Shown: positions 1-64,000 of the stretch, one piece after another
Layout: the number at the start of each line of letters is the position of its first letter
Position numbering within the stretch: position 1 is the first letter of the stretch
Notes under the pieces: generated by a model
Database searches by the model: none
The model's input: the letters and a program-made list of their open reading frames with translations, nothing else
What the model was told of the DNA's origin: nothing
NCBI GenBank assembly: GCA_948567375.1
Contig: OX419759.1
Span: 51,674,593 to 51,738,592, forward strand
Source: Lunularia cruciata
Taxonomy: Eukaryota > Streptophyta > Marchantiopsida > Lunulariales > Lunulariaceae
Reading direction: 5' to 3'
DNA length: 64,000 nt
Translations under genes and position numbers: made by a program

Positions 1-99
1 GCTTACCAGTACAATATGCATGGGTGGAAGAAAGTGCACCAATGGAGATTGATGCTATCCAACGGAGGCCACTTGGTGCAGCAAATAGAGAAAGATTGC

Positions 100-235
100 A
101 ACAAAATAGAGGTTGTTTTTATTATTGCCAAGTTAGACATCGCATTGCTAAATGTCCACTTAGGAATGGGCGACCTCAATAAGTTGCCCAGATGGAGTTT
201 GTGGAACCAAATGATCAAGGAAACATAGAATCCCA
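100..235 (+). pseudogene. Gag zinc-knuckle remnant of the chromovirus
   Basis: In one frame around 112-160 the translation reads CFYYCQVRHRIAKCP. This resembles a retroviral CCHC knuckle (C-x2-C-x4-H-x4-C) with altered spacing: an extra residue between the first two cysteines and one missing before the histidine. It would have bound the element RNA in the Gag particle. The altered spacing and nearby stops make it a broken copy. Only this tail of gag falls in the window. Confidence 0.6.
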
Positions 236-265
236 ATAAGAGATTTTGAGTCGCCTACTAGGAGC

Positions 266-659
266 TTGATTAGTTCCAATGGGATTGAAGGCTTGACCTA
301 TGCAAGTTTGCTTCACTTGCAAGGTACAATATCTAATCAGGATTGTAGGATTTTGGTTGATTCTAGAAGTTCAAAGAATTGCATTTCTATGCAAGTAGCA
401 AAGGAATTCGATATTCCTATCAAGCCATTGATTGAAAGTAGTTTGATGATGGCGGATAGTAGAAATGGTTCTTCATTCCGTACCTTGCATCCTATTACCT
501 TCAAAGATTGGGAAGGAGTATTTGGAGTGTATGAGGTTTGTAGTGGAACCTCTACACTGTAATATCATTCTGGGTCTACCTTGGCTTGAACCTCATAAGG
601 TTCAATTTGATTGGACCCGATGCCAAATTCAAGTACAACACCAAGGTAGGAATTTTTGA
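266..659 (+). pseudogene. Retropepsin-like protease remnant
   Basis: The frame from 266 has the usual chromovirus protease layout: a beta-strand-rich segment with VDSR where functional enzymes have D-S/T-G-A, and a downstream LGLPWL motif near 575-590 that matches the ILG-x-PWL hallmark. The catalytic glycine is replaced by arginine (codon aga). A frameshift near 545-560 separates the two halves. The enzyme would have cut the Gag-Pol polyprotein, but this copy should be inactive. Confidence 0.75.
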
Positions 660-1062
660 TTAGGTTTTCTGGCACCTCTGAGTAAGACACCTCAGGATAG
701 TCAGTCCCAAGATGGGAAGTTTGTTGAGAAGGTAGCCATAGAGTGAACCTTGAAGGGAGTGGAGTCCCAAGATGAGAAGTTTGCCAAGAAGGCAACCATG
801 GAGCAAGCTTGGAAGAGAGATGAGTCCCTGGAAGGGAAGTTGGTTAGTAAAGCAAGATGAGAAGTTGGTTGTTGAGAAGGCAGCCACAGAGCAAGCTTTA
901 GAGGAATGTAAGTATGTATTTGTGGTGTGGATCAAGTTGATTGCACAAGAACAATCGGAGGAGGGCCAAGAGCCTCATCAAGCAATGGTAAATCGGATAG
1001 TTCAGGAGTTTGCAAATGTGGTTCCAGATGATCTGCCAAAGGGATTACCCTCCAATTGAGGC

Positions 1063-1760
1063 ATGCCCTTCAAGATCAAGTTATTGCTAGGGGGTACTCT
1101 AGTGAGTAGACCAATCTATCAGCTCTCACCAAAGGAGTTGGAGGAGTTGCAAACAACACTTATAGAGTTGTTGGAGAAGGACTTCATACAACATAGTACC
1201 TCTCCTAAGGGAGCACCGGTACTATTTGTTCTAAAGAAGGATGGAGGACTTTGTTTTTGTATTGTTTACCATGGGCTCAATAAGCAAACCGTGAAGAATG
1301 CATATCCCTTGCCTTGGATTGATGACTTTCTTGATCAACTAAGTGGAGCACGCTACTTTTCCAAGTTGGATCTTTGTAGCGGCTATTGGCAAATTCCTAT
1401 TGATAGAAAGGATGTGCAAAAGACTACCTTTTGTACAAGGTATGGGCATTTTGAGTGGAGAGTTCTACCTTTCGGACTCACTAATGCTCCAGCACTCTGC
1501 ATGGATCAGATGCATCGGGTGTTGGATGGACTATTGGATTGGTACATGGTGGTGTTCTTGGATGATATCTTAATTTATAGTAAGATAGAGGCAGATGACA
1601 TGAATCATGTGCAAGAAGTCCTAAGACTACTACACCAATGGAAATTTTACTACAAGAAGTCAAAGTGTGCCTTTTGGCAGAAGGAGGTTACCTTCTTGGG
1701 TCATAAGATTTCATCAGAGGGGATCAAGATGGAAGAAGAGAAAATCAAGGCCATTGGCCT
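1063..1760 (+). pseudogene. Reverse transcriptase domain (chromovirus), mostly open
   Basis: The 268-codon open frame carries the RT core in order: SPKGAPVLFVLKKDGG, a DYxxLN-like YHGLNKQT, FSKLDLCSGYWQI, the [10 protein letters not shown] motif and the catalytic FLDDILIYS box near 1555-1580, with both aspartates kept. Upstream codons 772-1059 hold the linker between protease and RT (DDLPKGLP). A frameshift near 1755-1765 breaks the thumb/connection segment, which continues in another frame. It would copy element RNA into DNA. Despite the intact active site, the surrounding breaks make it non-functional. Confidence 0.9.
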
Positions 1761-2340
1761 ACCCCAAAGGATGCTACAAAAGTACGGGCATTCAATGGAT
1801 TGGCCAGTTTTTATTGATGGTTCATCCATTATTATGCTCATGTGTTTGCACCATTGGCTAACCTCTTAGAAAAGAACTTGAGTTTCTAGTGGACCACCAG
1901 GCATGGAGAAGCATTCTAGAAGTTAAAGCATATGGTGTCTTCAAGACCCATTCTTCAACCATATGATCCTCAACTACCTTGTATGGTTGATTTTGATGCT
2001 TCTAACTTTGCAATTGAAGCCGTGCAACAACAAGAATTCCTAGATGGACTCCATCCCATTGCCTTTGTGTCTCGCTAACTCAATATGGCTGAATGTAACT
2101 ACTCTACTCGAGATCAAGAACAACTTACAATGGTATATGCTACCAAGGTATGGAGGCATTACCTCTTGGGGAAACAAGTGATCATGCAAACTGATCACAA
2201 ACCATTGTTGCAGACCTTACACTTGGAACACACGAAGAGTTGACATCATCAATGGGAGGAACAACTCCAACTATATGACATCAAACTTGAGTACAAACCA
2301 AATTGGTTCCATGTCATCCCTGATGCTTTATCACGATGAC
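1761..2340 (+). pseudogene. RT connection and RNase H remnant
   Basis: After the frameshift near 1760 the translation resumes with a segment like FYRxFIHHFA and then VDFDASNFAIEAVQQQ (catalytic Asp near 1988-1995), a YSTRDQEQL stretch that corresponds to the Y-x-TxExE motif, and QTDHKPL near 2190-2205. It closes with IPDALSR at 2318-2336. These are the RNase H landmarks of Ty3/gypsy. Stops occur inside it, for example near 2078 and 2240. Confidence 0.8.
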
Positions 2341-2583
2341 CTGATTTGAAGTCTCTTCCTCTCATCACAACAGCAATTTCAATGGTTTCAGTTGACTCCA
2401 TGGTCCAAAACGAGTTTCAGTCAGCTCTACACCAAGATCTCTTCTTCCACATGGTACATGGTTGTCTTACGGCATGCAATAAAGAATATAACACCTTCTC
2501 CATCAAGGAGTGCCTTTTATTCCATGAGGACCGGATCTATGTTCCAGCTAAAGGTGATCTTTGACTTGTGTGCCTTTTAGAAG

Positions 2584-3470
2584 CCCATGATTTACCCATC
2601 GCTGGTCACATGGGTGTGGACAAGACCTTGGGTACCCTCCAACATCAATGGTGGTGGCCTAACATGACACAAGATGTTTAAGAATTTGCCAGATCGTGTG
2701 AGAGCTACCAACGTAACAAGGCCAGCAACCAGAAGCCGAGTGGACTCCTTCAACCACTCACCATTCCATCCGCTCACTGGGAGCATGTGAGCTTGGATCT
2801 CATTATATCTTTGCCAAAGACAAAACAAGGACACACCGCAATTGTGGTGTTTGTGAATAAGCTTAGTAAGCAAATCCAATTGGCACCAACCTGTGATACC
2901 GTGGATGCTCCAACCTTAGCACAAATCTACTTTGACAATGTCTTCAAACATCATGGGATGCCATGTGTACTCATCTCCGACCATGATCCTCAATTTACTG
3001 GGAAGTTTTGGCAAGCACTCTTCCAGATACTTGGCACCAAGCTTGCTTTGTCCACGGCCTATCATCCTCAAACTAATGGACAAACCAAATGTGCAAATTG
3101 TACATTGGAAGATATGTTGCGTGCCTTTGTCAATGTCCACCATACCAATTGGGATGAATGTCTTGTAGCTGCAAAATTTACCTACAACAATTCCAAACAT
3201 GCAAGCATTGGATTTTCTCCTTTCTTTCTCAATTTTGGCCAAGATCTGCTTGTTCCAGATTCTCTTCTTGCTCCCCCTCCATCTCAAGTTCCTCATACTT
3301 CCACATTCTTGACCACTATATCCCACTCTCTCCAACAAGCCAAGGTGAGCCATGACTAAGGCCAAGCCATGACTATCTTCTAGTTACCTCCCTTTCCCAC
3401 TTGATACCCAAGTTTGTAAACTTGCCCCTAATTGGATAGGACCCTTTGATATCACCCAAATTGTCTCTAC
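2584..3470 (+). pseudogene. Integrase remnant
   Basis: The N-terminal zinc-binding region begins with HDLPIAGHMG near 2584-2615 and continues to a CESYQRNK segment where the second cysteine pair is damaged. The catalytic core is open from 2787 (SLDLIISLPKT, first Asp; ISDHDPQF, second Asp; TNGQTKCAN, where the usual catalytic Glu of G-Q-x-E is altered). The core is followed by CxxxF-type C-terminal sequence. It would join element cDNA to target DNA. The missing Glu and internal stops argue that it is dead. Confidence 0.85.
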
Positions 3471-3599
3471 TATTGCTTATCGACTTGCCTTGCCTTGTCA
3501 TATGCGTCTATCTTGTCTTTCATGTTTCCAAGTTGAAATTCTTTGTTCCTAATTCCTCTTCCTTTTCCTCTCAAGTCCAACCTCCCCCTCTTCCTATCC

Positions 3600-3795
3600 C
3601 TATAAATGATCATGAGGAGTACAAAGTTGATTGTATCCTTGCGCATTGCCATATTCAATAAGGCCGTCGCCAACATACGGAGTACAAGGTCCTTTGGAAA
3701 GGGTATCCCCTTCATGATGCCACATGGGAACCTCTTTCTCACCTCCAGAATGCACAAATGGCCATCCAAAAATTCAAAGCTTAACTGGCGATAAG
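3600..3795 (+). pseudogene. Chromodomain remnant at the integrase C terminus
   Basis: EEYKVDCILAH, then YKVLWKGYPLHDATWEPLSHL, is the classic chromodomain pattern with its aromatic residues and WEP motif. A stop near 3660 and a frame change split it. In chromoviruses this domain directs integration towards modified histones. Its presence places the element in the chromovirus clade of Ty3/gypsy. Confidence 0.85.
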
Positions 3796-3823
3796 GACGT
3801 CACCAACTAGCGGCGGGGGAATA

Positions 3824-4240
3824 TGTAACAATATGGAGTTTAGCGACAAAGTTAGTCAGACTTACGAAGTAGAACATAAGAGAAATTAGCCTAGAATATT
3901 CCGGAAGTATCTAGGAAGCTTCTTGGGAAGCTTCTTGGCTAGCTTAGCTTGCACCGCATGTAAGTAGCTTCTAGAAGGAAGCTTCTAAAAGCTTCCAACT
4001 AGCTTAGCTTGCACGTCAAGTAAGCGGCTTCTAGAAGGAAGCTTCTTGAGAAGCTACTTAGTTAACTTGGCTTGCACTCTAAGAAAGCGGCTTGAGGAAG
4101 CTTCTTGAAAAGCTTCTCAAGAGCCTTGTATGCTACCTATAAATATTAAAGCCAAAGCTCATGCTAGGCACTTGGAGTTTTCCCTCATTCAAGTGTCCTA
4201 ATGTGAGTTTCCATTCTCCTATTTCTCTCCTTGATCTCAG
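3824..4240 (+). repeat. 3' LTR of the chromovirus (end uncertain)
   Basis: The sequence starts TGTAACA immediately after a G-rich tract (3810-3820) that serves as polypurine tract. A TATAAATA box lies at 4138-4145. Upstream of it, 3910-4125 is built of four roughly 60-bp imperfect repeats rich in GAAGCTTC. The 3' boundary is not fixed: homology to the neighbouring family C coding region begins around 4240-4260. No 5' LTR partner is in the window for comparison. Confidence 0.65.
3910..4125 (+). promoter_or_regulatory. Tandem heat-shock-element-like array in U3
   Basis: About four 60-bp units carry inverted GAA/TTC pentamers: GAAGCTTC at 3915, 3927, 3978, 4038 and 4097, and TTCTAGAA at 3969 and 4029. 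At 4097-4109, GAA-GC-TTC-TT-GAA is a perfect three-pentamer heat-shock element, about 28 bp upstream of the TATA box at 4138. That heat-shock factor binds here is inference from the consensus. Confidence 0.5.
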
Positions 4241-4244
4241 TCTT

Positions 4245-5800
4245 TTACAACTTACTCCTCTAAACTCCTCCTTGTCCTTGACTTTGGTAGCTGTTTCTTT
4301 TTCTGGTGCCTTACCCCAAAGTCTTGATCTCTTTACCTTCAAATTTACTTCCTCCAAGCAGCTACTTTACTCAAGTTTGGTCCAAACTTGCGCATCACAG
4401 AAAAAGGCAAGGAGGTTGCCTCACTAGACTAGCCCACTTCTCTAAAAACTGCTTTCTTTGTCTTCCTCAGCTTGGCTTGGTCCTGCACTCACAAATTGTA
4501 AACTTCTTCTTAATCATACTCCCCTTTGGAATACTAGTCTTGGTTCTTCATCACATTCTTTTGGAATATTGACCTTAGGTAACTCCATGTATTGGATATC
4601 TCCTCCTTCTATGCATTCAATCTCATCATGAAACTCTTGATCTTCTTCCTCAACCACTTCTTCTATTGATTGTTGGACTTTAGGTTCTCCTTCATTTCCA
4701 TTGCTTGACTCCTTATTCTTTAGAATGAGCTCTTCTTCCTCAAAATCCCCATAATTGGATTTTTCCTCTACTTTCAACTCAATGCTTGACAACAAATCCA
4801 CCATTGCCGTCTTGTGTTTCAAGTTCAACTTTCAAGTTGTTCTTCTCTACATTTAGGAAACCATACCCTCAAGTTGACTTTGCTTCCTCAACCTTGGAAT
4901 GGTGACCGCCACAATCTTCACCTATCTATTTTTGGCAGAGTAGTCATTGCCTTCTCAAATCTCTCATGTAATATTGCTCATCTTTGTCTGGATCTTGACA
5001 AAGATCTGGTGAGACACCATCTTCTATTTCTCCTCCAAGCTAAGCAGGTTCAAACTTAAGTAAAGATGTGCCACAAATGGTATGAAATAATGAGGTGGTA
5101 TATTCATTCTCCAACTTCCAATCATTTGACTTATCCTTTGGTTAAACCACTTTGCAGAGTTCACCTTCTCTTTTGCAAACATTTGGTGAAAGAAAACCAC
5201 TTGCTACTTTGTCACATAGATGGTTTGCTCTAGCTTTAGCATTGCCATTAGAGACACAATGATACTTTACCTCATGAGGTCTTTGTAAGTGTCTACCTTG
5301 TACACATTCTTGGTGCAAGGTGCATTGAAGGTATTCTTCAATGCATCTCCATAGCATCACACTTCCTATAGAAGGTGGTTCTTGCCACATCTCCCATTGC
5401 TCTCTCCAATACAAGTCTCCAATCCAACTCAATCCATTGAGTTTGATTCCCTCTCTTTCCCTCCACCTCGAGACCATCTCTACAATTGTTGGTAATGATT
5501 TTTGCCATGAAACCTAGAATACTCAAATTCAGTTCTAGGCCAAAAATGTGATCCAAAGTCAGCTCAAGACTTTGATCCTCACTATCATATACCCAATTTG
5601 CAAATTGTAGGATTTTGCACTGCAAGTGACAAAACTTATGTTCTACACTTCATTGGAATTGTGCGCTCTTTACTTCATGGTTTCTTACAAATTCTTACAA
5701 ATGGCTACTTGGCTCATAAGTCTATCTCCTTTGGGACAACTCTTCAGAGGCATAGGTAATGCTTTGACATTGCAGAATTCAGTCAATGAAGTCTCAATTC
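4245..5800 (-). pseudogene. Family C ORF2 fragment (globular plus coiled-coil protein), decayed
   Basis: On the minus strand this repeats the start and middle of the protein found intact at 8072-9772. Shared landmarks are a W-x2-x-DW...TFYRKCDA block (5480-5350), a FFHQMFA stretch near 5170-5190, and an acidic segment at 4514-4828 that shares EEEELxLK and EGEPKVQQ with the better copy. A LRLWGKAP-like segment lies near 4320. Several stops and frame changes break it. It ends at the chromovirus LTR, so the C-terminal coiled coil and 3' LTR of this unit are missing. It has no similarity to a known enzyme that I can see. Confidence 0.7.
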
Positions 5801-6000
5801 TATTATTCTTTGATTCTCAATCATTCTTCAATTGACTATCAATTGCAACTCACTTATTCTACATGACTTGATTTTATCACTCTCAAATTTATCCTACTTA
5901 CGAAGTATTTTTGCTTAATGTACCTTCTTGATTGGTTCCGCCCAAGTAAAATTTGTTGAGGTTTCTTCAGATTAGGTTGATCATTTTGATGCAAAGTTCC

Positions 6001-7172
6001 TTACTTTGGGTCTACCATCCTTCGTGAAGCTCTTCGTCTTGGCTTTTTGCCTTTCTTCTCACGATTTCTTTGGTTACTGGACGAGTTGGAATGAGCAGCC
6101 TCATAGCGGGCACCATGTTTGAGGACTTTGTCCAGAGAGGTTACATTTCTTTCCCTGGCAAAGATACGAATCTCCGGTGAAAGCCCGCCAAGAAACCAGG
6201 TAATGGCTTGGGCATCGGAATAACCCACCACCCCGGATTGCTTCGGAACTCGGTTCAATAAGGCCATGAACCGCTCAGAGTAATCTCTCAATTTTTCCTT
6301 CTTTCCTCGGTCCAAATCATTAAGTGCCACGAAGACACTCGTATCATAATCCACTTCCCAAAATCGTTCCAAGAAGCCATTTTGTAAGTCTGCCCAGTCT
6401 GCTGGTGTAAATCCCTTCTGCGTTACATGAGTATACCAGCTCCGAGCCTTCTTTCAGAGCAGACTTGGAAAATCCACAGTCGATCCGCGGAGTTATGTTC
6501 CTTGTTGGCAAAGGAAATGACTTCGAATTCCTCAATGAATTTGTCAGGATCTTCGTCTTGCTGGTATCTTTATACTTTTGATAAGCATGTTGGGTCATGG
6601 GTACCGAGGACATTGTTCGGTGCGGCGGATTTGGGTGTGGTAAGTTTGAACTTACGGGGAACCGTAGAGCTACTTGGTATGGACGTCGTGTTGTCTGCCC
6701 ACGGGTTCCAATTTGTCAAGTTCAAATTGGGGTCTTCTTCAACAATTTCTTCTTCTCTGGTTGTGTCGACTTCAACCCGATCAGAAGTAAGAGGTTCCAC
6801 AACTTCAATCTGGTCTTCAAACCTTCTTTGGGATAACCTAGGAATTGTTTGTACCAGATGCTGACACTCTTCTTCCGTAAGTGTTCGGCCTGTCTTTTCT
6901 CAAACAAACTTCTTAATGAAATAGACTTCCTTTACAGCTTAAGGGGAAGTCGGGGTACTGGGTCATAGTGCGTATGTCTGCTCACTCAAGTCTTTCTTTT
7001 TCTTGGAAGACGGGGATGAAAAGTAGCCTTGCCAACCTCCTTCCCGTCTCTTTTGGTCAAGTTCATGCAAGGCTGCTTGCACTTCGTGAAGAAGTTGAAA
7101 GTCCAACTCTTCTAGTTTGATTTTGTTTGAAGTGTGTGGGGCTTTCAAACGTTCATCTTCTTCATGATGCAC
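6001..7172 (-). pseudogene. Family C gag (retrotransposon gag domain), frameshifted
   Basis: The best segment, 6372-6001, reads like a plant retrotransposon Gag core: FWEVDYDTSVFVALNDL, KLRDYSERFMALL, AITWFLGGLSPEIR. The preceding part of the domain (a DPDKFIEEFE-like stretch, then ANKEHNSA) is visible in other frames between 6613 and 6480. Short open pieces reach back to 7172, near the PBS. At least two frameshifts are needed to join the parts. No CCHC knuckle, protease or RT follows. Going on along the minus strand, about 170 non-coding bases lead straight into the ORF2 homology. Gag would form the cytoplasmic particle. Confidence 0.75.
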
Positions 7173-7284
7173 TGCTCATCTTCGAGCCCTCTCATCCCAT
7201 TGTTCTCTCGATGCAGACATTCATATTGCATGGACACCTAGTTTTGAATTTGGCTTTGTATTCTTCCACTTCCAAGATTTGTAT

Positions 7285-7303
7285 CCCCGGCAACGGCACC
7301 AAA
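7285..7303 (-). other. Primer binding site, tRNA-Asp type
   Basis: On the minus strand the sequence reads TGGTGCCGTTGCCGGGG, one base from the tRNA-Asp-complementary PBS (TGGCGCCGTTGCCGGGGA) of Athila/Tat-type elements. It lies 5 bp beyond the LTR end at 7309, as expected for minus-strand DNA priming. Confidence 0.8.
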
Positions 7304-7308
7304 AATCA

Positions 7309-8021
7309 TGTGACAACCCGGCAAATATCACTTTTGCGGTAATCGGGTCAGTAAAGTTTGTTCCCACAGAGATACTATCCAAAATTGGTCAAATATGAAG
7401 TCAAAAGTCACAATGGCAATTCTTCTTGATGGCTTCTTTAATCTCTCAGGTAGAAACTACACCCAAAAGAGAGTAACAAGCTCACAATCTTGATAACTTG
7501 TCACGAACACATACACATAATCACAACATAGCAAAGTCTGTCCAAACAACTCTTGATTGTGATGATTCAGATTCTCCCAAAGACGGCACTTCACTGCAAA
7601 GACCGATTTCACCATAGAATTGTGTTCCACCCCTCCACTGAAGGCACAACTTCCTCGATCAAAATTGCTTCACATCAACTTCGTGCTGCACTCACAAATG
7701 CAGAATACTAACAACACTACAATTCCTCTCAGACCTATCAAGGCATTGCTCCGATGCACTTCACTCAGGATCAAACACATAGAATGAAGATCAAGGCTGC
7801 AGATTCCAACATCCACAAACACATTGTCTTGCTCTTTGGAATTCTCCACACACTCACAAACACAAACACAAAATTGACAATATGAATTAAGCTTAAGCGA
7901 CGAGTATTGAAAACAATACTTCACTTTATCTATCTTCAGAAATTTTGAATACTGAATAACATTGTACTGCAAATGCTCCACTTAAATACTGAAGCAAACG
8001 GTAGACTTGCCTACCTAGGCA
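7309..8021 (-). repeat. Family C LTR shared by two tandem units
   Basis: In minus orientation it ends ...GGGTTGTCACA at 7309, exactly where similarity with the LTR ending at 56108 stops, and a PBS follows. The other end is set at TGCC (8021-8018), just after a purine-rich tract. A TTTAAG TATA-like box lies near 7980-7988. The LTR has ORF2 on its upstream side and PBS plus gag on its downstream side, so it acts as 3' LTR for one unit and 5' LTR for the next. Confidence 0.7.
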
Positions 8022-8071
8022 CCGCTTCCTACCATCTTCATATCTGACTCTTCCTATCTCAAAATTGACTT

Positions 8072-9772
8072 CTATCCCAATCCGATGTCTACCTCATCAT
8101 CGGCTTCCAAACCCAATGATCTTCTTACTATTTCACCTTCTTTGGGTATGACTGATTCTACTAATTTCTTCACAAATTCTACGACTTCTTCACTACAATC
8201 TCCAATTGAACTCACAGGTAATCTATCTACACTCTTATTTCCCGACCCACTCTTCTCTAATGTATCAATTTTCAAGTCCAATGATACTTGTATTCCTACT
8301 TCTGCAACATTGATTTTCTTCTCCACTGTCACACTAGTCCAAATTTTCTCTAACTCCAAATTGACTAAATCCAACCTAAGACTAACATTATTTTCTACCT
8401 CTAACATTTTCCTATCTACACGCTCTCTCAACCGAATCAGCAATGTGTTCATGTCCACGTCCTTGGCTTTCCGTTTCCGAGTCTCCTGCACAAGTAATTT
8501 CAACTCATGTAGGCGAGCTTCTTCCAATCTTCCCTCAGCCTCCGTGCTTAAGATTGCTCTTAACTTCCCCGCAACCTCTCCTACTGATTCTGATTCACAT
8601 CCTCGAGAGCGTTTTACCTTCAACTCCTCCCGATACATTTTCAACTCGTCTTTGTATTCTGCAGCAAGCATCTTCTTCTCCTTTGCATACTGCATACTCT
8701 GCTGTTCTGCGCTCTTAACAAGTTCTTGCAAACGCTCTTCTTCTTCTTGCCTAGACGCCAATTCTCTCTGCCATGCTTGATCTTTTGTTGCGGCACTCTT
8801 CTTCAAGCTGTCCAACTCCTGCTCCATCACGATGTTCATCGCCTTAAAATGGACATTCTTGATGCGCACATCACTCACTTCCACCTTCATTTTGCTCAGC
8901 CACATTGCATGCTCCTTCAATTCCCCTACTTGCTTTTGCAATTCCCTCTCCTTCTTTGCGCAGCTTCCTTGTAGCATGCTCAGCGTTTTCTTCCTCGAGT
9001 CTTCCTCCCTTTGAAGTTCCTCCACTTCCGCGCTTCTTTGGACTTGTTGTTCCTGCAACTCCTTCACTTCACTCACCAGATACTTCACCATCTGTAATTT
9101 GTTCATCCCCTCTCTGTGATCTTGGGGAATTACACTTCGATTCGCCTCTAACAGCTCCAGCAATGGTGTGACTATCTTCGTTAAATACGATATCCCAACA
9201 AAGTGTTCTTCTTCTTCCTTGCTATCTTCGTTTGGAGTCTTCTCCTCCATCATCGGCTCCTTCATCCAAAGTCGCAATCTTTGTATCTTCATTGTGTTGG
9301 CGCTGTCTTTGTTTTGGCCTCTTGAACTCGGCCCCGCGAGATTCTCTACCTCCTCCTCTAGTCTTGACATATTCTCCACCATCGCCTGACCAGCCTCACT
9401 TACTACCACCAATTGCTGGACTTTGGGTTCTCCCTCTCTATCGCTCCCAGACTCCTCACTTTTCAAGGTGAGCTCTTCTTCTTCCGAGTCCTCTACTTGC
9501 GACTCAGTTTCTTCTTCCGACTCCGATCCCGATGATGCCCTTCTTACGACTTTAGCAGTCTTCAACATCAGCCGCTGAGTCTTTCTTTGCATGGGAGACG
9601 CCTTAGCTTCTTCGGGTTTACTTCTCTTCTTTGTCTTTGGACTGGTAACATCTTTGATTTTCCACTGTCCCGTCCTTGCAAAGTACTCGTCATTTGCTTG
9701 CAGATGAAGCATATACTGGCGTTCCTCATTGTCTAATTCCTGTCTCAAATTGGGGTGCATGTGCGACACCAT
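8072..9772 (-). CDS. Family C ORF2 C-terminal part: 566-residue acidic, coiled-coil protein of unknown function
   Basis: This uninterrupted 566-codon frame holds, in order: a HLQANDEYFARTGQWKIKD segment (residues ~25-43), a basic stretch, an acidic low-complexity region (~80-115, SESEEETES type), and long heptad-rich segments rich in E, K, L and Q (~145-165 and ~200-400) that predict a coiled coil. The C-terminal region is RLHELKLLVQETRKRK followed by DMNTLLIRLRERVD. The first methionine is not the true start, because the homologous protein begins upstream in another frame (9726-10910). Related sequence occurs at 4245-5800 and 52820-55318. The stop lies about 50 bp before the LTR. I recognise no enzyme or zinc-finger motif. 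A structural or particle-associated role is conceivable but unsupported. Confidence 0.7.
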   Translation of the reverse strand: MVSHMHPNLRQELDNEERQYMLHLQANDEYFARTGQWKIKDVTSPKTKKRSKPEEAKASPMQRKTQRLMLKTAKVVRRASSGSESEEETESQVEDSEEEELTLKSEESGSDREGEPKVQQLVVVSEAGQAMVENMSRLEEEVENLAGPSSRGQNKDSANTMKIQRLRLWMKEPMMEEKTPNEDSKEEEEHFVGISYLTKIVTPLLELLEANRSVIPQDHREGMNKLQMVKYLVSEVKELQEQQVQRSAEVEELQREEDSRKKTLSMLQGSCAKKERELQKQVGELKEHAMWLSKMKVEVSDVRIKNVHFKAMNIVMEQELDSLKKSAATKDQAWQRELASRQEEEERLQELVKSAEQQSMQYAKEKKMLAAEYKDELKMYREELKVKRSRGCESESVGEVAGKLRAILSTEAEGRLEEARLHELKLLVQETRKRKAKDVDMNTLLIRLRERVDRKMLEVENNVSLRLDLVNLELEKIWTSVTVEKKINVAEVGIQVSLDLKIDTLEKSGSGNKSVDRLPVSSIGDCSEEVVEFVKKLVESVIPKEGEIVRRSLGLEADDEVDIGLG

Positions 9773-10910
9773 ATGATGATGTTGATAGTAAGTTCAGCCC
9801 AAAGTAGAAATGAGCTGCGAACGGTGCAAAATAATGCGGTGGCGAGCCCATTTGCCAATTCACCACCATCTGCCTTGTGCGATGATGGAAGCATCTCACC
9901 CAATTTACTGGTACTCCTGCAAACATCTGATGGAAAAAGACCGCCTGCTACATGGTCACGTAAGTCATTTGTTCTGGCTTGAACATGGCCATCATCACCC
10001 CCATGATACTTCTTTGGATCGGGTCCCGATATGATTCTACCTTGTAACCATTTGCGGTTCTTGAAGCAAAAAATGAGTTACGGATCTCCGCCGTCTCCTC
10101 TACAGCATCACACTTCCAATAGAAGGTGATCCTTGTCAGCTCTCCTGCTTCCCTCCCCAGGACTAACTTCCAATCCGACTCAGTCCATCGAGCCGGATTG
10201 CCTCTCTTCCCTTCCTCACAATTACTGGCAGCAATCTCTGCCATTACACCCGGGAAATTGAAATTCCAATTCCATGCTAAAAAGGTAATACGAAGTCTAA
10301 CCAAGACTTCGATTCTAGCTACTACATCCACTCTTCGAATTGCAAAACCTCTCACTGCCAGCGCGTTGGCCACCTTCTTCACCATGATTTATTCTCTCGT
10401 TCTACGTTGTTGGAAAATCAGACCCTCTCCTGGACAAGACACTCTAACTCCCTCAGGGTTCCGGAAAATCTCACTCTTGATGGGCTTTCGGACACGCATT
10501 ACTACAGGGCGACTACTCAAAGGAATTGGAAATTTACTTAGAGGTTTCAACTTCCTCCTACGCAATTGCAATTTTATATTGCCCCAAATCGCAGTCATTC
10601 TTCAGTTGATTTTGTCTATGAATTTCTCTCTTCTGCGTGCACTCCCGGTCACTATCAAGACATGCTTATTTTGCTCCCGCCATTTCTTGAAATGTACTTT
10701 CTTGCCACGTACAGAGGTTGTTAAACGGTCTTCATCTTTCCTGCGTCTTCCAACCCGAAGACAATGATCTTCGGCTTTTTTCCGGTGTACTCCTCTTCCG
10801 AGTACCTCCGTCATCAGATTTGATGTTAGCTTCTTCGGCTTCCTTCCAAAGTCACTTTTGCCACTTCTTTGTTTGCAATTCGACTGTTCCGTGCTTACTT
10901 CATCTCTCAA
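9726..10910 (-). pseudogene. Family C ORF2 N-terminal globular part, interrupted by three stops
   Basis: Four open segments (10910-10602, 10598-10389, 10385-9948, 9926-9726) all lie in the same minus-strand frame and are separated only by stops: TGA near 10602, TAA near 10389, TAG near 9948. A frame change of one then leads into the 566-codon frame at 8072-9772. The region starts basic and arginine/lysine-rich. It then has a conserved block WTESDWKLVLGREAGEL followed by ITFYWKCDA, and then the FFHQMFAGVPVNW block. The last two blocks are also present in the 5-kb and 53-kb copies. The function is unknown and no catalytic motif is seen. Confidence 0.65.
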
Positions 10911-11864
10911 TCACTACTAACCATAGAAAAAAACAAAAAATGTGGGTACCACATAGAGCAACATTAGAAATGTTGTAGTTACTGAAAGAAGTGCCTCAAA
11001 TGAAGAGGTACTTGAAGGAATGACATTGAAAGTTAGGATGGGAGAAGCACTTGAAGTGATGCAAGATAATCCCAAGTACTTGCAAGCCAACCTACTTGTA
11101 GGATGTTCAACACTCGGAGTGATGTAGGATGATCCCAAATGCTAGCATGAAGGATGTGTCTATAGGCCAAATGATTTGCATGACCAAGTATCAAGGTAGA
11201 AAGAAAAGTTGTGTCACAAAGGAGGATGAGAAACACTCATTGAGGTGTAGAATGAACATGAGTGCTTAAGGAGTAAATACCACACCAAGTCTTGTGGAAT
11301 CATTCTAAATGCTTGTAGGAGATGCAACACTCACATTGCCAATAGGTGAGGTGTACAAGCCTAAGTTTTGAATGCCACTTTGGCACTTGGACTTAAGTGC
11401 CACTGTGATTTGAATGTGCCAACAACAACACTTGCCGCCAAGCATTGTTACCTACAAGATAGCTATTACCACTTGGTAGGCAAGTGTGGCATAGGGGAAA
11501 GTGATTAGAAATAAATTTTTGGCACATGAGAGGGTGAATCTTCACTAAGATTGACATGTGTAGGCCTCCGCATGCATAATGACAAGTGCCTACCCACTAT
11601 GTTACTGCCAAAGTACTAAAGAATGACCATGAATTGAGTACATAAGTTGAGTGCTTGGCTAGAAGTGGCACTTCTCACAAACCCATCTGCCTTCTAAGCT
11701 GATTGAGTAGTGTCTTGTGCATTTTCATAAAGAAGTGAGTTACTTGGAGTCATTTTGAGAGTGGCACTTGGCACAATTTTGGATACTCAAAGTGAAGTGA
11801 GGTACTCAACATAATATGTAAGTGAAGTTGTAGTAGTTTTTCTTGTGCAAAAGCCATGATGATC
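10911..11864 (+). other. No gene seen; transposon-derived spacer
   Basis: No long or recognisable reading frame occurs on either strand. Recurrent words such as GCCACTTGGCAC and GCACTTG suggest LTR or leader sequence of an unidentified element. For the family C unit at 8072-10910, the gag expected upstream (higher coordinates, minus strand) is not present here. Confidence 0.5.
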
Positions 11865-12536
11865 TGTGAGCAGGCCTGTCTTTCACTCAGGATGAACCTC
11901 TAATGGCTATTAGGGTAGCGCACCATGGATTAAGAAGGCAAAGAACCTTAACTCCATCATACTCTTCCTAGGCTAACACTCCAAGACTCAAGACATTGCT
12001 CACTAGAGAACTCAATGAGAGAGAGATAGTTGCAAATGAAAGTATGATGAGTACCTCCTCACCCCTTGTTTATATACTTGTGAAATAGTAACGCACCAAA
12101 GTTACTAATTACTAGACTAAAAGTCAAGTAAAGTCAAAAATTAGAAAGGAATATCCACGCACATGGGCATATTCAACTAGCATATGATCTTATCTTGACG
12201 CAACCACTAAGTCAAGGATTTGTCCACATAGGCTATCCTTGGGCTATAGGAGAATCCAAAACAAAAAGGCTTGCGGGCCCAAGAGTTCTCAACTCTTTCC
12301 TCAAAGCCAAACACCTAGGAATAATACCAAGTCAACACATTAGAATCCAAAATAGTGGTGCTCATCTTTCCACCTCCTCTGAAGTAAGGTCCCCTCTTTC
12401 TTAGCCATGACTAACTCTAGCTAATCATGACTAATGTAGAACCATCCTTTATCTCTATATAAATAACATCTCTCAAGTACTTGTTATACCAAGCTAAATA
12501 TCACAATACCACACACATACACAAATGGGTGTTACA
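11865..12536 (-). repeat. Family A LTR (copy 1)
   Basis: It starts TGTGAGC and ends GTTACA on the + strand and is 672 bp long. It aligns throughout with the 692-bp LTRs of the young A element at 37192 and 44332. The element reads on the minus strand, where the LTR begins TGTAACACCC. It is the 3' LTR of a truncated copy whose last 296 bp of internal sequence follow at 12537-12832. Confidence 0.9.
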
Positions 12537-12832
12537 TTTACCCCCGGACTAAGTTTTCACTTCGTCCTCAAAGTGAAGATCTCTCTACCTTCTATGATAC
12601 ATCTTCAACTTATCATGGTTAATCCTATCAAAGTGTCTTCCTCCCAACTCCTTGAGATCATAGGAGTAAGGCCTCACACTATGAAAGGTCCAAAGTACTA
12701 AGGCAAAAACTTATTTTGCGCTCTCTTGAATCAAATAGAATCAAACAACATTAACCAATCACCTTCTTTGAAAGGCTCCACCTTCTTCTTGCCTTGCTTC
12801 TTGTCATAACTCTACTTTTGTGTCCTTTGGCC
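12537..12832 (-). pseudogene. Fragment of family A pol 3' end plus PPT
   Basis: This is the extreme 3' end of the A internal region: a polypurine tract (minus strand GTCCGGGGGTAAA) followed, towards higher coordinates, by integrase C-terminal codons. These match the region just inside 37884 of the young copy, with small deletions. It stops abruptly at the next A LTR (12833), so one A copy sits inside, or is recombined into, another. Confidence 0.8.
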
Positions 12833-13526
12833 TGTGAGCCGGCTTGTATTTCACTCAAGATGAACCTCTAATGGTCATTATGGTAGCGCACCATGGACTA
12901 AGAAGGCAAGGAACCCCAACTCCATCATACTCCTCCTAGGCTAACACTCGAAGACTCAAGACATTGTTCACTAGAAAACTCAATGAGAGAGAGAGAGATG
13001 GTTGCAAATGAAAGGATGATGAATACCTCCTCACTCCTTGTTTATATACTTGTGAAATAGTTACGCACCAAAGTTACTAATTACTAGAGTAACTCAAGCT
13101 ATTAAGCTAAAATTCAAGTAAAGTCAAAAAGTATTAAGGAATATCTATCCACATGGGCATATTCCACTAGCATGTGATGTTATCTTGACCCCACCACTAA
13201 GTCAAGGATTCCTTCACATGGGCTATCTTTGGACTAGAGAAAAATCCAAAACAAAAATGCTTGCGGGCCCAAGAGTTCTCAACTCTTTCCTCAAAGCCAA
13301 ACACCTAGGAATAATACCAAGTCAACACATTAGAATCCAAAATAGTGGTGCTCATCTTTCAACCTCCTCTAAAGTAAGGTCCCCTCTATCTTAGCTATGA
13401 CTAACTCTAGCTTATCATGACTAATGTAGAACCATCCTTTATCTCTATATAAATAATATCTCTCAAGTACTTGTAATAGCCAGCTAAATATCACAATACA
13501 CCACACATGCACAAATGGGTGTTACA
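12833..13526 (-). repeat. Family A LTR (copy 2), 3' LTR of the old nested A element
   Basis: 694 bp, TGTGAGCC...GTTACA on the + strand. The A internal region begins directly after it with the polypurine tract at 13527-13541. Its partner 5' LTR is at 26245-26936. The flanking tetranucleotides are GGCC (12829-12832) and GGTC (26937-26940), which could be a target duplication with one transition. Confidence 0.9.
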
Positions 13527-13538
13527 TTTACCCCCAGA

Positions 13539-14690
13539 CTAAGTTTTCACTTTGTCCTCAAAGTGAAGGTCTTTCTTCCTTCTATGGTACATCTTCAACT
13601 TATCATGGTTAATCCTATCAAAGTGTCTTCCTCCCAACTCCTTGAGATCATAGGTGTAATTGCCCCACACCTTCTCCACTATGAAAGGTCCAAAGTACTT
13701 AGGCAAAAACTTCTTTTGCACTCTCTTGAATCAAATAGAATCAAACAACATTACCCAATCACCTTCTTTGAAAGGCTCTACCTTCTTCTTGCCTTGTCTC
13801 TTGGCATAGCTCTCCTTTTGTTTCCTTTGAGCTTGCTCCACTCGAACCATAGCAACTGCTCTTGCCACTTCCAACTCCATGAGTTGATCCTTCCTTGACT
13901 TCTTTGTATCACCTCCTTGAGCTTTCTTCAATCTCCTATGAATGCTTTGGAAGGTAGGAAGATCAAAGTGAATAGGTAAGGTAGACTCAATACCATATAC
14001 CAATTGAAATGGAGAATATCCGGTGGAAGTCTTCATGGTTGTCCTATACTCCCACAAAATAGCATGAATCCTCTTGTCCCAATGATGTTTAGCCTCTTCC
14101 ATTTTTGCATCTTTGGCCAACATCATGCACAAGGTCTGATTGGTTCTCTCTGCCAAGCCATTGGAATTTGGCTTATAGGATGTAGTTACTCTATGCGTGA
14201 TAGAGAAATGTCATAGCATGGCTGTAGTGATGCTTCCTATAAACTCTCCTCCTCTATCAGAAACCAAATCCAAAGGGCATCTAAACCTAGTGATAATGTG
14301 TTCATAAAGAAATCTACCAACTTCATCTTCATTCTTGTCCTTCAATGGTCTAGCCTCAACCCACTTGGTAAGGTAATCAGTAACTACCGCAATCTACCGA
14401 TTGTTCCTTGGGGTTCTATTGAGAGTACCTACAAAATCAATTCCCCACTTCTCAAAAGGTCTTAGCAATGGAATTGATCTAAGTGGTGGAGTGGATGTAG
14501 ACTTTCTAGCAAAAGCTTGACAAACATGACAAGTTTTGCAATAATCAAGACAATCCTTGAAAATCCCTCTCCAATGGTACCGGCATCTAAAATCTTGAAA
14601 GAAGTCACCTTTCTTGTAAAGTGCCATCCACATACTAAACCTTCATGAAACTCCTTTATGAGTTGGATAGACTCTTCCTTACCCACTCCT
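13539..14690 (-). pseudogene. Integrase region of old A element
   Basis: Open pieces at 13539-13721, 13731-14156 and 14394-14633 match the integrase of the young copy: the CKTCHVCQ zinc-binding end, WGIDFVGTLNRTP (first catalytic Asp), AERTNQTL carrying the catalytic Glu, and the C-terminal KYFGPFIVEKV segment. Premature stops near 14215, 14390 and 14634 separate them. There is no chromodomain, which fits the Athila/Tat branch. Confidence 0.85.
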
Positions 14691-15240
14691 CTTCAAAGTA
14701 GACCATTTGCTCCTTGGTGAAAAAAGAATATCTTCCACCATTGCGTAAGGTCTAGATCTTGCTGCAAGGGCCCCTTTCTCCCTAGCATGCATCCCTTCAG
14801 GATAGTTACCTCTTGTCACAAAATCCACAATCTCCTTGTACTCCATTGGAACCTCTTGAGTAACTGAGATTGTCATGAGCTCCTCATCCGGGAAGAAATC
14901 ATCCACTGGCTCATCTCCATCATGATCATAGGCTCTAGATAACAAATCAACATTTTCATATTTCTTTCTTGGCATATCCGCAATGGTGTAGTCATACTCA
15001 GACAAGAGTATCATCCACCTTGCTAGTCTCCCTTCAACATTAAGCTTGTTGAAAGTGAACTTCAAAGCCTTGTGATCCGTGACAATGGTGGCTTTCCCTC
15101 CAATCAAGTAGTGTCTAAACTTCTTGAGACCAAAGATCATTGCCAACCCTTCTCTCTCCGTGACAGAGTAGTTCTTCTCTACTGAAACCATCTGCCTACT
15201 AGCATAAGCTATTGGATGTTCATGCTCATCTTGGTCTTAT
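14679..15240 (-). pseudogene. RNase H region of old A element
   Basis: The 15191-14679 frame contains NYSVTEREGLAM, the IVTDHKALKFTF motif and the tail LLSRAYDHDGDEP, all matching the young copy. The upstream catalytic DASYVAIECTLS lies in the adjoining segment (to 15237), where a stop replaces the codon next to the QLDQD stretch. It is inactive. Confidence 0.85.
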
Positions 15241-16166
15241 AGACTAAGAGTGCATTCTATAGCTACATAAGAAGCATCAGTGTAGAGGATGAAAGGCTTA
15301 CTCCAATCAGGTTTAGCAAGAATAGGAGCTACAACAAGGGATTGCTTGAGCTCCTCAAAAGCTTTGAGAGCCTTCTTGTCCTCCAAAATCACCATGGAAT
15401 CTACACCCTTCTTCATGTAGATGGTCAATGCATAAGCCTTGTTGGAAAATGAGAAGATGAACCTCCTATTGTACCCAACCATCCCCAAGAATTGGCATAA
15501 CTTTGTCAAGCTTGAAGGGAATGGAAGGTTTGAGATTTTCCTCACCTCCTCAAGATCAATTGCTATTCCATCCTTGGAGAGGATGTGCCCCAAAAGTAGA
15601 CGTTCTTCACATCCAAAAATGCACTTCTCTAGGTTGGGTGATGCATTTGCCTCATCCAAGCGTTACAAGACCTTGATTAGGTGCTTAAAGTGCTCCTCCT
15701 TGCTCCCATAGACACAAAAGTCATCAATGAAATCTCTAACAAATTTCTCAATGAAAGGTTCAAATACCTTGTTCATGAACCATTGGAATGTGGCTAGAGC
15801 ATTACAAAGCCCAAAAGGCATGACCTTGAAAGCATAAGTTCCCCAAGGTGTGGTGAATATGGTGAGTTGTTGATGCTTTGGTTCAATTTTGATTTGGTTA
15901 TATCCACTATAACCATCTCCAAAACTATACCTCTCATGACCTGCAACCTCCTCCAAGATCTTATCAATGAATGGCAATGGGTAGTAGTTCTTCTTGGTAA
16001 TAGCATTGAGCTTCTTGTAATCCACACATACCCAAAGCTTACCATTTTTTTTTCTTCACAATCACAATTGGTGACACTCATTTTGAATTCTCCACCTCAA
16101 AGATAAATCCGGCCTTCTTGAGCTTATCAATCTCCTCATTCACAACCAAAGAAGTTATTGGGCTAA
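15237..16166 (-). pseudogene. Reverse transcriptase region of old A element
   Basis: 15663-16025 carries YKKLNAITKK, YSFGDGYSGYNQIKI, MPFGLCNALATF and FIDDFCVYG, the RT core with both catalytic aspartates. 15237-15659 carries the connection segment (LPFPSSLTKLCQFLGMVGY). A stop separates the two near 15660. The domain is cut at 16166 by the inserted B solo LTR and resumes at 16922. Confidence 0.88.
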
Positions 16167-16921
16167 TGTAATACCAAGGGTTAGCCATATGATCTAGATG
16201 TGAAATTCGGTTTGGTAACTTCTAGAATGATGTTATACATGATGGTCAAATTAGATCAGATAGAAGTATCACCAAAAGAGTACTTCTACTAATAGGGCAA
16301 AAACCAAAATAGACTTGAGAACCTTAGAACCAATAGCTAGACATATGATTTAAAGGTGAGAATTGGTTTGGTAACATCTGGAAGGATGTTACACATGATG
16401 GACTAAACAGATCAGAAAGAGGTATCACCAAAAGGGGACTTCTATTAATAGAGTAGGGACCAAAATATGCCTGAAAACTTTGAAGGCAATTTCGGAGGCC
16501 TAAACAAATGAATTAGGCCTTGAAAATGTGCAAATTCCCCCTCCCCCCCCCCCCCCCAAATGGTGGAAATGTTGGCCTTCCCTCCCCCCTACTTTGTCTC
16601 GTCAAGAGCTTTCCAATGGTACCTTATGCAATTCCGAGATTCCTACAGGAAGATTCCCTAAAAGATTCCTTCCGGTCAAAGCTTGTTTGACCAACCAGAT
16701 AGGACCTAGACCAGACAGGTCACCCATCCAAGTAAGTAATCCAAGGGTGGAGCTTGCTGACATGTCACCTATCTGTGTCCCTAATCCTATGGTAGGGCTT
16801 CCTTGGAAGAGATCATCTTTGTCTATATAATAAAGAGAAGGTGCTCCCTTGGGGCATAGAATGTTTTGAGTGTGCAATCTGTGTTTTCTCTCTTCTCCTG
16901 TCCTCGGAGTATTACAGCTAA
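16162..16921 (+). mobile_element. Solo LTR of family B with 5-bp target duplication
   Basis: A 750-bp LTR (16167-16916), TGTAATACC...GTATTACA, is flanked by perfect GCTAA repeats at 16162-16166 and 16917-16921. The host A2 sequence resumes seamlessly after it when compared with 40515-40530 of the young A copy, so the empty site is known. A TATA box (TATATAATA) lies near 16832. No internal element sequence remains, as expected after LTR-LTR recombination. Confidence 0.93.
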
Positions 16922-18723
16922 TGTGACATTGCTTTTGGTAGATTGGTCTTGCATGTGACTCCACCTCTATCTTGTGCTCCTCCAAAGTGACTTCCTTCAA
17001 ATCCTTGTAACTGAAAGCAAACACATGGATGAACTTGCCAAAAATCTCCTCAAATCTCACCTTCTCCTCCTTGGTATCATTTGGGCCATACTTGAGGGTA
17101 GCTAACCTTCTCTACCTCCTCAAGTGTCAAAGGTGATTGATCTGGGTCCTTCAAAACCTCTAGCTTTGGTGAAAAATCCATAGCACACAAGGGATACACA
17201 TCTGAATCCGATTCAGATTCATCCTCCTCCGTGGAAGTCTCCTCTTCCATGCTTGTATCCACACCTGAAGCTCCTTCTTCAAAATTTTATTCCCAATAAT
17301 CAAAAGATGGTGTATCTGAATGTGAAGTGTTGGTGGTGTTAGTCATAGGAATTGTGACTCTATGGTTTGATGGCCCAATTCTCAAGTACCCTTTATGCCA
17401 TCAATTAGTTGTGTGTGTTGTTCTCAACCATGGCCTCCTAAGAGGTAAGTCATAGCTTGAATCCTTCAAGACTTGAAAAGTCATGAGATTTTGAACTCCC
17501 ATAACTGAAACTACCACCTTGTCCATCATCCCTATTGGTCAAACTTGTTGTTTTGTTTGCCATGCTCACCACAAATGTTGAAGGTCTTGAGGGTATCACA
17601 CCAACTTCTTTATCAACCTTTCTAACATGGCATTCATTGTTGATCCTCCATCAACCAATGCATCCTTGATGTTGTGACCATTCACTCTCACATCAATCTT
17701 GGAGGCATATTCACAAGCCTTCCATGGTGCTGGCTTGGAATCCACCACCCCCATTGATACTAGAGCTTCTGCCTTCTTCTTCCTCTTGCTACTTGAAGAA
17801 CTCAAACCACCTCTAAGCTCCTTTCTCAAAGTAGGATTCAAAGAAATCAATTGGCCCATTGTGATGTTAGCCTTGTGACTACCAACATCCTCCAACATAT
17901 TGTAGTTCCATTGTTGCTTTGAGATCAAGAAGTCCTCCATCTCCAACTTCTTCCTTGGAGTCTTTGTTGTTGATGGTGTTGAGGTGCAAGTGCTCCTAGT
18001 AGACATAGGAATATCTTGGCTAAGAGTAAATCCTTGAGAAGAGTGTACATCCTTTACAAAACCAACTCTTTTCTTCTCTTGTGCCAAAAGCTCCAAATTA
18101 AGACTCTTGGAGTTTGAGCACTCTCTCTTCTCATACTTGCTCTCAACCACATCTATAGATGTTATCCCCTTACCTTTGATTAGGAGCCACTTGGGTTTTC
18201 ACTTCCTCTCTCTTTCCTTCTATTGGCTCCCTCATAACTCCTTCCTCCATGGTAAGTGGAATTTGGGCAATTCCTTTGGATGTGATCTCTTCCTCCACAA
18301 CCAAAACAATTTCTCTCATTAAAATTGTTGGTTGGTTGGTTGGCCTCCTCTATATAGATAACTTCCATAACTCCTAGGCCCTCTCTCCACATTCTGATCC
18401 ACCTCTCTCTTCTCCCATAGTTGCACCACATTGATCTTGAGATTTACAAGTTGTTTTGTGATGATTTGAAGTAGATCCTTTGGTGGAGGTGCAAGAACTG
18501 GAGCAACTACTACTTCTGGAGCAACCCTTGCCACAAAAGTATCAGAAGTTCCACCATACTTGTAACCTTGAGGAGGATGCACAACCTCCTTTACCACCAA
18601 ATCACTCTCATCTCCTTCCAAACTCTCCTCCATACAAATTGTAATCTTGATAGCTTCAACCTTAACATTATGCAAAATCTGGACTCTAACTTTTATACTC
18701 TTTCCACATAGACTCTCATTGTC
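16922..18723 (-). pseudogene. Gag-protease region of old A element
   Basis: Minus-strand pieces at 18675-18319, 18150-17596, 17262-17077 and about 17060-16922 match residues ~160-750 of the young polyprotein. They include the CFGCGGRDHIQRNCP zinc knuckle near 18305-18260 (with G-H changed to D-H) and the protease LVDGGSTMNAM near 17660-17630. Stops and frame changes separate them. The region is cut at 18723 by the chromovirus insertion. The rest of gag continues at 24371. Confidence 0.85.
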
Positions 18724-19195
18724 TATAATACCAAGAGCTAGCCATATGATTTTGATGTGAAATTTCGTTTGGTAACATCTAGAATGATGTTATACATGAT
18801 AGTCAAAATAGATCAGATAGAAATATCACAAAAAGAATACTTCTACTAATAGAGCAGAAACTGAAATAGACTTGAGAACCTTAGAATCAATAGCTAGACA
18901 TATGATTTAAAGGTGAGAATTGGTTTGGTAACATCTAGAAGAATGTTACACATGATGGACTAAACAGATCAGAAAGAGGTATCACTGAAAGGGGACTTCT
19001 ACTGATAGAGTAGGAACCAAAATATGCTTGAAATCTTTAAAGGCAATTTTGGAGGCCTAAACAAATGAATTAGGTCTCAAATATGTGCAGATTCCCCCCA
19101 ATAGAGGAAAAGCTAGCCTTCCCTCACCCCTGGTTTGTCTCATCAAGAGCTTTCCAATGGTACCTTACGTGATTCTGAGACTCCTACAGGAAGAT
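18724..19195 (+). repeat. Truncated 5' LTR of the family B chromovirus
   Basis: It starts TATAATACC (ancestral TGTAATACC) and is collinear with the first two thirds of the LTRs at 16167 and 23651, then breaks off into internal gag sequence at about 19195. The U3 again contains two imperfect copies of a ~160-bp unit. Confidence 0.8.
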
Positions 19196-19212
19196 TCTGA
19201 CCATGGAGACAT

Positions 19213-20215
19213 TACAAAGTCAAGTGCAAATCCTCAGGAATGATCAAGCCATGCAAGAAGAAGAGTCGTCTCAAACCCAGTACCTATGACTGAAGTACTT
19301 GGAGAGGTAGTTATGTCTATGAGCCCTATCAATGATGAAGCCACATTGCTACTCCAGATGAAGAAGACTTGCAAGATCAAGCCTTACAAGGGGCAGCGTA
19401 TGATGAGAGTAGTAGAAAATTGGATCTCAAGAATGAATCAATATTTCTGGTTGTTCTCAACAGAGATCACGGAGCATGCAACAAGCGTGTTTGCATGTGG
19501 GTATTTGACCAATAAAGCCCTCCATGGTATGATGCTTGGGAACAATCTATGTTGGCAAAGAGAAGGGAGGTCAAATGGACAACAATGCAAGAAGGATTGC
19601 TGAAGAATTTTCAATCGGTGTATTCTGTGCAGATAGCTCAAACCCGACTATGGGGATTGAGACAAAAAAATAGCATACAAGAGTATGTGGAGGCATTTTA
19701 GGATCTACAAGTCAGAATAACAAACATGAGTCCAGCAAAGGCTCTTGACAATTTCAAACAAGGGTTAAAGGAGCAGATTTGCCAAGAAGTCATGGTGCAA
19801 AATCCTTGCACAGTATTTGAAGCCATTGCTTGTGCACAAAGAATAGTAGGAGCATTGGGTGGAGGTGAAGGAGTAGTTCCACCTCAATATTATAGGGCAA
19901 AAATACCACACATGGGTAGATCAGTAACGATAGAATTGAGCAACCTTTGATTTCAAGATCGAGGAGCACAACCGCTTCAAGAGGAGCGTGGACGGGTAGA
20001 AGAACAAAGAGATGGAGTCCCACAAGGAGGAGGAACTTGAGGAGAACAATGCCATTGTTACAATTGTAGCCGTATTGGGCACATATCTACCAACTGTCGC
20101 ACTCATTTCCCTAGAGGCCCTTGGCCTTTGTACAAGCAATCTTTGAACAACATGGAGAGGTGCATTGAAGAGGAGGAGGTAGAAATCACTTTGGAAAACA
20201 AAGATCGCCAATAAA
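19213..20215 (+). pseudogene. Gag of the family B chromovirus, decayed
   Basis: Pieces at 19286-19603 and 19726-19950 show the Gag fold (YLTNKALH, then FKQGLKEQICQEVMV). A CCHC knuckle C-YN-C-SRIG-H-ISTN-C is encoded at 20056-20097. The knuckle is intact (C-x2-C-x4-H-x4-C), but stops at about 19603, 19700 and 19948 prevent translation. Gag would package the element RNA. Confidence 0.8.
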
Positions 20216-20221
20216 TGTACC

Positions 20222-20746
20222 TTGTGGCCTTACTTGCTCAATAAGGAAGAAGAGAAGCGAGGGAAGAAGAAGACTAATGTACAAAGATCCCAAAAGGCAA
20301 CCTCACAATTGATTGTCGTGAATGGAGTCCTAGAAGGCAATCAAGTGAGAGTATTAATCGATCCGAGAGCAATAGAGAATTTCTTATCTCGCTCTGTTGT
20401 AACAAGATTGGGAATAGATCTAGAGAGGGATAGGAGTGAAGAAGTACAGTTGCCTAACAGGAAAATAGAGAGGATTGAATCATTACCTAGACAAGTAACA
20501 CTCTCTATAGGAGAATATCAAGAAGCAATTGAGTGGCGAGTAATACAATTAGCTTGTTATGATGCAATCTTAGGCATGCCATGGATGGAGCATTACAACC
20601 CTATGGTAGATTGGAAGAAGAAAGTAGTGAGAACCCACCAATGGTCAATCATTGGGGTTAAAGAAAAATCACCCAGGCAAGATCTGCCTCTATATGTCAT
20701 AGGGACGGCAATTGTATGTAAGATCGATAGATGTTCATGTGTCTAA
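20222..20746 (+). pseudogene. Protease of the family B chromovirus
   Basis: The 174-codon frame contains VNGVLEGNQVRVLIDPRA, where the catalytic D-S/T-G is now D-P-R, and the downstream ILGMPWMEHY motif near 20570-20600. It lies in a different frame from the gag knuckle and from the RT, so indels lie on both sides (about 20225-20245 and 20715-20735). The changed active site implies an inactive enzyme. Confidence 0.8.
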
Positions 20747-21590
20747 TAAGAGAAGTACAGAGTGCACAACTTGATGGACAAGTTCTTGAGAAATTGAAGG
20801 CTATGGTAGATGAATTTCAAGATGTCTTTCTTGATGATCTACCCTCAAGATTACCACCAAAAAGGAGAGTAGATCATAAAATTGAGACACTTCCGAGGAA
20901 GACACCTCCTTGTAAGGCCTCATATCGCCTATCACCTCATGAGTTGGAGGAGTGTAAGACTCAAATTGAGGAGATGTTGCAGAAGGGGTTCATCCAACCT
21001 AGCATATCACCATATGGGGCTCTTGTCTTGTTTGTGAAGAAGAAGGATGGTACAATGCACATGTGCATTGACTATCAAGATCTCAATCAGCAAACAATGA
21101 AGAACAAATACCTCTTACCTTGCATGGATGACCTATTTGATCAACTCCATGGAGCAAGATACTTCACCAAATTGGACTTACGAAGCGGTTATAATCAAAT
21201 CCAAATTGCAAAGGAGGATGTGTACAAAACTACCTTTCAAACTAGGTATAGCCACTTTGAGTATCTTGTGATGCCTTTTGGCCTCACCAATGCACCTGCC
21301 ACTTTCATGAGTCTAATGAATGACATATTTTGTCCATACTTGGATAAGTCTATTATCATCTTCTTGGACAATATCTTAGTATACAGTAGCACAATGATAG
21401 AACACAAACATCATCTACGAGAGGTCTTCCAAATTCTAAGACAGAATTGATTGTATGCCAAAATCTCAAAGTGTGAGTTTGGCAAGTCTAAAGTAGACTA
21501 CTTGGGGCATGGAGTAAGTGTAGAGTGCATTCAAGTATTGATAGATAAAATAGAGGTCATTCAAAAATAGCATGCCCCAAAAGATCATAC
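20731..21590 (+). pseudogene. Reverse transcriptase of the family B chromovirus with altered catalytic box
   Basis: The open frame to 21450 has [30 protein letters not shown] and [13 protein letters not shown], but the catalytic box reads FLDNILVYS instead of FLDDILVYS (codon aat). This is a G-to-A change that should abolish polymerase activity. Stops at 21448 and 21568 follow without a change of frame. Otherwise the domain is of full length. Confidence 0.9.
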
Positions 21591-21599
21591 TCAACTCAA

Positions 21600-22160
21600 G
21601 AGCTTCTTGGGGTTGACGGGATTCTATCGTAGATTTGTCAAGGACTTCTCCAAGGTTGCACAGCCTTTAACGACACTACTTGGCAAGGGGAAGAAGTGGA
21701 CATGGGGAACCGCATAAGAGTTGGCCTTTGAAGAATTGAAAGCTACCTTGCTACATGCACCAATCTTGAAGTGGTATGACCCAAAACAACAAATCAAGTT
21801 GGTTATAGATGCATCATGCGTAGCAATAGGAGCAGTCCTACAACAAGAGTGGCATGATGGATGGCATCCAATTGCATATTTCTCTCGAAAGTTGTTACTA
21901 GCAGAGCTCAACTACCACACCACAGAACGAGAAGAGCTGGCCATTGTTCTAGCAACCAAGCATTGGAAGCACTATTTAGGTGAGAAGGCATTTGTAGTAG
22001 AGACAGACCACAAACCTCTAGTCTACTTTGAGATGTAGAAGGATCTATCTCGTTGCCGCATTCAGTGGGCAGAGTGGCAACAATGCTTCAACATGTCAAT
22101 CACCTACATAGAAGGTAAGAAGCAACTTGCAGATGTATTCACCCGCATGCCAATAGCAAA
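21600..22160 (+). pseudogene. RNase H of the family B chromovirus
   Basis: The frame at 21721-22038 includes LVIDASCVAIGAVL (catalytic Asp), YHTTEREELAIV, and VETDHKPLVYF. The preceding FLGLTGFYRRFVKDF connection is at 21600-21650. Stops at 21715 and 22036 remain in the same frame and are each one transition from a Gln codon. Confidence 0.85.
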
Positions 22161-23434
22161 CAACTTGGTGGCAGAGGTTAAGATTAACCCTAAATTTTGG
22201 CCAAAGATTTTGGCAACTACAAAAACTGATCTGTAGATTGTAGAAGCGCAATCATCCAAAGGCATCACCAGCACCCAAAGACTCACCTTTTGTGATGGTA
22301 GATTATGGATCCCAAATGTCCCAAAATTACGCACCACCATTCTAGCGGAATGTCATGATTTGGCCATTGCAGGTCATGTTGGAGTGGACAAGACCTTGGA
22401 TGCAGTCCAACGCCATTACTATTGGCCCAACATGAGCAACAACGTGATGGACTATGTGCGCAGCTGCCTACTTTGTCAACAGAACAAAGCTTCTAATCAA
22501 GCTCCTATAGGGCTCCTTCAACCTCTCCCCATGCCTACCCAACGTTAGAAACAAGTGAGTATGGATCTCGTCCGTGAATTACCCAAGACCACCTTAGGGT
22601 TTGATTCCATTGTGGTCTTTGTGGACCGGCTCAGCAAAATGATTCATGTACGCCCTACCACCAAGGATGTGATCACTCTGCAACTAGCCCAATTATACTT
22701 AGATGTAGTCTTCTCTCACCATGGCTTGTCTAGAGTACTTATCACCGATAGAGGCACTCAATTCACCAGTTTGTTTTGGCAAACACTCTTTGGTTTCTTC
22801 AAAACCAAGTTAGCCATGTCCACAACTTACCACCCACAAATAGATGGCCAAATAGAGCGGGCTAATTGCACAATTGAAGACATGTTACACGGCTTCACCT
22901 TAGAAGAGCAAGAGAGGTGGGACACCCTACTCTCGTTGGTGGAATTTGCTTACAACAATTCAATGAATGCATCCACCCAGGTCACTCCGTTCTTCCTCAT
23001 GTATGGTGAGCATCCCTTCACACCTTCTAGCTTGATGAAGATCCGTCCAGTGGCTACCAAGGTCGATGCAATCAATACATTTGTTTCTAGAATCCAACAC
23101 GGTGTGGAGAGCGCCAAGCACAGATTATAGATTGCACAAAATTGATAGAAGCAATATATTGATGCACATCGTAGGCACATGAAGTTCAATGTTGGGGATC
23201 AAGTGTGGTTATTGACAACCAACCTCACATTAGTTGGACCTTGTAAGCTCAGACCTCATTTTATTGGGCCTTTCTCGATTCTTTGTCGCATTGGCATTGT
23301 GGCCTATCACCTTGAGCTACCACCACACATGAAGATCCATCCAATGTTCCATGTTTCCCTACTATGCAGACGTGCTTCCCGATCAGGCCAAGGTCATTCC
23401 ACACAAGACATTTGACCTTGTCCAACACTCATTG
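22161..23434 (+). pseudogene. Integrase of the family B chromovirus
   Basis: The zinc-binding region (HDLAIAGHVGVDKT, then CLLCQQNK) lies at 22350-22490. The catalytic core has MDLVRELPKT (first Asp, 22558), ITDRGTQF (second Asp) and DGQIERAN (Glu kept). The C-terminal FIGPFSILCRIG segment lies near 23260. All pieces are in one frame, interrupted by stops at 22234, 22546, 23128, 23143, 23146 and 23413. Confidence 0.88.
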
Positions 23435-23637
23435 ATGGCATAGAGGAATATGAAGTGGAGCATATTCTCCAAAAATGCATGCGTGGTACTTTCCATCCAC
23501 GGGTGGACTATCTAGTACAATGGAAAGGTTACCCCCTCTATGAAGCAACATGGGAGCCCGCTGCCAATTTGACACATGCACCGGTGTTGGTGCAAGCATT
23601 TGAGCAACAATTGCACAACAAAGACATTGCGTCTTAA
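23435..23637 (+). pseudogene. Chromodomain of the family B chromovirus
   Basis: EYEVEHILQK, YLVQWKGYPLYEATWEP and a final helix ending at the 23635 stop make a complete chromodomain of about 60 residues with the aromatic-cage pattern. A stop at 23413 separates it from integrase. The domain would target integration to heterochromatin. Confidence 0.9.
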
Positions 23638-23650
23638 AAGGAGAGAGGTC

Positions 23651-24370
23651 TGTAATACCAAGAGCTAGCCATATGATCTAGATGTGAAATTTGGTTTGGT
23701 AACATCTAGAATGATGGTCAAAATAGATCAGATAGAAGTATTACCAAAAGAGTACTTCTACTAATAGAGCAAAAACCAAAATAGACTTGAGAACCTTAGA
23801 ACCAATAGCTAGACATATGATTTAAAGATGAGAATTGGTTTGATAACATCTAGAAGGATGTTACACATGATGGACTAAATAGATCAAAAAGTGGTATCAC
23901 CAAAAGGGGACTTCTACTAATAGAGTAGGAACCAAAATATGCATGAAATCTTTGAAGGCAATTTTGGAGGCCTAAACGGATAAATTAGGCCTAAAAAATG
24001 TAAAGATGCCCCCCCAATAAAGGAAAGGATGGCCTTCACTCTCCCCTGGTTTGTCTTGTCGAGAGCTTTCTAATGGTACCTTACGTGATTCTGAGACTCC
24101 TACAAAAAGATTCCCTAAAATATTCCCTTTGGTCAAAGCTTGTTTGAACAACCAAATAGGACCTAGACCGACATGTCACCCATCCAAGTAAGTAATCCAA
24201 GGGTGGAGCTTGCTAACATGTCACCTATCTGTGTGCCTAATCCTATGGTGGAGCTTCCTTGGAGGAGATCCTCTTTGTCTATATAATAAAGAGAAAGTGC
24301 TCCTTTGGGGCACCGAATATTGAGTGTGTAATTTATGTTTTCTCTCTTCTCTTGTCCTCGGAGTATTATA
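23651..24370 (+). repeat. 3' LTR of the family B chromovirus
   Basis: It begins TGTAATACC after a short purine tract (23636-23650, AAAGGAGAGAGG) and ends GTATTATA at 24370, where A2 gag resumes. It is 720 bp long and collinear with the solo LTR at 16167-16916, with a TATATAATA box near 24281. Confidence 0.88.
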
Positions 24371-24690
24371 CTTTCTCTCCATCTCCTTGTTTGAGAAAGG
24401 TTATCTCACTCATCAATCTCTCATAACTCTCATCAAGAAGAAAGTTCTCAATGAGTGCTAAAGTCAAACTTTCCCAAGACTCTTCTTCTCCATCTCTCCT
24501 CTCTCTTTTTTGGTATTTTGACTCATACCATATAAGTGTTGCATCCTCAAAGAAATATGGTAATAATGAGTCTCACTCATTCTTCTTCCTCTCATTGTTT
24601 CCTATGCAAGTTTTCTTGAAGTCTCTCACAAAGGCATCCATATCTTCTCCATCCTTGCCAAAGAAAACCGGAAGTTTCCCATCTTAACCC
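24371..24690 (-). pseudogene. Gag N terminus of old A element
   Basis: The minus strand from about 24687 gives MGKLPVFFGKDGEDMDAFV and continues collinear with the first ~110 residues of the young polyprotein until the chromovirus junction at 24371. Several substitutions and stops are present. Confidence 0.8.
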
Positions 24691-24939
24691 CTCACTATCT
24701 TTCTTTTCTCTCAATCTTTTTTTTCTTTTTTTTCTCTCACTCTATAACTAATAGAGTATATACATGACTAACACCGTCTGAGAATAATCCACTCTAGGGA
24801 ACACAAAAGGTTCAAGTTGCTCCAAGATTTCTATAGCAACATCAAATCCTAGAGTACATATTAATCTAACTCTCATGGATAGTTTATCTATAAGTTGAAA
24901 GATTATCCGTCACTAATCTTGAGAACTAGCTGATGAAGG

Positions 24940-25400
24940 TGGTAGTATTTCTATAGTTGTACTTAGACTCTCTACAAGATTGTTCACCAAAGTCTCCAAA
25001 AGTGCTTTTACTCCACTACACTCATGTCCTTTTGGAAGTCCTTCCACTCCACAAACCTCACACAATTCCTTGGTCTTAGATCTTCACCTTCCGAATCTTG
25101 GTGAAGAAAGTCTAACATGCAAACCCAAGTCAAGTAAGCCTCTCCTTTCTCTCAATCTCTTGCTCTCAAAGGTCAGTGGACATGAACTTGCCTTATGTCC
25201 CTTCTCTCCACATAGAAAGCACTTAGACTCACTCTTTCATCCAAATTGTGTAGGTTTTTGGATCCTCTCAACAGTCTCTTCAAATTCTATTGTAAACTTT
25301 TTTCTCCTCAAATCCACCCCTATATTCACCTCAAACCCTTGGAGAACCTTACATATCCTCAATTTCCACTCTTGGTGACCCTCTATGTTCCCAAGATGAG
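24940..25400 (-). pseudogene. Decayed upstream zinc-knuckle ORF (ORF1) of old A element
   Basis: This is collinear with the intact 165-codon ORF at 42998-43495 of the young element. The CFLCGEKGHKASSCP-like knuckle is still recognisable on the minus strand near 25180-25225, and the second Cys/His cluster near 25020-25060. Stops interrupt it. Its presence in an old copy shows that ORF1 is not a peculiarity of the young insertion. Confidence 0.65.
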
Positions 25401-26221
25401 TCTAAACACTCAAATATACTTTTTGTTTCTCTCACACTCCTCATGCATGAAATCTAAACTTTGCAAAATTGACCATTCCTCACAATATCAATCAAATCTC
25501 AGAATTGGTTCATCACAGTCCTTTGAAATTTTTCACACTTGATCAAAACTTTAGGGTGTCCCTATTTGCAAAATTTCAGATCTTTTCATGAAGCCATTTG
25601 GCCTAAGCATCTTTCTGTTCAGCACATATATTTCAGATTTGGTCTAAAAACCACCCCCCTCACTTTAAAAACTTATAACTGTTTACTCAAGAATGATCTA
25701 TGTCTAATTTTTGTGTCAATAGGTAGGATACAATGCACTGAATTTTCTTTCAAATTTTCATTATAATTCACTAAAAATTGAAGAAATGGCATTCTCTGTA
25801 TAATTTTCTAGAGAGCATGCAATTGCGAGAGTTTACCCTATCAACTTTAAAAAATTCTAGCCCAGTGCACATAGTAGCTCTCACAATAATTTCAAGTGTG
25901 CTAACTGAAGGATAACCCAAAATATCATGTGTGGAAATTTCAAGTCCAGATCCCAAACTTGAGATTTTGCCCAAAATCACCTTTAATCCGCAAAATCTGC
26001 AATCCACCTCACACAATCTGTCCAAATCCCCTCAAGTGTACAAGATGTACAAAATCACCTCAAAGACATCATAATGAAATACATGGTAAAAAAATAGGTC
26101 CAAATTCTCTAACATAAGTTCAGCCCTCTTGTTCCCTAAAGTTCTCTCCACATGAGCTCTCATAACCTCTTTCTATCTAATATAGAATTGTACGCAGAAC
26201 ATTATCTTGCCTTCTAGAGAG

Positions 26222-26244
26222 GTCTTGGCAACAAAACCAAAAAA
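26222..26244 (-). other. Decayed primer binding site of old A element
   Basis: On the minus strand TTGGTTTTGTTGCCAAGA follows the LTR end. It aligns with TTGGTTCCGTTGCCGGGA at the same place in the young copy, with three changes of C to T or G to A. Confidence 0.65.
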
Positions 26245-26936
26245 TGTGAGCCGAGTTATCTTTCACTCAAGATGAACCTCTTATGGCTATTATGGTAGCG
26301 CACCATGGACTAAGAAGGCAAGGAACCCAAACTTCATCATACTCCTCCTAGGCTAACACTCCAAGACTCAAGACATTGCTCACTAGAGAACTCAATGAGA
26401 GAGAGATAGTTGCAAATGAAAGGATTATGAGTACATCCTCACCCCTTGTTTATATACTTGTGAAATAGTTACGCACCAAAGTTACTTATTACTTAAGTAA
26501 CTCAAGCTATTAGACTAAAAGTCAAGTAAAGTCAAAAAGTATAAAGGAATATCCATCCACATGGGCATATTCTACTAAACATGTGATCTTATCTTGACCC
26601 AACCACTAAGTCAAGGATTCTTTCACATGGGCTATCCTTGCACTCTAGAAGAATCCAAAACAAAAAGGCTTGCGGGCCCAAGGTTTCTCAACTCTTTCCT
26701 CAAAGCCAAACACTTAGGAATAATATCAAGTCAACACACTAGAATCCAAAATAGTGGTGCTCATCTTTTCCACTTCCTCTAAAGTAAGGTCCCTTCTATC
26801 TTAGCTATGACTAACTTTAGCTAATCATGACTAATATAGAACCATCCTTTATTTCTATATAAATAATATCTCTCAAGTACTTGTAATACCAAGCTAAATA
26901 TCACAATACCACACACATGCACAAATGGGTGTTATA
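26245..26936 (-). repeat. Family A LTR (copy 3), 5' LTR of the old nested A element
   Basis: 692 bp, TGTGAGCC...GTTATA on the + strand, where the terminal CA has become TA. The 5' leader and PBS of A2 lie immediately at its lower-coordinate side, giving the minus-strand order LTR-PBS-leader-gag. Confidence 0.9.
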
Positions 26937-29170
26937 GGTCACTCCAAAACTTACAAGAAGGCACATGATGCCATCCTTGGATCCAATGCTATCAAAAAGC
27001 TAGTAGTGTACTACAGAATGGAAGTGATTAGAAGTAAGTCCATGGGATGCCTTCTTTAGAACTAGGAGTTGTCAAATTTCCATATGATATATGAGACAAG
27101 GGGCAAACAAGAGAGAACTTCAAGGGGAATGAGAGGTTTTCCATGATTTGGAAAAGAGACCACCAAAAAATGGTACTTGGTTCAAATGCTTAAGTTGTAG
27201 GAGCAATGACCATAAATAGCAAAAAAGAACTTACCTCCAAAGTCAAGAGCCACTTCAATAGCAAATTTCCAAAAATAATTGGTGGAGTGTGGTCAATTAC
27301 AAGGATCTTGCACAAAGAGCCATTTTAAAAGCAACTACAAAGCTCTTTAAACAAAAAAGAACCACCTACTTGACCAATGGCCAAGTTTTATTCTTTGATT
27401 ACATGTACCCAAGAGAGCATATAAATCTGGCAGAAATGTTTGATAAATAGTGCAAGTTCTTACATCAAGATTTTGAGGATGAATGAGGTGCCACCTACAT
27501 TGATTTGTTTCCTATGCATTACTTCACTGAGACCAATCTATTTATGAAGGAAGTGAGTAAGAGTTTTCCCACACATTTCTATCTTATAAGTTATTTCAAA
27601 TCATAACCTGAAGAATCCACCAAAACTGCTAAGTATTGGTTGGCCAATGCTGAGTTTGCAAAGATAGTCCAATTCATGCATGTAGATGAAGAATTGGCCT
27701 TGCCAAAGGCTCCAAAGAGGAAGAATACAACACCAAAGAAAAAGCCACTTCCCCTAGCAAAGAATTTAAAGGACATGGCACAGGTTGTTGAAGTATCCTC
27801 TTCAAATGATGAGGCCAAGGCCACTAAAGTAGATGAAGATGATGATAAAGAGGAGCAAGGATTCTTCACTCTACAAGGATCAACCTCCACTTCAAGAGAC
27901 AAAGACAAAGGAGAAGAAACCTAGGAAGACTCCTAGTCTATTCCACATGTGCAAGACCAAGATATGGACAAGTGCCCTGTGGATGAAGAAGAGCACATGA
28001 CGGAAGAAGCGGCAGTGTTAGAGCATGCACATTGAGTCTACTTGTGGAGGAAGAAAAAGCCATAATAGAGATTCAAGATCTTGCAGAGTGCTCAAAGGAC
28101 TTTGACCAAAAAGGGAGAAGGAGGTTGAGGACTACACAAAAGAAGAAGATCACATTACAGATAATGCCAAAGAAGAGGAGGAGATTGACATTGTGACTGA
28201 TAGTCAAGAGGCTACACCAAAAGTGTGGATTGAAGTGCAAGAGGCACCACCTAGTTCTAAGTCAGTGTAGGTGCAAGAAGGATCAAGCTTCATCATTCAT
28301 TTGGTTGGCACTACATTGCATTTGATGGAGGTGTTGCTGCCCCTGTACCAAGCCAACTGCCTTGATGTAGTAGACTACATTTGATCAGAGCTATACATAA
28401 CCAGATCTACACTTGGAAGGCCAAAGAAGACCTAGTAAAAGACAAAGCAACAAAAGTCAAAGATTTGTAAAAGGCAAAGGCTTCAAACATAACTGCCTTG
28501 ATGTAGGAGAACAAAGACTCAAGAGGAAAAAGATGAACAAGATCACCAAGCAACAAATATCCAAATTTTTGAAGGGGATTGGAAGGCACTCCGCCTTGAG
28601 CTTGATTAGTTTAAGAAGGAAGTTGAAGACCAACTTCACAGCAAGTGCCAAGAATTGGAGAGCACTTGGGGTGCTTTGAAGGAGAAACATGGCCAAGTAG
28701 TAACTCTAGAGATGTAGGAGTCCCAAAAGGAAGTATTAGTGCAACTAGAACATCTCACCAAGGAGGAAAAAGAAGAGAGAGTCAAGCATGCAAGAAATCT
28801 CCAGGTGTTGGAAGATAAAAGGCCAAATGAGGCATTCAAAAAAAGTAGATGGAAGAGGATCAGCTGAAGGCATTGCACCAACTAGAGGAGACCCAAGCCT
28901 TGTTCATGGATATGCTTAAAGAAGAAAGAGAAATGCATGCCTTGAGAACCAAACAATATGAACTAAAGATGAAGGTCAAATGCTTATAAACCCATGCCTA
29001 TGACAAAGAATGAATGACCAACCTATCCTTGCACTTGAAGGAGCACCTAGATAAGCAGTTCAATGAAGTGTGCTAGACCTTCTTGTTGGAGATAGGTAGG
29101 TATTAGGTATAGACATACTAACCAATAAGATATCTAAGAGGTGAACAAAGTCCTTCATCCCCAGTGGTTT
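26937..29170 (+). pseudogene. Divergent family C-like ORF2 (charged, coiled-coil protein), decayed
   Basis: The + strand translation, through several stops, shows a globular start (VLFFDYMYP near 27385-27410, then IDLFPMHYF near 27500-27525), the open segment 27640-27924 (KAPKRKNTTPKKKPLP basic linker, then an acidic S/E/D-rich stretch), and Lys/Glu-rich heptad-like sequence from 28030 to 29060. The architecture resembles the family C ORF2, and family C-like LTR sequence follows at 30270-31030. Residue identity to the other copies is low. No known domain is recognised. Confidence 0.5.
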
Positions 29171-29860
29171 TGTGAGCCGGCCTGTCTCTCACTCAGGATG
29201 AACCTCTGATGGCTATTATGGTAGCGCACCATGGACTAAGAAGGCAAGGAACCTCAACTCCATCATACTCCTCCAAGGCTAACACTCCAAGACTCAAGAC
29301 ATTGCTCACTAAAGAACTCAATGAGAGAGAGATAGTTGCAAATGAAAGGATAATGAGTACCTCCTCACCCCTTGTTTATATACTTGTGAAATAGTTATGT
29401 ACCAAAGTTACTAATTACTAGAGTAACTCAAGCTATTAAGCTAAAGTCAAGTAAAATCAAAAAGTAGAAAGGAATATCCATTCACATGAGCATATTCCCC
29501 TAAGCATGTGGTCTTATCTTGACCCAACCACTAAGTCAAGGATTCCTTCACATGGGCTATCCTTAGACTAAAGAAAAATCCAAAACAAAAAGGCTTGCGG
29601 GCCCAAGAGTTCTCAACTCTTTCCTCAAAGCCAAACACCTAAGAATAATACCAAGTCAATACACTAAAATCCAAAATAGTGGTGCTCATCTTTTCTACAT
29701 CCTCTAAAGTAAAGTCCCCTCTATCTTAGCTATGACTAACTTTAGCTAACCATGACTAATATAGAACCATCCTTTATCTCTCTGAAATAATATCTCTTAA
29801 GTACTTGTAATACCAAGCTAAATATCACAATACCACACACATGCACAAATGGGTGTTACA
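29171..29860 (-). repeat. Family A LTR (copy 4), isolated
   Basis: 690 bp, TGTGAGCCGG...GTTACA on the + strand. No A internal sequence lies on either side. The flanks (GGTTT and ATTCC) do not form a target duplication, so this may be the product of recombination between elements rather than a simple solo LTR. Confidence 0.85.
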
Positions 29861-30269
29861 ATTCCGACCCAAGGCACTCCTTTGAAGGGAAGTCCTTTGA
29901 AAAGGCAAACACTCTTTGGAAAAGATTAGGTACTAAAAAATGTATATATTTTAAGAGGAGTGCACTCAGAGTTATGTGGCACTCAAAGTTGTACATAGTT
30001 AAGGATAAGTGCCCTTAGGTTTGTACAACACTTTGAATTATACATAATGGCAAAAGAGGGCCCTTGGATTTGTACATGCACTTGAGGTTGTACCTTAAAG
30101 ATAGAATAGGTGGAGAAGCTCTAACATCTCTTCCTAACATGTGCTAGGAGCCCAATCATTCTATAGATGATTAGGATAAGATAGGATTAGGATATTAAAA
30201 ATGATTGATCAATAGGTTAGCTTAGGATCTTTTAGGATTCACTTGGGACCTTGATCTCTTTGGCTTGGA
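29861..30269. other. No gene seen; probable leader or LTR-adjacent sequence
   Basis: Repeated short words (GTGCACTC, CACTTG, TTGTAC) fill the stretch, with no open frame of note. It lies between the isolated A LTR and the family C-like LTR and probably belongs to the C-like element. Confidence 0.45.
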
Positions 30270-31030
30270 GCTAGATTAGTATATAAGGCCAAGTGTTATT
30301 GGTGCTTGTTTTTTTTCTTTTGTATAATGTAGACTTTGATTACAAGAAAAGAGTGCTCTTACTTCTTTGCAAGTTTTTGTTTTTCACTTGGTATGTTGTT
30401 CAACGTCCAAGCAAGAGTTGAGGAATTTCACAACAGGTCTTCAATGCTTAGTGCCAAGTAGGTACTTGCCCTTGATCAGGATGTGCACTAAATGATGCAA
30501 AGGAGTGAACTAGTGCAATGTGTGGATTGGGAAGCTTACCATACAAGTAGTACCACAAATCAAAAAGCTAGGCAAGGAATAGCATGAAGTTAAGTTGTGC
30601 TTTTTGGGAAAGGTAGAACACATTTGCAGGCATTGTATCTTTGGAATATAGTTGCACTTGGAGTTGAACAATCCATCACCTTTAGGAGCAGTCTCACTAG
30701 ATCTTAGAATGAAAGTGATTTTTTGATTTTCTTTTTGCTGTAGTGTGCCATCGCAACTAACAATACCCTCTTTTGGGAGTGGTTCCTACCCAAGAGGTTA
30801 AACAAGAAACAATAAATGAATTAAGTTTTGGTGATAAGTGATGTATTCTGCTTCATTCTTAGCATTTTTTACATGTATCCTTGTAGGAATGAACTATTCT
30901 TATTGACTATACTATAAGTATGTCAACACTAGGCTATTAGATGAGGATTAAGGTGACCAAAGATAGAAAATTAGGTTGGATTTAGATCAATTAATCACAA
31001 AATGTGAAATTGATACTTGCTAAGCATACA
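30270..31030 (+). repeat. Family C-like LTR (diverged)
   Basis: The TATATAAGG box near 30280 fits a promoter. The segment CTCTTTTGGG-x-GTGGTT...CTACCCAAGAGG at 30768-30800 matches the LTRs at 7309-8021 (minus) and 55365-56108. The end GATACTTGCTAAGCATACA at 31030 aligns with the GATACTTGCTGGGTTGTCACA end at 56108. The start is not fixed. Confidence 0.6.
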
Positions 31031-31344
31031 ATGATAAAGACAAAGCCTATCTTTTCACATCTTGATCTAGGGTGAAGCTTAGAAGAAGAGGTTAAAGACA
31101 AGAAAAAAAAAACCTTTCAATTTCTCTATTAGAGTGCACTTGGTTCTCTAATGTTTATCATGGTTTGTACAAGATCAAAAATCTATTATGCATTGGAAGT
31201 GCTTGCTAGATACACTAGCAAGCCTACAAAAACACAGTGGAAGGGTGTGAAGAGAGTATTAGATACTAGAAAGGCACTCAAGATGTTTTTTTTGGAGTAC
31301 AAGAGCAAGGGAATGTACCTTCTCCTCTAAAAACATATACAAAT

Positions 31345-32020
31345 GCTAGTTTTGGAGATGATACTATTGTGCATGTATACACCATTACACAACATACATT
31401 TCTATAAGCATCATACACTATAGAAGCACAACTCATATAGAAATCATACATAGACTCTAAAGTGCCACAATAATAATTAAAACTCAATTCAAATCACACT
31501 CAACTTGGATTAGAAATCAATCATCGACTCAATGATTTGCCAACAATGAGTATTGATTATAGTCAAGCTACATCCATTTTAATTAAGAGATTCCAAATGA
31601 GACTCATTGGCCTCTATCCCACCATGGCAAAGAACTTGAAGGCTCACTATCAAAAAACATGAGCTCTAGAGCTACACATTGAAAGTATACCCCTTTGCTT
31701 GACCTAGATTCCTAGCCCTAATAGATTGATGGCCCATCTAATGGTGCAAGTGATGGTGGGTTCTATGGTATAATCAATAGACCTAACACAAAATCTGGCT
31801 GCCGCTAAATATTCTTTGAGCAACTACTAATATACCTTTGATTGACAAGATTATTACTCCAACATCTGAGCAAACTAGCTTTGGCATTGTAAATGTTTTA
31901 ACAACTTTTATGCATATATACATTGCTACACAACATATATCATTCTCAACATCATATAATAAAAAAGCACAACTCATATAGAAGTCATATATAAACTCTA
32001 AAGTGCCACAGTTTATCCCC
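31345..32020 (+). repeat. Repeat D (copy 1) with internal direct repeat
   Basis: 31490-31880 is similar to 51200-51690. Within it, about 110 bp at 31365-31480 recur at 31905-32016 (GCAT-x-TATACA, ACACAACATA, AAAGCACAACTCATATAGAA, CTCTAAAGTGCCACA). The two D copies flank the element E coding remnants in direct orientation, so D may be the E LTR. No gene is seen. Confidence 0.55.
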
Positions 32021-32477
32021 TAACTAGTGGTTACAGATAGCCATCTACTCCAAATATGTGATATGCTCTATGGTGGGTAAAGATCAAGAGGCCATGTGCT
32101 ATAGAGCCCCATATTTAGTTGCATGTCTACAATCTATATCACATAAAGAGTGAACTAGCTATAAGTCAAGTATATCAAGGACATAGCCACTATCCTTGAG
32201 GAACCACCATTATGGGAGGAGTCAAAAATGCCATATGCCATTATCTCAAACAACTATCATACACCAACATAGTGATAGCTCCACCAAAAGAACCACATAA
32301 CATACACCACAAACCTACACGAACAATTGTCAAGATTGGATCCATAGTGCTATCAATGTTTGGGAGGTGGCATGGGGCACAATTGTGCATATGATCCTTC
32401 CAAATAACATTATTATGTCCTTCTAATATAATGACTTTAGAAGGCAAAACCTTCCATACTCTCAAGATAGTGCGACT
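32021..32477. other. No gene seen
   Basis: AT-rich sequence with only short frames. It lies between repeat D and an inverted A LTR and has no recognisable similarity to the other elements. Confidence 0.4.
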
Positions 32478-33164
32478 TGTCACACTTGTTGGTGCATACA
32501 GATATTAATTTTGGTATTGCAAGTAATGGAGAAATATTATCTATATGAAGTTTAACTAAGCTTTTATATTAGTCATGATTAGCTAGAGTTATTCTTAGCT
32601 AATATAAAGGTGACTCTATTCTAGAGGAAGGGAAAAGAGTGAACATTACTATTTTGTCTTTTATTGTATTGACTTGGTATTATTCATAGCTATTTGACTT
32701 TGAGAAAAGAATTGAGAACTCTTGGGGCCACAAGCCTTGTTGGTATGGATTATTCTATAGTCCAAGGATAGCCCATGAAGGAATCCTTAACTTAGTTGTT
32801 ATGTGAGGATAAGACCACATACTCGTGGGATTATTTCCATGTGCTTGGATATTCCTTTAGACTTTTTTGACTTTATTTGACTTTTAACCTGGTAAGTTGA
32901 ATTACTCTGGTAATTAGAAACTTTGGTGTAATTTTTTCATAAGTATATAAGCTAGGGGTGAAGAGATACTCAACATCCTTTCATTTGCAACTATCTCTTT
33001 CACTAAGTTCTCTAGCGAGTAATGTCTTGAGTCTTGGAGGTGCCTTGGAGTTCTAACCTTGGAGGAGTGTGATGGAGTTGGGGTTCTTAGCCTTCTTAGT
33101 CTATAGTGTGCTACCTTGATGGCCATCAGAGGTTCATCCTGAGTGAAAGACATGCTGTCTCATA
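32478..33164 (+). repeat. Family A LTR (copy 5), inverted relative to the others
   Basis: The + strand reads TGTCACACTT...GCTGTCTCATA, the A LTR sense orientation (TGTAACACCC...GGCTCACA) with many substitutions. It is about 687 bp and the most diverged copy. No internal A sequence is attached and no clear target duplication is seen (GACT and GGCC). Confidence 0.85.
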
Positions 33165-33430
33165 GGCCTATAGTCACATCAAGTGTCATTGGTACAATCT
33201 GCTATAGATATACATAATCACCCAAATGAAATCAACAAATCAAAGATCTATAACTTCCTCCTTAAATAGTAGCATAGTTTAAGGTACTCCTATACTAATT
33301 AATCATTATGTTCTCAAAGGCCATTGGCATCACTCTCCAAAAGGTCTCTACCTATTAAGAACATGCACTCACCCATATGTTTGGATCATCCAAGTTCAAA
33401 ACTACAATAACATCACAATGAATGACTATA

Positions 33431-34480
33431 GGTAAATTTGGATCTCATCAATAGAGTGGAAAGTAAGGAGAGAAGGATGCTAAGGAGATTTTCCGGCTAA
33501 ATTGATAGCCAATGGCCAACTAAAGTAATTAGAGATCTCAATCTCCCAAGTAGCATCTCTACAAACCGTACTTATGCAATCCTCTCTTCATTGTCTAAAC
33601 TACTTTCTCTACTAAACTATCTACCTTAAGGTAACCTTGGAAGGTAATATGACAGCCAATCAAAGCCTTGTCACACAAGACTTGAAACTCTCCCAAGAAA
33701 TCTATACCTTGATCAGTCAAAATCTCAAATAGTGCACCTAAATGATTAAGAATCCAATCCAAGAATGAGGAAGTTGTCCCTTCATTAGACTTGTTAGGAA
33801 GTGCCACCAACTAAATCCACTTGGAGAATAGCTCCACCATAACCAAAATGTACCATTGATATTTTTAGGCAATAGTAAGGGTCTATCAAATTCCAAACTC
33901 CAATAGTAACCTAACCCTATGATAGGTAATGGGTGTAATTGTAGCATAGGAATATTAAATGATACTCTAACTTGATCACAAACCACACTTCTAATAACAA
34001 ACTACTATACAGTGGTATGTATACCACACTACCAATAATAAATTTGAAGTAAGCTATATGTACGCTTTACTATAATACATCCTAGCTCTTCATGAACATA
34101 ACGTACCAACTATGGTCTTTGAGTTGGAAGTGGTACTACTTGCACTCTACCATCCTAGCATACACAAAGAAGATATTTGCACTCCAATTTAAACTGCCTA
34201 TCTTGTTAAGGAACTTAGTCTCTCTCCTTGGCACCAATTGTGCTACCACAACACCAATGCAAAGATAATTCATCACTAAGACATCATCATGAATGTCTCA
34301 TTGACCTATACAAATATCTCCACCTCTAAATCTATGACCTCAACAACTTTTCCTATTTTTATTGAGAGAGGTACCCTCAGAGCTCAAAAAATATACATAA
34401 ATTGTAGATGCATGCAAACTTGGCATCATCTTCTCATCTATCTCACCATGCCAATGTGCTCTGGTCTAATCTGTTGGTAA
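33431..34480 (-). pseudogene. Integrase remnant of element E
   Basis: The 33810-33595 frame keeps FEILTDQGIDFLGEF (second catalytic Asp region, like SDRG-x-EF) and CDKALIGCHITF. Upstream, the minus strand gives HxxC-like and core fragments through 34100. Frameshifts and stops are numerous. The fragment follows RNase H in the expected minus-strand order. Confidence 0.7.
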
Positions 34481-34572
34481 GGATATAGATTTTTACTCAA
34501 CCAATCTATATCATGGTTCACCACTCTAAGTCATTGAATAATTATGAAATTATACCCTAAAAAAATCAAAGC

Positions 34573-34893
34573 CTATTGTGCAAGATTCCTTGAAAGCTTG
34601 TCATACTCTCTCAACCACTTTAGTGATTCATGTTCAATGATGAGAGTGAAAGAGTTACCAAATAGGTAACATTGGAGATGTTCTATTGCTCTCACTATTG
34701 CCAAACACTCTCTCTTATACAAGTATTTAGCCTCTATTGAACTGTCAGAGCAACTACCATAGGCTACCACAAACTCCTTCTCCTCATCATCATATTGGGT
34801 GAGCACTACTCCAAGTTCCAACATACTCCAATCAGTATGAACTTGGAATGATCCTCCTTTGATTGGTCTCCTAAGAATAGGGGTAGATTTCAA
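34573..34893 (-). pseudogene. RNase H remnant of element E
   Basis: The frame has FQVHTDWSMLELGVVLTQ (catalytic Asp), VVAYGSCSDSS, EAKYLYKRECLAIVRAI and a LIIEHESLKWL segment matching the TDHxxLKWL motif. The arrangement is that of Ty3/gypsy RNase H. It is open for 106 codons, but neighbouring domains lie in other frames. Confidence 0.8.
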
Positions 34894-34999
34894 CCCCTAC
34901 TTGAGCTCTATAAAAGCTCTCTCTTTTTCATCCTCCCCAACACCTCTCCTATGTAAGCTTGATTAGCTTTTCCAAGGACTTAGCAATGACACTAAATTC

Positions 35000-35854
35000 T
35001 CTAACATATCAGTGATAGAAGTTTGCCAACACAAGAATACTTGTTCTTTGCTCACATCCATAAGCTAAGGAATATATGCAATAGCTTTCACCTTGTCCAC
35101 TAAACACCAAGTCCACCAAGGAAGATAGTGTGATCCAAATACTCAATTTGCTTGTGGAAGAATCTGCACTTCTTAGGATATAATTTGAGTCCATGAGATC
35201 TCAATCTCTCAAACACCTCCAACAAATGTCTCTCATGCTCCTCCAAAATAATGCTATAGACCAAAATATCATCAATATAGTACCAAGAAAAATACTATCC
35301 TGCTAGGATCTTGTCCATGATCCTTTAGAACTCAGTATGAGCATTCTTTAACCTAAATGGTAAGAACTTCCATTGATACAATATATCTTTGCTATGCGGA
35401 TTACTAACCCAAACTGCTATCTCGGACTTGTTCTCCTCCCTAATTGGCAACTCATATCCCACTAAAAACTTCAAATTACTAAAGAACTTTCCATGCCCAA
35501 TAATATTAAAGATCTCCTCCAATATAGGCATAATATACCAATCAACCTTAGTCTGTCAATTGATAAGATGGTATTTTCTACACATCTATCTACTTGTGTA
35601 CTTGCCATGCATATCTTTCTTGGCTAGTATTATTGTAGCTAAACATACTTTTCATGTGAAATCTTGACCAAACTAGCCTCAAAAAGGTCTCTATTTTTTC
35701 TCAAAATCAATGCTCTCTCTATATCACTATATCTATAAGGATGTTGAAAAAATGGTGTCTCACTAGTCAACTCAATCCAAATACCAGATTCATTTGGAGC
35801 ACCTAAATCTTTCATATGAAATGAAAAGCAACCTGTGTAGCTCCTCAAGAACAC
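35000..35854 (-). pseudogene. Reverse transcriptase remnant of element E
   Basis: 35854-35639 corresponds to the RT entry segment (PYRYSDIERALILR). 35531-35325 holds MPILEEIFNIIGHGKFFSNLKFLVGYELPI, like the P-x-I-x-E/D...FSKLDL-x-SGY block, and the FLPFRLKNAH box that matches MPFGL-x-NAP. The region coding for the catalytic Asp pair lies near 35280-35265. Heavily mutated. Confidence 0.75.
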
Positions 35855-37187
35855 CCAGACTCTTTGTCTTTCCCCTCTTATAAGCTTAGGTTCAATGTTT
35901 GGCTCCCAAGTATCCTTTGTAAATGATGTAAGAGTGGAAGATCCACTAACTAGCTATTACAATAGGCCCTTGTGAGCAATAATGTCATGCCCCCAAGTGC
36001 TAGAGTCCCCAACCTCAGAGCAAAAACTGCCTCTACTCTAACTACAAGCTCCACACGTCCCCTAGTTGCATCCCAAGTAGACCATGCTTACCTAGATGAA
36101 CCACAAGTAGACCACTCTCACTAGTAGTCATTGGTTATCTCCCAAGAATATCATGCCCACTTGGTCTATTGCCCCCAAAAAGTATTTGAATTGTCTTGAT
36201 AGGCATAGAGCTCACAAGTGTTTAAGTGGTGATGCCTATCAAGCACATTATATGTTGCTCTGCCAATATAAGGCTCACAATCCAAGTCAAAAAATTTCAG
36301 TCCGTCACTTGACCTAACACCTAATGGCTAGATGCCTCTAACATTACTAAATAACAATAATATGGATATAAAAACCCACTACTCTCTCTCTCTCATTGGC
36401 ATTGTGCTCTACAAACTGCTCTAATTGTGAGTCCCAAACATGTCCAAGACCTCTCTCTCAAAAATCATGTGAGCATAAGAAGCTCATGAGTGTAGGTAAA
36501 GCAACTTTGGGCTTCCCAACAGGGTTCACCATTGCCATAGATGACCTATTAGCCACCACCACTATTTGAGATTGGTGGACAACACCCAAAATATCATCAA
36601 TAGTAAGTTGGGCTAATTGTTGAATCCCATCATAGGTATGCTATAAAACCTCTCTAGGTAAGAGGTTTGCCCACCAAAGACAAATATGATAAGCTCATGA
36701 TCTAACTCTAGCTGCATCCAACATGGCAAGTCCTATCCAAGAATGGGCCTAATGTGTAATCACCACCACACATGTGCAAGAATCATCCATCAAAGAGATG
36801 TTCTCAAAAATGTTGGAAGGAGAAACGGATTGATGAACTTGCAAATGTTGTAGTATATATAACATCTTCTAGAACACACTAGAATGGGAATCTTGTAGAC
36901 CTTGATCTTGGCCAACACTGGTATATCCTTGACATGACCATCCAAAAATCACCAAATGAATGGGACCATGTCTCTTTAGATCCTACACCCCTAACAAGGA
37001 AATAATATCTATTGGTAAGGTCTTTTAATAACACTTGATTATTGACATTGATAATAACTTAAGATACAAATAGGTCAAGTGTACAACATGATATAGAGAG
37101 GCTTACCTATTAGTCTAATCTCTCTCTATATACAAGCACCTTTGAACCTATATACTTGCTTGTAGTATTGTAGCTAATCTAGTGCTA
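35855..37187. other. No clear gene; decayed element E sequence between protease and RT
   Basis: Minus-strand fragments are consistent with a protease-RT linker, but no motif is secure. The stretch ends at the 4-bp target duplication GTCC (37188-37191) of the young A element, and element E resumes at 45024. Confidence 0.4.
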
Positions 37188-37191
37188 GTCC

Positions 37192-37883
37192 TGTGAGCCG
37201 GCCTGTCTCTCACTCAGGATGAACCTCTGATGGCTATTATGGTAGCGCACCATGGACTAAGAAGGCAAGGAACCCCAACTCCATCATACTCCTCCAAGGC
37301 TAACACTCCAAGACTCAAGACATTGCTCACTAGAGAACTCAATGAGAGAGAGATAGTTGCAAATGAAAGGATGATGAGTACCTCCTCACTCCTTGTTTAT
37401 ATACTTGTGAAATAGTTACGTACCAAAGTTACTAATTACCGTAGTAACTCAAGTTACTAGACTAAAAGTCAAGTAAAGTCAAAAAGTAGAAAGGAATATC
37501 CATTCACATGGGCATATTCCCCTAAGCATGTGGTCTTATCTTGACCCAACCACTAAAGCAAGGATTCCTTCACATGGGCTATCCTTGGACTAAAGAAGAA
37601 TCCAAAACAAAAAGGCTTGCGGGCCCAAGAGTTCTCAACTCTTTCCCCAAAGCCAAACACCTAGGAATAATACCAAGTCAACACACTAAAATCCAAAATA
37701 GTGGTGCTCATCTTTTCTACTTCCTCTAAAGTAAGGTCCCATCTATCTTAGCTATGACTAACTTTAGCTAACCATGACTAATATAGAACCATCCTTTATC
37801 TCTATATAAATAATATCTCTTAAGTACTTGTAATACCAAGCTAAATATCACAATACCACACACATGCACAAATGGGTGTTACA
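37192..37883 (-). repeat. 3' LTR of young A element
   Basis: 692 bp. In sense (minus) orientation it is TGTAACACCC...GCCGGCTCACA. A TATTTATATAG box lies near 37800-37812 on the minus strand and would start transcription towards lower coordinates. It differs from the 5' LTR only at 37731. Confidence 0.96.
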
Positions 37884-37898
37884 TTTACCCCCGGACTA
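37884..37898 (-). other. Polypurine tract of young A element
   Basis: On the minus strand TAGTCCGGGGGTAAA abuts the 3' LTR (TGTAACACC). It is the expected primer site for plus-strand DNA synthesis. Confidence 0.85.
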
Positions 37899-37931
37899 AG
37901 TTTTCACTTTGTCCTCAAAGTGAAGGTCTCT

Positions 37932-40900
37932 CTACCTTCTATGGTACATCTTCAACTTATCATGGTTAATCCTATCAAAGTGTCTTCCTCCCAACTCCTT
38001 GAGATCATAAGTGTAATTTCCCCACACCTTCTCTACTATGAAAGGTCCAAAGTACTTAGGCAAAAACTTCTTTTGTACTCTCTTGAATCGAATGGAATCA
38101 AACAACATTACCCAATCACCTTCTTTGAAAGGCTCCACCTTCTTCTTGCCTTGCCTCTTGTCATAGCTCTCCTTTTGTTTCCTTTGGGCTTGCTCCACTC
38201 GAACCATAGCAACTGCTCTTGCCTCTTCCAACTCCATGAGTTGATCCTTCCTTGACTTCTCTGCATCACTTCCTTGTGCTTTCTTCAATCTCCTATGAAT
38301 GCTTTGGAAGGTAGGAAGATCAAAGTGAATAGGTAAGGTAGACTCAATACCATACACCAATTGGAATGGAGAATATCCAGTGGAAGTCTTCATGGTTGTC
38401 CTATACTCCCACAAAACTGCATGAATCCTCTTGTCCCAATGATGTTTAGCCCCCTCCATTTCTGCATCTTTGGCCAACATCATGCACAAGGTCTGATTGG
38501 TTCTCTCTGCCAAGCCATTGGAATTTGGCTTATAGGATGTAGTTACTCTATGTGTGATAGAGAAATGTCGTAGCATGGCTGTAGTAATGCTTCCTGTAAA
38601 CTCTCCTCCTCTATCAGAAACCAACTCCAAAGGGCATCCAAACCTAGTGATAATGCGTTCATAAAGAAATCTACCCACTTCATCTTCATTCTTGTCCCTC
38701 AATGGTCTAGCCTCAACCCACTTGGTAAGGTAATCAGTAACTACCACAATGTACCGATTGTTCCTTGGGGTTCTATTGAGAGGTCCTACAAAATCAATTC
38801 CCCACTTCTCAAAGGGTCCTAGCAATGGAATTGATCTAAGTGGTGGAGTGGATGTAGACTTTCTAGCAAAAGCTTGACAAACATGACAAGTTTTGCAATA
38901 ATCAAGACAATCCTTGAAAATCCCTCTCCAATGGTAACCTGCATCTAGAATCTTGAAAGCAGTCACCTTTCCTGCAAAGTGTCCTCCACATACTAAACCT
39001 TCATGAAACTCCTTTATGAGTAGGATAGACTCTTCCTTACCCACTGCTCTTCGAAGTAGACCATCTGCTCCTTGGTGAAAAAGAATATCATCCACCATTG
39101 TGTAAGGTCTAGATCTTGCTGCAAGGGCCTTCCTCTCCCTAGCATGCATCCCTTCTGGATAGTTACCTCTTGTCACAAAATCCACAATCTCCTTGTACTC
39201 CATTGGAACCTCTTGAGTGACTGAGATTGTCATGAGCTCCTCATCCGGGAAGGAATCATCTACTGGCTCATCTCCATCATGATCATAGGCTCTAGATAAC
39301 AAATCAGCATTTGCATGTTTCTTTCCTGGCCTATCCTCAATTGTGTAGTCATACTTAGACAAGAGAATCATCCACCTTGCTAGTCTCCCTTCAACATTAG
39401 GCTTGTTGAAGATGTACTTCAAAGCCTTGTGATCCGTGACAATTGTGGCTTTCCCTCCAATCAAGTAGTGTCTAAACTTCTTGAGACCAAAGATCACTGC
39501 CAACCCTTCTCTCTCTGTGACAGAGTAGTTCTTCTCTGCTGAAACCATCTGCCTACTAGCATAAGCTATTGGATGATCATGCCCATCTTGGTCTAATTGA
39601 CTAAGAGTGCATCCTATAGCTACATTAGAAGCATCAGTGTAGAGGATGAAAGGCTTACTCCAATCAGGTTTAGCAAGAATTGGAGCTACAACAAGGGATT
39701 GCTTGAGCTCCTCAAAAGCTTTGAGAGCCTCCTTGTCTTCCAAAATCACCATGTAATCTACACCCTTCTTCATGTAGATGGTCAATGCATAAGCCTTGTT
39801 GGAAAATGAGAAGATGAACCTCCTATAGTACCCAACCATTCCCAAGAATTGGCGTAACTTTGTCAAGCTTGAAGGGAATGGAAGGTCTGAGATTTTCCTC
39901 ACCTTCTCAGGATCAACTGCTATTCCATCCTTGGAGATGATGTGCCCCAAAAGTAGACCTTCTTCACATCCAAAAATGCACTTCTCTGGGTTGAGTGATG
40001 CATTTGCCTCATCCAAGCGTTGCAAGACTTTGATTAGGTGCTCAAAGTGCTCCTCCTTGCTCCCATAGACACAAAAGTCATCAATGAAATCTCTCACAAA
40101 TTTCCCAATGAAAGGTTCAAATACCTTGTTCATGAACCGTTGGAATGTGGCTGGAGCATTGCAAAGCCCAAAAGGCATGACCTTGAAACCGTAAGTTCCC
40201 CAAGGTGTGGTGAATGTGGTGAGTTGTTGATGCTCTGGTGCAATCTTTATTTGGTTATATCCACTATAACCATCTCCAAAACTGTACCTCTCATGACCTG
40301 CAACCTCCTCCAAGATCTCATCAATGAATGGCAATGGGTAGTAGTCCTTCTTGGTAACAGCATTAAGCTTCTTGTAATCCACACATACCCGAAGCTTGCC
40401 ATTCTTTTTCTTCACAATGACAATTGGAGACACCCATTCTGAATTCTCCACCTCAAAGATAAATCCAGCCTCCTTGAGCTTATCAATCTCCTCCTTCACA
40501 ACCAAAGATATTGGTGGGCTAATGCGACGTTGCTTTTGGCGGATTGGTCTTGCATGTGACTCCACCTCTATCTTGTGCTCCTCCAAGGTGACTTCCTTCA
40601 AATCCTTGTAACTAAAAGCAAACACATGGATGAACTTGCGGAAAATCTCCTCAAATCTCACCTTCTCCTCCTTGGTAACATTTGGGCCATACTTGAGGGT
40701 AGATAACCTTCTCTCTACCTCCTCAAGTGTCAATGGTGATTTATCTGGGTCCTTCAAAACCTTTGGCTTAGGTGCAAAATCTATAGCACACAAGGGATAC
40801 ACATCTGAATCAGATTCAGATTCATCCTCCTCCGTGGAAGTCTCCTCTTCCATGCTTGTGTCCACACCTGAAGCTCCTTCTTCAGAATCTAATTCCCAAT

Positions 40901-42758
40901 AATTAGAAGATGGGGTATCTGAATGTGAAGTGTTGGTGGTGTTAGTCACAGGAACAGTGACTCTATGGTTTGATGGCCCAATCCTCAAGTACCCTTTGTG
41001 CCATCGATTAGTTGTGCGTGCTGCTCTCAACCATGGCCTCCCAAGAAGTAAGTCATAGCTTGAATCCTTCAAGACTTGGAAAGTCATGAGATTTTGAACT
41101 CCCATAACTGAAACTACCACCTTATCCATCACCCCTACTGGTCGAACTTGTTGCTTGTTTGCCATGCTCACCACAAATGTTGAAGGTCTTGAGGGTATCA
41201 TACCCAACTTCTTCATCAACCTTTCTGACATGGCATTCACTGCTGATCCTCCATCAACCAATGCATCCTTGATGTTGTGACCATTCACTCTCACATCAAT
41301 CTTGGAGGCATATTCACAAGCCTCCCATGGTGCTGGCTTGGCATCCACCACCCCCATTGATACTGGAACTTTTGCCTTCTTCTTCTTTTTGCTCCTTGTA
41401 GAACTCAAACCACCTCTAAGCTCCTTTCTCAAGGTAGGGTTCAAAGCAATTAATTGGCCCACTGTGATGTTAGCCTTGTGACTACCAACATCCTCCAACA
41501 CATTGTAGTTCCATTGTTGCTTTGAGATCAAGAAGTCCTCCATCCCCAACTTCTTTCTTGGAGTCTTTGTTGTTGATGGTGTTGAGGTGCGAGTGCTCCT
41601 AGTAGACATAGGAGTATCCTTGCTTGAAGTAAATCCTTGAGAAGAGTGAACATCCTCTGCAAAACGAGCTCTCTTCTTCTCTTGTGCCAAAAGCTCCAAA
41701 TTAAGACCCTTGGAGTTTGAGCACTCTCCCTTCTCATACTTGCTCTCAACCACATCTATGGATGCTATCCCCTTACCTTTGTTGGGATTAGGAGCCACTT
41801 GGGTTTCACTACCTCCCTCTTTCCCTCTATTGGCTCCCTCATAACCCCTTCCTCCATGGTAAGTGGAATTTGGGCAATTCCTTTGGATATGGCCTCTTCC
41901 TCCACAACCAAAACAATTTCTATCATTGAAATTGTTGGCTGGTTGGCCTCCTCTATATGGATAGTTTCCATAACTCCTAGGTCCTCTCCCTACATTCTGA
42001 TCCACCTCTCTCTTCTCCCATAGTTGCACCACATTGATCTTGAGATCCGCAAGTTGTTCTGTGATGGTTTGGAGTGGATCTTTTGGTGGAGGTGCAAGAA
42101 CTGGAGCAACTACTACTTGTGGTGCAACCCTTGTCACCAAAGTATCAGAAGTTCCACCATACTTGTAGCCTTGAGGAGGATGCACAACCTCCTTCACCAC
42201 CAAATCACTCTCATCCCCTTCCAAACTCTCCTCCATACGAATTGCGATCTTGATAGCTTCAACCTTGGAAGAAGGTTTCTCATATCTCACCTTGCTTCTA
42301 ATTTGTGGTCTCAATCCTCCCACAAAATTCTTGGTGAGCATAGCCCCTATGCCAATCATTGTAGTCTCCACATCATCCCCACCCTTCCTCAACACTATGC
42401 GAAATCTGGACTCCAACTTTTCCACTCTTTCCACATAGACCCTCACTTTCTCTCCATCTCCTTGCTTGAGAAATGTAACCTCACTCATCAATCTCTCATA
42501 ACTCTCATCAGGAAGAAAGTTCTCAATGAGTGCTGAAGTCAAAGTCTCCCAAGACTCCTCTTCCCCCTCTCTCCTCTCTCTCTTTTGGTATTCTGACTCA
42601 TACCATGTAAGTGCTGCATCCTCAAAGAAATCTGGTAATAATGAGGCCCACTCATTCTTCCTCCTCTCATTGTTTCCTATGCAAGCTCTCTTGAAGTCTC
42701 TCACAAAGGCCTCCACATCTTCTCCATCCTTGCCAAAGAAAACCGGAAGTTTCCCCAT
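37932..42758 (-). CDS. gag-pol: Gag-Pol polyprotein of young A element (1608 residues)
   Basis: One unbroken frame encodes, in order: Gag core (~1-270), CCHC knuckle C282-x2-C285-x4-H290-x4-C295, a low-complexity linker (~320-400), protease (~485-580, active-site VDGG with D502, and LLGRPWL at 571-577), RT (~755-935, GDGYSGYNQI, MPFGLCNAPATF, catalytic FIDD at 891-894), RNase H (~1036-1155, DAS with D1042, TEREGL, TDHKAL), and integrase (~1245-1605). Integrase has its zinc-binding H/C cluster, then D1322, D1382 and E1418, giving D,D-35-E spacing, and a C-terminal GPF segment. There is no chromodomain. The start at 42758 follows a purine-rich leader and has a Gag-like MGKLPVFFG beginning. The product would assemble particles, copy the RNA and integrate the cDNA. 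All catalytic residues are kept, so the element could be active. Confidence 0.95.
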   Translation of the reverse strand: MGKLPVFFGKDGEDVEAFVRDFKRACIGNNERRKNEWASLLPDFFEDAALTWYESEYQKRERREGEEESWETLTSALIENFLPDESYERLMSEVTFLKQGDGEKVRVYVERVEKLESRFRIVLRKGGDDVETTMIGIGAMLTKNFVGGLRPQIRSKVRYEKPSSKVEAIKIAIRMEESLEGDESDLVVKEVVHPPQGYKYGGTSDTLVTRVAPQVVVAPVLAPPPKDPLQTITEQLADLKINVVQLWEKREVDQNVGRGPRSYGNYPYRGGQPANNFNDRNCFGCGGRGHIQRNCPNSTYHGGRGYEGANRGKEGGSETQVAPNPNKGKGIASIDVVESKYEKGECSNSKGLNLELLAQEKKRARFAEDVHSSQGFTSSKDTPMSTRSTRTSTPSTTKTPRKKLGMEDFLISKQQWNYNVLEDVGSHKANITVGQLIALNPTLRKELRGGLSSTRSKKKKKAKVPVSMGVVDAKPAPWEACEYASKIDVRVNGHNIKDALVDGGSAVNAMSERLMKKLGMIPSRPSTFVVSMANKQQVRPVGVMDKVVVSVMGVQNLMTFQVLKDSSYDLLLGRPWLRAARTTNRWHKGYLRIGPSNHRVTVPVTNTTNTSHSDTPSSNYWELDSEEGASGVDTSMEEETSTEEDESESDSDVYPLCAIDFAPKPKVLKDPDKSPLTLEEVERRLSTLKYGPNVTKEEKVRFEEIFRKFIHVFAFSYKDLKEVTLEEHKIEVESHARPIRQKQRRISPPISLVVKEEIDKLKEAGFIFEVENSEWVSPIVIVKKKNGKLRVCVDYKKLNAVTKKDYYPLPFIDEILEEVAGHERYSFGDGYSGYNQIKIAPEHQQLTTFTTPWGTYGFKVMPFGLCNAPATFQRFMNKVFEPFIGKFVRDFIDDFCVYGSKEEHFEHLIKVLQRLDEANASLNPEKCIFGCEEGLLLGHIISKDGIAVDPEKVRKISDLPFPSSLTKLRQFLGMVGYYRRFIFSFSNKAYALTIYMKKGVDYMVILEDKEALKAFEELKQSLVVAPILAKPDWSKPFILYTDASNVAIGCTLSQLDQDGHDHPIAYASRQMVSAEKNYSVTEREGLAVIFGLKKFRHYLIGGKATIVTDHKALKYIFNKPNVEGRLARWMILLSKYDYTIEDRPGKKHANADLLSRAYDHDGDEPVDDSFPDEELMTISVTQEVPMEYKEIVDFVTRGNYPEGMHARERKALAARSRPYTMVDDILFHQGADGLLRRAVGKEESILLIKEFHEGLVCGGHFAGKVTAFKILDAGYHWRGIFKDCLDYCKTCHVCQAFARKSTSTPPLRSIPLLGPFEKWGIDFVGPLNRTPRNNRYIVVVTDYLTKWVEARPLRDKNEDEVGRFLYERIITRFGCPLELVSDRGGEFTGSITTAMLRHFSITHRVTTSYKPNSNGLAERTNQTLCMMLAKDAEMEGAKHHWDKRIHAVLWEYRTTMKTSTGYSPFQLVYGIESTLPIHFDLPTFQSIHRRLKKAQGSDAEKSRKDQLMELEEARAVAMVRVEQAQRKQKESYDKRQGKKKVEPFKEGDWVMLFDSIRFKRVQKKFLPKYFGPFIVEKVWGNYTYDLKELGGRHFDRINHDKLKMYHRR

Positions 42759-42763
42759 CTTAA

Positions 42764-42850
42764 CCCCTCACTATCTTTCTTTTCTCTTAATTTTTTTCTT
42801 TTTTCTTTTTTCTTTTCTCTCACTCTATTACTAATAGAGTATATACATGA
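42764..42850 (-). promoter_or_regulatory. Purine-rich leader just upstream of gag-pol start
   Basis: On the sense (minus) strand about 60 nt before the ATG are nearly all A and G (AAAAGAAAAG-type runs, then GATAGTGAGGGGTTAAG). A similar tract sits before the gag start of the old copy (24690-24745). A role in translation of a downstream ORF is speculation. Confidence 0.4.
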
Positions 42851-42997
42851 CTAACACCATCTGAGAATAATCCACTCTAGGGAACACAAAAGGTTCAGGT
42901 TGCTCCAAGATTTCTATAGCAACATCAAATCCTAGAGTGCATATTAATCTAACTCTCATGGATAGTTTATCCATAAGTTGAAAGATTATCTCCATCA

Positions 42998-43495
42998 CTA
43001 ATCTTGAGAACTAGCTGATGAAGGTGGTAGTATTTCTGTAGCTGTACTAAGACTCTCTCCAAGATCCTTCACCAAAGTTTCCAAAAGTGCTTTTACTCCA
43101 CTACACTCATGTCCTTTTGGAAGTCCTTCAACTCCACAAACCTCACACAACTCCTTGGTCTTAGATCTTCTCCCTCCCAATCTTGGTGAAGAAGGTCCAA
43201 CATGCAAACCCAAGTCAAGTAAGCCTCTCCTTTCCCTCAATCTCTTGCTCTCAAAGGTTAATGGACATGAACTTGCCTTATGTCCCTTCTCTCCACATAG
43301 AAAGCACTTAGACTCACTCTTTCCTCCAAGTGGTGTAGGTTTTTGGATCCTCTCAACACTCTCTTCAAATTCTATTGTAAACTCTCTTTTCCTCAAATCC
43401 ACCCCTACAATCACCTCAAACCCTTGGGGAACCTTGCATAATCTCAATTTCCACTTTTGATGACCCTCCATGTTCCCAAAGATGAATCTAAACAC
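42998..43495 (-). CDS. ORF1 upstream of gag: small protein with CCHC knuckle plus second Cys/His cluster
   Basis: A 165-codon frame lies between PBS and gag on the same strand. Residues ~63-76 read CFLCGEKGHKASSC, a perfect C-x2-C-x4-H-x4-C knuckle. About 40 residues later CEVCGVEGLPKGHEC adds another C-x2-C...H-x-C cluster. The N-terminal part (WKLRLCKVPQGFEVIVGV) could be a small beta-rich domain, and more of it may be encoded upstream in another frame (43632-43444). Extra ORFs before gag are known in Ogre/Tat elements. Whether this one is homologous is unknown. Nucleic-acid binding is inferred from the knuckle. A decayed copy is at 24940-25400. Confidence 0.65.
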   Translation of the reverse strand: MFRFIFGNMEGHQKWKLRLCKVPQGFEVIVGVDLRKREFTIEFEESVERIQKPTPLGGKSESKCFLCGEKGHKASSCPLTFESKRLRERRGLLDLGLHVGPSSPRLGGRRSKTKELCEVCGVEGLPKGHECSGVKALLETLVKDLGESLSTATEILPPSSASSQD

Positions 43496-44119
43496 TCAAA
43501 CATGCTTTTTGTTGATCTCAAACTTCTCATGCATGAGATCTCCACTCTGCAGAATTGACCCTTCCTCACAATGTCACTCAAATCTCCCAACGAATATGTC
43601 ACAGTCCTCTGAAATTTTCCACACTTGATCACAACTCTAGGGCGTCCCTCCCTGCAAAATTTTAGATCTTTTCATCGAGCCATTTGGCCTAGACACCTTT
43701 CTATTCAGCACCCATATTTCAGATTTGGTCTGAAAACCACCCCCCTCACTTCAAAAACTCATAACGCACTGCACAAAAATGATCTCTCTCTAATTTTTGT
43801 GGCACCAGGTAGGATACAATGCACTGAATTTTCTTGGAAATTTTCAGGATAATTCACTGAAAATTGAAGAAATGGCAGACTCTGTACAATTTTCTAGAGA
43901 GCATGCAGTTGCGGGAGCACTTTACCCTATCAACTTTCAAAAATTCTAGCCCAGTGCGCATAGAAGCTCTCTCAATAATTTCAAGTGTGCTAACTGAAAG
44001 ATAACCCAAGCTATCATGTGTAGAAATCTCAAGTCCAGATCTCAAACTTGAGATTTTGCCCAAAATCACCTTAATCCCCAAAATCTGCAATCCACCTCAC
44101 ACAATCTCTCCAATTCCTC

Positions 44120-44290
44120 TCATGTGTACAAGATGTACAAAATCACTTCAAAGACATCATAATGAACTACAGGGTATACAAATGGATCTTGGTTCTCTAA
44201 CATAAGTTCAGCCCTCTCCTCTCCTAATGTTCTCTCCAAGTGAGCTCTCATAGCCTCCTTCTGCCTAATGTAGAATTGGACGCGGAACAT
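44120..44290 (-). CDS. Small leader ORF (56 codons) after the PBS
   Basis: The first ATG after the PBS (44290) opens a 56-codon frame starting MFRVQFYIRQKEAMRAHLER and ending near VILYILYT. The N-terminal half is amphipathic and charged. The old copy conserves much of it (MFCVQFYIR, then MRAHVERTLG), with a stop and several changes. It may be an upstream regulatory ORF or the first exon of ORF1. I recognise no domain. Confidence 0.4.
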   Translation of the reverse strand: MFRVQFYIRQKEAMRAHLERTLGEERAELMLENQDPFVYPVVHYDVFEVILYILYT

Positions 44291-44309
44291 TATCTTGCCT
44301 TCTAGAGAG

Positions 44310-44328
44310 GTCCCGGCAACGGAACCAA
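44310..44328 (-). other. Primer binding site of young A element
   Basis: On the minus strand TTGGTTCCGTTGCCGGGA starts 3 bp after the LTR end at 44332. It resembles the tRNA-Asp-type site TGGCGCCGTTGCCGGGGA, with differences near its beginning and one G fewer at the end. The same position in the old copy is a decayed version of it. Confidence 0.75.
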
Positions 44329-44331
44329 AAA

Positions 44332-45023
44332 TGTGAGCCGGCCTGTCTCTCACTCAGGATGAACCTCTGATGGCTATTATGGTAGCGCACCATGGACTAA
44401 GAAGGCAAGGAACCCCAACTCCATCATACTCCTCCAAGGCTAACACTCCAAGACTCAAGACATTGCTCACTAGAGAACTCAATGAGAGAGAGATAGTTGC
44501 AAATGAAAGGATGATGAGTACCTCCTCACTCCTTGTTTATATACTTGTGAAATAGTTACGTACCAAAGTTACTAATTACCGTAGTAACTCAAGTTACTAG
44601 ACTAAAAGTCAAGTAAAGTCAAAAAGTAGAAAGGAATATCCATTCACATGGGCATATTCCCCTAAGCATGTGGTCTTATCTTGACCCAACCACTAAAGCA
44701 AGGATTCCTTCACATGGGCTATCCTTGGACTAAAGAAGAATCCAAAACAAAAAGGCTTGCGGGCCCAAGAGTTCTCAACTCTTTCCCCAAAGCCAAACAC
44801 CTAGGAATAATACCAAGTCAACACACTAAAATCCAAAATAGTGGTGCTCATCTTTTCTACTTCCTCTAAATTAAGGTCCCATCTATCTTAGCTATGACTA
44901 ACTTTAGCTAACCATGACTAATATAGAACCATCCTTTATCTCTATATAAATAATATCTCTTAAGTACTTGTAATACCAAGCTAAATATCACAATACCACA
45001 CACATGCACAAATGGGTGTTACA
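44332..45023 (-). repeat. 5' LTR of young A element
   Basis: 692 bp, identical to the 3' LTR except for t at 44871. It has the same TATTTATATAG box (minus strand, near 44940-44952), which would drive transcription of the element. Confidence 0.96.
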
Positions 45024-45027
45024 GTCC

Positions 45028-45315
45028 CTCCAAACAACTCCAATAGGCATATTCTTTCTATTAGATATTACCAAGCAATAACTGAGGTATCTAAAGGTAA
45101 CAAGGTAATAAAATCTAGGGGCTCATCCTCAAATTGGTCTCTTGGTGGTACAAAGGTTTCACTCCAAGCCTGATGTATTGATTGATCTATATGGTATTGC
45201 AATGTCTCTTCTGAACTATACAATGGAACATCCAAGATGGATGTAATAATCCTATTTGTATTCCAAATCCAAGTGAACTCCTTTGGTATTGCACTATCCT
45301 CTACATGGGAATTCA
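45028..45315. other. Element E sequence without a clear gene
   Basis: A 99-codon minus-strand frame (45367-45068) runs out of the adjacent B LTR and is therefore a chance frame. No motif is seen. The stretch is the continuation of element E after the A3 target site. Confidence 0.4.
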
Positions 45316-46071
45316 TGTAATCTTCTGAGGATAGGAGACCTGAAGAGAAACACAGAAGAAGAAACACACAATTTCACACTCAACCTCCAATGCCCTAAAG
45401 GAGCACCTTGATTGTATTATATAGCAAAGGGGACACCACCAAAGGAAACTCCAGCCTTGGATCAAATACATGGATTGGTGATTGATAAGCAAGCTCTACC
45501 CTTAGATTGGTTGCATGCATGGGTGACATGTTGGTTCTGATCCTATCTGGTTGGTCAAACCATCTTTGATCAAAGGGAATCTTCATGTAGGAATCTCTAA
45601 ATTGTGTGGATGAGGTACCATTGGAAAGCTCTCAATGAGACAAACCTAGGAGAGGGAAGGCCAACCTTTCCTTTGTTTGGAAGGTAGGGATGGGAGGGGA
45701 TCAGCACATTTTTGAGGCCTAATTCATCCGTTTAGGCCTTTGGAATTGGCTTTGAAGTTTCAAGGCTATTTTTGGCTCTTGCTTTATTAGTAAAAGTCCT
45801 CTTTTGGTGACACCTCTATCTGAACTACCTAGCCCATCATGCATAACATCCTTCTAGATGTTACCAAGCCAATTTCCACCTTTAAATAATATACATAGCA
45901 TTTGGTATTACAAATTCAAGCTATTTTTGGCTTGTGCTCTATTAGTAGAAGTACTCTTTTCATGACACCTCTATCTAATCTACATAGCCCATCATACATA
46001 ACTCCTTCCAGATGTTACCAAACCAATTTTCAACTCTAGATGATGTGTCTAGTTGTTGGTATTACAATTCC
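45311..46071 (-). mobile_element. Solo LTR of family B, inverted
   Basis: 751 bp (45316-46066). On the + strand it reads TGTAATCTTCTGAGG...TTGGTATTACA, the reverse complement of the family B LTR. Flanks ATTCA (45311-45315) and ATTCC (46067-46071) are a target duplication with one change. The duplicated U3 unit is present: TTTGGTATTACA occurs inside at ~45900 as well as at the end. Confidence 0.85.
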
Positions 46072-46479
46072 CCTCTAATAAGTCACCAAGCCAAGTAACA
46101 AAACCATTACAATACTGTTTCTAAAACTTGAAATTGATGCCATGGTCCTTGACTATATTGAGCCAAGACTATCATTACTAAAGCACACCGGTAGGTAATA
46201 TACATCTCCCTCACTTGATTGCCAACTTGGCCTATAGAAAGTTATCTCCTCACAATAGTCAATACTAAACCTATGGGGTATAACATTGCTCTACCAACTA
46301 GCACATCATATATTGACTAAAACTATAGGATATAACATTGCTTCACCAACTAGCACATCATATGACTCTACTATTGTTGCAATAGCTTGAGCTCTCACCA
46401 CAAAGCTATCAATCAGGTGACCAGGTTAAATCTAGACATAGCTCTCCATATGTGATGCATTATATAGAATCACCCTACA

Positions 46480-46680
46480 TAGATGTTTGGATCTGAAATG
46501 GACACCTCTCCACATTGGTTTTCCATAGCCAAAGACCAATAGTTGCAACCTTCTCCAACATAAGAGGTTGTGTACCAAGATCTAATAAAACATTCTAAGG
46601 TGTATAGACCATCCCAAAAGGCCCCACTAAATAAAAAATCTCACTCTAGTTGTCCAATAGGACAACTCTAGGTGTGATTT
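46480..46680 (-). pseudogene. Protease-like remnant of element E
   Basis: The minus-strand translation gives VLLDLGTQPLMLEKVA, close to the LLD-x-GAQP-x-ML-GK pattern seen in plant retropepsins. It lies between the gag remnants at higher coordinates and the RT at 35 kb, which is the expected order. The flanks carry stops. Confidence 0.55.
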
Positions 46681-49560
46681 GAGCTTGCTCAAATGTAGGT
46701 CTAGTTGGTAACTCTTCCAACCTAGCAATTGCTACTTGCCATAAACAATTGGTTGTTGAATAGATCCCATGCTCCTCAACCATGTCAACTCCACTATCAA
46801 CAACCTCTATTTTAGAAGCATGAACTAAATCATCCTTACTATCATAAAGTATGGCAACCTATTGGAACATTAGAGTTGGGTCAACTTCCAATATAAACAT
46901 GTCATTGGATGAGAACAAAGGAGAGCACATAATCAATTGAGCCACCTCCAACATCATGTTAGACTCAATCTACATAGAAGCAGGTGGCTAATTAGTATAT
47001 AGTCCATCATGCACTTCATCACCATCTACCACACCTACACTAGGACATCCAGGAGCCATGGATGTTGTGTATAGTGCCTAAGAGAATATGAAAGATTGTG
47101 GAAGTTTGACATGTCTACCAATCTCTCCTCTTTTGGGTCTAACTCCATTGACGCTTCTCTAGGCTCTAAAGCATATAATGCACTCTTAGTCACTATGGAA
47201 AATACATCTACTTGTGTTGGTCCACACATATAGTCTAGGATATCTCTATCACCACATAAGAGGTGGAAACCTTAGTGCTTGAATCTGATCTCCTCTTAGT
47301 TGTTGCCATGCTAGCCAATCTTTGCTCCAATTGCTCATCCAAGTAGCCATGGCTGTATCAAAAGCAAGGGCAAGTATTGGGCCCCTACCAAGTATAGGTC
47401 CTCTACCATCTCATCCTCCATGACTTGGAGGTTCTATACCACTTGCCATAGTAGCCCTAAGAGGTGGAAGTCTTAGCACTTGAATTTGGTCTCCTTTGAG
47501 TTATAGTCATGCTAGCCAATCTTTACTCCATCCAAGTAGCCATGGATGTATTAGAAGCAAGGGTAGGTACTAGGCTCCTACCAAGTGTAGGTCCTCTACC
47601 ACCTCATCTTCCATGACTTGGGAATCCTCTACCACTTACCATAGTAGCCTTACCACTCCATAACTTTGGGTGAAGGTCAAAGCATCAATCACTAATGTGA
47701 CCAAATTTATGGCAATGGTCATATTTTGGGCTAGCAATGATGCACCAAAGGTATCATGTCCATTACCTTGAGTGCATTCTTTCTTGTGATGAGGTACACC
47801 ACAAGTCCAATAAGCAATATCACCATTTATTGGTTTTTGTTGACCCAAAAATGAAGGTAAGGATCTAGTTGCACTAGACCAACCACTCACTCCATAAGAT
47901 ATGGGCTATCTACTCTACTCTTGGAAGCCAATATGGTATGTTGCACTCTATTGCACTCTAAAAGAAGTAACAATTGTAGATGAGATCTCCTTACTAAATC
48001 TAGATTTCATCACTCTCTCCTCTATTATGTTGAGCTCAATGCACTCAACCAAACTAAAGATCATTGCCAAAGTAGGTGAGGTAACCTATAACAACATTAC
48101 ATCATGTATTTTATGTTGCAATTCCATGTCCAAGATCCCATACCAAAATTGGACTACTTGGGCCTTAGTAACTCCATGAGTGAAATTGATCAACTATCTC
48201 ATGCAAATATAGGCCTTGCATAGACTCTCTCCAACCTTCTATTAGAACTCCTACAAGCTCTTTAGCTTTTTAGTCCTATGAGCCAGCTTGTCTATCACTC
48301 AAAGTGAACTTCTTATGGCTATTATAGTAGCGCACCATGAACTAAGAAGGCAAAGAAACCCAACTCCACATACTCCTCCAAGGCTAACACTCCAAGACTC
48401 AAACTATTGCTCACTAGAGAAGTCAATGAGAGAGATAGTTGCAAATGAAAGGATGATGAGTACCTCTTCACCCCTAGTTTATATACTTGTGAAATAGTTA
48501 TACACCAAAGTTATTAATTATTGGAGTAACTCAAGTTACTAGGCTAAAAGTCAAATAAAATCAAAAGTCTAAAGGAATACCCATATTCATAAGAATATTC
48601 TCCTAAACATGTGGTCTTATCTTGACCCAACCATTGAGTCAAGGATTCCTTCACATAGGACTTTCCTTGGACTATAAAAGAATTTAAAGTAAAAAGGCTT
48701 GTGGATCCAAGAGTTCTCAATTCTTTCTTCAAAGCCAAACACCTAGGAATAACATCAAGTCAATACACTAGAATCTAAAATAGTAGTGCTCATCTTTTCC
48801 ACTTTCTCTAAAGTAAGGTCCCCTCTATCTTAGCTATGACTAAATTTAGCTAATCATGACTAATGTAGAACCATTGTTTATCTCTATATAAATAATATCT
48901 CTCAAGTACTTATAATACCAAACTAAATATCAAAATAACATACATGCACAAATGGGTGTTATAGTCTGCACTCCTTGATAGTTTTATCTTAAGCATTAGA
49001 AGAACTCCACCATGGGACTAAACATTGATATTGCACCACCTCCTATAATAGTACCTCCACTTGTAGTAGCACCATCTCTAATTGATGTACCTCCATCAGA
49101 TACACCCACTCAACCACAATTAGAACTTGTATGTATAGCTAATCTATCCTCAAAAATTGAGCTTGAGATGATGGAAATATAGCTTGGAAACTAATATTGT
49201 CACCACAGCTCAATCTCTCATAAGTGAGCTTTCTTGAACTCATGATAGTCATCCATCAACACACTCTCCAAGTGCTAGAATAACCTCTTCCATGCCATGA
49301 AAGGTGTGAATAAAGTCAGAGTCTACATTTATTATAGATCATACAAACTATCAAACTCAGGGATGAAGTCATCCAACTCAATGGTATCCATTGTATTAGA
49401 GTAATGCTTAGGGCCTTTGGAAGTCCTATAAATCTTTTCCATGTCCTACAACAATAGTGGGGACACACCAAGTGCACTCTCAAATGATTCAACTCTTGTG
49501 TCAAATTCAAAATTGAAATCAATCTCCTCACTCATTAGGACCTAAGATATGAGTTTCTAT
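46681..49560 (-). pseudogene. Gag region of element E, decayed and interrupted by an A LTR
   Basis: The 47890-47636 frame contains YWTCGVPHHKKEC, a CCHC knuckle in which the first Cys has become Tyr. 49531-49316 and other short frames may be the N-terminal part of gag. A solo A LTR lies within it (48277-48963). 47281-47460 and 47461-47640 contain an imperfect repeat of about 180 bp (GGTGGAA-x-CTTAG, CTCATC-x-TCCATGACTTGG), so part of gag is duplicated. Confidence 0.55.
48277..48963 (-). mobile_element. Solo family A LTR (copy 8)
   Basis: 687 bp, TATGAGCC...GTTATA on the + strand, with both terminal dinucleotides changed by one transition. Flanks AGTCC (48272-48276) and GTCTG right after the LTR fit a duplicated GTCC with one change. 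No internal sequence remains. Confidence 0.85.
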
Positions 49561-51190
49561 CAAGGCCACTATGTGTAGACCCATTGCTTATTGTAGCAAA
49601 ATCTCTTTTAGAATTTCCAAAGAACTCCATAGTGATGATGTATCCCAAATTGCAACCATAACCACCAAGTATCACTACCAAGTGCCACCACCAAGAATCA
49701 CCCACTAATGTAGCTCTAACTATGACAACTACATTAGGAGGAAATGCAATGTATAACTTGCTATCACAACATGCACTTTCATGGTCTATAGTCCATCAAT
49801 TCCTATCTCACCGGAGAGAAACATAGATAATCTAACTAGTCATCACTCTAGCCTTACTAACAAGAGCACACTAAAGCACCAATGCTCTAAATACATGCAC
49901 TTCACACCAATATGATGCACAAACAAGAAGCAAAGAATAAAGAGGTCTAATCACAAGAAATTCAATTGATAACAATCCATATCACAAATCAAAATTGCAC
50001 TGACTCTATCACCATTTGGTATTTGATATAATAAGAGTGTCTATTTACTCCTACGCCATTAGGATCACCAAAGATAAGATCAAGTTGCCTCTCTTAGCCA
50101 AAACTACATGAGTATACGTATCAAGCTACTAGTCACTAAGACAATAAATGAGTGTGGACCAATTGGCTAAGGTACCAATCTAGGAACCAAAAGTTCTAGA
50201 GTTCAAACTCAATTGCACACAATCCTAAAAGGTGGGTAGATTTTCCAATTTCCAACTTTGGATAACCTCTACGAACTCAACATCCAAATTTAGACAAACC
50301 CTACTAGTTTTATACATCTCCATTATAGTTGGTTGGTTGACAACCAAATTGTTCATCAAATATCTACTTAGGCCAAATTGAGAGGATGAGGACTTCCATA
50401 TCTCTAATTCTCAAATCCATGTCTAATTTTGCACTTTAGGCTTTATTCATATCAAATTGACCTTGATTTCATTTCCTTGGGCTCAAATCAAACACCCATT
50501 ATCTTAATTAATTTAATTTCATTCAAACCTTCCCCAAATTTTGGCCAACCTCCGCCAACTCAAACACTAGCTAAGGCAAGTCAAGCAACCTCTAAATTAG
50601 AGGATGAGGACTTACAAATCTCTAATTCTCAAATCTGCTAACATTTTGCACTTGGTCAAATCAAACACTCATTATCTCAAATTGACTCTATTTCATTCAA
50701 ACCTTCTCCAAATTTGGCAAACCTCCACAAACTCAAACACTAGCTAGGGCAATTCAAGCAACCTCTAACTTTGGACAAACCTCAACCAACTTGACTCTTG
50801 AATCTTGATAATCTTTACCAATTTGATGCATCTCCACTTTAATTGGCTAACCACCAATCCTTTGCCAAATATCAGCTTGGGCTAAATTGAGAGGATGGAG
50901 ATTTCCAAATCCCTAATTCTCAATCTATTAACATTTTTCAATTTGTGCTTAATTTGCACCAAATGGACCTGGTCTCATCTTGTGCTCAAATGAAATATCC
51001 ATTATTTCAAAGTAACTCAATTTTGTGAAATTTGGGTAATACTTGCACACACTATTTGCTCCATTGTCAAATTTCCAGCAACTGAAGTAGTGCTTTTGCC
51101 TACAATCTACGCAATTGAAGGAGAATTTGAGTAACAATAATCATAGATACCAACAATCCCGCCAAGTTTGGAGATACTACCAACACACTT
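49561..51190. repeat. Low-complexity spacer with imperfect tandem repeats, no gene seen
   Basis: Between 50370 and 50960 a unit containing GAGGATGAGGACTT, CTCTAATTCTCAAATC and TTTTGCACTT occurs three times (about 50380, 50600, 50890), with CAACCTC-x-CCAACTC words between. No recognisable protein is encoded. The stretch may be the 5' leader/LTR side of element E. Confidence 0.5.
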
Positions 51191-51199
51191 GATTCTCCC

Positions 51200-51690
51200 T
51201 AACTTCCACTTTTGTAATCAGTTCACACTCCACTTGGATCAAAAATCAATCTTCAACTCAATTATCTATAAGTAACTAACACTAATTATAGTCAAGCTAC
51301 ACCCACTCTAGCTAAGAGATTGTAAGTAAACAATTAACACTAATTATAGTCAAGCCTTACCCACTCTAGCTAAGAGATTCCAGGTGACTCTTGCCGGACT
51401 CTATCCACTATAGCCAAGAAATTAAAGACTCAACATCAAAGAAGTGAGCTCTTTAGAGCTACACTTCAAAGATATACTTCTCCACTTGATCTAGATTTCT
51501 AGACCTAATGGTGTTGCTGATAGTTCATCTCACCATGCAAATGGTGAAAGTGATGGTGGGTCACATGGTGTGATCAATAGCCCTAACATGATGTCTGGTC
51601 GCTGCTAAATAGTCTTTGAACAACTACTAATATAACTCTGACCACCAAGACTATCACTCTAGCATACAAGCAAACTAGCTTTGGCTTAGG
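51200..51690 (+). repeat. Repeat D (copy 2)
   Basis: Collinear with 31490-31880: CTAATTATAGTCAAGC, GAGCTCTWTAGAGCTACAC, TTGATCTAGATTTCTAG, GATGGTGGGTC, TGCTAAATAGTCTTTG, CAAACTAGCTTTGGC. An internal duplication of ~65 bp (ACTAATTATAGTCAAGC, CTCTAGCTAAGAGATT) occurs at 51288-51380. Confidence 0.6.
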
Positions 51691-51734
51691 AAATATCATG
51701 ACAATATTGATAATAGTGGATATGTGATCATGCT

Positions 51735-52137
51735 CAATAAGGTGCAATTAATTGGCATAGTGAATATCAATCATCTATTACATTATCTACTATTGAGGCA
51801 CAATTCATGGCTACTTCAAATGCTACTCAAGAAGTTATATGGAACAAGAGATTGCTTAAGGAATTGGGATTAGAACAAAAAAATCCCACAACCTTGTATT
51901 GTGACAACACACAAAGTATAGCACCTAGTAAGAATCATGCACATCTCCCAAGGACCAAGCACATAGAGATTAGAAGAAGGTTTGTAAAAGAGAAAGAAAA
52001 GGAAAATATAATGAAGTTAGATTATCTTCCTACATAGGAAATGATAGTAGACATGTTTACAAAAGCACTACCTAAAGATAAACATAAAAAATGTCTAGTA
52101 GATATAGGAATTTTTTTTAACTTGCATTAAGTGGGAG
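51735..52137 (+). pseudogene. Ty1/copia RNase H C-terminal fragment
   Basis: The translation runs ISWHSEYQSSITLSTIEAQF, MATSNATQEVIW, LYCDNTQSIAPSKNHAHLPR, TKHIEIR and then VDMFTKALPK, the standard end of a Ty1/copia pol. Everything upstream is missing. A stop near 52035 and small changes break the frame. A purine tract (AAGTGGGAG) at 52129-52137 precedes the LTR. Confidence 0.9.
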
Positions 52138-52362
52138 TGTTACAATTAGTAAATCTCTAGTTTAGAGCAGTCTGTAGTTTTGTGGTTTTAGTTTAGGTAC
52201 CTCTAGGATTAAGATATCTCATTAGGGTAACGTGGTGTGCAACCACACTTAGTGTTATGAAAAGTAATTCTCTAGCTTCTATTTCTATGTATATAACTAT
52301 ATTGGTGACTTGGAATAATGAGTTCTCTTACAAGGATTATACTTAGCACCTTGTACATGGTT
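52138..52362 (+). repeat. Ty1/copia 3' LTR (end tentative)
   Basis: It starts TGTTACAATTAG right after the purine tract. The end is placed at CCTTGTACA (52362), because TGGTTTCAAGAGG follows, which looks like a decayed copia PBS (TGGTATCAGAGC). CACCTTGTACA occurs again near 52444, so the boundary is uncertain. Confidence 0.5.
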
Positions 52363-52819
52363 TCAAGAGGTTTTGTGTTGTTTACCTTAGGGTATCTATT
52401 ATGAATGAATGAACTATTGTGTATCATTCCTATCACCTTGTACATCATTTTAAGAGATCATGTGTTTGGATCTGCCATAAGGAAGTTGACTTCATGTCAA
52501 AGGAAGAAGTACTTGGATCAGACTCAAAGGATTGTAGACCCAAAGTAAGGATACTTTGCATTGGAGTGATTGACTTAGTTCAAAACAACTATAACAAATT
52601 TTCTTTGGGCCAAACAAACCAAGAAGGTACACTCAAAGAAAATGGCTACTTTGGGAGTAGGATAAAATTGAGAGTGACAAGAACAAGTCATGCAAAATTT
52701 GTGAGTTGCAATTGAAGTTCAATTGAAGAATGACCGAGAATCAAAGGAGTATAAAATCAAGAATTTGTCAAGTGAATTGTGCAATGTTGAATCATTATCC
52801 TATCCCTCTAAAGAGTTAT

Positions 52820-55318
52820 CCCAAAGGAGTCATAGTTATGAGTTGAGTAGTTGGATTGATTTATGAGAACCCACATAGTAGAGATTGCATGATGTAGACA
52901 AAGGGCAAAGGAGATTCCATCACTTGTAGTGAAAAATCCTACAATCCATAGATTAGATGTAGTGGTTAGAATTGACGTATTGAGTAGATTTTGGAACTTG
53001 AGTTTTCTATGTTTCATGGCAAAAATACCTGCTAGCAATTGTGAAGCTGGTCCCAAGGCAAAAGAGAAAAGAGAAAATCCGGCTTGATGGACTAAGTCAG
53101 ATTGGAGACTCCTCTTGGAGAGAGAAGTAGGGGATGAAGCCACGGTCACCTTTTATTGGAAGAGTGATTCTTTGGAGTAGATTGAAGAGATGAAGATTCC
53201 TTCAATGCGCCTTGTACCAAGAATGTGTACAAGGTGAACACATACAAAGATCCAATAAGGCAAGGTATAGTTGGGGTTTTGATGGCAATTTTAAAGCCAG
53301 AGTGGAACACCTATGTGACAAAGCAGTAGGCGGTCTTCTTCCATCAAATGTTTGTAGGAGAGAAGGTGAATTGGGCAAAGTGTTTCCATCAAAGAGTGGG
53401 ACAAATGATTAGAAGTTGGAGAATGAACATGCTACTCCACTATTTTGTACTATTTGCAATGCACCCCTATTTGGGTTGAATCTTCTCAATGCAAAGGAGA
53501 AGAAGGTGATGGTGTCTCACTTCCCCTTGGATCTTTATCGAGATGCATACAAAGACAATTGATACTACATGGTGTAGATTCAAGAAGGCAATGACTACTT
53601 TGCCAAAATCAGATGAGTTAAAATAGTGGTAGTGACCATCCCAAGGCTGAAGAAGCAAGGTTGACCTGCAAAATTGGCATCACCTTTTCAACCAAGGAAG
53701 ACTCAAAGATTGAATTTGAGGCGCAATATGACAATGGTGGACTTTTCATTGGATGCAAAATCAGAAGAAAAGCCAAGCCCAAGTGCCAGGACTTTGCAAA
53801 ATAGAAAGAGCTCACTTTGTAGAGCAAGGAGTTTAGCAATGAGAGTGAAGGAGACCCCAAAGTCCAATAGTTGGCAAAAGAAGGCATTGAGGAGGATGAT
53901 CAAGAGTTCTATGCAGAGATCAAATGCATTGCGGTAGAGATGTACCATTCCTTGAATTACCCAAAGAAGATATCCCAAAGGAGCACAATGAAGAGCCAAG
54001 GTTGGTATTTTAAAGAGGAGTACAAACAAAGCAAAGTCTACAACTTGCAAGTGCAAGACCAATCCAAGCCAAGGAAGAAGAAGAAAGCTTAGAGGAGATC
54101 AACTTGAAGTTGTGGAGATTGAGACTTTGGGGCAAGGCACCTATGGAAGAGTTGCTTGAAGGAGATGAAGACCAGGAAGAAGAATGCAAAGGAGTGGAGT
54201 ATCTATCAAAGATAGTCTATCCTTTAGTGTTGCAATTGCAGTAGAAGATGAAGGAGATGCAATAAGATCTGGAAGTAAAGGATGGGTTGCAAGTAGTGAA
54301 GCATGTGAGTGATGAAGTACTACAATTGAAAGAAAAGTTAACCCAAGGAGAGGAGGAAGCCAAAGAACTTTGAAATGATGTTGTACTTCAAAGGAAGAGT
54401 TTTGAGAAACTACAAAGGAGTTTTGCAAAGTGTGGGAGTGATCTATGATGTTGGGAAGAAGAGTTGAAGGAGCAAAAAGTAGCATTCAAGAAATTGAAGG
54501 TGGATTTCAATGGAGTGCAACTTGAGGAATTACACTCTAAGGCACTTGCAGTGGTAAGTGAACAGGAATCAGAGAGATTGAAATCAGTTGCAATGGAGAA
54601 GGACAAGGTTTGGCAATGAGAACTTGTAAGTCAAGATCATGAGGAAGAAAGGTTGCAAGATTTGATTAAAAGCACTGAATCTCAGATTGTTTATCGGGAG
54701 GAAGAGAAGAAGTTGCTAGAAGCAAAACATGTTGAAGAAGTGAAGATGCTTTTGGAGAAGTTGGAAGAAGGAAGCACTTAGGAGGAGTCAATTGTTGAAG
54801 CAGACATTGGGATCAGTGGAGGAAATCATCAAAAGGATGAAGGCGATACTCAACTTTGAACCCAAGGTAAAAATGGAGGAATCAAGATTGCACAAATTTG
54901 AATTGCTTGTGCAAGAAATAAGGAAGAGGAAGGTGAAGGGTGTTGACATGAATGATTTGTTGATTTGTTTTAGAGACTAAGTAGATAGGAATATTATTGG
55001 AGTAGACAAAAATGTTTGTCTCAGATTAGATTTAGTAAGATCGGATTTAGATGAATTTGCAGCAAAGTAAGAACCGATGTAAGTAGTTAGAGTAGAAAAG
55101 CAGGTGACTTCATGTAAGTTACTTGAGTTATTTGAATTCATTAGGACAAAGAGGAGGAGATAGTTAGTACAATTATGACTTTAGTTTCAGTGCAAACTGA
55201 AGATAGGACAAGCATAGAAGAAAAAGTTGATATAGTAAAGGAATCCAAAGTGCAAGAGTTGCTTATAGGAAATTTGGGTGCAGAAGTGGAAGTAGAAGTA
55301 GACATCAGGTTGGATTAG
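52820..55318 (+). pseudogene. Family C ORF2, full-length but broken copy
   Basis: The same blocks occur in the same order as at 8072-10910: AKIPASNCEAG and WTKSDWRLLLEREVGD with TFYWKSD (53020-53160), FFHQMFVGEKVNW (53330-53370), the KTQRLNLRRN segment (53700), LRLWGKAP (54115-54140), a long Glu/Lys-rich coiled coil (54300-54780), and EIRKRKVKGVDMNDLLICFRD (54910-54975). An acidic tail ends near 55318, 47 bp before the LTR. Stops and frame changes are frequent. Conservation of all blocks between two distant copies supports a real, once-selected protein of about 950 residues. Confidence 0.7.
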
Positions 55319-55364
55319 AAGTAATAGTTTTGAGATTTGAAGAGGTAGATATGAAGAAGTAGAG

Positions 55365-56108
55365 TGACACTTTGGATCTGCGACTTTGGAAGTAGTAGTT
55401 GAAGCGGTTTAGGTAGCTTAGATCACTATTGAATGTTCATTCTATTCAAAGGAAGCATTTATAGTCTTATGTTTCAATATTATAATTTCAAAGTTGAGTA
55501 AAGTGAAGTGATGCAACTCAATGCTTGATATTTTAATTTAATTTTGAGTATCAATCCTTGTATGTGTGTTTATGAGTGCTTGGAAGTTCTAATTGCAATT
55601 TGAGTGTGTTAAATGTTGGATTCTATAGCTCTAATTTCCATTTTTTGTGTTTGATCTTGAGCAAGTAGCAATCAAAGCAATGCCTTGATGAATTTGTGAG
55701 GAAGTGTAGTGTTGGTAGTATCTTGCAATTGTGATTGCAATGTTGGATTGATGCAAAGCAACTTTGATTGAGGAAGTTGTGCCTTCAGTGGAGGTAGAAC
55801 ACAATTCCAAGGCAAAGTCACTTTGTTGTGAAGTAGCCTTCTTTGTAAGAACTGAATCATCACATTCAATATTAATTTAGAAAGGATTTGAAGAATTGTG
55901 AAGTATTGTTAATTTGTGACAAGATTGCAAGTTGATCACTTGTTACTCTCTTTTGGGTGTGGTTTCTACCCAAGAGGCTAAAGACACAACCAAGAAGAAT
56001 TGTTTGTTATGGTTTACTTTGTATTTGACTATTTTTGACTTGTATTTATGTGAGAACAAAAAAATAATTATTGATTATTGCAAAAGTGATACTTGCTGGG
56101 TTGTCACA
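55365..56108 (+). repeat. 3' LTR of family C copy 3
   Basis: Begins TGACAC after a purine tract (GATATGAAGAAGTAGAG) and ends GGGTTGTCACA at 56108. It is collinear with the minus-strand LTR at 7309-8021, including AGGAAGTTGTGCCTTCAGTG near 55780 and CTCTTTTGGGTG near 55948. The sequence after 56108 is unrelated, with no PBS, which marks the true LTR end. Confidence 0.75.
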
Positions 56109-59100
56109 TTGAGTGCTAAGATGTCTGATACATCATAAGTCAGAATGAATCAAGATTAGACTTTCAACTTATTTAAGAGGAAACATCATATTGGACATAA
56201 AATTGGTTTTATATTGTATACATGAAAAATATTCTTGTTTATAAGATGTAGTGAGCATCAATGCAACAATCACATGCAAGAGAGAATTTTGTCCTACATT
56301 TTTTGTGGTGATGATGAATTTTTCTTCTAGGTTTCTTGAGGTGATGATGAATATGGGAGTACATGGTCTATGCCATCTAAAACTATAACAATACATGACT
56401 CTTAGTTAGCATAAAATTTCCTTGATTCTTAGCCAGCTTTTTTCTACCAACAAACCATATGATTTAAAGATATACCTTAGCTAAATCAGCCATTTGGATT
56501 TCCTTCTTGATTAATAACAACTCCACCAAAGAAACTGTTTATTTAAGTTTTTTTGGAAAATAAAAAATAAAATTGAGATAATAATTACTTCATAATATCC
56601 TAATTATAGTCCTTCATTTATTACAATTTTGCAAATATTCATCTATTAATTTTAAGGAGCTCCCAAAAAAAAGCACTCTCAATTTACTTTGATAAGAAAA
56701 TAATTTTAAAACTCATTAATATTTTCTTAGTAATTAATAAAATCTAGTTGAAAACCTAATTAAGATAATAGATCATCCATAGTAGCATCTTAGTGGGGTT
56801 TTTTTTTCTTTATTCTTTGTACTAGCTCTAAATTCGAAGTGGAGAAAGATAATTGTATGAAGATTATACTTATTCCAAAGCAACTTAAGAAAAAGGAATT
56901 AGGGAGTTATTTAATCATATTTTATGAGAAAAAGAGTGAAATTATGTCAACTGATCAATATAATTTAGTAGTGCTAAATTTGTTATGATCGAGAGTAACT
57001 CTCAAGTAGCACTTAAGGCCATTGATTTCTCTTGATCATGCTCATGTTATTGTTCTAAATGCTATATCAAAGTAGACCTCAAAGTCTACTAAATAAAAAT
57101 AGATTGAAGAGATATAGCGTATAGAATAGTACTATATTATTATGCTCATTTTTATATCAATCATAAGATCCAAAGAATTTTAACCAAATTTACGAGAAGA
57201 TCATGCAAACTTATCTACAATTGGCATTACATTTCTATACATGGATGGCCATATATTTAGTGAGGCATGGGATGAGTTTGTGTAAAAATAGAAAGGTTTA
57301 CCAAAGCAATTTATTCTAAATTTTTCATTTAAGTTACTAGAGACTTTTAGACAATACTTAAGAATATACATGAAGTTTTATAAGGTATCTAAGAAACTTT
57401 ATGTGGATTGAGAAACTAAACTTTGCTAATAAAGAGACCTATATCTACCTCATGTACAAATAATATGACCTTTATCCATCTTCAACATTTAAATTTTTTT
57501 CAATTCAATATTTTTTTTATGTACTCTCTTTTATCTTTCATGTTTATTCTCTTGGGTTTGGGTCTTTAATATTATTTTTAGAGTACAAATAGAATAGATA
57601 GAGTTTATGGTCCATTAAGCAACCACTTCCATATTGGAACTTTGTATTTGTGAGATGTGGATTGCTTTTATCAACTCATATTTTACTATTGTTGTTAAAA
57701 TTTTTAAATACCATCCTCATACAATACAAATACTCATACAAATCAAACCTTTTTTTTAAGTTTGCACTTATTGCCAAAGATAAATATAATATTTTATATT
57801 TTGACTCAAAATTTGATTTCTTTCTTCTTTGATAATATTAGCATTATTATGATTCAAGCAATAAATTATCAAAATGAGTATCTCATTTGAGCCTAAGGAA
57901 TTCACACTCAACCACAACAAGTAGAAAGAGTAGGTTTCAAAGAAGAAGAAAAATGTAGCACTTACTTTCTCAAGTAAGATTTGATTAGAAGACAATTATC
58001 TAAAAGTGATGCTTGATAGAGTAGTTAGAGTAGTTTGTACTATAGTTGACACTAATGGGATGAGGGATGGAACTTGGACTCAATTTTGGTCTATTTTGAG
58101 TCATATACCAATAGCATTTGGAGAAAGATGTAGGTAATCAAAGAGCATTGAGAGCAAGGTAGTGTGATGTATAAAAATTAAATTCCAATTTCCTATTTTG
58201 GATTGCTTAATTTCCTATGAGATTCAAACATATTATATAGAGAATTATTATTTATAAAATTGCTTATGGCTTGAGAAATACCATATTTCTTCACATACTT
58301 TTGCTAAATGTGCAAATAGAACCAAAGCCATGATAGTGATATTCTACCTGAGTGTGGTCAAGAAGAAACTTATTAATGGAAAGTTTACTCTAGAGATCAT
58401 GACACCATACACCATTATTTCCCTATATTCTCTTATATATATATATATATATATATAAAACCAAAATCATAAACAGCATTATTCAAATATGCAAGATAGA
58501 AGAGAAGATCAAGAACTGAAATGCAAGTACTTTGATGTAAAAGAGAACCAAAGTTCTTATTATTTATATTGGAGATAAGTAAAAGCTTGCTTCTTAAAGA
58601 AGTTTAGCGTTAACTTCGTGGTCAAGTTACTTAATCTCTAGGATGGTTCCTCATTGGCTTATTGCCAAACGCTGTAAGAAGGTTCACAAGTACTTTACTA
58701 AACTAATCTCTCTTTAGTAAGGTACTCTTATATGGGTACTTCTACATATTTCTAAATGAAAATTTTCCATTTAATTTGAAATGTATTTTAAAACTAATGG
58801 GATAAATGGCATACTATTTTTTCTATAAAGTTTGCTTTTAATATTAGTTGTATATTTTCCAAACCTTTTGGGCTCTAGGGTATTTTAAGAGCTTTCATTG
58901 GACTATATAACAAAAAAATATTTGAATAATATGGTCATTTATTCTACCATTTGTGGAATGAAAACTCACCATCAACATTTCATACTCTGAAAACTATCTT
59001 GCACCAGAAATACATGTCAATATGAATAACACTGTTAGCTCAACTCTCCATATCTTTTAGCCTAGGTGTTCCTATTAAGCTATATTTTAGATTTATAGGT

Positions 59101-61740
59101 GGATTACTTTGACATGCTAATGATTCAATATAAGATCTTAATAATATTTTGGGATATTAGTTTTAATTTTTATAATCCATAGTCTTCAATTTTGTGAACC
59201 ATGCAACCTGAAGGCCTTAATGAGTATAAATTCTAGTTAAGACTTAAAATATTGTATTGGATGTAGTCATAACCAATTCACTAAAATCATGACTAAGTTA
59301 TAGTTATTTACAAGCCTAATTATTGTTATATTAGAATCCTATATTCTAAAATATATAATGGCTAAATTTTAGTTTAATCATAAATTTTTAATAAATGATA
59401 ATAAGGATTCATAAGTATTAGTATTGAATCTTTGTATTCTTCATCAAGATAAAAAGGATGAATTTGATCTAATAAGATTAAGCTATTCAAATTCTATTAG
59501 CTTAACTATGTTTGTGATCTTAGGAAATAAAGGAAAGTTAAGGTTAGTAGCTCTAATTAAATTTCAATGATTTTATTTCATTTTAGATTAATAGAAGATT
59601 ATATATTCAGAGCACCGAAGAAGCACCACTTATTTTTTCATTCACCGCAGTCGGTAAACTCTTTGGCTTTTTATTCCAAATCACAATCCATTGGGTATCA
59701 ATTCTTCTGTAGATAAAATAGCTTTTTATCCCTATATTTCCATATAGAACCATCCAAAATATAATATATAGTAATTAATTGAAAGTACATATTAATCAAT
59801 TGCTTAGAGATTTTATACCAACTATTCTAGTAAATATATAAGAGGAGGTTAGAATAAGAGTATCATTTGCTCCTTAGTGACACTAGAGCATGATTGAGGA
59901 GAATTGTTTTATATTATCAATATTAAGTTTAAAATTATGAGATTTTTTTGGATTTTAGATTATCTTTATTATTATGGTATATTTAAGAGGAAACTTTGAT
60001 TCCAGAAAAAATTTATGTGAATTTTGATAGAGCTAATCTATATTGACAGTGGTGTGTATTACCTTGGTTGAATTTTTGGGAGGACATTTGATCTAAAAGT
60101 GGATATTGGGAAGTAGAACAACACCCCTATACATAGAGGAATATATGAATAATATTTTTTGGAGTTATTTATCTCAATATTTCCATTTTCTAAATGCTCC
60201 TCTTTTTGCATAATTTAACATTAGAATTGTTAATAAAGGTATGCCTTAAGTAACTTAAGAGAGAGTTCTTACTAAAAACTTTATTTGTATTTCTTGATAC
60301 TAGATACAAATTTTATATTAGTATCAAGTTTGAGATTAAATCTTAAGATAGATCTTACTTAGACTAGGAGAATATTTAATCCATTAACACATATCCTAGC
60401 CTCCACTTCATGTTCCTAAGATTAACTTCCTATGGTTAATGTAGGTGTGCTTGGATTCTTAAGTTATATGAAATATCCCAATTATTGTAAATTTCCAAAT
60501 ATATCCTTCTTTGGCTAGTATATCTTAATCAAATTTCTGATGGAAAGGTTCTTAGTGAGACTAAGCCAAAATAAGACTTGCTGAAAAGTTCCACACAAGT
60601 GCTTTCTAATGTTATATAATTTGTATTAGTAATACATTGACTCACGGACTATTATTCAAAATACATTCAGTCCTCCTCAACATCTCATTTCTATGTTGTC
60701 TTGCATATGAATATGAAGCGTTAGTACTTTCTTTTGTCTATTATTATTTTGTATATAGTTTATATTTAATTTTGTATCATTTAAATCATCTAAATATGGT
60801 AGAGTTTTATTCGAGCATTACTACCACATTCTCTTAGTTTCTAGTTATTAAATTATTTGGTAATATTTATTATCCTTCTAAAATATTGGACTATTTTACT
60901 TACTCTGATAAATCATTGAATACATAAGTTTTTTGAATTTGTTAAAAATATTTTCATGAAAATATTTAAAACCAATCCATATCGAATTGAATAATCTAGT
61001 GGTTTTTTCAATCAAGTTTGCATTTAGATTTACTGTCCCATATTTCTTTCAATTCATAGAACCAATACATTACTATATGAAGGTCATCTAAGTATCCCAT
61101 TAACACTTTGTATGAGTAATGTGAAACTATTTATCATTGGCATACTTAAGAAGAGAAAAGACTACCATGTTGAAAAAATGAAGGATGGTCTTATAATTTT
61201 GGTGTATTACAATTCTTATTTTATTTGAAATATTTAAATTTATATTACTAAATTTAAATTTATCAAAAATAAAATAAAATAAAATAGATTAACATGAATA
61301 AAAAAAAATCTATTTAAATTTACTAAATATTTTCAACAAATTTTAAATTGAGATAAGAACATATACGTTCTTGATCTAATTTAGAGAAATGAGTTAGATT
61401 TAAATCTCAATGAGATATAGAATCTTAAATTGTATTAGTTTTTATATAATATTGCTGACCTGAGATGAACACTTTATTTTTAATTGCCAAATAGAATTTT
61501 ATATATACTCAAAATCATTTATAAAATAAATAATCAATGTCTGAAAAAATAAATTTTTTTATTTCTTGTTTAACAGAAACTAATTAAGGTCATATTTATC
61601 ATCTAATATTTTATTATTTCAAAAAAATAAAATTTACAAAATTATTAATCAACAAATAACATTCCTAAAATAAACTGCACTTATGATATTGGAATTTATG
61701 CCCTATCTTGCATGTAATCTAATTTTACAATTACTTTCTT
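56109..61740. other. AT-rich intergenic DNA, no gene seen
   Basis: Reading frames are short and lack known motifs. The base composition is clearly more AT-rich than the retroelement part, with many homopolymer A and T runs. An (AT)n microsatellite of about 12 units lies at 58434-58457. No element similar to those at 1-56108 was recognised. Confidence 0.6.
58434..58457. repeat. (AT)n microsatellite
   Basis: An uninterrupted alternating TA run of about 12 dinucleotides. Confidence 0.95.
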
Positions 61741-61875
61741 CCCGCAGCTGCAAATGCTAATCATAAATTTGGGTTTTGGCTCTTCCCATCCGTTGTGGTT
61801 TCTGCGCGGTAACTTTTTCTCCATTTTGGGGAAACGTTTTTAGTGTGCGCCACGGCCTAGCGCGTTTGGATCAGC
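61741..61875. other. CpG-rich island in AT-rich surroundings
   Basis: About 130 bp contain many intact CpG sites (CCCGCAGC, TGCGCGGTAAC, TGCGCCACGG, TAGCGCGTTTGG), while the flanks are nearly pure AT. No ORF crosses it. A TATATTTAAAG word follows at about 61876-61887. It may be a remnant of a promoter or of an inserted sequence. The identity is unknown. Confidence 0.4.
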
Positions 61876-63719
61876 TATATTTAAAGATTTACATTGGCAT
61901 AACTCAAATTTAAAGAATGAAACCTGAAAGGAGATATAATATTTTAAAATATTATTTATATGATAATAAATTCCTTACAATGTAAATTATTGCTACAGTT
62001 CTTGAAAACAAATTTTAAATTATATTTTTATTAAAAATAATTAAATAATTCTATAGTGACTATCTCTAATACTTATTATTTTATGGATGCTTCTAATCTT
62101 TTTGACAGTATAGACTATGAAAAAAAAAATTCAGAGTAATTAATACTTAAAATATTTTTTTTGATTAAAAATAAAAACTAAATTTATAGAAGAAAAGAGA
62201 TATAATTAGAACATATTTAAGTTAAAAGTGAAGTACAGTGATGTTATTTTACTATATTAATAATTTATTAAAAATTAATAGAATCAAATTTCTCTTAACT
62301 CATCCTAAAGTTTATTACTTAGTTTTAGTAGAGTATTCTTCATAACACATAATAGATGATAGTAGTTATTTAAAAAATTATCCTAAAATATTCCTTATGT
62401 AAAAGAAATAAAACATATAATACTATATATTATATTTACATATACATCAATCCAAACTTGGTTAGTATGGATGAAATTATGAACAATAGAATATAAAAAC
62501 ACTATATATTCATTAATAGCGTGTAATTCACCTTCCATGCATTCTGCCCTCAGGATTTAGTACTACTAGTGCTGCATATCATGTACATATTGTTTATCGA
62601 ATCAGTTGCACTTCATGAGTTCCTGATAACCCGTTCCCAAACCTGCTTCTGTTCTTGTATACCTCTCTCTCTCTCTATATATATATATATATTCACTAAT
62701 CTTATATCAAGGCACAAATTGTGTAGATGGTACTATAGAAATGCATACTGTATTCTATGAATTTGACATCGTATATTATTTAGAAAGATTGAATATTCAA
62801 GAATAAACACACTAATTTTGACAAATGCTAGCTAGGATTTAATACTGGTATACAATGATCAGTCAAAACAAGAATTCTTTTCCCCGCTTAGCTTTTTATT
62901 CATTTTCTATAATTCTACGGTGAATTTGAAACAATATTGTGAGATTATAAAATGAGTTAAAAACAAGAATCCTTTCTTTCCTTTTTACTTGGTGTGTAGG
63001 ATTGGAAAATAATACGTAAACCTAACACCCTTTCTGGATTAAAATTGAATATACTTTAGACTCCAAATTAAATTTTTTTCTCTCACTTATATAGCTTTTA
63101 TATTCTTTTTCGGTTCTTACTATATTTACCAAAATAATTTATAACATATATTTTAAATATTATAATAAATGAAAAATAACAATTTAACTCAGTACGTTCT
63201 GGGATGAAAAAGATAATACGTTTATACTCGGTTCGGATGAGAATTACCGTAAGCACCCATATTGAATCCTTGGTGGTTTAAATAGTGAGAAGTCACCGTC
63301 AATAGTCGTTAAAAATAATGTCGTGAATTAAAGAATATTTAATCTGAAAAGCGAGCAAGGCAATAGAAATTATGTAGTTAATTTAAACTCTAAACAAATA
63401 GTGCAGTTCATTTAGTTGACGAGTAAGGCAATACCAATCCGATGCAGTGAGGATGGAGAGAGTTCTTAATTCCAATTGTACAATAAAAACATCTAAGTAG
63501 ATTATGATAGAAAATTTCCTATATATATTTGTTATCATTTCTACTTAAAGTAAAATTTCTACTATATTGGGTAGAATTATATCTAAACATGTGTATAATC
63601 AAAGGGACTATTCTAATAGACGTCAAGAACCCTTGAGAACTCTACTTGTAGATTTTGCTAATAGTGATTAAGAGTTAGCAATGTATTAGAATCGAAGTTT
63701 ATAATTTTCCTTGTCATGC
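61876..63719. other. AT-rich intergenic DNA, no gene seen
   Basis: Only short frames. A compound (CT)n(AT)n microsatellite lies at 62662-62691. CpG sites become more frequent from 63200 on (CTCGGTTCGG, CACCGTCAATAGTCG). Confidence 0.55.
62662..62691. repeat. (CT)n(AT)n compound microsatellite
   Basis: About seven CT units run directly into about seven to eight AT units. Confidence 0.9.
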
Positions 63720-63755
63720 CGCTACCCTAATTAACTAACTGATTAATATTACTTA

Positions 63756-63791
63756 TAATCCGATGGCTTTGATTAATCCGGTGGCTTTGAT
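63756..63791. repeat. 18-bp tandem duplication
   Basis: TAATCCGATGGCTTTGAT is followed directly by TAATCCGGTGGCTTTGAT (one difference), at the left edge of the CpG-rich terminal segment. Confidence 0.9.
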
Positions 63792-64000
63792 GCATCGGGA
63801 AGGGGCCCTTGGATCTCCTCTTACTAGGTAACGACCAGGTACCCTGCGGTGACCGGCGTAGCCTGAAGATGGTAGGGACCAACTGCGAATCGAGTTGACC
63901 CTCCATCACGACTGGCTCATTCCTGCTGCACGCTCCTTTCAGGTCTTCCTTCACTTGTAAACATACCTAAGCGTTCTCAGCTGCGCACCGGACGAAATCG
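63780..64000. other. CpG-rich terminal segment, possible edge of a gene or unknown repeat
   Basis: Base composition changes sharply to about half G+C with many intact CpGs (GCGGTGACCGGCG, GCGAATCGAG, GCGCACCGGACG). A 75-codon minus-strand frame (63954-63727) covers most of it but has no recognisable domain, and its end is repetitive because of the 18-bp duplication. The window ends before the segment can be identified. Confidence 0.4.

What the first reader, a model, noticed from the sequence alone, without database searches (positions are those of the whole stretch)
4245..10910. A pol-less LTR element family with gag and a long coiled-coil ORF2
Family C units show LTR, tRNA-Asp-type PBS, gag (6001-7172) and then, about 170 bp later, a second ORF of roughly 950 codons with a conserved globular N-terminal part and an acidic coiled-coil C-terminal part. 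No protease, RT, RNase H or integrase lies between or after them. The same ORF2 recurs at 52820-55318 and a divergent relative at 26937-29170, each next to a matching LTR. Seen directly: order, LTR ends, repeated protein blocks. Inferred: mobilisation in trans, perhaps by tRNA-Asp-primed elements such as family A. Gag-only elements are known in plants. A gag plus large coiled-coil protein design is not one I recognise.
Basis: partly seen in the sequence, partly recalled or inferred. Interest (0 to 1): 0.75.

Follow-up and report, generated by a model that had tools for sequence, protein, structure and literature searches.

The report
Plant retrotransposon lacking its own enzymes
Old, broken copies of a plant jumping gene that encoded its own capsid protein and a second, long rod-like protein, but no copying enzymes, so it probably borrowed those from other elements; such elements are known in Arabidopsis and wheat, but this second protein matches nothing we could find.

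Summary
The core observation holds, with corrections. On the minus strand, LTR-C (7309 to about 8029), a tRNA-Asp-type primer site (7284-7301) and a Ty3-type gag (ending 6001) are followed by ORF2; no pol domain was found. ORF2 recurs at 10385-8072 (-) and 52893-55318 (+), both running into LTR-C. A 26-27% relative lies at 27235-28986 (+), without LTR-C. No full-length copy is in the window: the layout is composite, each junction seen in two copies (one of them with only 26 bp of gag). All four ORF2 copies are broken. Codon-position tests show that ORF2 was under purifying selection (omega about 0.23-0.26; LTR control flat) from about 10388: some 770 codons, not 950. Its C-terminal half models as long helices after an acidic linker. 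The N-terminal block matched no Pfam family and nothing in two protein searches. The layout is known: pol-less Athila elements with gag plus env-like ORF (Arabidopsis), and RLG_Quinta with GAG plus an unknown domain (wheat). Most likely this is the same strategy, probably in a liverwort, with an undescribed accessory protein. Family A as helper is weakly supported: similar primer type and Gag domain, but a different exact primer site and unrelated LTRs.

The parts
7309..8029 (-). LTR of family C; its 3' end at 7309 (..GTCACA) is clear, its 5' end (about 8029) is my estimate. It serves as 3' LTR of the ORF2b unit and as 5' LTR of the gag-ORF2a unit
   Evidence: 72% identical to 55443-56106 (query 7311-8029, of which bases 42-719 aligned); similarity stops right after the GTCACA(T) end
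7284..7301 (-). primer binding site, tRNA-Asp type, 7 nt after the LTR end
   Evidence: 1 mismatch in 18 to the recalled tRNA-Asp complement
6001..7220 (-). gag, broken; capsid piece 6004-6453; basic C-terminal tail; no CCHC knuckle in the four pieces scanned; start at 7220 chosen by eye
   Evidence: Pfam Retrotrans_gag 1.1e-9, Ty3_capsid 5e-8 on 6004-6453; frames
5650..6000 (-). spacer between gag and ORF2 in unit a, no codon-position signal
   Evidence: a-c differences 0.27/0.26/0.23 by position over 5660-6000; a-c identity 276 of 363 over 5660-6026
4250..5650 (-). ORF2 copy a, truncated at about 4250, many stops and shifts
   Evidence: alignment; codon-position test
8072..10385 (-). ORF2 copy b: N-terminal block 9753-10385 (one TAG, then a frameshift near 9773-9790) and open C-terminal part 8072-9772 (566 aa)
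   Evidence: helices
52523..52548 (+). remnant of the gag tail with its stop in front of ORF2 copy c; the rest of gag is missing there
   Evidence: 23 of 26 bases match 6026-6001
52893..55318 (+). ORF2 copy c, decayed
55443..56108 (+). 3' LTR of copy c (LTR-C); 5' end as far as blastn aligned it
27235..28986 (+). ORF2 copy d, divergent relative of the second half of the N-block; acidic linker and helical-looking tail behind it judged by eye only; not bounded by LTR-C
   Evidence: blastp 26-27% identity, E 5e-9 / 1e-7 / 1e-5; frames
37192..45023 (-). family A, intact-looking Ty3-type element (LTRs 99.86% identical, 4-bp repeat GTCC on both sides, gag-pol ORF 37932-42758): possible but weakly supported helper

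Best explanation
Family C is an old, pol-less (non-autonomous) Ty3-type LTR retrotransposon family of a land plant, probably a liverwort. It encoded its own Gag and a second accessory protein, ORF2 (about 770 aa: N-terminal block, acidic linker, long helical rod). Its RNA would be packed into particles made with its own Gag, reverse-transcribed from a tRNA-Asp-type primer and integrated by enzymes supplied by a pol-bearing element. ORF2 most likely acts on the element's own RNA or particle (assembly or localisation), which would explain why selection kept it in an element that had given up pol. Shown: order of parts (composite), no pol found, ORF2 repeats, past purifying selection on ORF2. Inferred: borrowing of enzymes, particle role of ORF2, identity of the helper, host group.
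For: Each pol-less junction is present in two diverged copies: gag tail to ORF2 in a and c (26 bp of gag in c, 23 matching; then a shared spacer; 276 of 363 columns identical in all) and ORF2 to LTR in b and c (98 of 161 columns). The layout therefore predates copies that differ at 40% (a-c) and 55% (b-c) of third codon positions, so it is not a recent deletion. Omega 0.257 (b-c, 712 codons), 0.232 (b-a, 317), 0.242 (a-c, 298), after dropping 22, 10 and 19 codons with a stop. LTR control flat. For pol-less and other Athila families the table passage in PMC2410132 gives omega 0.19-0.30 for env and 0.19-0.38 for gag. The C part is predicted as helices 182-210, 220-294, 299-390, 397-491; ten-residue pLDDT means 50-81 from residue 221 to 480, lower outside; single sequence.
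Against: No complete copy; the layout is put together from three broken copies, and the gag side of the junction in c is 26 bp. gag is otherwise seen in one copy, so selection on gag is untested. The a and b halves share one LTR, which could be a tandem or recombinant structure. The codon signal is patchy. The heptad count (69 of 539 windows; shuffles mean 22.6, maximum 71) is suggestive only. The host genome could not be searched.
Confidence: 0.66

Rival explanations
1. ORF2 is the 3' extra ORF of an autonomous gag-pol-ORF2 family (Athila-like), and the copies here descend from one old deletion of pol; pol-bearing sisters exist elsewhere in the genome.
For: Athila elements carry such ORFs after pol (PMC6317226 and PMC11728184, passages). 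A Tripterygium gene model, P0011, has RT and integrase domains, a Transposase_32 piece (46.9 bits, cut-off 45, only profile positions 2-42 of 177) and a coiled-coil match below its cut-off (26.7 against 40) in one protein; that P0011 is Athila-like is my inference.
Against: Two pol-less copies differ at 40% of third positions and share the junction; no family A pol match inside the stretches that hold the four ORF2 copies, though a distant or fully decayed pol could be missed.
Confidence: 0.18
2. ORF2 is an envelope-like protein that lets the element leave the cell.
For: Position after gag and helical rod; 'env-like' is the usual label for such ORFs in Athila (PMC2410132, passages).
Against: No 19-residue stretch reaches a Kyte-Doolittle mean of 1.6 (maxima 0.41-1.54 in the seven ORF2 pieces tested; the C-terminal parts of a, c and d were not tested).
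Confidence: 0.05
3. ORF2 is a host gene family or another mobile element's gene that happens to lie next to gag and LTR remnants (nested insertions).
For: Copy d lies outside any LTR-C element; the region is full of nested elements; gag proper is seen with ORF2 in one copy only.
Against: The gag-tail/spacer/ORF2 junction and the ORF2/LTR junction each recur in two diverged copies.
Confidence: 0.06
4. Within the pol-less reading: ORF2 helps by countering host silencing or by steering the element to the nucleus, rather than by building particles.
For: A basic stretch at about residues 38-78 of the C part of copy b (18 basic against 9 acidic in residues 1-80); an Athila 3' extra ORF in sunflower is predicted nuclear (PMC11728184, section 2.5 read).
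Against: No homology to any described protein was found; the rod suits a structural role; by eye the basic stretch is not clearly kept in a and c.
Confidence: 0.2

Closest known systems
Pol-less Athila elements of Arabidopsis, LTRs plus gag and env ORFs (PMC2410132; passages and the Discussion read)
   Same: LTR - gag - second ORF - LTR with no pol; gag and env under purifying selection there, ORF2 here; similar omega; recombination between families; proposed mobilisation in trans
   Different: The ORF2 N-block matches neither PF03078 nor PF20167 here; probably a different plant group; whether family C belongs to the Athila lineage is not established because it has no pol to place
RLG_Quinta with RLG_Cereba, wheat (PMC11302176; passages read)
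   Same: Non-autonomous Ty3-type element that encodes GAG plus a domain of unknown function and lacks RT and INT
   Different: Quinta has a partner with identical PBS and LTR termini; here no such partner was found in the window; ORF2 here is a separate, long ORF, while Quinta's domain is in the gag ORF
[quoted passage not shown] PF20167; PMC6317226 passages, PMC11728184 passages and section 2.5)
   Same: Additional protein outside gag-pol; in the Tripterygium model P0011 a weak coiled-coil match stands behind a Transposase_32 piece
   Different: Those described sit in elements with pol; no Pfam match for ORF2 here
Diaspora and Calypso, tRNA-Asp-primed Athila relatives of soybean (PMC1142308, passages read)
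   Same: tRNA-Asp primer site a few bases after the LTR (5 there, 7 here)
   Different: Diaspora has gag-pol and no extra ORF, the mirror image of family C

Membership tests
LTR retrotransposon (Ty3-type) | LTR followed by a tRNA primer site | tested here: met
LTR retrotransposon (Ty3-type) | Ty3-type Gag capsid domain | tested here: met
   PF03732 1.1e-9, PF19259 5e-8
LTR retrotransposon (Ty3-type) | two LTRs and target-site repeat in one copy | tested here: inconclusive
   no copy with both its own LTRs in the window
Non-autonomous, pol-less element with coding ORFs (Athila/Quinta strategy) | no protease, RT, RNase H or integrase between gag, ORF2 and LTR | tested here: met
   composite of three copies
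Non-autonomous, pol-less element with coding ORFs (Athila/Quinta strategy) | retained ORF under purifying selection | tested here: met
   ORF2 only; gag is in one copy and could not be tested
Non-autonomous, pol-less element with coding ORFs (Athila/Quinta strategy) | autonomous partner with identical PBS and LTR termini | tested here: inconclusive
   not met by family A, the only other tRNA-Asp-type primer site in the window: 15 of 18 positions, LTR end TCACA shared, no LTR similarity; the rest of the genome could not be searched
Athila lineage | pol phylogeny within Athila | not testable with these tools
   family C has no pol
Athila lineage | extra ORF with PF03078 or PF20167 | tested here: not met
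   no such hit up to E 10 for the read-through N-block or its pieces; HMMER filters can drop very weak matches
Envelope-like protein | transmembrane segment | tested here: inconclusive
   no 19-residue window reaches 1.6; maxima 0.41-1.54 in seven pieces of decayed copies

The most novel reading that the evidence does not exclude
ORF2 is a new class of retroelement accessory protein that made possible a long-lived lineage of structural-protein-only elements: they carry capsid plus a rod protein that favours their own RNA, borrow enzymes from others, and have split into at least two families (C and the relative at 27235-28986) in an early land-plant genome.
Probability: 0.25. Interest if true: 0.6.

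Novelty: new variant of a known kind. Interest (0 to 1): 0.38.

Why it matters
It would extend the pol-less gag-plus-second-ORF strategy, described in Arabidopsis and wheat, to what is probably a liverwort, with a second protein of no recognisable kin. If such elements keep a non-enzymatic protein under selection for a long time, that protein probably works in cis on its own RNA or particle, which can be tested. It also adds an apparently undescribed protein family to the poorly understood extra ORFs of plant retrotransposons.

Tried and rejected
Pfam scans of ORF2 pieces and of the read-through N-block gave nothing credible: the only matches were YqhG on the C part (E 0.036, 13.5 bits, cut-off 25) and Phage_terminase on a piece of copy d (E 0.12); none for the N-block of a, b or c. 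The protein search with P0001 (394 aa, about 175 of them upstream of the constrained part; length limits about 217-690 aa) had 4366 candidates, none at E 0.01 or better. The search with P0127 residues 1-205 (length limits about 424-1348 aa) had 946 candidates, none at E 0.1 or better. The same collection holds plant proteins: among the 120 rows listed of 3910 matches, family A pol has its highest identity, 82% over 81% of the region, with a Marchantia polymorpha protein (P0010), 74% with an unnamed one (P0007), and 53% or less with the others, which include Riccia, a second Marchantia protein and proteins labelled PITA, which I take as Pinus taeda from recall. So the silence for ORF2 means something, though transposon ORFs are often left out of annotations. 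One viral contig scan with six peptide patterns found nothing. The AlphaFold model of the N-block (6 aligned rows) is unusable, mean pLDDT 36.7, so I made no fold search. I noted by eye a likeness of the N-block pattern to Transposase_32 proteins; that is recalled and failed the Pfam test. Considered and rejected: copy d as part of a family A LTR element. The flanking family A LTRs run opposite to ORF d, I take the left one as the 5' LTR of the older A copy that starts at 12831, and no tRNA-Asp-type primer site stands next to 26936 or 29171. The lineage of family A was not settled; I made no tree. On checking I moved the LTR end from 7311 to 7309 and the gag remnant of copy c to 52523-52548 (26 bp); because that junction is thinner than I first wrote, I lowered the main confidence from 0.70 to 0.66 and raised the first rival from 0.15 to 0.18.
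Full report
What was checked. The window is repeat-rich, with nested LTR elements. Family A pol (37935-42758, minus; residues 700-1300 searched) is 82% identical over 81% of that region to a Marchantia polymorpha protein, the highest identity among the 120 rows listed of 3910 matches; an unnamed protein has 74% and the others listed 53% or less. A liverwort or near relative is therefore the likely source; this is an inference.

Anatomy. LTR-C ends at 7309 (..GTCACA, minus strand). Its capsid piece 6004-6453 matches Pfam Retrotrans_gag at 1.1e-9 and Ty3_capsid at 5e-8; the other three gag pieces gave nothing credible, and no CCHC knuckle was found in the four. The tail is basic. The frame is broken several times. 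About 350 bp later ORF2 copy a begins; it is cut off at about 4250. On the other side of the same LTR, ORF2 copy b (10385-8072) runs into LTR-C. On the plus strand, ORF2 copy c (52893-55318) runs into another LTR-C (55443-56108); in front of it stand only 26 bp of gag tail (52523-52548, 23 of 26 bases as in unit a), then the spacer.

Why the layout is credible, and how far. No single copy is complete. The gag-tail, spacer and ORF2 junction is present in a and c (276 of 363 columns identical over 6026-5660, most of it spacer), and the ORF2 to LTR junction in b and c (98 of 161 columns over 8150-7990). Read-throughs of 4199-6000, 10389-11863 and 50001-52499 in three sense frames each gave no pol domain. 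tblastn of the family A polyprotein finds the divergent elements at 1105-3257, 20354-23316 and 33691-35642 but nothing inside 4245-10910, 26937-29170 or 52500-56110; in the other direction, the family C capsid piece hits family A Gag at 26% identity, E 4e-5.

ORF2 was a real gene. Differences by codon position, in the frame of copy b, are 294/751, 252/749, 407/747 for b-c (chi2 66.8); 110/338, 115/337, 185/338 for b-a (42.8); 80/330, 81/329, 130/329 for a-c (24.0). The LTR read the same way is flat (0.0, 0.3, 0.3). Upstream, 10605-10800 is flat (0.04 and 0.18), while 10392-10604 leans the same way without being significant (b-c 3.18, b-a 0.6), so the exact start is open. NG86 omega is 0.257, 0.232 and 0.242 over 712, 317 and 298 codons; 22, 10 and 19 codons with a stop were dropped first. 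Against the reading: the signal is patchy. For b-c it is weak at 10245-10385 and 8240-8360, absent at 9480-9640, level with first positions at 8600-8740, and lost at 8075-8240; the a-c block 5342-5655, inside ORF2a, is flat. Synonymous sites are near saturation (Ks 1 to 1.9), so omega is rough. The open run of 573 codons in b compares with a maximum of 226 in 2000 first-order Markov shuffles.

ORF2 protein. An N-terminal block of about 210 residues is shared by a, b and c, and its second half by d; identities to copy b are 38-56% for the a and c pieces and 23% for d over the multiple alignment. Then an acidic linker (23 acidic against 6 basic in residues 81-160 of the C part), then helices predicted over residues 182-491 with three short breaks (single sequence, mean pLDDT 55.9 overall, ten-residue means 50-81 from 221 to 480). 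The heptad count is above the shuffled mean but inside the shuffled range (69 of 539 windows; mean 22.6, maximum 71 in 500 shuffles). I call it a probable coiled-coil rod, not a proven one. No membrane-span-like stretch was found in the seven pieces tested.

No relatives by sequence. Pfam: nothing credible. Protein collection: none at E 0.01 among 4366 candidates, none at E 0.1 among 946, the two searches covering different length ranges. The N-block model is too poor for a fold search.

Copy d and the LTR claim. Copy d is homologous (best E 5e-9, 1e-7, 1e-5 to a, b, c) but stands between family A LTRs: I take 26245-26936 as the 5' LTR of the minus-strand A copy that starts at 12831, and 29171-29862 as a separate family A LTR. 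Both run opposite to ORF d, and the window-wide scan found no tRNA-Asp-type primer site at either edge. LTR-C has two long matches in the window (itself and 55443-56106) and a 43-bp piece at 30764-30806.

Mechanism. Published pol-less Athila elements (PMC2410132; passages and the Discussion read) have LTRs plus gag and env ORFs under purifying selection and are argued to be mobilised in trans. RLG_Quinta (PMC11302176; passages read) has GAG plus an unknown domain and a partner with identical primer site and LTR termini. Family C fits this strategy. Family A has the only open gag-pol ORF of that length in the window but fails those partner criteria: primer sites agree at 15 of 18 positions, spacing is 4 against 7 bases, the LTR ends share TCACA, the LTRs are otherwise unrelated. 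A closer helper elsewhere is more likely. Why ORF2 was kept is inferred: a protein kept by selection on an element without enzymes should favour its own RNA, so a role in particle or RNA assembly is my first choice, with silencing or nuclear targeting second.

Novelty. The layout is known; the ORF2 sequence family appears undescribed. My searches for prior reports were in one open-access library, so a report elsewhere is not excluded.

Noticed in passing
37192-45023: Intact-looking family A element: LTRs 99.86% identical, GTCC on both sides, one 1608-aa gag-pol ORF; probably a recent insertion.
   Followed up: partly
42998-43495: A separate 165-aa ORF with a CCHC knuckle (PF00098, E 1.6e-4) lies upstream of the family A gag-pol ORF and is also present in the older copy (24916-25395, 85% identity).
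   Followed up: no
16167-24368: Repeats of about 150-156 bp sit inside repeats of about 720-750 bp (16167-16914, 23651-24368, partial 18721-19197) around a plus-strand Ty3-type element nested in an older family A copy; probably LTRs with internal tandem units.
   Followed up: partly
11864-13829: Family A LTR plus about 300 bp of internal sequence stands twice in tandem, 89% identical.
   Followed up: no
56110-64000: Sharp drop to 26-30% GC against 35-45% in the rest of the window; no Rfam match in the window and no ORF of 150 aa there.
   Followed up: no
51800-52150: Ty1/copia-like RNase H remnant, recognised by eye from a recalled motif, just upstream of ORF2 copy c; Pfam did not confirm it.
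   Followed up: no
3913-4117: 60-bp tandem repeat, 3.4 copies, right at the left edge of the finding.
   Followed up: no
8072-10385, 4250-5650, 52893-55318: Copy a is closer to c than to b, although a and b share one LTR: suggests recombination or tandem structure between subfamilies.
   Followed up: partly
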